Positions 1 through 64,000 of a stretch of DNA of 64,000 nt are shown here, one piece after another (positions within the stretch are counted from its first letter, which is position 1; every line of letters starts with the position of its first letter). The position numbers and the translations under genes are program-made. The notes beneath the pieces are model-generated. The model was not told the DNA's origin, ran no database searches, and worked only from the letters and a program-made list of their open reading frames with translations. Source of the DNA: Posidonia oceanica (taxonomy: Eukaryota > Streptophyta > Magnoliopsida > Alismatales > Posidoniaceae). Where the stretch lies: assembly GCA_037176725.1 (NCBI GenBank), contig JAZBRS010000026.1:105073501-105137500 (forward strand). Reading direction: 5' to 3'.

Positions 1-3000
1 GACTCTCTGTTAACAGATATTGACGAAAACATAAAAATTTTGTGTAACGTTTGTTAACTTGAATGGGCATACGAAAGAAAAATTAAGAGTCTCAAGAATT
101 ATTGTTCATGCGACATACTAAGACATCTAAAGCATAGACAACAATTTGATACTTGGTCAAACTTCAAATTATTATTCGAAAATCCCCTACTTTTTCTGTA
201 TTTTCACAATCATCTGGAAGAAAAGACGTCAGACCAAGTTGGAGGTATTCTGATAGAGTTTGAGACGGTGTTGGTATTGATACAAAGAAAGGAAGAAGAG
301 GGAGATTTTCAGAATCGTCAGGCTTAAGAAGAGTGATGATATTAACACAAAAAACATACTGCATAAAAAATTGTTGTTATGTTCTTTTCTTGCCACTCTT
401 TCACCGGATCTCGGGTATGAAATGATACACACTCAGATCTATCTCATTGGATGATGTTGACAATTGGGTACCATAGTACGTCTCTCATTAATTCAAGGAA
501 TCATGCATATTGACATGTGAATATGTGGTCGTGAATGCCGTCTTCCATTACCGACCAGGAACGTGATTCTTTCAAATCCATTCCCCGTTGATCACATGTC
601 AGAGGCTGCTGGATATTCACCGCATAAAATGTTCTCGATTTCTCGTGGCAAAACTGCTATTTATTTATTTTCGAAAATCGTTATATCTGTAAAATTATCT
701 CATACATTGAGATTATACTGTATTTTGCCGATTGCGTGTTGGATACTCAACGAGTCTTAAATATGTATATACCTATACAAACTCGACATCTTCGTCGTAT
801 CTTGGGAAATTTGCTACAGTATACAAATATCTAACATCATGGTAGAATATATTGTTATTTTTCTGAGAGATGGTAGGTAGTAGAGCTGCATATTGTCGAA
901 CTTCTTCTGTACACGAAAGTAAATTCTTCTAATCGACAGGGACCGTGTCCATCATGCGACTCTTCTGTCGTGGCATATATATATATATATATTCACATAT
1001 TTTGTGGCCTATATTTTTTGTGGCCAATAAAAACCGTAGTTCATCATCATGGACCCTAGTCAGTGGATAGACATATAGAACATTAATTCTCTAGGACCAC
1101 TATTGGGCAAGTGGATCCTTTGTCATCTTGTCTCGGTTTTTGTTCCGGGCAGCGAGATAGGTGACATCTACTTGATGTCTGAAATCTCTTTCACCTTCCT
1201 TCTTTTACCATTAGTTGTACTATCACAAATGATGATGGTTCCAGTATTTTACTCCTCTTCTCCTCACTACAATTGTCTGCAGCAGGAGGTATCGACAAAT
1301 AGAGCTTTGCCTTCTGAATCAAATTGTCCATCTATTATTATTAATGAAGGCTGGGAGGCATAACTGGGCATGTCTGGTTGGTCTCTAACATGTACCACAA
1401 CATAGAAAGACATGTTTTACCAATAACCAGAAATTAATCATCTATTGATTTGAATTGATCAGCTGTTGGTTTGAATTTCTATTGTTGGAATATTCTTGTG
1501 TTGAAGAAAAGAAAGGGGAGCGTATGTCATGTTTGAGTAATTCTTCATAATTCTTTATTCTAATCCTGTATATTATTATGTTTGTTATAGTTTAAACGTG
1601 AAATTTATGCATATATTTTTTTTTATAATATTTAATCTTACATTATTTAGAAAAAAAAAAAATAATAAAAACTAAAATCAACTACTGACACCATTGCCTT
1701 CGCCTGCAATGATATGTATTAGCTGAAGAAGTGCAAACCTAATTCCCTCGTGCAAGGTAATCACCATGGCATGTGTATCATGACAAATTGAATAATATTA
1801 CAAATTACAATAGATCTAGACACGGGTCATGATTCCATTTCAGCCTCAATTCCGATGTACCACATGCGTTAATACCCTCTTTCATAGGTGCCTTCAAATT
1901 TTCGAAGAATGGTCCATCATTACTTAATACGAACTTATGAGATGCATTAAACACGTGAATCCAAACTCTGCTCGCACAAGAAACATGCTATGTGGTTGAA
2001 TGTGTCAAACAAACCCTCAATTTCTTTCCCACGACCTTTATCATCAATAAGATGTTTCAAAACTAGGTCTTATTACAATCGTGTCTGTCTATCTATCTAT
2101 CTATTTATATTATATTATTGAACTGTCTAAGATGTCATCGTCTAATTCTTTAAGTGACACGATATAGAAGGTCATATTTGAAATAAAAATTTAAAAATCA
2201 AATTAAGAGAATACTCATCCTTAGCTAACTTACATATTTTAAAATAAGATAAAATTATTTGTTACTACATTTACTTTTATTCGAGTTTCACTTTATTACC
2301 TCTGACTACTTACTACCTCAAACTTTTCAAAAAAATAGATGTAGTCCTAACTCTATTGGTTTTTTTTCTTCTATTTTGACCATTTTATCCTTTCATATAA
2401 TATTTTGATAGAAGTCTTTAATACGTTAGAACCCTCTTTCCTCCTCTTTCATTCTCTTGTTCTCTTTTGTTGAAACCTTAACGAAAGAGTACCAGACTGA
2501 ATATCGAAGGAAGGGCATGATCAGAAGTGGAAGAGTACAACCAGAAGAAGAGGAAGATCGAGCACGATCAAGAGCCCTTCGTAGAACAGTTAAGCTTGTA
2601 AATGGAATAGGTACGAGGCAAGGATACCCTTATCCATACTGTTACCTTTATATTTAGGTAGGTAACGGGATAGATATAGATCCTTACCTATCTTGTTACC
2701 TATGGTACAATATAAAATGAATAGGATAAACACATAAACGGGTAATAACTTGTTTAAGCAAATAATTTGAACATCGAGTGTTTATGTAAATAACTAAAAT
2801 CACATTGTATTACTACATTAATTATAAACTATTAAGGTTTAAGAATTTATACTTAAAATACTATGCTTGAATGTCTTATTATAAATTCAAATCAAAATTA
2901 TTAGATAAATATATAAAACATTGTTTTTCATTTCATAATTTTAGAAAGAAATTAAAATAAAAAAAATAAAACGATTAAAATAATATAAGTAAATCAGTAA

Positions 3001-3539
3001 ATAAGTGATAAGTATATAGTTATCCTTACTCGTATTCTATAAGAAAAATAATAGTATAAATTTATTTTGACATTTATCCATATAAAATAGGATGAGCGAG
3101 GACAGATAATAGGTAAACAACTTCTTCGTTTATAGGCCTATCAAGTACCTTATTTACCAACTTGTGTGGTCACGTGACATGAGCTCTTGGTGATGGAAAT
3201 CGAACAGAAGAGTCTAAATGACTAACTTGAGAAAATTCGAGGTGTTTTAAAGTAACAGATAGTAAAGATTGGAGGCAGTAATAAAAGTAATTTTCTTTTA
3301 AAATAATTATATCAAATTTAAATATAATGTTTTAAAACATTCGAAATTCTCTCTTCTTACAGTCACATCACTAGGGCTTATGTATACATAAACTTATCAT
3401 CTTATCTTTGTAAATTTTCTTGTTGAACTACAAGGTAAAAGCCTCAATCTGTCATCATCAAGATAAAATAAATGTATAAAAAAAAAATCATCAATATGAA
3501 AAGGAAGAAGTATTGGTAACAAATAAATAAATAACGGAA
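1..3539. other. AT-rich intergenic DNA, no gene recognised
   Basis: No reading frame here looks like a known protein; all are short and lack domain motifs. The stretch is AT-rich with simple repeats: (AT)n at 974-992 and (TCTA)n at 2087-2104. Around 2610-3150 runs resembling 'ccttatccata' and 'ggtaggtaac' recall the inside of the hAT-type MITE at 30,264-31,069, but I could not find terminal repeats or a target duplication, so I do not call an element. Confidence 0.5.
974..992. repeat. (AT)n microsatellite
   Basis: About nine uninterrupted AT dinucleotides in intergenic DNA upstream of ATG11. Confidence 0.8.
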
Positions 3540-4244
3540 CAGTCTTCCTCAAGAGCTGTGCCGTTTGACTCCATCCATCATCCCTTTTCCTTTATCTTTC
3601 CCCTTCTTTTCTCCTTCCGAGAAGTGATAGATAGATCGAGCAAGGAGAAGAAGGCGAGGCGAGGGGAAGATTTCCTCTAGTTCCTTCCTTAGGGCACAAG
3701 TTTCATCCCTTTCACCCCAACACACCACGACATAAAAAAACCAAATTGAAACAACCATAAAAATCGCTCGTTTACTTATCTTTTGGCTGTTTTCCCTCGA
3801 ATTCCACCCGTTTTTATTGGCTTTTTTTCTTCTAAGTTGTTATCATCACGACATCACCTCTTTTTCTTGATAGATTTTCTGGAGATTGGATATTCAAACC
3901 CCAAGCGATTCTATTTCCCTTTCTTCTCTGTTTAGTTTAGCTTCTTCGAACGCTCTATCGGTTTCCCACTTCTGGGGTTGTTCACGCTGTGGGGGTTGCA
4001 AATCGCTGAAAGGTCGGGACTTCTTTGGTTGCGTCGAGGTTTGGGTTGTCGTTTTTGGATGATATAGTGGTAGGGGGGCTGTTTTGGGGGCGAAATTGAG
4101 GTGGGTTCTTTGTGGGAATCCTGTTTTTAAAGGGTTTTTTTTTGTTGGGGGGGGTGGGGTGTGGGGTGTTGGCCAGGGGAGATTGTTGGATTCTTCGAAG
4201 TGGGTGGGTGCTGTTGATTTTGGTGGCTTCAGGGAAGGGGGGAG
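3540..4244 (+). promoter_or_regulatory. Probable promoter and 5' UTR of ATG11
   Basis: The 700 bases before the ATG11 start change from AT-rich intergenic DNA to a pyrimidine-rich stretch (about 3570-3625, CTTTTCC/CCTTCTTTTC runs) and then a G/T-rich leader (about 4070-4180, with long G runs after a T run). That is common for plant promoters and leaders. The transcription start cannot be fixed from sequence. Reading frames here on either strand are low-complexity and not gene-like. Confidence 0.3.
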
Positions 4245-7200
4245 ATGGGCTCGTCTGTTGTTAGCAGTGATGATTTTGTTCCCGGAAGGAAGCTTCTTGT
4301 TCATGTGGCGGAGAACGGCCATAGCTTTGAGTTTGAATGCGACGGGTCGACTCCGGTTGAGACGGTGCAGCAGTCAATAGAATCGCTTTCTGGGATTCAA
4401 GCCAATGATCAGCTACTCCTTTGCCTTGATAAAAAGCTTGAATCAAATAAGCCATTGTCGTTCTACAAGCTCCCCCAGGATGGCAATGAGGTTTTCCTTT
4501 ATAATCGGCCACGTCTCCATGCCGATTCCCCACCACCGGACACTGAAACAATTGATGTGCCCAACACTGTTGAGCCTGATCCTCCATCACCGTCTAGGGA
4601 TCCACATGCATTGGATGATGCACCGGACCCTGCGCTTAAGGCTCTGCCCTCCTATGAGAGGCAGTTCCGGTATCATTTCCAGCGTGGGCGCTCCATTTAT
4701 GGTACCTCTCAAGCAAAATTTGAGACTTGCCAGAGACTACTGAGGGAGCAATGGATTCAGCAGAAGGCCTTGGAGACTGCCCGGGGTAGCATGGACCAAG
4801 GTTACAAGGTGGTGCAGCAGAGTTTTAATGAGTTCACTACATGTTACTCGCAACAGCATCGTTATCATTCGGAGATCTTGGCAAATTTGGGAAAGGATAT
4901 CGAGAAATTAAGGTTGTGTGAGCTCCATGCTGCACTTCAGACTGAAACTAGAAAGTGCTTGTTGGATCTTGTGAAAGAGGATAATCTTAGGAAGTGGGCT
5001 GAGAATTGTGGTAATTCTCATCGACAGTTTGAGATTAAAGTCTCGCAGTTGAAGTCAATGTTTGGAGAGTTGAAAAGAAGAGTGGAGGATTTATGTTCGG
5101 ACAAGCCTTCTGTCTCTATTAAGGATTTGAATCTTACAATTAGGGACCATCAAAAGTATCTGAATGAACAAAAGAGTATCATGCAATCCCTGAGGTTGGC
5201 TGAACTTCTACCTGTCCATATACTTGTGCATTTTTCTTGAGAATTAAGGCATTCTGAACTGTTCCTTTTCTTTCACAAAGGTGTTAATTAAGTTGAACTG
5301 AACGTAATCATACAAGCGTGTTTTCTTTCATAAAGTTGTTCATTAAATGGAGTTAAACATGAGAGGGAGAGGGAGAGGGAGAGGGAGAGGGAGAGAGAGT
5401 GTGTGTGTGTGTGTGTTTCTTTTTGAGGTAAAGGTGGGATTTCTTCTGAAATTCGTTGCTAAAAATACACTAGTGGAAATACTTCGCAGAAAATGAATAG
5501 TAACGCCCTATTGGTTTTAAAAAAAAAAAAAATTCATTTGATGTTTCTCCAATTTAGTTCATTGTAATGTAAAGCTTGAGTTCCATCAGAAAAAGAAGTT
5601 CAAAGGCTATTATTTAAAGTGATATTGTGTATGCTCATAGTGAAAACTTTCTTGCGTGACACAATTCCAATGCTCTATTTGATTCTTCTGTTATGCTGTT
5701 GCCTGAATTGATCTTCTAGAACAAGCATCTTCTGTTATATTTTGAAAATTCAAAGAATTGGTTCAGTTCATCCCTTAGCATGTTTTTCACTTTTTCTCCA
5801 ATGGACATGCGCACACATGACACATGCATTTCTCCCACATGTCTTTGTTTAGAAAAGACCATAAACAATGTTGTTGCTTTGTTATTTTGTCTTTTTTAGT
5901 TTAGGCAGATAATTATCTTGTTTTAGATTTTCTTCTGCTTCTGAAAAGAATTCTTTTTGAATGTGCAGCAAAGACGTCAATACCGTGAAAAAACTTGTGG
6001 ATGACTGTTTGAGCTGCCAATTATCAGACTCCTTACGACCACATGACGCTGTTTCTGCACTTGGTCCTATGTATGATGTCCATGAAAAGAATCATTTGCC
6101 CAAAATGCAAGGTTGTGACCGTTCTGTCACTAAGTTGCTTGATTTATGCAAGAGAAATAAGAATGAGATGAATTTGTTTGTGCACCACTTCATGCAAAAA
6201 GTCGTGTACGTTCAGTCTATTATCAGAGACATCCGTTTACAGTTTCCAGTCTTCAAGGAGGCAATGGAACGCCAGGATGATTACTTTGCAGATCTGAGAG
6301 TGGTCCGTGGAATTGCTCCTGCATATCGTGCTTGCTTTGCTGAAGTTATAAGGAGGAAATCTTCTATGAAGCTCTACATGGGCTTTGCCGGGCAGTTGGC
6401 GGAAAGGCTGGCAACAGAGAGGGAGCATGAGATTAGAAAACGAGAAGAGTTCCTGAAAGCACAAAGTATATATGTACCTCGCGATATATTGGTGTCCATG
6501 GGATTATTTGACTCCCCTAAGCAATGTGATGTTAGTATAGCTCCTTTTGATACAAACCTTCTTGACGTAGATTTTCCAGATTTAGATCGTTATGCACCAA
6601 AGTATCTAGTAGCTGTGCTTCCGAAATGGGAGAAAAATCCAGTTTCTAAGGGTAGCTTGGCCACAGCAGGAGATAGCTGTGAGTTTGCTGAAGCTGAAAT
6701 GAACTCTGTTGTTACTAATGAAAAGTATGATTCTGTGGAAATTCTTGAGGGTTGTGAGTCGGTTCATATTGCTGGAACTAGCAAATTAGAAGTAGAGAAT
6801 GCATGGTTGAAAGCTGAACTTGCATCAGCAGTAGCTTTAATTTGTTCTGTCAGTCCTGAAATTGGATCTGAGTCTGTGGATGATGGTAAATTAGAGAGTT
6901 TACTGAAAAACACAGCAGAAAAGACTGCAGAAGCATTGCATTTAAAGGATGAGTACAATAAGCACATCCAAACAATGCTAAAAATGAAAGAGATGCAATG
7001 TTCAGCATATGAGAAGCGTATCCAAGAACTAGAGCAGAGATTAGCAGAAAATTATATGCAAGGACCGAAGCTTTCAACCAATAAGGAGACATCTGAATCT
7101 GCTGTTTCAGATTTAAAAACTGGTCTTTGGAAGTCTGATATTTCTGGAGACAGAGAAGCTCACATACCTTACTTATCTACTGATCCAATGGATGAGGCTT

Positions 7201-10200
7201 CATGTACTTCAGCAATGCTAGAACCAAAGCTTGAGCAGTTTACCACATCCTTGAATAAACCTCGAGAAGGTGTTGATGAAAACATGACAGACTTGTCCTG
7301 TACACTAAACACGCCTTCAGCAGATTATACCCGCAACTCCATGGATTCATCAATGCTGGAAACACATAAAGAACAGCAGATTGGTGAGAAGGATAAAGAA
7401 GGGAAGATGACATCAGAGTTTGGCTTGACATTTGCACACCACAAGGTTACAGAGGGAGGAGGGGAATCTATGAATTTGCCATCATTTGATCATTCTAAAA
7501 CAAGGGATGATCTTGTTTCAGAACTGAAAAATGCATTATCAGACAAGTCAAACCAATGTGATGAAACAAAAACTAAATTCACAGCTGCCATGGATGAAGT
7601 TAACTCACTCAAAAAAGAGCTGGAAATCAGCCGAAAGCTTCTGGATGAATCTCTGGTATTGTGGATTTAAATTGTTGTTTTATAATGCATGTCTAGATTG
7701 ATTTAGAAAGTAGCGTATTTAATAGTACAAATGAATTATCTACATTACTCTATCACATGTTTTTGTCAGCAAATTGTGTTTTGCACTGGGCATGCTTGTT
7801 CCATTTTTTGCACTAGTTGCAACATGTATGTTCTGTATCGTGTGCAAGTTTCTATGACATGGAGTTTTTTTTTTAAAGTTCAGACCGTTCTTGCCATAGA
7901 GTTTACAAGAATCTCCTATACCAAAGTTGCTTTCTTCTGTCCTCAGCACTTCTGAGTGAAAAAATGTAGGAGAATAACAATGGGTTTCTCTGATTGGTGA
8001 CTCTATGCACTAAGTGGTCTTTTATGACTTAAAAGGGGCCCTCTTTTGTGGAAATCATGTGACTAGAATTTTGAATCAATTCTAGAGGATTGACATTAGG
8101 TTGCCCATCTATTAAAACTTGTTTCAAATTATCAGATACCTTGTAAGAAAAAGGATCCTCTATAATGATGTCGTATTGATTGGATAATACTATATTTAAC
8201 TATGATGTAGCATATTTAGTACGTAGAATTGGATAATTACTGGGAGCTTTACAAATCAATTTTCTGCATTTGGAGATTGAACAGTTACCACAATATCCAT
8301 GATCTTTATTGGGTTTTATTGTCACAACCTCCATCGCAACAGTATACCTAAATTGCCATTCAACTACTTTTATACAATAACAAATCCAATTCTAAGGTGA
8401 ATCAAGTCATTAATTAATCAAATATAAAAGATTTCATCAACAACTAATTACACTATCCATGATCCTGTGGTGTTCGGCTACATGACTTCGTTTATATGCA
8501 CTAGAATACGAAATCATTGCTAATCTGTACTTGAAAAAGAACAATAACAAAAGAGTAAGTGACCATTAAAAGTCACCCAGTACACACCCCACTACAATAT
8601 GAAAACTATGGTAAATCCAAATTATGTGAATAAACCAAAACTCTGCGGACAACACAAATCCAGCATGCGCGCCACAAACATGCGAGCCATACGTGCTCAA
8701 CAAACGTATGTCCTATACATGCGAGAGATTCTGCAGTTCCTCTAACCATAGATCGACCAGTGGTTCACCCAAGAACAAAAAACACAAAAAATCTAAACCA
8801 ACTTAGGAATATTCAGGAAAACTCTAAACATGCTTTACAAATGGCCACATATAATCAAATCAACTCATAATCCAATCAAATTTCAAAGCCTATCATGTTG
8901 TCTGACGGTAAGCAACCGACACTAAGCAACCAACATTGGCCCACATGCACTTGCTAAAGTACACTATACTGCTATGGTCGAGCCATCCTGTAAGGAGTTT
9001 TCCCATTTTATGTCACGAAGAACCCTCACGACTGTCTACTCAAGGATGTTACTAGAAGTGAGGTACATGTATATCACGATCAAATATCGTAAAGTATGTC
9101 TTCTCAACGTCCTAAGTCTTAGTGCCCGAACCACCTTAATGACTCTTACTTACTGGTCCTGCGGCACCTAGTCTCTGTGCATCGCTGTGCCTGAACCATC
9201 CAAAGGACTCTAACCTTCTGGTCTTGTCGGCATCAAAAACTCAAACCTCAACCTTGACCTTGTGTTCAACTATTCATTTCGAAATTCTTTTTTCATATTT
9301 TTCAAATCTTCTTTAAGGAAAACATTAAAACTCCTTGAAGAAAATCATAACATATACTATTAAAATAGGCTACAACTTCTTGCTGTTTAGGGCCAAAAAA
9401 GCACTGTCCATATGCGTAGGCAAAATACGTAGCTCCACTATGGTAACTTTGTCATTAAACAAAGTAACCCGAGCTAAGTCCATAACATTCGGAAAATCAC
9501 TAAAATTCCCAACATATAATAGCAAGATGTATAAAACATTCATCACACTCAATCAAAAGCAGGGCAATGGAAAATATGCCATAAAGATCCATATAAATAG
9601 GATAGAATATAATCTATAAAATTTTGCATAAAATACTAATTTAAAGATCTTAGAATTATGTATTTAATGCATCCAAAATCACTGAAATCCAATATCCGTA
9701 GTTCAAGTTATAAGCAAATTAAGATAGTAATTTCAAACAGATTTACAGCTAGCAAAGTTTCCTTTCAAACGATACATAAATCATCCACATATAAATCTCA
9801 CTTTGGATTCAAGTATCAACATATATTTTGCATGCATCCAAAATCATGAATCAAATCTACATGCTAAGCTCTCGGTAGAGTGTGTATCTTGATGGAGCAC
9901 AAGAGAATCCAATAAAAGGGTCCGGCCGAGCAAGCTTGTCGGAGGAGCTCTGATCACGGTCTTTGCCTGCACCTAGACCTCTATTGCCTCTGACCATAGC
10001 CAAATCTCAAACAAAAGACCCAATTCATGCACATGTAGAGGGGGAAACGGAAGATCAACCTAGAAAACCCAAACCCACTTACCACAATCCACTGTCGCAG
10101 TTGCAATCCATCGGACGATCGTAGCCAGTGAGCTCCGCAGCCACACAGGATCACCAGGACACCAGAGGGACTGTGGGTCAACGCTGAACTCCTCCCCTTG

Positions 10201-13200
10201 CGCATGCATGATTGGAAAAGCCCTCTTCCTCAAATGCTCTCTCTCCCTTTCCTCTTCTCATTCTTTTCTTTCTTCTCAGTGTTGGTGCAGCTCAAAGGGG
10301 ACGACTGGTCTTTATATAGCCTCTCACTTCACAAGGCTGATGGTGCAAGTGGCATTGCACTCTTCATGCAATAGTCCACCAATCTAGGTTCAAACATCCA
10401 CTTGTTAATTCGCTCACAATACTTACACATATACACTTGCATGTAATCCACTTGTGCAAGAGTCTAATTATCAATGATCACTTCCAAATAACATCTCTAA
10501 TGATCATTGTGACTTAATTAAGCACAAACCATCAATTTCCTCAATTAACATTAAGACTCAAACATTCATATTGAATTCCATCATTGACCATAAATTATCA
10601 ACAAAGTCTTTATTCAAATCATTCCTCGATTAAACACACACACTAATGTGATGCCACAAAGGATACTAATCTCCCGTATAGGGTTCACTATTCTCTGACC
10701 CAAAAATAACCCAAAACGTGTGACTTAAACACACAAGCAAAACACGGCTACAAAATGCGTGAGAAGAACACGCAAAACAAAGGTCCAAGGTGTTACATTT
10801 AGCTTCTCTGTTTTTGCAAATTTTGATTTCATGACACACTAATTTATATGATGCATATTTGTAATTGTGCTTTAGAGTTGTCTTCATTTTTCTATTTTGT
10901 ATACTTAAAACTAGTTGCGACGAGGAACACAATCTTGATCCAATATCGTTTTTGTTGATATACAATATTATCTTTGTCTTTTTTTTTCTAAATATTGACT
11001 ATTATATTCTTATGTTATCGAGTAGGAGTGATTCCTGACTGCCTCTATTGATTCTTTGGTACAAAACAGATGAATTGTGCACATTTGGAGAATTCCCTAC
11101 ATGATGCTAGAGAACGTGCCCATACTAATTTATGTGCTGCTGATCGGAAGGCCTCTGAATATAATGTTCTTCGCACTTCTGCTGTGAAAATGCATGGTCT
11201 ATTTGAAAGATTCCGCAGCTGTGTTACTGCAACAGGTGGAGTGGCTACTTTTGCAGATTCATTGCGCTCTTTAGCTCATTCTTTGGCCAGGTATGCATTG
11301 GAAATGGTTTTTCTTTTTTCTTTTTAAGTTTGGAGTAAGAATTCAATCAATCACTGTTGTAGGTACTTACTGATAAATACGCTACAGTTATATATTGATC
11401 CTATGTGAAATAAAGAGTAATAGCAAATTATAGTTTGATGGGTGATTTCTAACTGACAGAATCATAAACCAAATTTATCCATGTTCAAGTTTTGGAACAA
11501 TTTGTGAATTAATACTTGTAAATGCCAAATAAATAAATAATGATAGCAACGCTTTGATCCAACCACCCAAGCTTCCAGTTCAGATTGCTGGATATTAGAT
11601 CATCCCTGGACTTATTTACCTTTTTTTTTTGTAGTTGACTGTTTCTTCTTTGCTTCTTCAAAAGAACCATAGTTTTGTGGGAGTAGTTTTAATCACAAAA
11701 AGAATTTATAATTAGGGGTACCCTTTTTGTCTTTTCTTTTACATTGTAAACTGTCAAATTTAAAATATAACTGGAGCTCAAGATTGAGACCCATGCGAGG
11801 AAGGTGATGCCTAGGTGAGGAGATGCCTTTGGGCCATGTGCTTGCCTTTTTGTTGTTTCCCACTTTGGCACGTCGGTTTGTTTTCTTCCAGCTTCTTGTT
11901 GCCTAGTTGTCACCTTGATAACCTTGAAGTTGCGAGTACCAACATCTCATGCTATTACTACACTTGATTGTAGCCTTCTACTTTCTTAATATCTCACTGA
12001 AGTATCTTGGATATCTTAGTCGAAAAATGACATTTTTGGCATTCAGTGGCCATACCCTTTATGGAAATGCTTCATTTGATCTTTTTTTCTGGTTACCTTT
12101 GTAGGAAGTTGTAAGTTTGGTGAACTGTCCATTTTTTCTCTTCCAGCTTCTTGTGCCTATGCCTCCTTATATAACATTGATGTAGTGAGCACTAACAGCT
12201 CATTCTGTTACTTCACTTGATTGTAGCCTTCTAACTGAGCTTCCTTAATATCTTATTGAAGTATTGTGGATATCTTTGTCAAAAATGGTATTTTTGACTT
12301 TCATGGCCTTGCCCTTTCATGGAAACGTTTGATTTAATCTTTCTGGTTACAGGTTACCTTTGTAGGATGTTGTAAGCCAGGAGCTTAGTCTGCCAAAAAA
12401 AAAAGAAATGCTTAGTTTTCCTTGTAAATTATAGGAACAAAGTTTCTGTTGTTGATCTGAGTGTCATAAATTACACACAACAAACTCTTACCTTAGTTCT
12501 ATCTATTTCAGTTCTGCCACTGAAGATGAAGACGATGGTTCTGCGGAATTCCGAGCATCTATTAGAGTTCTTGCGGATAAAGTGGGCTTTCTATCACGGC
12601 ATCGTGCTGAGCTATTAGATCGCTGTGCCAGAGCTGAATCTGCTAGTGGTCTTCTAGTGAAGGAAGTGGAAGACAAGAAAGAGTCGGTTAAATCCTTGTT
12701 CACAAAGCTCCAAATTGAAAAACAGGCAAGCCCCGAAATTTGCATACTAGTATTCCATGGCCCCAATTTTTTTATATCATGCTTAACAGGATATAGTTAA
12801 TATAAACCATTTGTTTGTTTTATTAATATAATTCATTTGTTTGTTTTATTTTTTGTGCCTGCCAAATATTACTGATTTTTTATTCCCATGAAAATATATC
12901 AAGTTTGCTTGCTTGGCGAAATATCTTCTAGTCGTTTTGTATTTCTTATCATTTTTCATAACTTGTAGTTCAAAATAAAAACATTTATACTGTTGATTTT
13001 AGCATTGGACACTATAAAATGGATTGCCTCCTATCTCTAACTTATTTTTGGGCAAAAATGTAACCTATAATATAATGGAATAGGTTACAAAGCACAAAGG
13101 CTATAAAGTGAGCTTAAGAACAACAAACAGACACTGTTCAAAAGCTCACAAGGGTACTGTTAGAGACAACATGCTGCCTCTTAATTCTGAAAACAGAAAA

Positions 13201-16200
13201 CTAACACTAGACAAAACTAACAGTAGAGATTGTGAAACTTTCAGTGAACAACTTCACTGGATTACTTCTAGCTTATATTCCAAAAACTTGGCCCTTGCAG
13301 GAAAAAAGAAATATGGGGAAAAGTCATCACCAGTACCCAGCAGTACCAATCTTCTGCTAAAATCCTTATGCTTCAACATTGATGTGTCATTCTGAAGATA
13401 ACACCTCAAACACTTCTAATACGGATATAAGGAAGCCCAGCTTTCTCAAGAACAACTGAACCTCTAGCTGCAGTAGGGAGTTCATACCAAGACTTGAAAA
13501 TCTGAAATCTCTGAATCTTTATACCTTCATTAGCTAGACGATCAGCAATAGCATTTGCCTCTCTAAATTGGTGTTGAATAACAAAAGTCCTTTGCACCAT
13601 TTGAAGGGTATCCTTCCAGGTATTTTGAAGCTGCCACAGTGTACAGTGACCACTGTTCAACATATCAACAATAATTTTTGAATCAGATTCAAGAACTACC
13701 TTTGATAAATCCACTCCCATCTGTAACCGAAGATAAAGACCATCTCTGACAGCAAGAAACTCAGAAGCCATGTTAGTAGTTTGACCATAGAAATTTGCAA
13801 AGGCTACAATAATATCACCACTGGAATCTCTAATAATCCCACCACCTCCTGCCATACCTGGATTACCATGGGCAGCACCGTCTATATTCAGTTTAAAGCA
13901 ACCAGGGGGTGGTCTACACCACTGGACTTTCTGAAAAGTTTTCTTCTTCATTTCAACAAAACGAAGTTGCTGGTAGTTCACCACATTGGCTTCTCTTCTA
14001 TCTTTACATTTATAGTTGTAGAAATGAGAGAATAATTTGTGTTGTTCAATAATGAGCATGAGAGTACATATAAATAGGATTTATAACTCTAACACTCCCC
14101 CTCAAGTTGGAGCATATATATTTATTATGCTTAGCTTGATACATAGTCTCAAATACACCTACACTCAACTTTTTGTGAAGATGTCAGCTAGTTGCTCCGA
14201 GGATTGAGTGTAGGATGTGGAAATAACATCTCTTATCACCATATCTCGCACATAATAACTGTCAACCTTTATATGTTTCGTGCACTCAAAGATAGGATTA
14301 TTGACGATGAATATAGCAGCATTGTTGTCACAATGCATAGGTCAAGCTCCAACAAGAATGATCTGATCCACATTATCTTGCATGCTGTTTGGGCCATAGT
14401 TCTATACTCTATCTTTGCACTGGATCTCGAGATTACATTCTGCTTGTGGTGACTAGATTACCTCCTACACATATACAGAAGTTCGATGTGGGCTTCCTAT
14501 CTCTCCTGTCTCCAGCATAACCTATGTCTAAATAGGCCTCAACTCTCATATGGCTCGAGGCTTTTCACTTATGGACTATGTAAAGACTTTCTTACCAGTT
14601 GCGAAGCTGAATTCTATCAGGGTCATTCTGTCCATTGTCATAAATCAATCGTGGGAGATGTGCCAGTTGGATGTGAAGAATATCTTCTTGTATAGTGATT
14701 TGACTGATTCGGTACTTAAGGAGCAATCTCCAGGATATGTTGCTCAAGAAGAGGATAGAATATGTAGGCTGAAGAAGGTTATACAACTGAGTCCCAAAGT
14801 TTGATTTGAGAAGTTTAGTCAAGTGGTCATGGCAGGTGATTCTACTCAGTTAGTTCATGCATGAGCGTAGGAGAGTACATATAAATAGGGTTTATCCGAC
14901 ATCCTAAGATAAATGGATATCCAATAACCTGTTTAACTAATATGATTCTAATATATAATATAACTCTAACAATAGTCCTTAAGAAGAATATTGAAATCCT
15001 TTATCCAGGTTATGATTCTCCACAATATATTTTTTATTCTACCTGTCTTGTTCCCATATCTGATGCAGCACCTTTCTTTCCATATCTCCCATAGCATGGC
15101 AGCACAAGAAAATCTCTGCAATTTCTGAATAGAACTTTCCTTCATTCTTTTCTGAAAAATAAATAACTAGCCATTGCTCCCAATTTTTATCAGATAGCTG
15201 TCCCAGTTGGAATGTATAGACAAACCAGTTTCAACAGAATCTAGCCCATTCACCCTCAAAAAATAGACGTTTTGAAGTTTCAGCTTGGTGACAAATCTCA
15301 CAGCAGCAGCAACAAGATGATAACTGTACTCCTATATTAATAATTCTGTCATCAGTAGGTAATATGTTCCACATCAACCTCCAAAGCAAAAAGGATATTT
15401 TGGTGGATAGCAAATGATCCCAAATTCCTTTTCCCCAAGAAATAATTGGTTTCTTATTTCTGATTAAGGTCCATGCAGATTTACTAGTGAATTTGCCATG
15501 AGTCTCTGAAGTCCAGCTGTAATGATCTTCTTCGTCAGATAAGGAGACATTCTGTCTATAAATAGCATTGAGAACAGGAGCAGGAATATCCAATGAGGCC
15601 AAAACAGAAATATCAGGAAAGACTTCTGAAACTCTTAATTCTGGCTTAGAAATATGTACATTCTCAACATCAGCAATAATACCCAGAGCAGACCATTGAT
15701 CAAACCAGAAGCTAAGATCACCTTTACCAATAGTCCAAACAAGCTTTTCCTTGAGATGTAACCATGCTAATTGAAATTTCTTCCTACAAGCTGAGCCTTT
15801 AATGTTTTCAACACAGCCATAGGTCCTTTTTAGCATTCATGAACATAGCCCACAAAGACTTGGTGGTTTTTAGTCTCCACGCTAGTTTCGTTCCCAGAGC
15901 CAACGTCACATCCTTTATTTTTCTGATACCCAAACCTCCTTCCTCAAAAGTAGAAGTGATACAATCCCATGATAACCAATGCCTTTTCTTCTTGTCATCT
16001 GAACCTCCCCCAAAGAAAATTTGCCATAATTCTCTGTATCCTGTCAATAACAACTTGGGGAACATAAAAAACAGACAAATGTGTATAGGGATACTAGATA
16101 ATACATGCTTGATCAAAATCATCCTTCCTGCAGGAGAAAGAAGCTTCGCCTTTCAACCTGCCACCTTCTCTTGGATTTTTAAAACCAGATTTTCAAAATA

Positions 16201-17033
16201 AATTTGTTTAGATATGCCTTTGAAAATAGTACGTCCCAAGTAAGTGAAGGGGAAAGTTCCTCTAGTAAAACCAGTAACTTCAGAAAGCATAGAAGCTCTA
16301 CAAGCCACAAATTTCTTGGAAATAATAAAACTGCTCTTGGTAGAACTTATCTTCTGTCCAGATGAATTCTGATATTTCTTCAAGACTTAGAGGCGAGACT
16401 TAAGTGATGTCTAGACACCTAAAGTGTTGTCTATGCTTCACTTTTTTTCTCTAAAAGATCATTTGGTAAATGTTGTTTTGATTGCAATTTTGCTTTATCT
16501 TATGTGTTATACTGGGATCTTCATTCATTGGCTTGCTTCTATTTTGTGACTATTTCCCAAGGTCATGTGCCACTTGCAGTTTAAACTGTAATCATGCTAT
16601 ATATCTTTATGTTTCTGTACTTAACTTTTAATAGGCAAACAAAGAGAAGATCTCATTTGGGCGACTTGAAGTTCATGAGTTAGCTGCGTTTGTCCTTAAT
16701 TCTTATGGACATTATGAAGCAATCAACCGGAACTTTTCGAACTACTACCTCTCCTCAGAATCTGTAGCTCTGTTCGTAGAACAGCATCCAAGCAGACCGA
16801 CATACATAATTGGTCAAGTTGTGCACATTGAACGGCAAGTCGTAAAACATCCAACTTCTACACACACCGAGCATGCAAATCAAATGGACTTACTCTCTGA
16901 CACAGGCAATCACCCATCTTCTAGATCCAGACCAGTTTCTTCATCAAACCCATATGATCTTCGTGTAGGAAGTGAATATTTTATAGTGACTGTTGCGATG
17001 CTTCCTGACAACATTTGCTCATCGGCTTCCTGA
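4245..17033 (+). CDS. Autophagy-related protein 11 (ATG11), five exons
   Basis: ATG11 is the scaffold that links the ATG1-ATG13 kinase complex to forming autophagosomes and selective cargo in the cytosol. Exons: 4245-5194, 5969-7655, 11070-11290, 12512-12725, 16635-17033. They join in frame to 1,156 codons, close to the roughly 1,150 residues of Arabidopsis ATG11. The N-terminal ubiquitin-like segment (about residues 14-75, 'KLLVHVAENGHSFEFEC') is followed by 'LKALPSYERQFRYHF'. Long coiled coils lie in exons 2-4 (for example 'YEKRIQELEQRLAEN'). The C-terminal ATG11 domain is in exon 5 ('SFGRLEVHELAAFVLNS', 'RPTYIIGQVVHIERQ'). The joins rebuild conserved runs such as 'MQSLSKDVNTVKKLVDD' and 'DESLMNCAHLENS'. 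Introns 1-3 are GT-AG; intron 4 starts with GC. Introns 2 and 4 (3.4 and 3.9 kb) hold transposons, so the gene spans 12.8 kb. Splice sites are inferred, not from transcripts. Confidence 0.95.
5361..5417. repeat. Compound microsatellite (GAGAGG)n(GT)n in ATG11 intron 1
   Basis: Six-base GAGAGG-type units run into a GA stretch and then a GT stretch inside intron 1 (5195-5968). It is probably length-variable between individuals, which is an inference from the repeat type. Confidence 0.85.
8320..10797 (+). mobile_element. Solo LTR (about 2.5 kb) in ATG11 intron 2
   Basis: The segment starts TGTCACAACC and ends GGTGTTACA. It is flanked by TTTA at 8315-8318 and 10,798-10,801, as expected of a target duplication (the fifth base differs; alternatively the duplication is 4 bp and the element starts one base earlier). 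It has no coding capacity. A TATA-like run (TTTATATAG, about 10,311) lies in its last fifth, which fits + orientation. A diverged copy of the same family lies at 26,639-29,187. They share the order of blocks, for example 'cggctac.tgact' followed by a block containing 'aaaagtcac'. I infer a solo LTR left by LTR-LTR recombination. Without it intron 2 would be about 0.94 kb. Confidence 0.7.
11884..12380. repeat. Diverged tandem duplication in ATG11 intron 3
   Basis: A roughly 255-bp unit occurs twice head to tail (11,884-12,138 and 12,139 to about 12,380). Both copies start TCTTCCAGCTTCTTG, contain 'acttgattgtagccttct', 'gaagtat.ttggatatct' and 'ggttacctttgtagga.gttgtaag', and differ by many substitutions and small indels. 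It is noncoding and lies inside intron 3 (11,291-12,511). Confidence 0.75.
12724..12729 (+). promoter_or_regulatory. GC-AG splice donor of ATG11 intron 4
   Basis: Exon 4 must end at 12,725 to give the conserved run 'EKQ/ANKEKISFGRLE' with exon 5 (starting 16,635 after TTTAATAG). The donor is then CAG/GCAAGC, so the intron starts with GC. The rest of the site fits the known strong consensus of the rare plant GC-AG introns (AG/GCAAG). The nearest GT downstream would add residues that break the conserved run. Confidence 0.75.
13406..14011 (-). pseudogene. LINE RNase H domain remnant
   Basis: The minus-strand frame contains 'FKLNIDGAAHGNPGMAGGGG', 'NMASEFLAVRDGL', 'VLESDSKIIVDML' and 'REANAIADRLANEG'. 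These are the four acidic-residue motifs of RNase H as found at the end of plant L1 LINEs. The domain is intact, but it is cut off from the rest of the LINE by the Copia insertion starting at 14,017. The first residues of the open frame come from the Copia LTR. Confidence 0.8.
14017..14971 (-). mobile_element. Rearranged Copia remnant with 5-bp target duplication
   Basis: The 955-bp segment begins TGTAGAAATG and ends CTCTAACA on the + strand (TG...CA) and is flanked by ATAGT at 14,012-14,016 and 14,972-14,976. On the minus strand a polypurine tract (TTGAGGGGGAG, 14,095-14,105) adjoins the 3' LTR (14,017-14,094). A related but longer 5' LTR with an extra internal block ends at 14,971. Next to the polypurine tract is the minus-strand tail of a Copia RNase H ('ECTKHIKVDSYYVRD', 'EQLADIFTK'). 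An RT piece at 14,550-14,842 reads the other way, so the inside has been inverted and mostly deleted. It cannot encode a working element. Confidence 0.8.
14550..14842 (+). pseudogene. Copia reverse transcriptase fragment, inverted
   Basis: The + strand frame has 'FLPVAKLNSIRVILSIVINQ' and 'CQLDVKNIFLYSDL', the A-type RT motifs of Copia (typically ..APVAK..SIR.. and ..DVKNAFL.GDL..). The chain is broken by a TGA where tryptophan is expected before 'FEKF'. Its direction is opposite to the LTRs and to the RNase H tail of the same remnant. Confidence 0.75.
15231..16383 (-). pseudogene. LINE reverse transcriptase C-terminus and zf-RVT, disabled
   Basis: Motifs include 'SGQKISSTKSSFIISKK', 'GTFPFTYLGRTIF', 'KLLSPAGRMILIKHVLSS' and, in the zf-RVT part, 'WGKGIWDHLLSTKISFLLWR'. 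A TGA near 16,150 replaces a tryptophan usually found after 'KVAG', and the frame shifts near 15,825. The protein is therefore not made. Confidence 0.8.
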
Positions 17034-17528
17034 TCCTGCTGCTGGCTGAAATGAAGGAAGAGATTAATGTAGATTTTTAAACAGACTATTTGCAGTTTCT
17101 CCTTTGTACAGAAAAAAAAAAATCATTTGCTTTAGTTTTTATTCTGTGTAAATAAGAACTCTTCTAATATGACTAGATTGTGAATATCTGCAATTAACTA
17201 GTGGTTTCATGGGGCTAAAAACCCACTTTCTCTTTGTACAGCTTATTTTTGCCGTTGCTTGCTTCGGATAGATATTATTGGGACTAGCAAATGTTTTCCC
17301 CTCTCAAAGAAGCTTTATTTGACGTGGAAGAATAGAAATAGACCATGAAGCTGTCAAAACAATATAAATCTGCATAAACTTGAAGGATGTTGAAATTGGA
17401 TGTTCTATTGTTGTTGCACATGTCAACTTTGGGATTCAGGACCGTAGTGTGGGTCTCGGTATTGTGTATACACATGAATTTTTTTTAAATTTAATTTAAT
17501 CACAAAGATTATATTGTTATATGGAAAA

Positions 17529-18019
17529 GTTTGAATAAGCTTAGGTGCTCATTCAAATAAAATGAGTTCACTTTTATCTGTCATAGACGTGTAGATCTAC
17601 GAATGTGTTTAAAACACATGGTGAAGAGGTAAACTTGTTCGTTCATAATTTAAGAAATATAAAAGGATAGTGGGGACCATAATCTCCCTAGTGGAAGGGA
17701 GTGGAGCTTTTTCCGACGGTAAATTCATTTGGTAGTCAAATGAAATCATTTGGTAACTAGTTGAATTCTTCTGATAAGATGAATTCTTCTGGTAATTCGA
17801 TAACAAGATGAAATTCATTTGATAATACAATGAATTTATATGATAATAGGATGCATCCAAAGTTGGCATCGACGACAATAGGGGCAAGGAGGTGGTTTGA
17901 CTCATGTAAATTGACATTACCATCCTTACACAGTTGAAACCAACATGGATCAGTTATTAAGGTTGAATGGTGAGGGTACTCATTTTATATAAAATGAGCC
18001 CACCATGCTCATTCAAACC
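17529..18019. mobile_element. Possible MITE with imperfect terminal inverted repeats
   Basis: The left end (TTTGAATAAGCTTAGGTG, then an AAAATGAG block) matches the reverse complement of the right end (TTTGAATGAGCATGGTG, then a TATAAAATGAG block) over about 40 bases with mismatches. The middle holds degenerate copies of 'gatgaattcttctgg..'. No convincing target duplication was found, so the family is left open. It lies in the 2-kb spacer downstream of ATG11. Confidence 0.45.
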
Positions 18020-19009
18020 CAATCCAATCATTATAATATAAAGTATATGTGTTTAAATTTTCATTCAATCTTGATTATCATAATATAAAGTATGAATAAA
18101 TTCTAGCAAATTTCAATCATTAAAATTGCATACATAATTCAGAGGTAAAATTAGCTCCAAAAACGAAGAAACTAAAGTAGATTACGAAGTGGATTAAGAT
18201 GTAGTATAATTTGAACTTCGAAATATGCGAGAGAAGTACCAAAAAGGTTGGTGTACAACCCGATCTTAGCCCTCAATATTATGGTAAGTATAACAGAGTA
18301 AAATTAGGGGTACTAGTACCCTAAAGAATATTGCACAATCTTGAAGTAATAGGATAAGAGCAGCAATCCTATCCCTGTCTTTCACGGGCTGCACTGTGAG
18401 CCACTAAGCAACAACGATACCAACAAAACCTCCGATTACCTCTGCCTCTCCATTAACAGCAACGCCGCCGTCTCTCTGTCTCTCTCTCTCTCTCATTCAC
18501 TCAATGTCATGATCACGAGTTGGGATGCAGCTAAGAGGTGCAATGGATGACAGGAATGCAAAAAAGGAATTCAAGTAACTCCCAACTCCACTTGGGCCAA
18601 TTCCAAATATCAACTTGAAAACCAAACAGTACAAAAACTCTGAAGATTCTAAGATGGAAATGACAAAGAACAGAGGAGGAGGACTAAAAACTGGTTTTAA
18701 AATTGCAGCTAGCTACCGGTCCATGGCATTCCTCAGGAAGGATCCAAACAAGGACAGTGGAGGGGAGGGGGAGGAACAGGAATCCAGCTGACCCTTGTGT
18801 GCTGTTGGGGATGTGGACATGCATGCACGTGAATCCCCAATAATTTCTCATGCATTGAGTGGGTCCAAAACTTGGCCAGCCCCTTCTCCTTTGTTCCTAT
18901 GCCAAGTGCCACTCCACTCAAGAAACTCCTCCCCCATCACCACTCCCTCTTGTCTCCTCTCTTCTTCTGTCTCCTCCCCCAACTCTTGGTTGGCTTGCTC
19001 CTTCCAACA
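18020..19009 (+). promoter_or_regulatory. Upstream region of the aspartic protease gene
   Basis: A noncoding stretch between the MITE-like segment and the protease start. It holds a (CT)n microsatellite at about 18,471-18,494, and the last 150 bases before the ATG are very pyrimidine-rich (CTCCTC/CTTCTTC runs), as in many plant 5' UTRs. No TATA box could be assigned with confidence. Confidence 0.3.
18471..18494. repeat. (CT)n microsatellite
   Basis: An imperfect CT dinucleotide run about 510 bases upstream of the aspartic protease start. Confidence 0.8.
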
Positions 19010-21024
19010 ATGGCACCTACGCATTTCATCATTTTTATGCTTTTCTTCTGTGTCGCCATCGGTGACCACAGCGTTGGGTGGTTTGGAGAAAGGAAGGTGT
19101 TGAGGTTGCACAAGCTGGCATTGGGGGAGAAGGCTCATAAGTGCTCTTTACCACTGAAATCAAGTAAGTGTGCTTCTTTTCCAAATGCAGTGAAATAATG
19201 CATTATTTTCAGTCTTGTAGCGCATTCATGCGTTTTGCATTGTATTACATAAACGGTGTGCTGGAAGCTTGTTTTTTTTCTTGGCATGTAATGCAGAACA
19301 CAACTTTTAGGCTATTCTACTACTACTCTATATCACTGAAATCAAGAGAATAGTCTAGCTTCACTGCCTTTTTCTAGTTCTGGTTTGCTGCCTTTGTTTT
19401 CTTCTTTCATAAAGCTCGCTGAGGAAGAGTATGGTCACTCTGCTTAACCACAAAAAATATATGCCATATATCGACTAAAGGATTCAATACAAAACCCAAG
19501 TCTTGGAATCCTTTAACTAAATAGCTGCATGCTTTGTGTTAGGCAGACATTTTTCTTTTCTCCCTTTCTGCTGCCCATTTTTCATTCTTCCTGAAAGCTC
19601 ACTCAAATGTACTTTGTTATGCTGTAAATTCCAAAATGATAATCCATGTGTCTAAATCATGGAGACACCATGTGTACATAATGTTTTAAAGGTTCAATCC
19701 CAAACCCAATTCCCAAATCCTTCAACTTCCTTCTTATCTGAAAATTTCAGGAAGACAGAAGGGAGCAGCTATACTGGAAATTAGACATCATGGCTACTGC
19801 CCAAGTTCCACAAAAACCATGGAGGATAGAATAGAGCAACTCATCGTCTCTGACGAGGCATGGGTTAACTACCTTTTATCCAAAACAAAAGGCACATCAC
19901 CATCAGAAAGAAAGGATAAGAAGCCTAGAGCTCAACTCCCTCTTAACTCTGGAGTGAAGCTTCAAACCCTGAACTACATTGTCAATATTGAATTGGGTGG
20001 AAGGAAGACTACGGTGATTGTCGACACTGGCAGTGACCTAACATGGGTCCAATGCAGACCCTGCACCTACTGCTACAACCAACAAGACCCAATATTCGAT
20101 CCTGCCAGCTCAACTTCCTATCAACCAATCCCCTGTAGCTCACCAACCTGTGCTGCTCTTCTTCCGGCCACTGGAAACTCCACTGTCTGCAGGGCTACAA
20201 CCCAGCCAAATTGCAACTATGCATTGAGTTATGGAGATGGGTCATACAGCAGAGGCGAGCTTGCTTGCGATCGAATTAACCTTGCTGGAACTGTTGTGGA
20301 GGGATTTGTCTTCGGCTGTGGCAGGAGCAACCGAGGTCTTTTTGGTGGAGCGTCTGGCCTGATGGGTTTAGGGAGAAGTCAATTATCATTGATTTCTCAA
20401 ACAACAGCTCAATTTGGTGGGATCTTCTCATACTGTCTGCCATCAAAAGAATTTGAGTCATCGGGTTCTCTTGTTCTTGGTGGAGACTCTTCTGTTTTCA
20501 GGAATATAACTCCAATGTCCTACACCAGAATGATCTCCCATCCTCAGCTGTCTCCTTTTTACCTGTTGAATCTCACTGGCATGAGTGTAGGAGGCAAGGA
20601 ACTGCAAGCTTCTGGGTTCTCCAATGGCAGAATTCTCATCGATTCCGGCACTGTGATCACCAGACTTGTTCCATCTGTTTACAGAGCATTGAAAACAGAG
20701 TTCTTGAACCAATTCTCTAAATACCCACCAGCTCCAGCCTTCACAATCCTGAACACCTGCTTCAACCTGTCTGGGCATCAAGAAGTAAACATCCCAACAT
20801 TAAAATTTAGATTTGAAAATGGCACTGAGGTTACCGTGGATGTCACTGGTATGCTTTACTTTGTCAAGAAAGATGCTTCCCAGGTGTGTCTTGCCATGGC
20901 CAGTCTTTCTGATGAAGGTCAGCTAGGGATCATTGGAAACTACCAGCAGAAGAATCTGAGGGTTGTGTATGACACGGTGGCCTCTAGAGTTGGATTTGCA
21001 CAGGAGACCTGCGGTTATGGCTGA
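19010..21024 (+). CDS. Secreted aspartic protease, nepenthesin-like (A1 family)
   Basis: Two exons, 19,010-19,163 and 19,751-21,024 (donor AA/GTAAGT, acceptor TTTCAG), give 475 codons. Residues 1 to about 20 ('THFIIFMLFFCVAIG') form a signal peptide, so the protein should enter the secretory pathway and work in the apoplast or vacuole. The two catalytic motifs are DTGSDLTWVQC (Asp143) and ILIDSGTVITRL (Asp349). The flap motif is SYGDGSYSRG (Tyr212), and 'GFVFGCG..NRGLFGGASGLMGLGR' is typical of plant nepenthesin-like enzymes. The cysteine-rich insert after DTGS marks the nepenthesin subgroup. It resembles the Arabidopsis At1g79720/At5g10770 group; the substrate is unknown. Starting at 19,010 rather than at the in-frame ATG at 19,819 restores the signal peptide and pro-region. 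The frame is intact. Confidence 0.93.
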
Positions 21025-21919
21025 GTAACCCTATGCTTAAGTGCACAAGACTTGCAACTTTTTTCCCATTTTCTGTTCATTGTTCAGGTGTTTTTGAGTG
21101 AAACCCTAAACAAATGTAAGATCAAATATATGCATTTTATCATCTATTTTTTTCAGTGATCGGTACTTTTCCTGCAGTTTGATGGATCAATTCTGCTTAG
21201 TATCTCAGAATCAGAAAAGTATGATCATGATTTGATAAATAACAGATGTAATTAATCAAATCAACACTAAATTATTCCGTATTAAGCAATAAGAATGACA
21301 ATGGGAAAAACAATTCAGCACACAACAACTTCAAGAGAATATCGTGGAACCAAAACTTTAAGAGAAAAAGAATGTATTATTTGTGTAGCACTGATGCTTG
21401 AACCAGTAACACCCGCGATCCTCAGGGGAAGAGAGCTTTGAGTTTCTTGTTTACATACCCGAAACCTGATTCAGGTCAATAGTTCATGCTTGATTCTGTG
21501 CTATGCTTGAATCTTTGTAGCATAATGGTGCTTTATCCCAGAACTTGGTATCATGTGATTGACCAACAGAAGATGCACCACTAGAAAGATCTAAGAAGAT
21601 GACTAGCTGAATGTTATGCTTCGATACAGTTCACAGTTCCGGCCTATAAAAAAAGCTGGTCCAGAACAGAACTGAAAGACCAAGTGCACCAAGGAAGAGA
21701 AGACATTGAAGAGTTGAAACTATGAAAAAATTCTGCTCCATAATCAATGAAACATTAGGTTGTACTTGCAGCACAAAACAACTGGTACTAGTAGTCCAGA
21801 TCGTTTTTTACCGCTACCAAACGTAAGCATACTGTCTCTATTAAGTGAAGACTTTTCCTCATTTTCCTAGCAACAATTTAGCTGTCTCCAAATGTGAGGG
21901 TAGCAGGTGAATTCTTTCT
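21025..21919. other. Convergent spacer between protease and UBP22
   Basis: About 0.9 kb holding the 3' UTRs of two genes that end towards each other. It is AT-rich, has no recognisable gene or repeat, and must contain two polyadenylation sites that I cannot place exactly. Confidence 0.5.
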
Positions 21920-24900
21920 TTAGCAACCACCTTTAGCTGAAAGAAACAATTCCCGTTTAGAGTTGTTCAAATTCCTAGGAGATAATGGTAAACAGGCCAT
22001 CTCCTCACTTGCTTTATAATAAAGCATTTTCTGCATATAGTATACCATGTATCCTTGAGAAGCTCTTACAACTCCTTCATTCACTTGACTAATCCACGCA
22101 TCATCACACTTGTACCATTGGTTTCTTAAGCGCAAGTAAGTAATGTAATGACCAGATTCTAACTTCCCAGTGTGTGTAACCACTGCAAATACCTCAAATT
22201 CTGAGGAGCACTCACCAGACGTGTCCGAGTCATCACCTTCAAAAGCAAAGATCCGGTTTCCAAACCTATTTCGCATTATGGAAGAAGAAAGATACGGTGT
22301 CATGTCCAGTGAAAAAGGAAATTGCAGATACTGATCGATCTTTTTTGGCATTTTCCTGATGGAGTGTTCAAATCTTTTTATATGGAAGCACAAGACCAAT
22401 GGAAGCCTTCTGATGGACATCTGTTTCAGCGAGTCCTGCCTTACTTGGCAGTGCTGGCAATAAAGTTTCTGATCTGATCCCAACTTTTCAGGTCTAGTGA
22501 AGAGATCTAAGCAACCTGTTAGAGTAGATATAGCTATCTCAGCTGCCTTCTTGGTGCCGTCACAGGGTTCTAGGTCAAGAGAAATGTCGACACAGGGATC
22601 GTATGTGGTTGAAGTGTATCCACAAACAGTACATGTGACGTCCGACCTCAAGACGCCAGAGAATACCCTATGTGCAATACAATGGCAATCTCCGTTTCCT
22701 GCAAAAACAAAAGTCTTTGCATGAAAAAGCTAGTCTTTTCAAGGAGTTCTGAAACATAAACCAACTAGGCATGATAAACATAGAGATTCAACCTTCTTGA
22801 ATAAAATAAAAAACAAAAAGAATATAAATTCATAAATAGTTTGACACACAACAACAATTGAAATTTGAGCAAGTTGTGGGAAGACAGTACTAGACTACAT
22901 TACCTCTATGCTGAAACCCATTTTTCTCCTTTTCATGAATCCTGTCGAGCACTGAGATGAAAAATTCGTGAGCATCCTGCTGCTCATAAGTAGCAAGGTT
23001 TGCAGCATGCTGCCACCAGCTGCAAAATTAATCAAATTATTGCAAAAGAAAAATTTCCCTTCCCATCTCTTCATAGAGAAGCACTTCTATAAAGAAAATA
23101 ATTGATCAGGATATGCCCAATGAATGATCAATATATGATAAGCTAAAACCATTACATATTTACATTTGAAGCTATCTGAGAAGCAGAAACATAGATGCTA
23201 ATTACAGTAGGACCTAAACCCTCTGAAAAAGGAAAGATATTACACTTAAGAGAGCAGCTGATCACATTTAAAGCTACAATGAACAACTTGTACCAATAAT
23301 ACAAAGAAAATCTTCAAAGCATACTTCAATTAGAACTGAAAACCAACATTCTTTGCAGGAAAAAAGGCAGCATTCCATCAAAGAAAGCTGCAAATATTCT
23401 ATTCGTGACATTAAATTGTAGTAGTGGAAGATGAGATCAAGGAAAGAAAGTTGTAGGTGACACACTCACCCCCAGTTGCTACTTTCTTTAACAAGAGAGT
23501 TTGTCCTGAAAAGTTGAAAAGTAAATAAAACAAGTATTCCCTACCTCATGCATTCAGAAGGAAAATGGAAATATATTGTCATCTGCATGTAGTTAAATGG
23601 GACTTTTTGAGAACAAATCCTTTGCTTGGAGTTACAGTCATTTTGCTTCAGACAGAAGTACAAATATTGAAACCACAGTAATATTACTTCAACCAATTAC
23701 CAATGTCACTTTATCAGATGCTTCTAATAAACAAAAACAAAAAACAGTATTCCACTGTAACAAAAGAACAGCGACTGTGAAGCAATTGATCCAGGAATAT
23801 TTGAAATTTACAGCAGTAAAATAAATTTTAGCCATCAAGTCTTAGTTTTCAATTAACTGGAGTCCCCTTTTTACTGGACCCATCTCAAATCAATAACCCG
23901 AAGTCGTCCTTTTGAAGCTTAGAAACCTAATAAATGTTAACTAAAAGGGGGAAAGCCCTCTGGGAACTCATGACATAACAAGTCCCATAAGTCATATATT
24001 GCTTTAAACATCCACTTTAATGGTATCCCTGCCTCATGTTGACCATTTTATTAGTTTAACAACATCATGCTAAAACAAATACAGAAAAAAAACAACAAAA
24101 GTATGACAAGTGGCTATCAAAAGTACTCATCAAATCATAATTTTCAGCACTCTTTATACGAGACTATAAGCTCACGATAACATCAATGTGATTCACACAA
24201 AACTTCTTGAAAAGGCCAAAAAAACCCAAGAAGCAACTACTAAATGGACTGCCCTTTTCCTTTATCGAAGCAAGAAGTTGTTCTTCTAATATCCTGGAAA
24301 CTTCATTAACCAAAACAATGAAAACTATTGAATTTGAAATTTCACATAAAATTCCCAAATTTACAGAATTGACTATTCCTCCCTCTAGTATCTTCTATTG
24401 TACACAAGCATGAGTTAATTTCTACAACAAAAAACAGGAAAAATACTTGAAAAAAATGTCATGACCCCAATCATCAGAATCCAATACATCTATCTAAATC
24501 TGCCCTGAAGAAAATCACCTGTAAAGAAACCGGGCCGGGCTATACGGCATTCGATCACCTGAAAACACCGCCGAGAAAACACCATCCACATCACAAGCCA
24601 AGCAAGGTGCTGATTCCACCACCAATCCCATCCTCCCTCTCCTCCTCCTACAGCACACCTCCCTACAGTGCCCGTCATTCAGAAAATAGTTCCTCAACGG
24701 TGGTGTGTGCAACAACACCTGCAACACCGAGTTCATGAAACAAGTATTCCCCAGATTGTTCAACCCTCTCAATCCCCAAGGCAAGCAAGACGAATCCTTT
24801 CCCACCACCACCGAATCCATCTCTCTCAAAACCTTCTCCTTCTCCCCCTCCACCTCCTCCGTCTTCCTCCTCTTGCTACTGCTCCGCGTCTCCCTGCCCT

Positions 24901-25288
24901 TGGGCAGCACCATCTGCTTCGCCATGACTGCCGTATCAAAATCGGGATCATAGACCTGATCAACGCACGCGCAACAAAAAAGCTCGGCCCTTTCCATGTC
25001 AACAGCGATCTCATGCCCAACCTCTGCCTCACAGTGGGACGGGGCGTGGATCGAACACGAAACAGAAGAGCAGATCAAGCAAAACAAAAGCCTCCCCCGG
25101 TCCCCAGAGCAGAAACAACATGTGGGTATTGGAGATTGTAGCTTCCTGAGCGCTGTTCTTCCATTTGGGTTCGTTCTGAGGATGTTTTGGATGGAGCTGT
25201 ACCCTTCCAACCCGTGCTTCTTCCTGTACTCGGCAAGGTGCGGACACGGTTGGGGATTTGTGTAGGTGGGATTCCAGTGAGAACCCAT
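21920..25288 (-). CDS. UBP22: Ubiquitin carboxyl-terminal hydrolase 22 (UBP22/Ubp8 type)
   Basis: Exons on the minus strand are 25,288-24,519, 23,019-22,904 and 22,698-21,920, all GT-AG, giving 554 codons (Arabidopsis UBP22 is about 557). In Arabidopsis the enzyme removes ubiquitin from histone H2B as part of the SAGA deubiquitination module in the nucleus. An N-terminal ZnF-UBP (about residues 15-107) shows 'CPHLAEYRKKHG', a CxxC ('CCFC') and 'ELFCCACVDQVYD'. The Cys box is 'GLNNLGNTCFMNSVLQVLLH' (Cys183). The middle has 'YEQQDAHEFFISVL' and zinc-ribbon cysteines in 'CTVCGYTS' and 'YCQHC'. The His box is 'GHYITYLRLRNQWYKCDDAW'. A basic stretch ('SSSKRRK') could be a nuclear signal. The ATG at 25,288 was chosen because the ZnF begins soon after it. 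An in-frame ATG at 25,570 would add 94 residues of unrelated, low-complexity sequence. Confidence 0.93.
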
Positions 25289-26240
25289 TTGGTAGAAATG
25301 GAGTCCGAGGTGAAAGGTGGGAGCTCTCTTCGATCGGAGAGATGGGAGGTGTGACGAGATGGAATGCAAAAGGTGGGAGCTTTCAGGTGTGGTTTGGGTT
25401 TTGGGGTGGATCGGAGAAATGGGTATTGGGATGTGATGGGTATGAGATTTGGAAATGGATGGGAGGCAGTCGCTGTTAGAAAGAAGATCGAGATAAAGAA
25501 GGAAGCTTTTGCTGTAGTCTCTGTTTGCAGATGGAGTGGTGACCGACTTTGTATTTTTTCTTTTTGCCATTTGTTTTTCTTTTTCCTTTAATTATATGTT
25601 TGTAATTACCTTTTTTTTCTCCTCTTTCTTTCTCTTGTTAAGCTAAAATCATATTTCCATGGACTCTTGTTTATATACATTAAATCTTATACTAATTTAT
25701 ATATTATTGGTGTGACATTTGATGTAAGTTTCTACATCATTAACTGACGTGACGTGGTAAATAATGACAAATGAAATGAGAACGACGCTAATTAGATGTT
25801 AGTTTTTATACAAGAATGGCGCTAAATAATCTGAAATGAATGATACGAGAATAAATATGAAATAATAAGAATCGAAAAACATGAGAATAATATCAAATGA
25901 TACGAGAATGATATTAAATAATATAAAAATAATATTAAATGAAAATAATTTCTTATTATTTTAATACAAATTGATATCACATCTATACAATCTTGTAACA
26001 TTTAGTTTTAATCTTGAAAAAAAAACAAGATTATTGCTATATCAACGTAGGTCTACATAGGATATCATATCAATGATGTATGAATTGGTATAAAATTTGA
26101 TATATACAAACCATTTTCTTATTTTCAACCCAACACAAGGAAAAGATGGATGTTCTACATTAATGTAGCTTAAATGCTAAAGATTGAGATTATTGAGAAA
26201 AGTATGATTATCCTCACTTGTTAGTTGAAGCACCTCATTT
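25289..26240. other. UBP22 upstream region, AT-rich
   Basis: The first 280 bases are the probable 5' UTR/promoter of UBP22 on the minus strand and keep an open frame by chance. From about 25,840 to 25,950 short degenerate units ('gatacgagaataa', 'aataatattaaat') repeat. Nothing else was recognised. Confidence 0.4.
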
Positions 26241-29200
26241 TAGAGGTGCATGTTAGACTATTAGTTGGTTCAAACCTTAAAACTAAGCTAAGCTAAACGA
26301 ATTCTTATAATTTGATTTGGTTTTTCTATAAACAATGGTTTGATTCATTCAGGAATTTCTCAAGCCGATCAAAAATTATTTGGTTCGATTTGAAGGATCA
26401 GATAACCAAACTAAACTAATATACATTCATATTCATATGCATAAATATCACTAAATATTATTAAATGAAGTTAAACTTAATAAGAAATAAATATGTAAGT
26501 CTTGAGAGTATTATTATTGTATATTATTTTTAATAAATTTTAAAAATATATCTTCTATGATAAGAAAAAATGCAATACTTAATCTTGTATTGTATTTTCA
26601 ACAATTATTGATCAATATTTTATTTCTTATAACCTTATTGTAATGCCCCCGAGCGTCATAATCTTACATCCTAACACACTTAAAGCTATTATTAAATAAA
26701 TAACTCTAAAATAAATGTAATAAATTAAATTAAACAGCTAATAGAAAATAATTATTAAATTTACCCAAAACCTGTAGTATGCGGCTACGTGACTCCCACT
26801 ATATACACTAAACTTGACTGCTATTCTCATATACACGTGAGTGACATTTAAAAGTCACTTAGCACACACCTACTAGCTACTAAAAACGAGAAATCAGAAA
26901 TTAGGGCTACTAGCGTTCAGGTCCCAAGCCACATGATTGCCCTTTTCGACAATACCAAGTCCAAGACCTGCAAACACATCAAACCTGCAAGATTCTATTG
27001 CAGACAATCAAAACCACCAAAAACTCCCAAAACCTTGATGCACCAAATCACATAGGCGTGCAATGCAGACAACAATACTAAAAACCTTAGAAAGTAGGTA
27101 TCTTACTTTGATGTCACAAACTAGAGGCAATCCGCTATTGTCCCATAAGCGTAAATCCTTTTAAAACATGCTTTTCAAACAATTTCTCTTTTCCTTTTCA
27201 AAACACGTGCATCTTTGAAATTTCTTTATGCACTCTTGGAATGGCTACTTTATACCAAATAAAGTCTAAAAACTAGTACAAACCACGTCTCAAAAACCAA
27301 GGTCTCCTCTAGACTGGAGCCTGGAAACCTATATCAACACTCAGAACACCACAACCACAACTTGAAAATCATGGTCTCCTCTAGATCGGAGCCTGAAAAC
27401 TGAATCAGAGCTCAAGAAAACCACAACTCACGCATATAGTGCAAAAACCTATTGTGTTACTCTGGCCACAAGCGACCGACCAACCAACAAGCAGCTACAG
27501 AAGTGCACTGCACTGCCACGGACAAGCCACTCTGTGTAAGTGCTCATCCTTCTCGGGTCCGTACTCTAAGAACCCTCTATAGGTCCACTCTAGGACAAAC
27601 ATAGGGTACGCCATCTAAGCGTCCTTGGTGCCTGGGCCACCCAGGGACTCAACCCCTGACCCGGCCAGCACTACGCCCGGGCCACACAGGGATTCTACCT
27701 CTCACCTTGCTGGCGCACAACTCGACAACTACGACCTCGGACTTGCACGTGGCCCTTTAAAGGTATCAATCATCCCTAGTCTACCAGTACGATCCTACGA
27801 CTCCTGTGGCTCCTACAACTCGGCAACCACAACCTTAAGCTTGTACCTGACCCTCCAAAGGTATCAATCATCCCTGATCTGCCAGTATGATCCTACGGCT
27901 CTTGTAGTTCCTACCAAAAACCACGGAAAGCACACAGACCTCATTTTAGGCAACTGACTCTTAAACATTTAGGGGTATCAGTCGTCCCTAGTCCACCGAC
28001 CAGAAGCTTTGGCCTTTCGGTCCCTTAAAACTTCAGAAATCATTTTCCAAAAACCTTTGCAAATCTATGCACTTCTTTTCTAAATCCTTTTGGAAACCAT
28101 TTTCGAAAACCATTTCAAAATCATCTTGAAAACATCGCAAAGTACCACTTAAAACACTGCATGAAAAGCTAACCCAAAACCACGCAATTCTGCATAAAAC
28201 CTCGTGCCAAAACTCCACACAAAACCTTGCATGAAAACCAGACAAAACCACCAAACTCTGCATGCAACAACATGCCAAAATTGTACACAAGGCAATACAC
28301 AAAAACCACCAAAAACCGGCCTTACATCCACTAAGAATCCTTACTGCAGTTCACAGCAGCATGGAGGCGACTCGCCACCCCCACACACTAGGGGCATGCG
28401 CTAGTCCCCCGTGCCCCCCGTTGGCTTGCCACTGCTGAATCCAAAACCTTAATCCCTGCAAAAACCCATGATTCCAAGCACAAAACTCAAATGAATTGAA
28501 ATTCAAACTGCAATTTATGCATCCACACAATAGATATACCGATCCACTCAAACATCGGCCCAAAAACACACAAGTGGAATGGATTCCCTCGCGGAACCCA
28601 TCGCCGACGCACGACCTTCTCTAGCTGCCACGGCCACATGATCCCACCCGTGGGATCCCAATCACAACCACACCATCATGCACTTAACAAGGAAAAGAGA
28701 GATGGATAAGGCGTGTACTGTTCACCAACGATCGACTCCCACGCTGGCTCGACACAGAGATGGCGGCAACGACAACCCCCGGCGGCTACTTCCTTGATCT
28801 CAAGATGACAGTAATGACCCGACGACGGCACGACGTGCGGCGGCAATGGTGCAGCAACACAGCAACAACGGCGAGCAGCGGTGACGACAGCGGCCTCCTC
28901 TCCTTGAGGCCCTCTCTGCACTCTCTCTCTGGCTTCTCCCTCTCTGCTGGGTTCTCTCTCCTCTCTTCTTTGATTTTTCTTCTTCTTCTCCCTTCCTCAA
29001 CTCGAGCTCTCGCTGTAGATCAAAGAAAATCCTGGATCCCAAAAGTCACAAATATACAATTAAATAGAAACTCAATTCTAGAACTCAAAACTATTTAAAA
29101 TACGTATCTGGATTACGCGTCTGGAATATGCGTCTCCATTACGCATCTCCAATACGCACCTGATCCACAAAGACAATGGGTGTTATACTTACAGATCGCA

Positions 29201-29381
29201 CCTAAAAATGAATAATAAACCATGAATCGAACTAAATAAACTGAAAACTTAACTATTTGATTTGGTTTTATTTTAACAATAAAATGGTTCAATTTGGTTT
29301 CAAATTCTTGTAAATTGATTAACATGGTTCAATTTATGATTTTGTCCAAAATTGAAGCAAATCAAATCATGTGCACCCCAA
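26241..29381. mobile_element. hAT-type MITE split by a solo LTR
   Basis: The left end is TAGAGGTGCA (26,241) and the right end TGCACCCCAA (to 29,381), a 10-bp inverted repeat with two mismatches. The outside flanks are CCTCATTT (26,233-26,240) and TCTCATTT (29,382-29,389), an 8-bp target duplication with one mismatch, as expected of hAT elements. Both halves are rich in 'tttgatttggtttt' and 'ggttcaa' runs. Without the LTR at 26,639-29,187 the MITE is about 590 bp and noncoding. Confidence 0.65.
26639..29187 (+). mobile_element. Solo LTR (about 2.5 kb), second copy of the family
   Basis: It starts TGTAATGCCCCC and ends GGGTGTTATA, with CTTA at 26,634-26,637 and 29,188-29,191 (4-bp duplication; the fifth base differs). 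The order of internal blocks matches the LTR in ATG11 intron 2, for example 'gcggctacgtgactcccactatatacacta' type sequence near 26,780 and a block of gene-like GC-rich sequence around 27,600-28,000. Reading frames of 60-112 codons are not protein-like. It is inserted in the MITE at 26,241-29,381. Confidence 0.65.
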
Positions 29382-29389
29382 TCTCATTT

Positions 29390-30255
29390 GACACATTGAT
29401 GCCGACTTAGACTAATGGATGTGGTGTGAATCATACTTGACATTCAAGTCCACCATGAAGGAAGTTTTCCTAGACCTATTCATAGGCATAAAGGATTAGG
29501 TTATTAATTTGAGATCTACTTAGGTCCCATTTGATTTAGATTATTGACACTCAAATTCCTTGATAATCTGATGTTGACTACAATCTTAACCAAATGCATT
29601 GGCATAGTAGATTCTACACGTAATTTGAGGTGGTAGGAATATTAAGCTGTAATGTATTTTTACATAATCTATGAATCAAAGTTAGGGTCAAGGAAGGAAA
29701 GATGATAATCAACGTTACTAAGACTCAAGGCATTCTCTTCCACCGGAGATAGTTGCCCATCATACGGCTCACCAACTTCACTTGTCATTGAGAGTGGCTA
29801 TCACTTGCAATACAACCATACAAGACCTAATGACGAGGCCATTCAAGAGTTGGATCTACCCACTAAGGTGATAGACTACAGGTATTTTCTAGGCTTAGAG
29901 TTATTATATAATATTATTTTATTTTTCAAAAAATAAAATAAAATCACCACTAAATACTTTGTAATAAAATAAATAAACTTGGAATTTAAATTTTCCACTA
30001 AACCAATTAAACAAGATTTTTATACTGCAATACAAAAAAATCAAGATCATGTACTTCTTAAATTTTATACGAGAATCTTGATTCTAACTAATTTTGAGCA
30101 TCCAAATATTTTTACCAAACGCAGACCTAGACTTGAACAACTTAGGAATTTCCAATAAGATGTCAAACACTATCTCAAGCTTTTTGTCATTCAATTGTGG
30201 TCATTCATCACTCATAAGTAGCTTTAAAGTTCTTTCGAGCAAAGTTCGAAGAAAC
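29390..30255. other. Intergenic DNA, nothing recognised
   Basis: Unique-looking AT-rich sequence between two MITEs; no gene, RNA or repeat could be supported. Confidence 0.5.
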
Positions 30256-30263
30256 AACACACG

Positions 30264-31069
30264 TAGGGTTGTCAATGGGTTGGGTATAGATAAGATAAAA
30301 CTTTATTCTAATCCTTATCCATGAATCAGCAACCTTAACCATATCTATTAATTATTTGCTAAGAATAATCTTACCCATATTTGTTTCTTACCTATAAAAA
30401 TAAACAGGTAATAGCGAATAATGGATAATAAATGAATAAAAAAATTCTTATTTTCAAAATATATATAATAAATAATTCACTTCTTGCATGTAACTCCAAT
30501 GATTAGAATCACTTGCAAACACCAAATAACTAGTAATTAAATAAATGCTATAAATTAATATAACAATAAGATGTTTAAATAAAGCAAACATAATTCCACG
30601 ATGTTCATATATCTAATAGAAAACATTTAAAATCTATTATAAATTTAATTCTTAAATATAAATTTAATAAGAAATTAGAAGTTTTGACAATTGAAAATTG
30701 AGATAAAGTTAGAACTTGGATTTTAATGTCTACGCTTTGGGTTATTTTTTTAATTTTCTTTTTAATAAACAATAATTATCATGTGTATATAATATAGACT
30801 TCATGTAGATAATAGGCCAAGTGGCAAATCATAGGTATTATAGCTCATGTGACATAACATATATATATAAAATGTTATAATTTAAATAGATAAAGTGGAT
30901 AGGATAAAGGATTATCAATGCCCTATCCACTAAAATACGTGGATAATTTTTTTTATCCTTATTTTATCTATCCATTAAATAATTGAGTAATTTTTTCTTA
31001 CGCATGCCCACTTAAATAAGGTAGATAGTAGATAAGATAGTGGGTATACGATTATCCTTGACAGTCCTA
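30264..31069. mobile_element. hAT-type MITE, 806 bp
   Basis: The left terminus is TAGGGTTGTCAATGG, and the right terminus read backwards is TAGGACTGTCAAGG. The flanks are AACACACG (30,256-30,263) and AACACATG (31,070-31,077), an 8-bp duplication with one mismatch. The inside is AT-rich, with 'ggataatggataa'-like repeats and no coding capacity. Terminal TA(A/G)GG-type ends with an 8-bp duplication point to the hAT superfamily. Confidence 0.7.
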
Positions 31070-31369
31070 AACACATGATATGCTTCTGTTTACGTAACTT
31101 ACAGTCAATCTTTATCATCTGGTGTGATTTCAATTATAGCTTACAAGTTAAGTCCTAACAATAATATTTTTCTTAAAAAAGAGGGGAAACTGTCCTTGTG
31201 ATTAAATTAAGAAGTTTTGCTAGCATACACCATAACAAGACGTGTTTTTTTGTTTGAAAATAGTAATGATTTCATTAAAGTGCTTGACTATCTATGAGCC
31301 CACCACCAAACTGAAAGTATACGAAACCTTACAAAAGTGATCCTCAGATCAAGTAGCATCAAATTCTCG

Positions 31370-31696
31370 TCAAAACAAAAAGAAATGGACAAAGGTTGCA
31401 GGTGGAGTACAATCAGGCCAAAATAGCGATAAGAGCTCAGACGTCCACCCGACAACAATCGAAATGGCTGCCACCATTAATGAAGCAGAACTACGAAGCA
31501 CACAGCCCACCTTCCGTTCCAGTTTAATGCTGGGATTGGCGTTGGCATCCTCTTCTTCTTCATCTGAACCCCATTCGACCACGCGTTCTTGGCCTTCTTC
31601 CTCCTGGTTGTATGCCTCTAATTCTGCCATGGCTTCAGCTTGCAAAGCTTCTGGGTCCGGCTGGAGCAGCATTGAGATCGTTAGGAAGGACTGCAT
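31370..31696 (-). CDS. Uncharacterised 108-codon frame
   Basis: The minus-strand frame has an acidic stretch (residues about 28-52, with 'GSDEEEEDANANP') followed by a hydrophobic segment ('SLMVAAISIVVGW'). I do not recognise it. Downstream on the same strand (to about 31,240) is a 3'-UTR-like run with 'ttcattaaa' on the + strand. It could be a fragment of a gene or of a retrotransposon rather than a working gene; the + strand has a 93-codon frame over the same bases. Confidence 0.15.
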   Translation of the reverse strand: MQSFLTISMLLQPDPEALQAEAMAELEAYNQEEEGQERVVEWGSDEEEEDANANPSIKLERKVGCVLRSSASLMVAAISIVVGWTSELLSLFWPDCTPPATFVHFFLF

Positions 31697-31779
31697 TGTT
31701 GTTTGTCTCCTTACGAGTTTTGTGGGGATCTTGAGATTTCTCTAGAGAGGAGATAAATAGAGATATGAAGGATAATTAT

Positions 31780-32820
31780 CTGATTAAATGCTTAATTACC
31801 AAACATAAGCGAACAATAACAGAAATAAGAATTGAATATTAAACTACAAGTATACAAAGATGAAGGTGAGAGATATTGAAAACAAGATAGAACGTATAGT
31901 GGTTCGGTCAATCGGATTTAGTCTACTCTTAGAGAATCCTTCGAGAATTCCCTATACTGATCTTGATTTCGGATTAAGATCTCACCTCTACGTACACCTA
32001 TTGATAAAAACCTTACCGCTTTCCCTTTTCACAACTGGAGAAATTTGTACACTTAATGAAAAAGAAGATTACAACTCTTAAACTCTTTTTAACTCCCAAA
32101 TACACAATTGAACAAGTGGATTTTTGATAGATAGGCAATAAATACTTGCTATGGCTTGAATGAAGTGTGGGAAGTTCTTCTAAAACTCTTTCAAAGTATG
32201 GACATGGAATACGTAAAGTAGTTATCAAATGAATGCCAAGATGTGGAGTTTTATAAGCCAAAAAGATGTGTTGAATGTTGGTCTAACGACCATAAAAAGA
32301 GTTAAATGGCTAGTCATTCAGTAGACCAATTGATTCACAGTTGTTCACAACTGTCGGACAATTCTGTAGATCAAAATAAATTTAGTATGTTGAATTGGTT
32401 ATCAATTCTGAACCACTGTAAGTCCAGATTTCGATATACGGAAACTAATTCGGTATACCAAAATGTCCTCAGAACCTCTATTGAGAAATGTAATCAATGA
32501 ATGATTGGATTTGGGGTTTTGGTTATTTTCCTATGACTTTATGAGGATATTTAGGAGATTATTATAATATTCTAGAATATAATAAATTACATTTATATGA
32601 AGCTGGATTACATTAGAAACTTGATTTCTTATCTTCAAATGATTCAATTTAAGTTTGACTTAGGTCGACTTCAATTGTCACGTAAACTCTTTTTAATCCA
32701 TTTTACTTCTTTATTTTTCCAAAGTCTATAAAATTTTTTCATTGACCTATTAAGAAGGGTTAACACACAAATATGTTTTGTTATCATCAAAATCAAAATG
32801 AAACTAATTTAGCAATAGTA
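31780..32820 (-). mobile_element. Copia-like LTR remnant, antisense
   Basis: Read on the minus strand, the segment starts near 'TTGATGATAACAAAACATA' followed by 'TGTGTGTTAACCC', a beginning shared by many plant SIRE/Copia LTRs. It later carries 'gtggttcggtcaat' (+ strand, about 31,899) in the usual position of the R/U5 region. Neither terminus nor target duplication is certain, and no internal coding region is attached, so it is either a solo or a broken LTR. Confidence 0.4.
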
Positions 32821-32949
32821 GTAAAAAAAATCTAAATTATATTTATTCTACCATTCCTAAAAATCACATTCTTCTAGGTTAACCATATAAGCCAATGGAT
32901 GGCAAGAACAAGCATATTCCAAGTGCTAAGGTTTAGGTTAAATCTATAC

Positions 32950-33333
32950 GTTTGTCTCAATAACTATACTTGATCTAAGCATGTAAATGTAATCATTTGA
33001 CAAGGCTTCTGTAAGAAGAAACGGGACATTGCAAAAAAAAAAGAAGATGTGTAATTGTTTCTAGGTTTTCATTACATAGAGCATAATAGGTTGATCTACT
33101 TCATCCCCTCTCAGGGAGATTATCTTTGGTTAGAATTTTATTTTTTAGAGTTAACCATGCAAAAAAATTATTTTTAGTGGAACTTTAGATCTCCGTACCT
33201 TTTCGACAAGGTCCGATCTATAGCCCCAATCATTTAGGATGCTATAGCAACTTTCAATAGAGAAAATATTGTTTGGAGATAGTGTCCATGATATTATGTC
33301 CAGGAGCGGAGCTGGGGCAGGGGGGGTTGTTTG
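32950..33333 (-). pseudogene. LINE zf-RVT fragment
   Basis: The minus strand encodes 'DIISWTLSPNNIFSIESCY', 'LNDWGYRSDLVEKVRRSKV' and 'PLKIIFFAWLTLKNKILTKD', then a stop in place of the next residue, and after it 'YYALCNENLETITHL'. These are the W...F...S.Y / P.K..FFAWL...N.IL / C..C...E...HL motifs of the zf-RVT region in plant LINEs. It ends exactly where the old LTR begins (33,334), so that element landed in the LINE. Confidence 0.75.
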
Positions 33334-36300
33334 TGTAGTAATCCTGAAATATCAAATCCATACACGATGCCAAAGCTCGCGTGCACCGATCGACATTAGG
33401 CTCACTAAATGCGGCGGAATCCGAGGAAGGAAACTTGACTCGGAAATGCTGGCAAAAAGAGGAAAAAGAAATGATAAGACAAATCAGAGTCGCCATCATG
33501 TCTATTAAGTTGGGAGACAAGGAAAACCGAGGGTAATGTATGAAAAGACATGCAAAATCGAAAGCAAAAGGGATGCAAAGAGATGCGATGTAATGCTATG
33601 CTATGTTATGCTATGACTCGTGCCTAGGATGAAGGAAAAGGTCATTGCAGGCCAAGAGAAAGGGCAAGGACTCCTGTTACGCACGGGAAAGGTATTAGAC
33701 ACCCCCGACACGTCGGAGAATCGGTCTTTCTTAGGCTATCTTGCTCGCAAATGCAGGGAAATGCTTGCCTAGTGTTTAAATGCAATGGATGTCTGAATGC
33801 ATGCTCTAATGCGTGCTCTAGGTGCTAAGATGCGTGTAGGGAATTAAACGTGCAAGCTATGTGCTCAACAGCGCTGCTAGTATTCCGAACTGGGCGAACC
33901 CTGGCTCGTGAGAACTCTTAGGCAGTAAGCATCATTGCCTTAATGCAAATGCAAGCGATAAAACAAAACAGCAGTAAATAATGCAGTGCAAGCGACATGC
34001 AAGGGAAAGCGAAAGAGGGTGCGGAAAACAGTGCAAATGTAGAAGAAAGTGCAGGCGGGCGCGCAAAACGGTGCAAATGCAAGCAAGAATGGATGCAGGC
34101 ACGTAAAACGAGGCGAAATGCAAAAGAAAACAAGACGAACATGCAAAACGATGCAAAAGTGAAAGCGATATGCAAATAAAACAAAGTAGCACGCAAAACG
34201 AGACGACATGCAAAAGAAAACAAGGCGGGCACGCAAAACGATGCAAAAGCGAGAGAAAATGGATGCATGCAAGCAAAACGATGCAAATGCAGGAGAAAAC
34301 AGATGCATGCATGCAAAATGATGCAAATGCGGAAGAAAACAGATGCATGCACGTAAAACGATGCAAATGCGGAAGAAAACAGATGCATGCACGTAAAATG
34401 ATGCAAATGCGGAAGAAAACAAATGCAGGTGCGCAAAATGATGCATGCAATGCAAATGGTAATGCAATGGATGCTATGTAGTGCTTCAGGTGGGCTTATC
34501 CTGAGAATTTGAGGCCTGATCTGAAATAACTTTAGTTTAAATGAAAGATCATTCAACCGGGAAGACCTGGATAGTTAGATCGCAAAGATCCAACGGTCCG
34601 ATCAAAAGTTATTCAGATGGCAAGTTAGATGGCTCAAAGGCCAGCAAAAGTGAGCTAGGCAGGGGTCTAAGTGCAATTAGCCCCTAAATGCGTGCAATGC
34701 TGGGTGGCTTACATGTTAGAAGGCTAACAACGCCCAAATGAATGCATGGGAACATGTGCAATGATATGGGGATGCTATGCATGCAAGGGTGTAAGTGCAG
34801 GGACCTATGTGTAATTTTGGAAAACTACAGGGGCCTATGTGCAAAATGTTCCTAGGTGTGTGCAAAACAAGGTGAATGCATGTAAGAATGCTAATGCAAC
34901 AATGCATGGGCAGAATGCAGGGTAACAGCAAGATATGCACGTAAAAAGGTAAGAAATGACCTAAATGCAATTTTCAAAACATGCAGGACCTAAATGCAAT
35001 GCCAAACATGCAAAAGTTGGAAAGCAATGACTGACATGCAATTTCAGAAAACAGTTGGGCTTCAATGCAATGCAAATTGGTTTAAAAAGATGCCATTTAA
35101 ATGATGCATGTATGCAAGAAGGACTGATATGCAATTAAAATATTTTTATGGGTTTTTATGCAATGCAATAAGGTTTAAAATAGGAATTAAATGCATGATA
35201 TGCAATCTGATGGACTTAGATGCAATTAGAAGTATTTGCAGGGTTTTTTATGCAATGCAATATGGTAAAATAACAGATTAAATGCATGGTTTACAACTGC
35301 CAGGACTTAGATCTAATTAGAGTATTTTTTTAGGGTTTTTCTGTAATGCAATATGATTTTAAATCATGCATTAAATGAAATCTGTAACTAAACAGGACTG
35401 ATGTGCAAATATAATAAAAAGCAGGGCAAAAAACGCAATGCAATAAGATAAAATGTAATTTTTAAACACTGTGAATGCATGCTCTGGACTAAAATGCAAT
35501 AAAAATAAAACACAGGATAAAAAATGCAATGCAATATGGCAAATATGCAATTTAAATGATTCTGATAACATGTAGAGGACTTACATGCAAATAGAATAAA
35601 ATGCATGATTTAAAATGCAATGTAATATGGTAAAAATGCAAATTAAATGCAATCCTAAACAGGTAGAGGACCTATATGCAAATAAAATATAATGCATGAT
35701 TTAAAATGCAATGCAATATGGTAAAATTCACATTTAAATGATATGCTGAAACTGCAGATGGACTAACTTGCAAATAAAACAAAATGTAAAATAAAAGATG
35801 CAATGCAATATGGTTTTAATGCAAATTAAATGAAAAGCTCAACTGGCACAGGACTGCAATGCAATTAAAATAAAATCAGGGACTAAAATGCAATGCATGC
35901 TTTAAAACTAACATTTAAATGATTTAAATGAAATAAACTAAGGACCTGCATGCAAATAAAATGGAACAAAGGGCCAGACTGCAATGCAATATAGTTTTAA
36001 TTAAAATTTAAATCAAATTCAAACCACAATTGGACCCAGATGCAAATAAAATAAGTTGTAGTAATTTAAATCAATGCGCCGAACCGAAAGAAAAATCAAA
36101 ACCATATCCAGCTATAGTGTCGCCCGACACTACAGCACCGCAGCCGGAGAAGAAAGGCTGTGCGGCGGCAGAGCAGCGCGGGGGAAGCCTGCCTGAGGCT
36201 CGGGGAGGCAGGAGCTGGGTCGTGCGGAGGCATCGATGGCTTCAGCGGTGCAAATGGCGGTCGGAGCTGGTCTGCCGGCCTAACTGGCTTGTTGCAGGTG

Positions 36301-36774
36301 AAGCCAGAGGCGGAGGAGCTGCGGAGTGCTGCTGTGGAGCAAGGCGGCGGGCGGGCGAGCTTCTCGGTGCTTAGGCCAAGCTCGCGGTGCAGTTGCAGTG
36401 GCACTGCGGTGGCTGGGGCGTGCGGACGACCCGGACAGCTTTAGCAGAGGAGGAGGTCGGGACAGGTGCTGGAGGCCGCGGAAGAGGCTGGGCGGCGTTG
36501 ATCCAGCTCCCTGGAGGTCTGGCGAAGGTGCGGAGAAGATTTGGAACAGCGGAGGAGGTGCGGAGCACTCTGCAGTTGCAGAGGCTCGCCGGAGAAGAAG
36601 CACAGTGCGCAGTGGCTCTAGGCTGCTGCGGAAGTGCTGGAGGGCACGAGGGCAGTGGCACGGAGGTGCCTGAGGCTCGAGCGGTGCGGTGCGGCGGCTG
36701 GAGCGGTGCTGCGACCTCTGCAAGTTTTGCAGAGGTGTCCGGCGACGGAGCGAGGTCTGGAAGCTGTTGCTGCT
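33334..36774 (-). mobile_element. 3' part of an old, inverted LTR related to the giant element
   Basis: Read on the minus strand, this ends ...GGATTACTACA at 33,334, as the giant element's LTR does at 42,979. It shares diverged blocks with it, for example 'cacgatgccaaagctcgcgtgcaccgatcg' type sequence at 33,363-33,393 and the 'gaactcttaggcagtaagcatca' block at 33,910. It has its own tandem array (about 34,000-34,450), the 'atgcaatgcaatatgg' rich middle (35,000-36,000) and a GC-rich part (36,070-36,774). After 33,334 comes LINE sequence rather than a primer binding site, so this is the end of a 3' or solo LTR. The upstream part is separated by the young insertion and should lie beyond 64,400. 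Confidence 0.8.
34200..34440 (-). repeat. 40-bp tandem repeat inside the old LTR
   Basis: Units of about 40 bp built from 'gatgcaaatgcggaagaaaa' and 'cagatgcatgcacgtaaaac' follow each other, with weaker copies out to about 34,000. It occupies the place of the 30-bp array in the young LTR. Frames of 170-210 codons through it are repeat artefacts. Confidence 0.7.
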
Positions 36775-39753
36775 TGTTGACACCCCATTTTGGCAGGCTG
36801 GATCGTTTGGAGCCTTCCGGTGGCTGCTGGACCTGAACCCAGACCCAAACCTACACCTTCCTCCCCTTCTCTTCCCTCAAAGCAAGCCCAAACTCAACCT
36901 GGGATTACCTCCCTTTCCCGAACCCGAAAACCAACCAAAATCCATAGGAACACTCACCCCTGATGACTTAGCAAACCCACCAAAAAGCCTGCAAAATCTC
37001 AAACCAGACCCCTCCCGAAAACCCTAGGAAACTTAGGCAAAATTACCCTTTTTCTACACCTCAAAACCCCTCCAAAACTTCCTCAAAACTGAACCAAAAC
37101 TCCAGGACCAGAACTAGAAACCCTAGACCCCGCACCCGCCAAATTTCACCCCTTTCTGAGACCTTTAAGACCCCTTTCCGCTGGAATTATCGTTTTCTCT
37201 CTCCGGGATTATCGTTTTCTCTCTCCTCTCTCTCTCCTGATTATCGTCTCTCTTCTCATCCCCTTCTCGCCCTCCTTCTGGCTTGGCAGCGGGCCCCCTT
37301 TGTACTCCTATCCCTCCTCTATCTTATTCCTATTTTTATTTTATTTTTACCATCTTCCTTGAATTTTTAAAAATCTTTTCCCTCAAACCTACCTCTTTCC
37401 CTTTTATTCCCTTTTTTCCTCTTTTCTTCTTCTTTTTCTTTTCTTCTTCATCCCTTTGCAAAAAACCTCAAAAATCCTTAAAAATCTGTAAAACCCCAAG
37501 ATCTAAAAGAAACAAATCAGAATCCCCAGAAAAAGTAATTAGAAACATTAAATAAGTAATTAAAAACCCAAACTTAATTAAATCAAGCTAAAAAGAAAAT
37601 CAAGCGTGCAAACTAAAAAATGCAAAACAAACTAAAATAAAATACCGTAAAATCAACTAAAAAACTGAAGTAAAATCAGAACCTACCAAAAATGAAAACC
37701 CCACTAAAAGAATTAAAAAACAAACCCTAGAGAGAAGAATTAAAAGTCAAATACTAAAACAAGTAATTAAAGAGAACAAAAAACTTAACCTAATAAACAT
37801 AAGAAAAAAACAACATAAGAACTTAATTAAAAAAGGAAAAGAAAATACAGTTAAAAGACCTAAAATACTTAATCAAATCAGGAAAAATCCAACTAAAAAA
37901 CATCAAGAAGAATTAACAAATAAAAAACAAAAGCATGGATCAAAAGACTTAAAAAAGGAAAATACAAAAGACTAAAACTAAAAGCCCAAAACCCACTCAA
38001 AATAATGTAAAAATAAATCCTAAAAACCCTAATTAACATCCTAAAATACTTAACAAGAAAACACAATTTTAAAAACAATTTAAAAGAATTTAACCAACCC
38101 CTAATCAAGTGGAAAACAAATCAAAAACAAAATGGAACCCTAAAGTCCTAATCAAGCCTAAAACACACTAATTAACCCGAAAACGGTCATTAAAAAATCC
38201 AGATAAACGTCTAACCAACAACCCAAGTCACCCCATATTTTTATTTATTTTTATCTCTTTTTTTCCTATTTTTTCTTTCCATCTTTCTTTCTTTCTCCCT
38301 TTTTTTTCTTTTTCTCCTTCCTTACTGGGCTTATCAGCCCGTTTACCTTTTCTTTCTTTTTTTCAAAACTTTCGGCCCGCGGCCCGTTGCTACAGTCGTC
38401 GTCCTCCTTCCCTCCTCCCGCAGGTCTACAGTGCCGGCTGCACAGCTACAGTCCTGCCATGGCAGCTGCAGCGCCAGCACCTGTCACCGCAGACCTGCGC
38501 TCGCACGCCTCTGCCGGACCAGACCAGCGTGCGCCGCATCGCGTCCGTGCCTCCTGCCACCGCCTCTCCGCATTAATTCGCCGCAGCCAAGCCTGCAAGC
38601 AATCAGAAGTTTAAGGGCGAAAAAGGAGCGGAAACGGGGCGCTGGAAGGGGAGGAGAAAGGAGGAAATCATCCCAGAGAGAGACGACCATTTTTTTCCAG
38701 CGAATCCCGAGTGAGAGAGTGGTCGAATTCTCCCCTGAAATCCATCCACGAACACCCGACTTCGGCCTCTCTTTCTTCCAGCGAACCAGCATCCAAAACA
38801 CCTCCGAAACCACTCGAAATCCACTCCCCAATCTCGCCCGAGTTCCCAGCAACTCCTTCCCCTCCTTCCACAGCGAAACAACCCGCATTTCACCCAGAAA
38901 TCCCTCTGAAACTCACACCGAACCCAACGCACACCCATCCGAGAATTCCCAACTCCACAGACCACCTCTCCTCCCTAAACTCTGCCCCGTTACTCACTGA
39001 GATACTACCTCTCCAACCCCGCTTTGCTTCACCTCCAGTTCCCCTCACAGACGAAACGCCCCACTTCAAACACCTTGCTCCATTTCTGTCCGGAAACCGA
39101 CTCCACCTTCAAACTCCCTCTACACCCCTCGGAACAGCAAGCCAACCGTCCAGAAAGCCTCGCCGGACCTCCAGCTACCTCCCCGAAGCTCCAGCTCGAT
39201 CCTGAGAGCAACACACCGCCCCGCTCACCTCCGGCAGCTCGCAGTCGACCCACAACCGCCGGACCGCCTGTCAAGCTGCGGAGCTTCTGCCTGATCAATC
39301 CCGAAGCACCGGAGCAACGTCCTGAAGACGTTCCAACCGTCGCGCGCCACCGAGGACGTCCGCAGCGACCAGACGACGTCCGCCGGCCGTCTCCGACACT
39401 GCTGGGGTCGGGAGGACGCACCGGACACAGCCGCAGGTACTCCTCACCCTCCCCTGCTCTCTCTCCTCCTCCTCTTGCTTCTCCGCCAACCAGAACCAAG
39501 TTTCCGGGCCTCCAGCGCCGCCCGCGTCTCGCCGGTCTCCCTTTCTTCTCCGGCGCCGATCCCCTGACCTCCACGACGCTCCGGCTAGCAGAGCGAGCTC
39601 CGGATACTTCCCAGAGCTCCGGACGATCGCCGGCACCAAGCCCCGCCGGTCTGTGCCTCTCCAACCTCCCCTGTCGGCGGTCACGAGCACTGCCGGCGAT
39701 CTGCTACAGTGTTCGTCGACCGCCGGCGACCTACTGTTCCATTATTTTTTCCC

Positions 39754-39762
39754 TTTATATAG
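39754..39762 (+). promoter_or_regulatory. TATA box of the 5' LTR
   Basis: TTTATATAG stands between the GC-rich U3 end and the T-rich downstream part, the place where an LTR promoter is expected. The identical copy in the 3' LTR is at 61,193. The transcription start would be about 30 bases downstream; this is inferred. Confidence 0.55.
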
Positions 39763-40869
39763 TTTAGATGTAAACATTGCATTGTTGCCTTAAGTTACTT
39801 CTTTTTTGCGTTTTAATCCTCTGTTCATTTTATTTTGCTTAGTTTTTAATTTAATACCATGCTAAATTGCAACTTATGTTTCTGTTTCTCTGTATTTTCT
39901 TTTCAGTCCATTTACTGTGCGTTTCAGTTATAACATTTTGTGCTTTAGCCCCCCTATTTTCCATTATTACACTCAGCTCCTGTTTTAAATCAGTTCATAC
40001 ATTTGCATTAATTTTACCATACTGCATTGCATTATAGGTCCCTGCATGTTCCTGTTTTTGCATTTAGGTCCAGCACACTGTAGTAACTTAGGTTTTGATT
40101 TTAATTTCTGGTTGATGCATTGCACTTTTGCCCCTCTGTTTTTTCATTTTTACACACAGGTCCTTTTTAAATACACAGTAATCATTTTGCATGCATATCT
40201 GCTTACTACATTGCATTTTCAACCCTGCATCTTTTAAAAATTGCATGTCAGTCCCCAGACCATGATTTCAGAGTATATTTCCCATATGAAATTGCATTTT
40301 CAGACCCTGCATGATTTGAAAATCACACATAGGTCCCTGCACCTTTTGAAAAATCATGTAAAAAGACTGTTTTGCCCCTAAGTTGCACTTTAACTCCCAT
40401 GCTTGCAAAAATTGCATGTAGACCCTCCACTTGCATTCCCGGACTCCCCGGGACCCCTGTTTTCTGGAAAATTTGCATCTTAGCCCCTTTCTTTTTCAAA
40501 AATGCCTTTAAACCCCTGTTCTTCCCAAATGGCTTTTCCTTGTCTTCTCTGGCTTTGCATGCATTCTGCATCCATTTAATCTTGCATTTTAGCTCCCCTT
40601 CGCATACACTAAGCACTTTTAACCCCCCTTCACTTGGGAGGACCTTCGGCACACCCCTAGGATCTCCTGAACACTTAGATCTGTTCTTCTCCCCTGTTCT
40701 GGTCCTTCCGCTCCGAAGCTGCGATATCTTTCAATCCGACCGTCGGATCTCCTCAAGTAAGCTGCCCAGGCGACCGCAGCGAAGCGCTCTTCAGCATGGA
40801 CCAAACAGATCTCCGATCAGACTCCCGGATCTCCAGGCATATCTTCCTGAACTTCTGCACTGCATTCAT

Positions 40870-42200
40870 CTTGCATGCCATTTGCACCGTTTTGCGTGCC
40901 CTTTACTTTTCTTGCCTCGTTTTGCGTGCCATCGCGTTTTATCGCTCCATTTTGCGCGCCGCTTCTTTGTCTTGCACCGTTTTGCATGCCATTTAGTTTT
41001 TTCGCCTCGTTTCGCGTGTTTTCATGTTTTATCGCTCCGTTTTGCGTGCCGCTTCTCTATTTTGCACCGTTTTGCGTGCCTTTTACTTTCTTCGCCTCGT
41101 TTTGCGTGCCGTCGCGTTTTCTCGCTCCGTTTTGCGCGCCACTTCTCTGTCTTGCACCGTTTTGCGTGCCTTTTAGTTTTCTCGCCCTGTTTCGCGTGTT
41201 TTCATGTTTTATCGCTCCGTTTTGCGTGCCTTTTAGTTTTCTCGCCCCGTTTCGAGTGTTTTCATTTTTTATCGCTCCGTTTTGCGCGCCGCTTCCCTGT
41301 CTTGCACCGTTTTGCGTGTCTTTTAGTTTCCTTGCCCCGTTTCGCGTGTTTCCTTGCCTTATCGCTCCGTTTTGCGCGCCGCTTCTTTGTCTTGCACCGT
41401 TTTGCGTGCCCTTTAGTTTTTTCGCCTCGTTTCGCGTGTTTTCATGTTTTATCGCTCCGTTTTGCGTGCCGCTTCTCTATTTTGCACCGTTTTGCGTGCC
41501 TTTTACTTTCTTCGCCTCGTTTTGCGTGCCATCGCGTTTTCTCGCTCCGTTTTGCGCGCCACTTCTCTGTCTTGCACCGTTTTGCGTGCCTTTTAGTTTC
41601 CTTGCCCCGTTTCGCGTGTTTCCTTGCCTTCTCGCTCCGTTTTGCGCGCCACTTCTCTGTCTTGCACCGTTTTGCGTGCCTTTTAGTTTTCTCGCCCCGT
41701 TTCGCGTGTTTTCATGTTTTATCGCTCCGTTTTGCGCACCGCTTCCCTGTCTTGCACCGTTTTGCGTGCCTTTTAGTTTTCTTGCCCCGTTTTGCGTGTT
41801 TCCTTGCCTTCTCGCTCCGTTTTGCGCGCCGCTTCCCTGTCTTGCACCGTTTTGCGTGCCTTTTAGTTTTCTCGCCCCGTTTTGCGTGTTTTCTTGTTTT
41901 TCTCGCCCCGTTTTGCGCGCCGCTTCTCCGCCTCGCACCGTTTTGCGTGCCTTTTGGTTTTCTCGCCCCGTTTTGCGTGTTTCCTTGTTTTTCCCGCTCC
42001 GTTTCGCGTACCACCTCTTTGTCTTGTACCGTTTTGCGTGCCTTTTAGGTTTTTTGCCTCGTTTTGCGCGCGGTCTTGTTTTCCTGCACCGTTTTGCGTG
42101 CCCTTTCGTTTTCTCGTCTCGTTTTGCGTGCCCTGGTGTTTTCTTGCCCAGTTTTGCGCCCTTCTTTCGTTTTCACGCACGGTTTTGCGTTCTGGTTCCA
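40870..42200 (+). repeat. 30-bp tandem array with 90-bp higher order (5' LTR)
   Basis: Every 30 bases a core like CGTTTTGCGTGCC recurs. Three monomer types follow in order: one with 'ttttagttttctcgcccc', one with 'ttcatgttttatcgctcc' (core CGTTTCGCGTGTT) and one with 'gcttctctgtcttgcacc' (core CGTTTTGCGCGCC), giving a 90-bp higher-order unit with some skipped monomers. Because 30 is a multiple of 3, several frames stay open on both strands. Confidence 0.9.
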
Positions 42201-42805
42201 TTTCTTGCCCCATTTTGCAGGACAACCCTGTTCTCGCATCCTTTCGCATACTTCTTTCGTTCCCCGCACTGTTTTACGCCGTTTTCCCTTGCATGTCGAT
42301 TGCATCGCATGGTTTTTCTCGCTGTTTTGTTTTATCGCCCGCATTTGCATATAGGGCGGTGATGCTTACTGTCCGGAGTTCTCACGAGCCAGGTTTCGCC
42401 CGGTTCGGAACACGGACAGCGTTGCTGAGCGCTTAGATTGCACGTTTACTTCCTTGCATCGTTTTCCATCACTTAGAACACACCTTTGAGCATTTAGACA
42501 GGCATTCATTGGCACTTAGGCATTCAAAGTCTGCATTTCCCTGCATATGCGAGCGTAAGCCTAGAAAGACCGATTCTCGGGCGTGTCGGGGGTGCCTAAC
42601 ACCTTCCCCGCGCGTAACAGGAGTCCTTACCCTCTCTTGGCCCGCAATGACCATATTGCCCTTGTCCTAGGCACGAGTCACCTCATTTGCATTCATTTGC
42701 ATCTTATTTCTTCTGCATTGCCTTGCATTGCATTTTTTGCTCGGTTTTGCGTGATTATTCACGCATTTCCCCGGTTTTCCTCGTCTTCCGATTTAATAGA
42801 CTTGG

Positions 42806-42816
42806 TGGCGACTCCG
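42806..42816 (+). other. Primer-binding-site-like sequence inside the LTR
   Basis: TGGCGACTCCG here equals the first 11 bases of the real primer binding site at 42,981. It lies 163 bases before the LTR end. The old inverted LTR has the same feature as TGGCGACTCTG (minus strand, 33,495-33,485), at a similar distance from its end. Confidence 0.6.
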
Positions 42817-42980
42817 GTTTTGTCTTATCTTCTTCTTTTCTTTCCCTTTTTCCCTTTTTAAACGTTTTCGAGCTAGGTCTTCCTTCTCGGACATAGCCGC
42901 TTATAATGAGCCTGATTCCGATCGGTGCACGCGAGCTTTGGCATCGTGCATGGACGATCCGAACACCGGGATTACTACAG

Positions 42981-42998
42981 TGGCGACTCCGCTGGGGA
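42981..42998 (+). other. Primer binding site (tRNA-primed)
   Basis: TGGCGACTCCGCTGGGGA starts two bases after the LTR end. It begins with TGG, the complement of a tRNA CCA end, and matches the type of site known in Ogre/Tat elements, which is assigned to tRNA-Arg. I did not check it against a tRNA set. Confidence 0.85.
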
Positions 42999-44299
42999 TA
43001 CTAGACTCCGGCTTTCGCCTCCGCTTTCGCTCGTTTGGGATTTGCTTTCTGTGTTTGCCTTTGTGTTTTCTTTGCTTGTTTTGCCCGCTTTTCGATGCAA
43101 ACACCTAGCGAGTCGCTGCATGGCTACTCCGTTCAGGTTTTGCACCTCTTTTGTCTCGGTTTGCGCTCTCTTTTACTTGGCTTTGCTTCTGTGCTTATTT
43201 ATTTACTTGTTGTCTTGCTTATGCTCTTACTTCCTTTACAACTTACTTGTCTTTACTTTCTTTGCCTTACTTGCTTACTATTGCTTTAATTCTCGCACAT
43301 TGCATGTCTACGTACTTGTTTGGCAATAATACATGCTTTTTGAATGATGAATGCTTCCTTTTACACACCTGCTATGACACTACGCACGCACATACCTTGC
43401 ATACATGCCTTTTGACTCGATGAATGTTTTTCTTCACCATTATGCTCACAGACACTTGCACATGCCATGCACATGCCTTTTGTTGTGTTGTATGATTGCT
43501 TGCTTGCCATGCTTGATTGATTTTCTTCCCTTTCGCACTTGCCATGCTTAGGATAGTAGAAACTTGCTTGCTCTCCCCATGGTTAACTAAAAAATGCAAG
43601 TAAAAGAACCTCTAGGAGCAACTCGAGACTCTGAACAATCCTTCACTCCCTTTGGTTAATAAAATGTGCAAGATAAAAGACTTTAATCATTTGCATAAGC
43701 ATCATATACGGCATGCATTCTTCTCCTCTGAGTCCACCTACTAGTCTGCGAAGGACGGTTCCGGCTTCTCACCCCGATGCTTTGGCATGGTGTGAGTCAG
43801 TCGGTCTGTCCCCCCTTGTCCGGGGTCGTGTCGGTGTTAGTGGAGGGTACCACCCACGCTTTGGCGGGGTAGAGGCCACCAACGCACCACCCTGTCATTA
43901 CCTGAGCTTTGGGCCGGGAGTTAGACAGGGAGCCTACTTTTCTGACTCGAGTCGGTGACCCGTACACCCAGGGATACCCGAAGTAGACAACCTTGCTAGG
44001 AAACACTAGTTAGGTGAGGGGGGCATACTAGAAAGCATACATGACATTCATGCCATAACATAATGCATTTTGCATCTCTTTCTTCTCTAACCCTAGTTTC
44101 CCCTTGTGTCTTTAACAGAGTTCAGTAAGCGATCTCCTTAGCTAGAGCTCGGGTCTCTCCTTTGCTGACATCTCTGTTGAGACACCTGTGCTCGACCATC
44201 CCTTTTTCTGAGCTACTCGTCTTTGCGAGCATAGCTCCTCGTAGAGCCCGTCCCCTTTTCCCTCGTCGCAGCCCCGTTTTGACTCGCTCTCGGTCAGCA
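42999..44299 (+). other. Untranslated leader of the giant element
   Basis: 1.3 kb between the primer binding site and the gag start, T-rich to about 43,700 and then more mixed. No frame over 135 codons and no domain. Ogre elements often carry an extra ORF1 here; I see none. Confidence 0.6.
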
Positions 44300-47200
44300 A
44301 TGGCCCAGCGCACTGTCGAGACCCCCCTCACCCTTGCCTCGGAGGTGGTTCCCGCTCCGGCCCCTCCGGTTCCCGTTTCTAACCCCTCTGTGCCCTCTGT
44401 GACGCCAGGCTTTTCCCCTCTGTCGTCTGGGGCACCCCAGTTTGCTGTGGGACAGTGGCAGACGCCCGTTCCTCCTGATCCGGTCGCCGAGTCCATCTTG
44501 ATGACCACTTCACGCGTTCTGGAGGCACCACTGACCCCACCTTCTCAGGGTTTTGTCACTTTTGACCCTTCTGCTGCGGCGACTCACGCCTTAGGATTCC
44601 AGTCTCCCGGACAGTCCGGATCTCTTGGTTCTGGTTCCTCGCCGGCACTGCAATTCAGTGTTCCCACTGACGGGACACCTGAGGAGCAGTACCAGCAACT
44701 GATGGACACTATCCAGCGGCTGCAGGGTATAGCTCTATCAGTCCGCCCTCCTTCCCCTCCCGTTGTTCCTGAGGTTCCTGTGCGGCCTGCTCCCGCACAT
44801 CTTGCATTGCACTCTGCACTTCCGCCTAGACCATCGTCCCAACTGCTCACGGTTCCGACGATGGGGGCACGTATTCCGCCTCTTGCATCAGCACCACACC
44901 TCACACAGCATGCACCTCCGCCACCTAGTGGCCAGTCATTCGGACTGGTGGGAGCACAGTATCTCGCAGGCCCGTCCCCCGGCATCGCCCCGGTACGGCC
45001 GCTGATGCTCCAGCATCCTGCACCCACCGCACAGCATACCGTTTATCCTCCCCCTTTGCATCAGGCTCAGAATTCCACATGCATCCCTCCTTGCACTCCA
45101 CCACAGCACGGGTATGCCGGCCATCACCTTGCGTCACCAGGCGATGTGATGGTGGATCCGGAGGAGCACCTCGGTGCGACCCATTCGGCATACGTGGTCC
45201 CTGCCCCCGCTGCCCCGTCTCCTGTAGCAGCTATTCCAGACCCCATCAACAATAGGATGGATGTTCTGGAGAAAGCACTGCGTCTAGTGCAGGGCACGGA
45301 CCACCAGACCTACCAGTTCCGAGACCTCTGCTGTTTCCCAGAGGCGGTACTCCCCCCGAAGTTCAAAATACCGGACTTCGAGAAGTATGATGGTAGGGGC
45401 TGCCCTATAGCCCATCTGAAGGCGTACTGCGGTGATCTCGCCCAACTCCAGGCGGACGAGAGGTTGCTGATCCGCCTGTTCCAGAAAAGTTTGTCTGGTC
45501 CGGCCCTCAAGTGGTTTACTTCGCTTGACATGGCTACGATCAAGACTTGGAACGACCTAAGCCAGGCGTTCTTGGAACAGTACTCCTTCAACCTCGATCT
45601 GGTCCCAAAGCGGGCGGACTTGATCGCAACCAAGCAGAATCCGGGCGAGCCGTTCGGGGAGTACGTCGGCCGCTGGCGTGCCCTTGCCTCGCAAGTTCGA
45701 GATAGACCCTCCGACGAGGAGTCTATCGAGATAATCATTAAAGGGGCACAGCCGTCTACTGGAGCTCTGCTTAGCATCCAACCTGTCACGACCTTCACTG
45801 CTTTGATCCGAGCTGGCACTCGCGTAGAGAGTTCGCTGCGGAGTGGCAACTTCCCCGCACTCTCTGTGCTTGCCAGGCAGGCCCTTGCCAGCAACGACGG
45901 TAGTAGCAGCAGCGCCGTCAACAACAACAGCAGTCTCAACAACAATCGTCCCAAGAGGAAGGACCCGCCGAAGCCCGTTGTCGCATACGTCGACTCCCCT
46001 GCTGCGCCCGTCCGTCTGGCGTCCCGGCCTGCCCCTCCTCAGATCTATTACGCACCTGCACCTAGGGCACATCCTACACCACAAATCACTACCACCGCTC
46101 GACCGGTCTATCCTGCCGCACCGGTTCAGCAAGGACAATTCCCGAGGCCGAGACGGCCACCCATGGAGAAGCGGAAGTTCGCCCCACTGGTGGAACCGCT
46201 CAGTGCCGTCCTCCCGAAGGTTGCGTCGCTCCTGCGATTTCCGGAGGTTCGCCCGCCACCAAACCCACTACCGCATTGGTTTAAGGCGAACCTTTTCTGC
46301 GACTTTCATCGAAGCGTCGGGCATTCGACTGATAGTTGTTTCACTCTCCGGAATGCTATCCAGGACTTGATCGAATCGGGAACGATTGTGATCGACACGC
46401 ACGAGGCGTCCACTTCTGCACCATCTCATGCACCTGCATCAGCATCCACCCCAGCCAATGTCGTCCGCCGACCCCTGCCGGAGCACTCCTATTCAGGAGG
46501 CGCAGGGACCTCAGGAATTCACTCCTTGTTTCCTTCCGGGTCTCCCACATCCGTGGTAGATCCTTCCGAGCTTATCCATGATGTTTCTACCCCCTTTCCA
46601 GTCTCTCTCTATCTTGCAGCTATCGCCGGTTCCGAGTCAGGCATCCATATGATCCGACCGCGCGCCAGGCAGGAGCGTTCTCCTGCATCAACCGCCATGC
46701 TTTCCCGGGCCCAAGCCCCAATACATCTCCTAGTCAGACCTCAGCCAGAGCTTCCCGTGCACCTACTAGCAAGACCTCAGTCCCCACCTAGCTTGCCTTC
46801 CCAACTACCCACCTACCCATGCCCTCCTCAGCCTGTAGCCCCTCTCGTGCTTGCCGCACGCGCTCCCGTGGTTGTTAACCTAACTCGGGATACCCATCGC
46901 GTACCCTACAGCTACGCCACAGAAATGTGTGCGGAAGTGACGCGATCGGGGAGGGTCTACAGACCTCCTGCACCAGTAACCAGACCTAGTCATCCACAAC
47001 CTGCCAGACCATTGCCTTTAGTCCAGCCGGCAGTCCCACTACCCTCAAGCCAGCCTCTTGAGCCCACCATAACTGAACCTGTCCCCACAGCTGCACCACC
47101 TGCTACCAAGAAATGCCAGCCTAAAGCCGATATCATATCCCAACTCAAGAAAGTTAAGGCCGACATATCCATCTGGGACCTGATACACACCTCGGCTGAG

Positions 47201-50200
47201 CACCGCGAAGCTTTCCTTCGCGTGTTCCAAGCCGCCCGTGTGTCCCAAGCCATAGAACCTGCTGCCTTGGAAAGCATGGTCGGAATGATCGCGGAGCCCC
47301 AGGTCATCACTTTCACGAGTGATGAGCTGCCCCCGGCGGGGATTAATCACAATCAACCCTTGTTTGTCACGGTGCAGTACAAGAACTTTCGCATTCCCCT
47401 TGCACTGGTTGATAATGGGTCGGGCCTTAACGTCTGTCCCTTGCGAACAGCAACCAAGCTCGGATTCAAGGCCGAGGACATTACTCCAGCTGTAAAGGGA
47501 ATGACAGCTTTTGATAATACTCACCATGACGCTCTAGGGATTTTGGTTATCCCTCTTATCATTGGCCCGGTCACATTCGATGTGGAATTCTACGTCGTCG
47601 ACTTGGAACCGAACTTCAACCTTCTGCTTGGGCGCCCTTGGCTCCACAAGCATCAGGTTATCCCCTCGACCCTCCATCGCATGATCAAGTTCCGCCGAGG
47701 CGACGATGTCATCGTTGTCATGGCGGAGAACTTTGAGAAGGAGCGGATCGAGGCGGTTTCCTCTATCTCGTCGCGGACTGTCCCCTTTGACCCTGATCTT
47801 TCGAACGCTTTGTATCGCGTTAATCGGTGCGAGCCGGTTAACTTTTTACCAGATCTTGAACGTGTCAACTCCTTGGCCGTTCACAACAACCCCTTCCGGA
47901 TGGTCGAGAACGTTTGTCACAGATGGGGCTACGTCAAAGGGACACCGCTCGGGCGACATGGCCAAGGAATCGCTGAACCAATCCTGGCGGAAGAACGAAG
48001 GGACAACGAGGGTCTAGGTTACGACCCTCACTCCGACAAAGGCAAGCGCCCGCAAGCAAAGAATCAGAGAATGGTCATACCTCGGAGCTTGGCCAACTTC
48101 ACGAGCGCAGGTATCCTGGACTCAAGCGCAGTTCAAGTCGCAGTGCCGTCGGAGCCGTGTCAAAGCCCTCCGCCACCGGAGGAGGACTGGGTCTGCGTTG
48201 AGGACTACTACTCGGACGAGGAACAGTCGGGCACGACAGGGGCAGTTCAGATTTGTAGTGAAAGCCAGCCCTATACAGCAGCACATCAGCCGGTTTATCT
48301 AGCCACTCCTTCCACAGATCATGAAACAGCAGTCTCGGCAGAACCCTTGGCAGGTTTGGCAATCTCTGGTTCTCCTGTAGTCATGTCAGCACCATCGGCA
48401 CCAGCTCAAGCACAGTCAGTCAGTTCGCAGACAACCGTTGTCGCATCAGTGCAAGTACCACCTTCGCAGAAAGGTCAATCGCTGAGTTCAGTCAGCAGCA
48501 CAGCTCAGCCCTTTTCAAAGGCTGCATCACAGGCAATGCAGCCAGCTCAATCAGGCATGCACCTCCTTGCCACAGACCGGCAACTTTCATGGCCAGATCC
48601 TATGGCATCAGAGGCCGCGCTCTCATCATCATCATCAGTCGCGGAGAACCAGCTGACCATCGCGGTCTCCCGGCCTTCGGGCCTTCAAGAGAGCACCTCC
48701 GCCCATCCTCTAACAGCAGCAGTCACTCTGGCAGCGTATCCATCTGCAATCCCTCTGACTAGACCATCTGGGGCTCCCTTGCCGGAACAGTCGCAATCAG
48801 GCGCGCCCGTGAGTCAGAGGATACAAGTATCAGAGACAGCAATCCATCCCGCAGCCGAGCCAGTGCCTCAGGCCCTCGGCGCCTACTATGTCGATTCACC
48901 TCCAGATGAGGAAGAAGAGGGGGCAGTAGAAGCCCAAGTCGATTCATGGATGTCAGATCTGGAGCTGCTTTACCAAGAACAGCTTGAATCCATAGTAGAA
49001 GACTTGGCACAACACCAAGCCGCAAAGAGGAAAGGAAAAGCCGTAGTTACGGATCCTCCTCTGCGAGAGGACTCCACCTCCATCATGGTCCTAGAAGGAA
49101 GTTCAATGATGTCGGACTCTCTCAGACCCGACGAGCTCATTACTCTTCAAGCCGAGGGCGGGTCCAGATGGCTTGTACAGCATATGCCTTCCACCAGTAC
49201 ATTGGCAGACTCAGAAGAAGAGACACCAGCGGGTCGCACAGCAGCAGTAACAGAGCAAAGAGCAGAGTCAGTGACAGAGTTGTCAGAAGTTTCAGTGGCA
49301 GATTCACCAGCAGCATCAGTTACAGAGCCAGTAAAGCCTGCAGTAGTGTCATCAGCAGCAGAGCAGACAGCAGAAGCCGCCAGAGCAGAGGTCGCACACC
49401 GAAGATTCAGAAACACTCGGGTAGGCGTGACCATCCTGAGACGTCACCAGGGTCAAGAAGCAGAACTCCTACACTCCTTCGATGTGACAAACCCCACTTT
49501 CGAAAAGGAGATTCTCTCGGAACTTGTTGCGTACGGAGAGGAAGATAATACAGGCGAAGATGAGACTGACGATGACCCCTCGCCTGAGTTCCGACCCTAT
49601 GACGACGACCCAGAAGGCCCGAATCTGCATGTTGAGGAAGAAACAGAAACTATTAACCTCGGCACAGCCGAAGAAACCAAAGAAGTTCGCATCAGCGCCC
49701 TGCTATCACCGCAAGTCAGGATAGAATTCATCGCATTCCTGAGGGAGTATGCGGATGTCTTCGCCTGGACTTATGAAGACATGGTCGGCCTGGATGTCGA
49801 AATAGTGGTCCATAACTTGCCCTTGAAGCCAGAGGCCAAGCCAGTAAAGCAGAAACTAAGAAGATGGCGACCACAGTGGCTGCTCATGATCAAGGAAGAA
49901 ATAATGAAGCAGCTTGATGTCAACTTTTTAAAGGTCGTCCTTTACCCTGAGTGGCTTGCAAACATCGTGCCAGTGCCCAAGAAGGACGGCCGAATCCGGG
50001 TATGTATTGACTACAGGGACCTGAACAAGGCGAGTCCCAAGGACGACTTCCCATTGCCTCACATTGACGTCCTGGTCGACAATACCGCAGGCCACAAGAT
50101 GCTGTCCTTTATGGATGGCTTCTCCGGTTATAATCAGATCAAGATGGCAGAAGAAGACATGGAAAAAACTTCGTTCATCACCCCCTGGGGGGTCTTCTGT

Positions 50201-52927
50201 TATCAGGTTATGCCGTTTGGGTTGAAGAATGCTGGCGCAACATATCAGAGGGCCATGACCACACTTTTCCACGACCTCATGCACCAAGAAGTGGAGGTCT
50301 ATGTGGATGACATGATCGCGAAGACCAAGGAGCCTGAGGATCACCTTAGTTGCCTAAAGAAGCTCTTTGACCGTCTGAGGAAGTACAGACTGAGACTTAA
50401 CCCCAACAAATGCGTATTCGGGGTTTCATCTGGCAAACTGCTCGGCTACATTGTTAGCCAAAGGGGGATTGAAGTAGACCCGATGAAAGCTAAAGCCATC
50501 GTGGAGATGCCACCCCCTAGAACCGAGAAGGAGGTTCGAGGCCTGCTGGGGCGTTTACAGTACATCAGCCGCTTCATTGCACAGCTCACGCCCATCTGCG
50601 AGCCCATCTTCAAACTCCTGAGGAAGAATGCACAAATCGACTGGAATGAAGAATGTCAAGCCGCATTTGAGAAGATCAAGCAGCTACTGGTCAAACCCCC
50701 TGTCTTGGTCCCTCCCACACCAGGAAGACCTCTGCTCCTCTATCTGTCAACCACACAGCATTCCATGGGTGCCGTCCTGGGCCAACACGACGAGTCTGGC
50801 AGGAAAGAGCGCGCCATTTACTACCTGAGCAAAAAGTTCAATGAATGTGAAGCCAGGTACACTGTGATGGAGAAAACCTGTTTATCCCTTGTCTGGGCCG
50901 CACAGAAACTGAGGCACTACATGATGGCGTACCCAGTTCAGCTTTTGTGCCGTCATGATCCCATCAAGTTCCTCTTCCAAAAGCCGGCGCTGGTGGGCAG
51001 ATGTGTCAAGTGGCAGGTGTTGTTGTCCCAATATGACATCACTTTTGTCACACAGAGGTCTATGAAGGGCCAGGCTATGGCGGACCACCTCGCGGATTTC
51101 CCTCTGCCTGAATATCAACCCCTCCAGACGCAGTTCCCTGACGAGGACATTCTTTTTGCGACGGAGGACTCAGAAGAGAGGGACCCTGAAGAGCAAGAGC
51201 AGTGGCGGTTGTACTTCGACGGTGCCGTCAATAAAAAGGGTCGAGGCATAGGTGCAGTACTGACCACGCCACATGGACAGATGATTCCCTTTGCGAGGAA
51301 GCTGACTTTCGCATGCACGAACAACGAAGCAGAATACGAGGCATGCATCTTGGGTTTGAAAGTCGCCCTCGAGCACAAAGCGCAGAAGTTGCACGTGCAC
51401 GGTGATGCCATGTTGGTGATCTCTCAGGTGAATGGCGACTGGAAGACAAAAGACCCCAAGCTCGTGCCATATCACGAATGTCTGCTGAGGCTAATAGAAG
51501 AGTTCGAGAGCATTGATTTCACATACATGAACAGGGCAAAGAATGCGTATGCAGACGCGTTAGCGACCTTGGCTTCTTGGCTCAGCATACCAGACAACAG
51601 CATGGTAGAGGTGTCAGTCACCTGCATTGAGGAGCCTGCCCATTGCATGAATATAGAGGAGGCAGATCCAACAGTGGAGCAGCCATGGTATCATGATATC
51701 AAAGCATTCTTGGAGTCCGGTAGCGTCCCGTCTGGCACCACTGCGGAAGATAAGAGAACTTTGGCGCGTCTGGCGTCAAAGTATGTACTGGGGGGTGGGC
51801 AGTTATACAGAAGATCGTACAACCAGATGCTACTACGCTGCTTGGACAAACCAGAGGCTGACACCGCAATGCTTCAAGTGCATGCCGGGACCTGTGGCCC
51901 GCACATGAACGGTGTCCTCTTAGCCAAGAAGATCATGCTCCAAGGGTATTTCTGGCAAACCATGGAAGCGGACTGCTGCCGTTTCGTGCGTAAATGCCAC
52001 AACTGTCAGATCCATGGCAATTTCATCAAGGCTCCCCCTTATCAGCTGCACAACATGTCCTCGCCATGGCCTTTCTCCACCTGGGGGATCGATGTCATTG
52101 GCGCAATACACCCCGCCGCTTCAAATGGCCATCGCTTCATCATGGTGGCAATAGACTACTTCACTAAGTGGGTGGAAGCAGCTTCCTACAGGACAGTCAC
52201 CGCAGTGGCAACCGAAAAATTCATTAGAAACAACATCGTTGCCCGGTACGGGGTCCCTCACTCCATCATCTCTGATAATGGCACGAACTTCATTGCCAAA
52301 AGAACTGAGGAGTTCCTACAGAATTTCAGAATCAAGCATCACCGCTCCTCACCATATCGGCCTCAGATGAATGGAGCAGTGGAGTCTGCCAACAAGAACA
52401 TCATCAAGATCATGAAGAAGATGGCAGAAACCCACAAGGATTGGCACGATCAGCTCCCGTACGCACTCTGGGCGTACAGGACATTAATCCGGACCTCGAC
52501 GGGAGCCACCCCGTACTCGCTGGTGTATGGCATGGAAGCTGTATTGCCCGTTGAGGTGGAGATACCCTCGCTGCGAATCTTGCGAGAAGCTGAGTTGGAA
52601 GAGGCAGAATGGGTCGAAGACCGCTGCGTCCAACTGAACCTAATCGATGAGCACAGACTACAAGCCATGCACAATGCTCATTGTTACCAGAAGCGAATGG
52701 CTAGAGCCTTCTTGAAGAAAGTCCGGCCCAGAAGCTTCCAGCCCGGAGATCTTGTTCTGCGCGCCGTTCATCTACCAGACGGTCGAGGCAAATTCCGACC
52801 TAACTGGCGCAGACCCTTTGTAGTTAAGCAGATCTTCTCAGGCGGCGCAGTAACTCTTGAGGACATGGACCAGGTCGAGCAGTCTGAGCCGGTCAACATG
52901 TGCTACCTCAAGAAGTACTATCAGTAG
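44300..52927 (+). CDS. Gag-protease-RT-RNase H-RNase H-integrase polyprotein
   Basis: From the ATG at 44,300 the frame is 2,875 codons without a stop (it is open without ATG back to 44,162). Order by residue: Pro/Ala-rich N-terminus; gag core about 345-520 ('PPKFKIPDFEKYDGRGCP'); knuckle 667-680 of type C-x2-H-x4-H-x4-C ('CDFHRSVGHSTDSC'); protease with DNGS at 1038; a G-patch-like stretch near 1208 ('WGYVKGTPLGRHGQG'); a Ser/Ala/Gln/Glu-rich spacer about 1260-1790; RT with YVDD at 2001-2004; RNase H about 2131-2264; a second RNase H from 2302 ('RLYFDGAVNKKG', 'NNEAEYEACILGL'); integrase zinc motif 2528-2569 and catalytic Asp2598, Asp2659, Glu2695 (D-x60-D-x35-E). All catalytic residues are present. 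A second RNase H is known from Tat elements. It supplies the particle, cDNA synthesis and integration. Confidence 0.93.
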   Translation: MAQRTVETPLTLASEVVPAPAPPVPVSNPSVPSVTPGFSPLSSGAPQFAVGQWQTPVPPDPVAESILMTTSRVLEAPLTPPSQGFVTFDPSAAATHALGFQSPGQSGSLGSGSSPALQFSVPTDGTPEEQYQQLMDTIQRLQGIALSVRPPSPPVVPEVPVRPAPAHLALHSALPPRPSSQLLTVPTMGARIPPLASAPHLTQHAPPPPSGQSFGLVGAQYLAGPSPGIAPVRPLMLQHPAPTAQHTVYPPPLHQAQNSTCIPPCTPPQHGYAGHHLASPGDVMVDPEEHLGATHSAYVVPAPAAPSPVAAIPDPINNRMDVLEKALRLVQGTDHQTYQFRDLCCFPEAVLPPKFKIPDFEKYDGRGCPIAHLKAYCGDLAQLQADERLLIRLFQKSLSGPALKWFTSLDMATIKTWNDLSQAFLEQYSFNLDLVPKRADLIATKQNPGEPFGEYVGRWRALASQVRDRPSDEESIEIIIKGAQPSTGALLSIQPVTTFTALIRAGTRVESSLRSGNFPALSVLARQALASNDGSSSSAVNNNSSLNNNRPKRKDPPKPVVAYVDSPAAPVRLASRPAPPQIYYAPAPRAHPTPQITTTARPVYPAAPVQQGQFPRPRRPPMEKRKFAPLVEPLSAVLPKVASLLRFPEVRPPPNPLPHWFKANLFCDFHRSVGHSTDSCFTLRNAIQDLIESGTIVIDTHEASTSAPSHAPASASTPANVVRRPLPEHSYSGGAGTSGIHSLFPSGSPTSVVDPSELIHDVSTPFPVSLYLAAIAGSESGIHMIRPRARQERSPASTAMLSRAQAPIHLLVRPQPELPVHLLARPQSPPSLPSQLPTYPCPPQPVAPLVLAARAPVVVNLTRDTHRVPYSYATEMCAEVTRSGRVYRPPAPVTRPSHPQPARPLPLVQPAVPLPSSQPLEPTITEPVPTAAPPATKKCQPKADIISQLKKVKADISIWDLIHTSAEHREAFLRVFQAARVSQAIEPAALESMVGMIAEPQVITFTSDELPPAGINHNQPLFVTVQYKNFRIPLALVDNGSGLNVCPLRTATKLGFKAEDITPAVKGMTAFDNTHHDALGILVIPLIIGPVTFDVEFYVVDLEPNFNLLLGRPWLHKHQVIPSTLHRMIKFRRGDDVIVVMAENFEKERIEAVSSISSRTVPFDPDLSNALYRVNRCEPVNFLPDLERVNSLAVHNNPFRMVENVCHRWGYVKGTPLGRHGQGIAEPILAEERRDNEGLGYDPHSDKGKRPQAKNQRMVIPRSLANFTSAGILDSSAVQVAVPSEPCQSPPPPEEDWVCVEDYYSDEEQSGTTGAVQICSESQPYTAAHQPVYLATPSTDHETAVSAEPLAGLAISGSPVVMSAPSAPAQAQSVSSQTTVVASVQVPPSQKGQSLSSVSSTAQPFSKAASQAMQPAQSGMHLLATDRQLSWPDPMASEAALSSSSSVAENQLTIAVSRPSGLQESTSAHPLTAAVTLAAYPSAIPLTRPSGAPLPEQSQSGAPVSQRIQVSETAIHPAAEPVPQALGAYYVDSPPDEEEEGAVEAQVDSWMSDLELLYQEQLESIVEDLAQHQAAKRKGKAVVTDPPLREDSTSIMVLEGSSMMSDSLRPDELITLQAEGGSRWLVQHMPSTSTLADSEEETPAGRTAAVTEQRAESVTELSEVSVADSPAASVTEPVKPAVVSSAAEQTAEAARAEVAHRRFRNTRVGVTILRRHQGQEAELLHSFDVTNPTFEKEILSELVAYGEEDNTGEDETDDDPSPEFRPYDDDPEGPNLHVEEETETINLGTAEETKEVRISALLSPQVRIEFIAFLREYADVFAWTYEDMVGLDVEIVVHNLPLKPEAKPVKQKLRRWRPQWLLMIKEEIMKQLDVNFLKVVLYPEWLANIVPVPKKDGRIRVCIDYRDLNKASPKDDFPLPHIDVLVDNTAGHKMLSFMDGFSGYNQIKMAEEDMEKTSFITPWGVFCYQVMPFGLKNAGATYQRAMTTLFHDLMHQEVEVYVDDMIAKTKEPEDHLSCLKKLFDRLRKYRLRLNPNKCVFGVSSGKLLGYIVSQRGIEVDPMKAKAIVEMPPPRTEKEVRGLLGRLQYISRFIAQLTPICEPIFKLLRKNAQIDWNEECQAAFEKIKQLLVKPPVLVPPTPGRPLLLYLSTTQHSMGAVLGQHDESGRKERAIYYLSKKFNECEARYTVMEKTCLSLVWAAQKLRHYMMAYPVQLLCRHDPIKFLFQKPALVGRCVKWQVLLSQYDITFVTQRSMKGQAMADHLADFPLPEYQPLQTQFPDEDILFATEDSEERDPEEQEQWRLYFDGAVNKKGRGIGAVLTTPHGQMIPFARKLTFACTNNEAEYEACILGLKVALEHKAQKLHVHGDAMLVISQVNGDWKTKDPKLVPYHECLLRLIEEFESIDFTYMNRAKNAYADALATLASWLSIPDNSMVEVSVTCIEEPAHCMNIEEADPTVEQPWYHDIKAFLESGSVPSGTTAEDKRTLARLASKYVLGGGQLYRRSYNQMLLRCLDKPEADTAMLQVHAGTCGPHMNGVLLAKKIMLQGYFWQTMEADCCRFVRKCHNCQIHGNFIKAPPYQLHNMSSPWPFSTWGIDVIGAIHPAASNGHRFIMVAIDYFTKWVEAASYRTVTAVATEKFIRNNIVARYGVPHSIISDNGTNFIAKRTEEFLQNFRIKHHRSSPYRPQMNGAVESANKNIIKIMKKMAETHKDWHDQLPYALWAYRTLIRTSTGATPYSLVYGMEAVLPVEVEIPSLRILREAELEEAEWVEDRCVQLNLIDEHRLQAMHNAHCYQKRMARAFLKKVRPRSFQPGDLVLRAVHLPDGRGKFRPNWRRPFVVKQIFSGGAVTLEDMDQVEQSEPVNMCYLKKYYQ

Positions 52928-53299
52928 CCGAGAGTAGCCATTGCGGATTCTCCCTCCCATTTGTCATGTTCTCGCCATTTGCATGCCTTTGTATCTCTGT
53001 TTGCTCTATCCACTCCCCACTTCACTTCGTCCCATTTCCTACATTTCCTGACGTTGCAGCACTCCTGTGCGTCCCTGTTCATCCTGTTCACATTCCACAT
53101 TCCTCATACATTGCATCTTGCCTGGTGATGAAAACCGGAGGTGCTTGCCTGCTGCGAAAGGAGTCTCCCGACCTCACCTGATACTACTTAGATGTCTTGA
53201 CTAGTGAGGGAGCCACCACTCAATGAGAGCGGGCGAAATGCCCAAACCCCTAAGGACTCACACCCTTTAGAAGAGTGCTAGGTGTTAGTCAGAAAGTAG

Positions 53300-53600
53300 T
53301 ACATACCCCAGCCTAGATGTGCGAAAAAGAAAGAGAAAGAGAAAGCCAAAAGCCTATACCCGAAAGACCCTAATGCCCATCTCCCCCAGGGGAGGGGACA
53401 GCGGAAACCTGCAAGCCAAAAAGAAGAGGAAAGGAAAAGAAAAAGAAAAAAGGAACAAAAAAAGAGAGGAAAAAACAAAAGGAGAATGATAGAAAAGAAA
53501 AGGGAGAAGGGGACAAAGGCCCCATTCCCGCAAAAAAAAAAAAAAAGAAGAAGAAGAAAAAAAAGGAAGAAAAAGAAGAGAATAAAGGCAAGCAGAGTAA
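53300..53600 (+). repeat. Purine-rich low-complexity tract between pol and the PMD-like frame
   Basis: About 300 bases are dominated by A and G (runs such as 'gaaagagaaagagaaag' and a 15-A run near 53,533), broken by a short C-rich piece near 53,380. The frames that cross it are artefacts. It could act as an internal polypurine tract or a spacer for a separate transcript; neither is shown. Confidence 0.6.
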
Positions 53601-54181
53601 CCCCGTACCTCTCACCTACCCTAGAAAAGAGCCAAAGCCCGGGTCAGGCCCTCCTCGTTTCCAAAATGGGAGTAAGGAGAGCCCTGTACACCGACATTAA
53701 AAAAAAGAGAGAGAAGAAAGAGTTAGGAGTGAGTGTAAGTCCTTGAGAGTTTGGCATGGAGCCCGTCCTCTCTACACCACCACCAAACATCACCCATACC
53801 TTCCCCCAGAGTGCCACCAACAAGTCAGGAGTCCGAGTAGAGTCCGGTGAGTTAAGGACCGCTCCCTTTCTATACAGCAGGCACCAAAGCACCCCGATAC
53901 TGAGGGCAAACTACGCCAAATCACACGCATCTGCACTTTCCAGTCATCTCCCCCCTCTCTGATCATCCTACTCCGCAAAGGCTCGCTCCAGCGCTGAGAC
54001 AGTACCTCTACTTAGCATGCGTTGGCACCGTCAGGCTGCGACAACCCGGGGCTCCCGACAGTCCCCGTCACAATAACAGAGTGTCCTCATGCTTATACAT
54101 GTTCAATTGCCATAGTCTAAATGTTTACTGCTTATACATGTCGCACCTGTTTCTACCAGTTTCAGAATCTGCTTTCCTACG

Positions 54182-55483
54182 ATGGTTGCGCTTATATGGG
54201 CTCTGATGATTCACAGTCTTGGCAACAGGTATCTGAAGACTCTTGTAACAGCCGTCTGCCCACATCCTGCAATCTGTGCAATGGGTTTCCCCACCTTGGT
54301 AACCCCCACGCACTGTTCCGAGATCCTACGAGAATGGATCGGCAAGCTTACAAAAGATGACTGTGAGAAGCTGCGCCTGTGGGGCATTCCGACCAAGCTG
54401 CTCAAGGCTGCTGATGTAGAAGTGAGCCGCCATCTTCTGTGTGCCGCTGCGCGATTCTGGAAACCGGCACACCATGTCTTCCGTTTCGGCAGAACTGAAC
54501 TGACACCCACACTGGAAGAAGTACGTCGAATCTGCGGCTTTTCCAAGATCTTGGGGCCACCTATCTTCATGAGGCGTGACGGATACTTGGCAGTCCTGAA
54601 GCAGCTGACCGGCCTCTCTACCCAAAGTTGCCAGCAGAAGCTGGTTTGTACCAGCGGGCCTGCGCCTCTGCTTCGCCTAGCATACTTTGATGATATTGTG
54701 GAAAAGCGTGCTGAACTCGGAGACGAGCTGTGGCTCCGAGGGTTTGTCACCCGTTTCCTAGGCGAGCTGGTCTTTACTCATGGCAAGGTAACGGTGGCCG
54801 TCGAGATCGCTGAAATAGCACTCGCCGTGGTGACCCAGCACATAGACCTGGCACCGGTTGTCTTGGCAGAGACCTACCGCGGTCTGGACCGCATCTCGCA
54901 TCGCTGCCGCCACTTTCATGGTTGCGGATCGTTCATTCAGGTCTGGCTAGCGGCGCACACTGAGATAGACCTTCTGCGCCCCCAAGTGCACGCTTTCGAG
55001 GCCTACCGCAGCAGCGGCCATGCCAAGGCAATCAAGAGCGTCAAGGAAGAATATGAAAGGCTATCAGGACTGACAGACGACACAGTCACATGGCGCATCA
55101 TTCCTTCTGCAGCCGAAGCATTCACTGTCTTCTTCAATACACGCGACATGCGACTGGTTGTGCTACCAGGATTTACTGCGGGTGTAGAATATCACCCTAT
55201 CAGAGTCATGCGCCAGTTCAGCTTCCAGCAGGGCGCCTTTGTCGACAGCACAGCGCCTAAGCTCCTTCAAGAATATCCCCTTAGTACAATCGCCCCCACA
55301 AAGGAGCTGGCCAACCTAATGCAGCATGGGGTGCGATCAACAGACATCGCTGCAATGAAAGGCGTAGGGTGTACCCCTGAGTACATCACTGAAGTGCAGG
55401 ACCTCTGGCCCATTGACGAAGTCCCGCCAAGTGGCCCCTTGTTCCCTGACTCTGGAAACTCAAAGAAGGCCCGAATCAGCTAG
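54182..55483 (+). CDS. Plant mobile domain/DUF7745-like protein carried by the retrotransposon
   Basis: A 433-codon frame, 1.25 kb after the pol stop and in the same direction, intact to its TAG. Residues 92-114 read 'FWKPAHHVFRFG' and 'ELTPTLEEV'. This fW.p..h.FrfG..eltPTlEE pattern marks DUF7745 and the wider plant mobile domain (PMD) superfamily. Upstream are 'LRLWGIPTKLL' and a further helix-rich body; no transmembrane segment, so it is not an obvious envelope. PMD proteins occur both as host genes (Arabidopsis MAIN and MAIL1, needed for transposon silencing and meristem upkeep) and inside plant transposons. Its role here is unknown. The first ATG is used, but ATGs at residues 9 and 34 are possible. 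It needs its own transcript or reinitiation, because a stop and 1.25 kb separate it from pol. Confidence 0.7.
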   Translation: MVALIWALMIHSLGNRYLKTLVTAVCPHPAICAMGFPTLVTPTHCSEILREWIGKLTKDDCEKLRLWGIPTKLLKAADVEVSRHLLCAAARFWKPAHHVFRFGRTELTPTLEEVRRICGFSKILGPPIFMRRDGYLAVLKQLTGLSTQSCQQKLVCTSGPAPLLRLAYFDDIVEKRAELGDELWLRGFVTRFLGELVFTHGKVTVAVEIAEIALAVVTQHIDLAPVVLAETYRGLDRISHRCRHFHGCGSFIQVWLAAHTEIDLLRPQVHAFEAYRSSGHAKAIKSVKEEYERLSGLTDDTVTWRIIPSAAEAFTVFFNTRDMRLVVLPGFTAGVEYHPIRVMRQFSFQQGAFVDSTAPKLLQEYPLSTIAPTKELANLMQHGVRSTDIAAMKGVGCTPEYITEVQDLWPIDEVPPSGPLFPDSGNSKKARIS

Positions 55484-55927
55484 GGCCATCATGCCGCTGC
55501 CATTCTGTCTTCCTTTCAAGTTGTGCTGTACTTTTTGGCCTGTCACGGGCATGTAACCAACAATTCTATCAATGCAAAACTGTTTTGTGCTGGCTGTTCA
55601 CATTTCAAAGCTGATCTGGCATTCCGGGCTCCTCGTCGCTCACATCCGGAGGCCCCTTGGCCCGACTGATTGCTCGCATGACGCAGGAAAGTCCTCAGCA
55701 AACGACCCAGGCTCCAGGACCTCCGCGAACCCGCGCCGTCCAACCTGCTACCGGACATACCCGGCTGAGTCTCCTTTGGGCTGGTACCCCAAACTACTCG
55801 TCTGACAAACACGTCAGTTTTGTCCATCCTTCGCTTTTCCCGATACCGGGGACGTTTCGACTAACCCCTGGCATCATCCTGATACCAGGGGCATCTTTTC
55901 AGACGCCCCGCGGTATCCCACCCTTGT
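55484..55927 (+). other. 3' noncoding region after the PMD-like frame
   Basis: Non-repetitive, C-rich sequence before the tandem repeats; the frames present are short and without motifs. Confidence 0.4.
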
Positions 55928-56041
55928 CTCATCTCCTCTTTGCCGGCCGATAAGTCCGATATCTTATCACCATTCCCAACCAGTCAATCTCATCATTATC
56001 TCATCTCCTCTTTGCCGGCCGATAAGTCCGATATCTTATCA
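55928..56041 (+). repeat. Two copies of a 71-bp unit
   Basis: 'ctcctctttgccggccgata' followed by 'agtccgatatcttatcacc' occurs at about 55,931-55,970 and again at about 56,002-56,041. A diverged piece ('cgataagtccgacaacttat') returns near 57,720. Confidence 0.75.
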
Positions 56042-56565
56042 CCTTTTTCAACCAAGCTCTCATCATTACCTCACCCCCTTTCTTTAGCTTAACTTCTCAT
56101 CATGATCTCATCCCCCTTCTTTAGCTTAACTTCTCATCATGATCTCATCCCCCTTCTTTAGCTTAACTTCTCATCATGATCTCATCCCCCTTCTTTAGCT
56201 TAACTTCTCATCATGATCTCATCCCCCTTCTTTAGCTTAACTTCTCATCATGATCTCATCCCCCTTCTTTAGCAGTAACTCTCATCATTACCTCACCCCC
56301 CTTCTTTAGCATTAGTTCTCATCATTACCTCACCCCCCTTCTTTAGCAGTAACTCTCATCATTACCTCACCCCCCTTCTTTAGCATTAGTTCTCATCATT
56401 ACCTCACCCCCCTTCTTTGGCTTAACTTCTCATCATGACCTCATCCCCCCTCTTTAGCAGTAGTTCTCATCATGATCTCATCCCCCTCTTCAGCAGTAGT
56501 TCTCATCATGATCTCATCCCCCTCTTTAGCAGTAGCCTCTCGTCATGATCTCATCCCCTCTTACC
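56042..56565 (+). repeat. 37-bp tandem array in the 3' UTR
   Basis: About thirteen to fourteen units of about 37 bp, each with CTCATCATGATCTCAT or CTCATCATTACCTCAC followed by CCCCCTTCTTTAGC. Two unit types (ending 'ttaactt' and 'agtaact/attagtt') form homogeneous or alternating blocks. Confidence 0.85.
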
Positions 56566-56644
56566 AAGCAACCAGGCATTCATCAATCATTCAGCAATCA
56601 ATCATTCAGCATTCGATCACTCATCAATCAATCATTCATCAATC

Positions 56645-57712
56645 AAGCACCCTTAGGCTGATATCCTAAACTATCTACTCTCAGGCTGATATTCCTAAAC
56701 TATCGACCCAGGCTGATATTCCTAAACTATCTATTCTCAGGCTGATATTCCTAAACTATCTATCTCTTGGCCGATCCATGGTTGGCCCGCAGTTGTGTTA
56801 TACGGCTGACATCCAGTAACTGTCCCTCGCAGTGCCGCCAGGCTGATAACCTAAACTATCTATCTAGGCCGGTAACCTAAACTACCTAGGCTGATATCCT
56901 AAACTATCTATCCAGGCTGATATTCCTAAACTATCCGGCATCTGCGTTATACGGCTGACATCCAGTAACTGTCCCTCGTAATTGCCCCCTCCAGTTGATA
57001 GGACTGTAAACTATCTATCTAGGCTGATATCCTAAACTATCTAGGCTGATATCCTAAACTATCTATCTAGGCTGATAACCTAAACTATCGATCTAGGCTG
57101 ATATCCTAAACTATCCATGGCAATTACGTTATACGGCTGATATCCAGTAACTATCCCTTGCAATTGCTCTTTCCAGTTGATAGGACTGTAAACTATCTAT
57201 CTAGGCTGATATCCTAAACTATCGATTTAGGCTGATAACCTAAACTATCGATCTAGGCTGATATCCTAAACTATCCATCGCAATTGCATTATACGGCTGA
57301 CATCCAGTAACTGTCCCTCGCAAGGCCGCCAGGCTGATAACCTAAACTATCGATCTAGGCTGGTAACCTAAACTACCTAGGCTGATATCCTAAACTATCT
57401 ATCCAGGCTGATATTCCTAAACTATCCGGCACTTGCGTTATACGGCTGATATCCAGTAACTATCCCTCATGGTTTGCCCCTTCCAGTTGATAGGACTGTA
57501 AACTATCTATCTAGGCTGATATCCTAAACTATCTAGGCTGATATCCTAAACTATCCATCTAGGCTGATATCCTAAACTATCTATGGCAACCATGTTATAC
57601 GGCTGATATCCAGTAACTATCACTCACAACTGCGCATTCCGGTTGATAGGACCGTAAACTATCGCCAGGCTGATAACCTAAACTATCGCCCTCGGCTGAT
57701 GATCCGAAACTC
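56645..57712 (+). repeat. Second tandem array with higher order, 3' UTR
   Basis: Short units of about 20-26 bp (AGGCTGATATCCTAAACTAT with CTATCTA or CGATCTA spacers) are grouped. Each group is closed by 'gttatacggctgacatccagtaact', which occurs near 56,798, 56,947, 57,129, 57,289, 57,438 and 57,594. The spacing is about 147-182 bases. Confidence 0.85.
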
Positions 57713-58200
57713 ATCCGGTCGATAAGTCCGACAACTTATCACCTCCCCGCGCGACTCCGCCCCAAAAGACGGAGCCCCGCATCCCTCCGCGTCTGGGAAA
57801 AGGTCCACCTCTCCCGTCACTCCTTTGTGGCTCTTGGCTGTCCTTCCTTTCGTGGCAGGTCTGGACCTCCCATCAAGGCCTGCGGCGCGTCGCAACATCC
57901 CTTTTCAGCATCGTCGACATCGCCGACGTCACCAGCGTCACTTCGGCCCTCCCCATCGATACTAACTCTAACACTAACTCTTGCATTGCATCCGCATTAG
58001 CATGCATCGCATACATTGCATCTCGCCCATTTGCACCTGCACCTTGCATTGCGGCGACGACCCACGATGTTCGGCGCATCCGCCGAATGAGTGGCTCATG
58101 CCGATAGCAAACCCTCTGCTCTCGCCGGTCAAATGGGGTGTCTCGTCTACCCTGAGCAGCGGCCTCGCTTCGCTCGGCCTCGCTTCGCTCGGCCTCGCTC
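57713..58200 (+). other. Unique 3' UTR end before the polypurine tract
   Basis: A mostly unique stretch; near 57,960-58,040 it is rich in 'gcattgcat' words also common in the LTR. At 58,161-58,200 a GGCCTCGCTTCGCTC unit is repeated about 2.6 times. Confidence 0.5.
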
Positions 58201-58209
58201 AGGGAGGGG
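58201..58209 (+). other. Polypurine tract
   Basis: AGGGAGGGG, followed by CATC and then the 3' LTR start TGTTGACA. Position and composition are those of the plus-strand primer of LTR retrotransposons. Confidence 0.75.
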
Positions 58210-58213
58210 CATC

Positions 58214-61200
58214 TGTTGACACCCCATTTTGGCAGGCTGGATCGTTTGGAGCCTTCCGGTGGCTGCTGGACCTGAACCCAGACCCAAACCTACACCTTCC
58301 TCCCCTTCTCTTCCCTCAAAGCAAGCCCAAACTCAACCTGGGATTACCTCCCTTTCCCGAACCCGAAAACCAACCAAAATCCATAGGAACACTCACCCCT
58401 GATGACTTAGCAAACCCACCAAAAAGCCTGCAAAATCTCAAACCAGACCCCTCCCGAAAACCCTAGGAAACTTAGGCAAAATTACCCTTTTTCTACACCT
58501 CAAAACCCCTCCAAAACTTCCTCAAAACTGAACCAAAACTCCAGGACCAGAACTAGAAACCCTAGACCCCGCACCCGCCAAATTTCACCCCTTTCTGAGA
58601 CCTTTAAGACCCCTTTCCGCTGGAATTATCGTTTTCTCTCTCCGGGATTATCGTTTTCTCTCTCCTCTCTCTCTCCTGATTATCGTCTCTCTTCTCATCC
58701 CCTTCTCGCCCTCCTTCTGGCTTGGCAGCGGGCCCCCTTTGTACTCCTATCCCTCCTCTATCTTATTCCTATTTTTATTTTATTTTTACCATCTTCCTTG
58801 AATTTTTAAAAATCTTTTCCCTCAAACCTACCTCTTTCCCTTTTATTCCCTTTTTTCCTCTTTTCTTCTTCTTTTTCTTTTCTTCTTCATCCCTTTGCAA
58901 AAAACCTCAAAAATCCTTAAAAATCTGTAAAACCCCAAGATCTAAAAGAAACAAATCAGAATCCCCAGAAAAAGTAATTAGAAACATTAAATAAGTAATT
59001 AAAAACCCAAACTTAATTAAATCAAGCTAAAAAGAAAATCAAGTGTGCAAACTAAAAAATGCAAAACAAACTAAAATAAAATACCGTAAAATCAACTAAA
59101 AAACTGAAGTAAAATCAGAACCTACCAAAAATGAAAACCCCACTAAAAGAATTAAAAAACAAACCCTAGAGAGAAGAATTAAAAGTCAAATACTAAAACA
59201 AGTAATTAAAGAGAACAAAAAACTTAACCTAATAAACATAAGAAAAAAACAACATAAGAACTTAATTAAAAAAGAAAAAGAAAATACAGTTAAAAGACCT
59301 AAAATACTTAATCAAATCAGGAAAAATCCAACTAAAAAACATCAAGAAGAATTAACAAATAAAAAACAAAAGCATGGATCAAAAGACTTAAAAAAGGAAA
59401 ATACAAAAGACTAAAACTAAAAGCCCAAAACCCACTCAAAATAATGTAAAAATAAATCCTAAAAACCCTAATTAACATCCTAAAATACTTAACAAGAAAA
59501 CACAATTTTAAAAACAATTTAAAAGAATTTAACCAACCCCTAATCAAGTGGAAAACAAATCAAAAACAAAATGGAACCCTAAAGTCCTAATCAAGCCTAA
59601 AACACACTAATTAACCCGAAAACGGTCATTAAAAAATCCAGATAAACGTCTAACCAACAACCCAAGTCACCCCATATTTTTATTTATTTTTATCTCTTTT
59701 TTTCCTATTTTTTCTTTCCATCTTTCTTTCTTTCTCCCTTTTTTTTCTTTTTCTCCTTCCTTACTGGGCTTATCAGCCCGTTTACCTTTTCTTTCTTTTT
59801 TTCAAAACTTTCGGCCCGCGGCCCGTTGCTACAGTCGTCGTCCTCCTTCCCTCCTCCCGCAGGTCTACAGTGCCGGCTGCACAGCTACAGTCCTGCCATG
59901 GCAGCTGCAGCGCCAGCACCTGTCACCGCAGACCTGCGCTCGCACGCCTCTGCCGGACCAGACCAGCGTGCGCCGCATCGCGTCCGTGCCTCCTGCCACC
60001 GCCTCTCCGCATTAATTCGCCGCAGCCAAGCCTGCAAGCAATCAGAAGTTTAAGGGCGAAAAAGGAGCGGAAACGGGGCGCTGGAAGGGGAGGAGAAAGG
60101 AGGAAATCATCCCAGAGAGAGACGACCATTTTTTTCCAGCGAATCCCGAGTGAGAGAGTGGTCGAATTCTCCCCTGAAATCCATCCACGAACACCCGACT
60201 TCGGCCTCTCTTTCTTCCAGCGAACCAGCATCCAAAACACCTCCGAAACCACTCGAAATCCACTCCCCAATCTCGCCCGAGTTCCCAGCAACTCCTTCCC
60301 CTCCTTCCACAGCGAAACAACCCGCATTTCACCCAGAAATCCCTCTGAAACTCACACCGAACCCAACGCACACCCATCCGAGAATTCCCAACTCCACAGA
60401 CCACCTCTCCTCCCTAAACTCTGCCCCGTTACTCACTGAGATACTACCTCTCCAACCCCGCTTTGCTTCACCTCCAGTTCCCCTCACAGACGAAACGCCC
60501 CACTTCAAACACCTTGCTCCATTTCTGTCCGGAAACCGACTCCACCTTCAAACTCCCTCTACACCCCTCGGAACAGCAAGCCAACCGTCCAGAAAGCCTC
60601 GCCGGACCTCCAGCTACCTCCCCGAAGCTCCAGCTCGATCCTGAGAGCAACACACCGCCCCGCTCACCTCCGGCAGCTCGCAGTCGACCCACAACCGCCG
60701 GACCGCCTGTCAAGCTGCGGAGCTTCTGCCTGATCAATCCCGAAGCACCGGAGCAACGTCCTGAAGACGTTCCAACCGTCGCGCGCCACCGAGGACGTCC
60801 GCAGCGACCAGACGACGTCCGCCGGCCGTCTCCGACACTGCTGGGGTCGGGAGGACGCACCGGACACAGCCGCAGGTACTCCTCACCCTCCCCTGCTCTC
60901 TCTCCTCCTCCTCTTGCTTCTCCGCCAACCAGAACCAAGTTTCCGGGCCTCCAGCGCCGCCCGCGTCTCGCCGGTCTCCCTTTCTTCTCCGGCGCCGATC
61001 CCCTGACCTCCACGACGCTCCGGCTAGCAGAGCGAGCTCCGGATACTTCCCAGAGCTCCGGACGATCGCCGGCACCAAGCCCCGCCGGTCTGTGCCTCTC
61101 CAACCTCCCCTGTCGGCGGTCACGAGCACTGCCGGCGATCTGCTACAGTGTTCGTCGACCGCCGGCGACCTACTGTTCCATTATTTTTTCCCTTTATATA

Positions 61201-64000
61201 GTTTAGATGTAAACATTGCATTGTTGCCTTAAGTTACTTCTTTTTTGCGTTTTAATCCTCTGTTCATTTTATTTTGCTTAGTTTTTAATTTAATACCATG
61301 CTAAATTGCAACTTATGTTTCTGTTTCTCTGTATTTTCTTTTCAGTCCATTTACTGTGCGTTTCAGTTATAACATTTTGTGCTTTAGCCCCCCTATTTTC
61401 CATTATTACACTCAGCTCCTGTTTTAAATCAGTTCATACATTTGCATTAATTTTACCATACTGCATTGCATTATAGGTCCCTGCATGTTCCTGTTTTTGC
61501 ATTTAGGTCCAGCACACTGTAGTAACTTAGGTTTTGATTTTAATTTCTGGTTGATGCATTGCACTTTTGCCCCTCTGTTTTTTCATTTTTACACACAGGT
61601 CCTTTTTAAATACACAGTAATCATTTTGCATGCATATCTGCTTACTACATTGCATTTTCAACCCTGCATCTTTTAAAAATTGCATGTCAGTCCCCAGACC
61701 ATGATTTCAGAGTATATTTCCCATATGAAATTGCATTTTCAGACCCTGCATGATTTGAAAATCACACATAGGTCCCTGCACCTTTTGAAAAATCATGTAA
61801 AAAGACTGTTTTGCCCCTAAGTTGCACTTTAACTCCCATGCTTGCAAAAATTGCATGTAGACCCTCCACTTGCATTCCCGGACTCCCCGGGACCCCTGTT
61901 TTCTGGAAAATTTGCATCTTAGCCCCTTTCTTTTTCAAAAATGCCTTTAAACCCCTGTTCTTCCCAAATGGCTTTTCCTTGTCTTCTCTGGCTTTGCATG
62001 CATTCTGCATCCATTTAATCTTGCATTTTAGCTCCCCTTCGCATACACTAAGCACTTTTAACCCCCCTTCACTTGGGAGGACCTTCGGCACACCCCTAGG
62101 ATCTCCTGAACACTTAGATCTGTTCTTCTCCCCTGTTCTGGTCCTTCCGCTCCGAAGCTGCGATATCTTTCAATCCGACCGTCGGATCTCCTCAAGTAAG
62201 CTGCCCAGGCGACCGCAGCGAAGCGCTCTTCAGCATGGACCAAACAGATCTCCGATCAGACTCCCGGATCTCCAGGCATATCTTCCTGAACTTCTGCACT
62301 GCATTCATCTTGCATGCCATTTGCACCGTTTTGCGTGCCCTTTACTTTTCTTGCCTCGTTTTGCGTGCCATCGCGTTTTATCGCTCCATTTTGCGCGCCG
62401 CTTCTTTGTCTTGCACCGTTTTGCATGCCATTTAGTTTTTTCGCCTCGTTTCGCGTGTTTTCATGTTTTATCGCTCCGTTTTGCGTGCCGCTTCTCTATT
62501 TTGCACCGTTTTGCGTGCCTTTTACTTTCTTCGCCTCGTTTTGCGTGCCGTCGCGTTTTCTCGCTCCGTTTTGCGCGCCACTTCTCTGTCTTGCACCGTT
62601 TTGCGTGCCTTTTAGTTTTCTCGCCCTGTTTCGCGTGTTTTCATGTTTTATCGCTCCGTTTTGCGTGCCTTTTAGTTTTCTCGCCCCGTTTCGAGTGTTT
62701 TCATTTTTTATCGCTCCGTTTTGCGCGCCGCTTCCCTGTCTTGCACCGTTTTGCGTGTCTTTTAGTTTCCTTGCCCCGTTTCGCGTGTTTCCTTGCCTTA
62801 TCGCTCCGTTTTGCGCGCCGCTTCTTTGTCTTGCACCGTTTTGCGTGCCCTTTAGTTTTTTCGCCTCGTTTCGCGTGTTTTCATGTTTTATCGCTCCGTT
62901 TTGCGTGCCGCTTCTCTATTTTGCACCGTTTTGCGTGCCTTTTACTTTCTTCGCCTCGTTTTGCGTGCCATCGCGTTTTCTCGCTCCGTTTTGCGCGCCA
63001 CTTCTCTGTCTTGCACCGTTTTGCGTGCCTTTTAGTTTCCTTGCCCCGTTTCGCGTGTTTCCTTGCCTTCTCGCTCCGTTTTGCGCGCCACTTCTCTGTC
63101 TTGCACCGTTTTGCGTGCCTTTTAGTTTTCTCGCCCCGTTTCGCGTGTTTTCATGTTTTATCGCTCCGTTTTGCGCACCGCTTCCCTGTCTTGCACCGTT
63201 TTGCGTGCCTTTTAGTTTTCTTGCCCCGTTTTGCGTGTTTCCTTGCCTTCTCGCTCCGTTTTGCGCGCCGCTTCCCTGTCTTGCACCGTTTTGCGTGCCT
63301 TTTAGTTTTCTCGCCCCGTTTTGCGTGTTTTCTTGTTTTTCTCGCCCCGTTTTGCGCGCCGCTTCTCCGCCTCGCACCGTTTTGCGTGCCTTTTGGTTTT
63401 CTCGCCCCGTTTTGCGTGTTTCCTTGTTTTTCCCGCTCCGTTTCGCGTACCACCTCTTTGTCTTGTACCGTTTTGCGTGCCTTTTAGGTTTTTTGCCTCG
63501 TTTTGCGCGCGGTCTTGTTTTCCTGCACCGTTTTGCGTGCCCTTTCGTTTTCTCGTCTCGTTTTGCGTGCCCTGGTGTTTTCTTGCCCAGTTTTGCGCCC
63601 TTCTTTCGTTTTCACGCACGGTTTTGCGTTCTGGTTCCATTTCTTGCCCCATTTTGCAGGACAACCCTGTTCTCGCATCCTTTCGCATACTTCTTTCGTT
63701 CCCCGCACTGTTTTACGCCGTTTTCCCTTGCATGTCGATTGCATCGCATGGTTTTTCTCGCTGTTTTGTTTTATCGCCCGCATTTGCATATAGGGCGGTG
63801 ATGCTTACTGTCCGGAGTTCTCACGAGCCAGGTTTCGCCCGGTTCGGAACACGGACAGCGTTGCTGAGCGCTTAGATTGCACGTTTACTTCCTTGCATCG
63901 TTTTCCATCACTTAGAACACACCTTTGAGCATTTAGACAGGCATTCATTGGCACTTAGGCATTCAAAGTCTGCATTTCCCTGCATATGCGAGCGTAAGCC
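58214..64000 (+). repeat. 3' LTR, first 5,787 bp
   Basis: The same as 36,775-42,561 at offset 21,439, with two substitutions seen. It includes the TATA box (61,193) and the 30-bp array (about 62,309-63,639). The window ends about 418 bases before the expected LTR end. Confidence 0.93.

Follow-up and report, generated by a model that had tools for sequence, protein, structure and literature searches.

A plant mobile domain gene kept by purifying selection in a young Tat/Ogre-like retrotransposon of Posidonia oceanica, with conserved signals that predict a spliced message

A Tat/Ogre-like retrotransposon of Posidonia oceanica carries an accessory gene that encodes a plant mobile domain (PMD) protein. 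The element was analysed within a window, the whole 64,000-nucleotide stretch of contig JAZBRS010000026.1 considered here. The account that we regard as probable in its entirety is that this gene, of 400 aa from the ATG at 54281, has descended with its element over a long period under purifying selection and is expressed from an mRNA spliced from 44014 to 54228. The donor in the leader would join the acceptor at 54228, with gag-pol removed as in retroviral accessory genes, and the PMD protein would be translated from the resulting spliced subgenomic mRNA. With this account, an "extra ORF" becomes a testable gene with a predicted mRNA, a start codon and a candidate RNA target. Moreover, its putative splice sites are named, the selection acting on it can be set beside that on RT-integrase (RT-INT), and the element PMD provides an element-side handle on the origin of host proteins of the MAIN/MAIL type.

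The open reading frame at 54182-55483 on the forward strand (433 aa, containing VFRFGRTELTPTLEE) encodes a plant mobile domain protein. It matches PF10536 (PMD) at 67.3 bits (E 1.7e-18, residues 76-350) and PF24924 (DUF7745) at 49.9 bits (E 3.1e-13), above the Pfam gathering cut-offs of 34.9 and 26 bits, and thus bears out the membership that an earlier note had proposed from the letters alone. The 400-aa protein, rescanned, scores 67.7 and 50.1 bits and covers positions 8-289 of the 347 in the PF10536 profile; its DUF7745 score lies below those of four comparison DUF7745 proteins (P0104, P0105, P0106 and P0110; 149-200 bits). Hydrophobicity in 19-residue Kyte-Doolittle windows has its maximum of 1.6 at residues 170-188 of the 400-aa protein. 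Since no window exceeds that value, the statement that the protein has no membrane segment holds, with one borderline stretch, and an envelope-like identity was rejected on the same measure. The structural comparison suggested in the note yielded nothing that could be used: two predicted models are poor (mean pLDDT 51.7 and 48.3), Foldseek against the PDB with the first model returned 222 matches at E <= 10, not one of which reached E <= 0.001, and a sequence search found no relative of solved structure at E <= 1.

The start of the gene probably differs from the one first assigned, since residues 1-33 are probably non-coding. Judged by the copies, the conserved start is M34, the ATG at 54281, where MGFPTLVTP or a near variant is common to them. 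The element family is large, with 71,736 first-look candidates for the PMD protein in the genome, 97 of them scored. Thirty close sequences were compared, L010 (the window) to L039; they are the top 30 of the 97 by protein similarity and therefore biased towards intact copies. From 54281 on, their diversity is 0.019/0.009/0.056 at codon positions 1/2/3, against 0.014/0.023/0.021 in the first 33 codons and 0.044-0.049 in flanking non-coding sequence. No stop is present in 51 of the 97 scored candidates, and 42 have a single TGA. In 19 of 20 sampled close copies with a single TGA, an in-frame stop falls 28 codons before M34; the fetched piece of the twentieth (L082) holds no stop, so its TGA lies elsewhere. 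Because a stop precedes M34 in 19 of 20 copies and the codon-position pattern is absent from residues 1-33, these residues are placed outside the proposed gene, and the first 15 or so codons of the 433-aa frame look like the 3' end of an intron.

The whole element spans 36775-64418, its last 418 bases lying outside the window (Table 1). Its LTRs differ at 3 of 6,205 sites, and a CTGCT target-site duplication brackets it in a CTG-rich flank. If 1.3e-8 or 7e-9 substitutions per site are assumed each year, the LTR differences correspond to an insertion age of about 19,000 or 35,000 years. Together with the uninterrupted gag-pol, these few differences fit the young, intact element of the earlier description. 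About 1.3 kb of tandem repeats of roughly 90 bp lie inside each LTR (40882-42189 and 62321-63628).

Table 1. Features of the element and of the predicted PMD message in the window
Feature	Position	Strand	Remarks
5' LTR	36775..42979	+	6,205 bp; starts TGTTGACACC; from self-BLAST and comparison with the 3' LTR
Primer binding site region	42980..42998	+	GTGGCGACTCCGCTGGGGA; adjoins the 5' LTR
Predicted 5' donor TAG|GTGAG in gag leader	44014..44018	+	GTRAG conservation
Possible short leader intron	44014..44118	+	CTAAC-like branch motif; acceptor CAG ending at 44118; 105 nt
gag-pro-RT-RH-aRH-INT polyprotein	44300..52927	+	one frame; mechanical ORF from 44162
Non-coding block, possibly structured RNA	53728..53909	+	inside the predicted large intron; about 180 nt
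Predicted branch point CTGAT and 3' acceptor CAG	54203..54228	+	conserved signature
Predicted 5' UTR part of the PMD exon	54229..54280	+	without ATG
PMD coding sequence	54281..55483	+	400 aa and stop; PF10536, PF24924, codon-position pattern, dN/dS
Tandem-repeat-rich 3' non-coding region	55927..57687	+	downstream of the PMD gene
3' LTR	58214..64000	+	extends to 64418 past the window; then CTGCT

Within the polyprotein, gag, G-patch, RT, RNase H, RVT_3 and the integrase core score above the Pfam cut-offs, and the protease and the integrase zinc-binding domain below them. The order is RNase H (residues 2161-2291), RVT_3 (2352-2470) and integrase (2637-2734), and the gag-pol ATG at 44300 is kept in all nine aligned leaders. 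We take RVT_3 to be the archaeal-type RNase H (aRH), and the primer binding site may be complementary to the 3' end of tRNA-Arg. A second, archaeal-type RNase H between RH and INT is given for Ogre and Retand, angiosperm Tat clades, in the available text of PMC6317226, and a tRNA-Arg primer binding site is called typical of Ogre in that of PMC9289625. By its RT-RH-RVT_3-INT order, the element belongs to the Tat lineage of Ty3/gypsy. It is filed as Tat, and as Ogre-like only, because gag-pol forms one frame (44162-52927), whereas Ogre is described as having two ORFs split by an intron-like region. This frame precedes the PMD gene, in agreement with the position downstream of integrase, in a Tat-type element, that had been assigned to it. 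A G-patch domain lies between protease and RT (47927-48022); such domains are listed for other plant Gypsy elements in the available text of Alvarado-Marchena 2022 (PMC9289625).

Elements of this kind are not new, since PMD frames in Ogre/Gypsy elements have been published (PMC9289625, PMC6317226, PMC5418596, as far as the available texts go). The domain is recorded in 57% of sampled Ogre elements (Neumann 2019, PMC6317226) and, according to Alvarado-Marchena 2022 (PMC9289625), outnumbers every other atypical domain in plant Gypsy elements, its function there being unknown. The window element resembles these PMD-carrying Ogre/Tat elements, as they are characterised there, in its Tat-type polyprotein, its PF10536 frame downstream of INT and its very large LTRs. 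It adds predicted introns, both for the PMD mRNA and in the leader, which do not appear in the available text of two Ogre descriptions (PMC6317226, PMC9289625). For DUF7745, the literature search returned no publication. Steinbauerova 2011 is reportedly cited for PMD-carrying Ogre/Tat elements, and plant envelope-class elements are said to have been reported as spliced (Vicient 2001).

Divergent copies make it clear, from their substitution pattern, that the PMD frame is under purifying selection, at a level similar to RT-integrase. Between the window and eight divergent copies (68-81% protein identity; synonymous divergence 0.88-2.12), PMD dN/dS by the Nei-Gojobori method is 0.075-0.135, and over the 36 pairs among these nine sequences it has a median of 0.115 (range 0.075-0.225), all values being rough because dS is at or near saturation. 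The median for RT-INT is 0.104 (range 0.044-0.249, 28 pairs), with two copies covered in part (149 and 305 of 1,021 codons) and none of L003; the PMD value exceeds the RT-INT value in six of seven pairwise comparisons with the window. The proposal that the frame is kept by selection stands, with values among divergent copies well away from 1. An in-frame stop interrupts the PMD frame in 18 of 29 sequences and 11 are stop-free; the set comprises the window, 8 top and 20 hand-picked copies from 118 scored matches, chosen by protein or profile score in a way that favours intact ones, and counts over these copies are not independent because the copies are related.

PMD and RT-INT nucleotide distances rise together (r 0.95; exact Mantel 4 of 720) over the six elements with near-complete RT-INT, L002, L003 and L006 having been dropped for poor coverage. 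Judged by these distances, the PMD frame has travelled with the polyprotein for a long time. The word "captured", used in the earlier note, is therefore not supported as the name of a recent event peculiar to this element: distances co-rise, dS between copies reaches 0.88-2.12, and the kind is already published.

A search of the genome with PF10536 gave 80,729 first-look candidates, of which 116 were scored. The single full-domain match in one frame among those scored is L102 (330 bits, 698 aa), whose open frame marks it as a genic candidate. BLASTP aligns the window PMD to it at 28% identity over 190 aa (E 1e-11). A second PMD type found in this search is high-copy; at the two loci examined, a MULE/Mutator transposase frame (L105) and a SWIM finger (L103) lie beside it, and the L105 PMD shares 33% identity with the window PMD over 42 aa (BLASTP). 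An unrooted tree (25 sequences, 173 columns) separates the Gypsy-borne PMDs from L102, from five PMDs of the MULE type and from ten DUF7745 proteins. Support for the branch that unites DUF7745, genic and MULE-type sequences is SH-aLRT 94.9 and UFBoot 83; its attachment inside the Gypsy set is unsupported (48.1/41). The tree thus separates the element PMDs from L102; being unrooted, it does not settle whether the domain passed from host to element or from element to host, a direction that is also called open in PMC5418596. Recent capture from the genic or MULE-associated PMDs of this genome was rejected as the likely history on the distance to L102, the separation in the tree and the co-rising distances. 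Compared by description alone, the window PMD may resemble PMD-A1/PMD-A2 of the available text of PMC5418596, where Gypsy-encoded PMDs are distinct from genic and MULE-borne ones.

PMD matches are also regularly spaced on contig C62. Between 0.36 and 1.86 Mb (L105-L109), many of them on one strand follow each other at about 25.46 kb, for example at 1511983, 1537454, 1562907 and 1588368, as if a 25.5-kb unit with a PMD frame were repeated in tandem. In the one unit examined (L105), a MULE/Mutator transposase frame adjoins the PMD.

As to function, we reason from named relatives. MAIN and MAIL1 are host PMD proteins that act with PP7L in silencing, as reported in the available text of PMC7156037, PMC9899485 and PMC5418596, and in tea plant PMD genes are described as a source of 21-nt phasiRNAs (PMC10673657). 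The window protein shares the plant mobile domain with host MAIN/MAIL1 (PMD-C); on the host side, the best genic candidate found, L102, is 28% identical to it over 190 aa and may be PMD-B or PMD-C. The likeliest single function, put forward tentatively and with much less than even confidence, would be to act in the nucleus in favour of the element's transcription and counter to its silencing, through or against the host module of PMD and PP7-type phosphatase.

In the specific form that the earlier note proposed, which is possible but doubtful, the element PMD would be an anti-silencing mimic that binds or displaces host MAIN/MAIL-PP7L and so relieves silencing of the element. Ikeda 2017 (PMC5418596) speculates along similar lines that MULE-captured PMDs are used for anti-silencing. 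Such mimicry is consistent with the selection on the frame, with its homology to L102, the genic candidate in this genome (28% identity over 190 aa), and with the need for MAIN, MAIL1 and PP7L in transposon silencing in Arabidopsis, stated in the available text of PMC5418596, PMC7156037 and PMC9899485. However, the element PMD sits on a deep branch of its own, far from L102 and from the MULE-associated PMDs, and the DOWN motif of MORC1 (CATGCAGTTT) lacks an exact match in the window, so that a shared DNA target is not indicated. With one mismatch allowed, the motif occurs 14 times in the window against 7.1 expected, a number reached in none of 100 shuffles. A target shared through this motif was nonetheless rejected, since 5 of these 14 matches fall in the element, with no concentration there and no exact match.

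Splicing of the PMD mRNA is inferred because donor and acceptor signals are both conserved. Of 29 sequences, the window and 28 copies divergent from it, 28 carry a [CT]AG|GTA site at 38-99 nt upstream of the PMD start codon, and a CURAY-like branch motif precedes the acceptor by 18-28 nt in 28 of 28; the acceptor is also present in 20 of 20 further close copies. In the aligned stretch, 6-mer conservation peaks at CAGGTA and AGGTAC, which overlap and are each unchanged in 24 of 29 sequences; the start-codon 6-mer AATGGG comes after them (22 of 29). An ATG occurs in 2 of 28 segments between acceptor and PMD start, against 20 of 28 segments of equal length just upstream. One divergent copy with an open PMD frame, L054, is without the acceptor motif, and its upstream sequence looks replaced.

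On the donor side, leader regions were fetched for eight divergent and six close copies. Five of the eight divergent leaders matched the window (L069, L074 and L075 did not and were dropped), and the alignment joins these five with the window and three of the six close copies. GTRAG stands at 44014 in six of six alignable divergent leaders, window included. Among the 18 columns in which all six keep GT, this donor ranks first, with a mean consensus match of 6.67 of 9 positions and 5.17 for the runner-up. It may double as the donor of a leader intron of 105 nt, for which a branch-like motif is found in six of six divergent leaders and the acceptor AG is aligned in four of six. The stretch between LTR and donor holds 25 ATGs; therefore, simple scanning would miss the PMD start unless more of the leader is removed.

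The simplest reading is that the PMD protein may be made from a spliced subgenomic mRNA in which 44013 is joined to 54229. In the literature searched, which left out PMC2596294 (on Ogre splicing) and Steinbauerova 2011, no earlier report of a spliced PMD frame was found. Splicing as such is not new for the group, because the available text of a 2025 review (PMC12786077) ascribes to the plant elements Ogre and EVADE functional introns from which subgenomic RNAs arise. What is new here, as a prediction only, is the conserved branch point and acceptor before the PMD ATG together with the leader donor.

The donor comparison, which covered the gag leader and the pol-PMD interval, also points to a site at 53847. 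It has a mean of 7.11 of 9, with 4.78 for the next in the pol-PMD interval, and so matches the consensus better than the leader donor does (6.67). GT is present at 53847 in nine of nine copies and GTGAG in seven. This rival may pair with the acceptor at 54228 in place of the leader donor, which would yield a short intron in the 5' UTR, and it counts against the large intron. Being the best-conserved donor of its interval, pairing plausibly with the acceptor at 54228 and lying in a highly conserved block, this site would suit a PMD gene that is expressed internally and not from the LTR, by way of a promoter or exon near 53730-53846 and a short intron at 53847-54228. We consider such an internal start unlikely: two of the nine copies read GTGAA at the site, and conservation spans the whole block and is not centred on the donor. 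A CCAG acceptor at about 53812, inside the block, was rejected, its AG being missing in four of nine copies.

The block itself (53728-53909) is 74-85% identical in all eight divergent copies, and sequence flanking it on both sides aligns poorly. Diversity among the 30 close sequences falls, within the block, to values that are among the lowest between pol and PMD. Rfam gave no match at E <= 1 in 52900-54300. RNAalifold on 13 sequences (the window, eight divergent and four close copies) predicts 35 pairs, three of them with changes on both sides; for a run with nine sequences, z was -5.3 relative to 60 column shuffles, which do not preserve dinucleotides and are lenient as a control. If the large intron is real, the block would be limited to unspliced RNA, as expected of an element for export or packaging.

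From this position comes another reading, quite improbable in our view, in which the PMD would be a regulator like Rev or CERV that acts on the block to export or protect gag-pol RNA. We know of no RNA-binding motif in PMD, which counts against it. Both-side changes are limited to 3 of 35 predicted pairs, and the z of -5.3 comes from a lenient control. The block may instead serve packaging, splicing or priming, and splicing of 53847-54228 alone would not confine it to an intron. In favour are the location of a conserved and possibly structured block within the predicted large intron (44014-54228) and the precedent of Cer1, a Gypsy/Ty3-related element whose CERV, made from a spliced mRNA, is required to export genomic RNA, as given in the available text of PMC10309623. 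The parallel with CERV lies in an accessory frame downstream of pol and a subgenomic spliced mRNA, here predicted; the difference is that its protein family is unrelated to PMD and that splicing in the window element is a prediction only.

A broader extension, to which we give still less credence, is that Tat/Ogre elements run a programme like that of complex retroviruses, in which a PMD regulator from a spliced mRNA, with the block of about 180 nt, confined to the unspliced RNA, as response element, would control export or survival of gag-pol RNA. If true, RNA handling and not chromatin silencing would be what the whole PMD family, with host MAIN/MAIL among its members, did ancestrally. A PMD frame that is a passive, functionless passenger, intact only through the youth of its element, would suit the very young insertion (3 of 6,205 LTR differences) and the stops in 18 of 29 sequences, but we discount it almost entirely, as the codon-position pattern in 30 close sequences, dN/dS near 0.1 and close to that of RT-INT, and persistence over near-saturated synonymous divergence contradict it.

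The accessory gene with a predicted spliced message, our preferred reading, sits in an element with genic surroundings. The element is placed in a genic region because several gene-like frames lie in the window: a ubiquitin and ATG17-like (autophagy) frame at 4245-7670, the ATG17-like match scoring below its curated cut-off; a frame with an aspartyl protease match at 19819-21024; and one matching zf-UBP/UCH ubiquitin hydrolase at 21920-25570. On the reverse strand, RVT_3/RNase H and zf-RVT frames at 13406-15836 are probably remnants of another reverse-transcriptase element. Closer to the element, 33357-34011 is inverted and 77% identical to 42280-42954 in the 5' LTR, and is perhaps the LTR of a degraded relative in opposite orientation.
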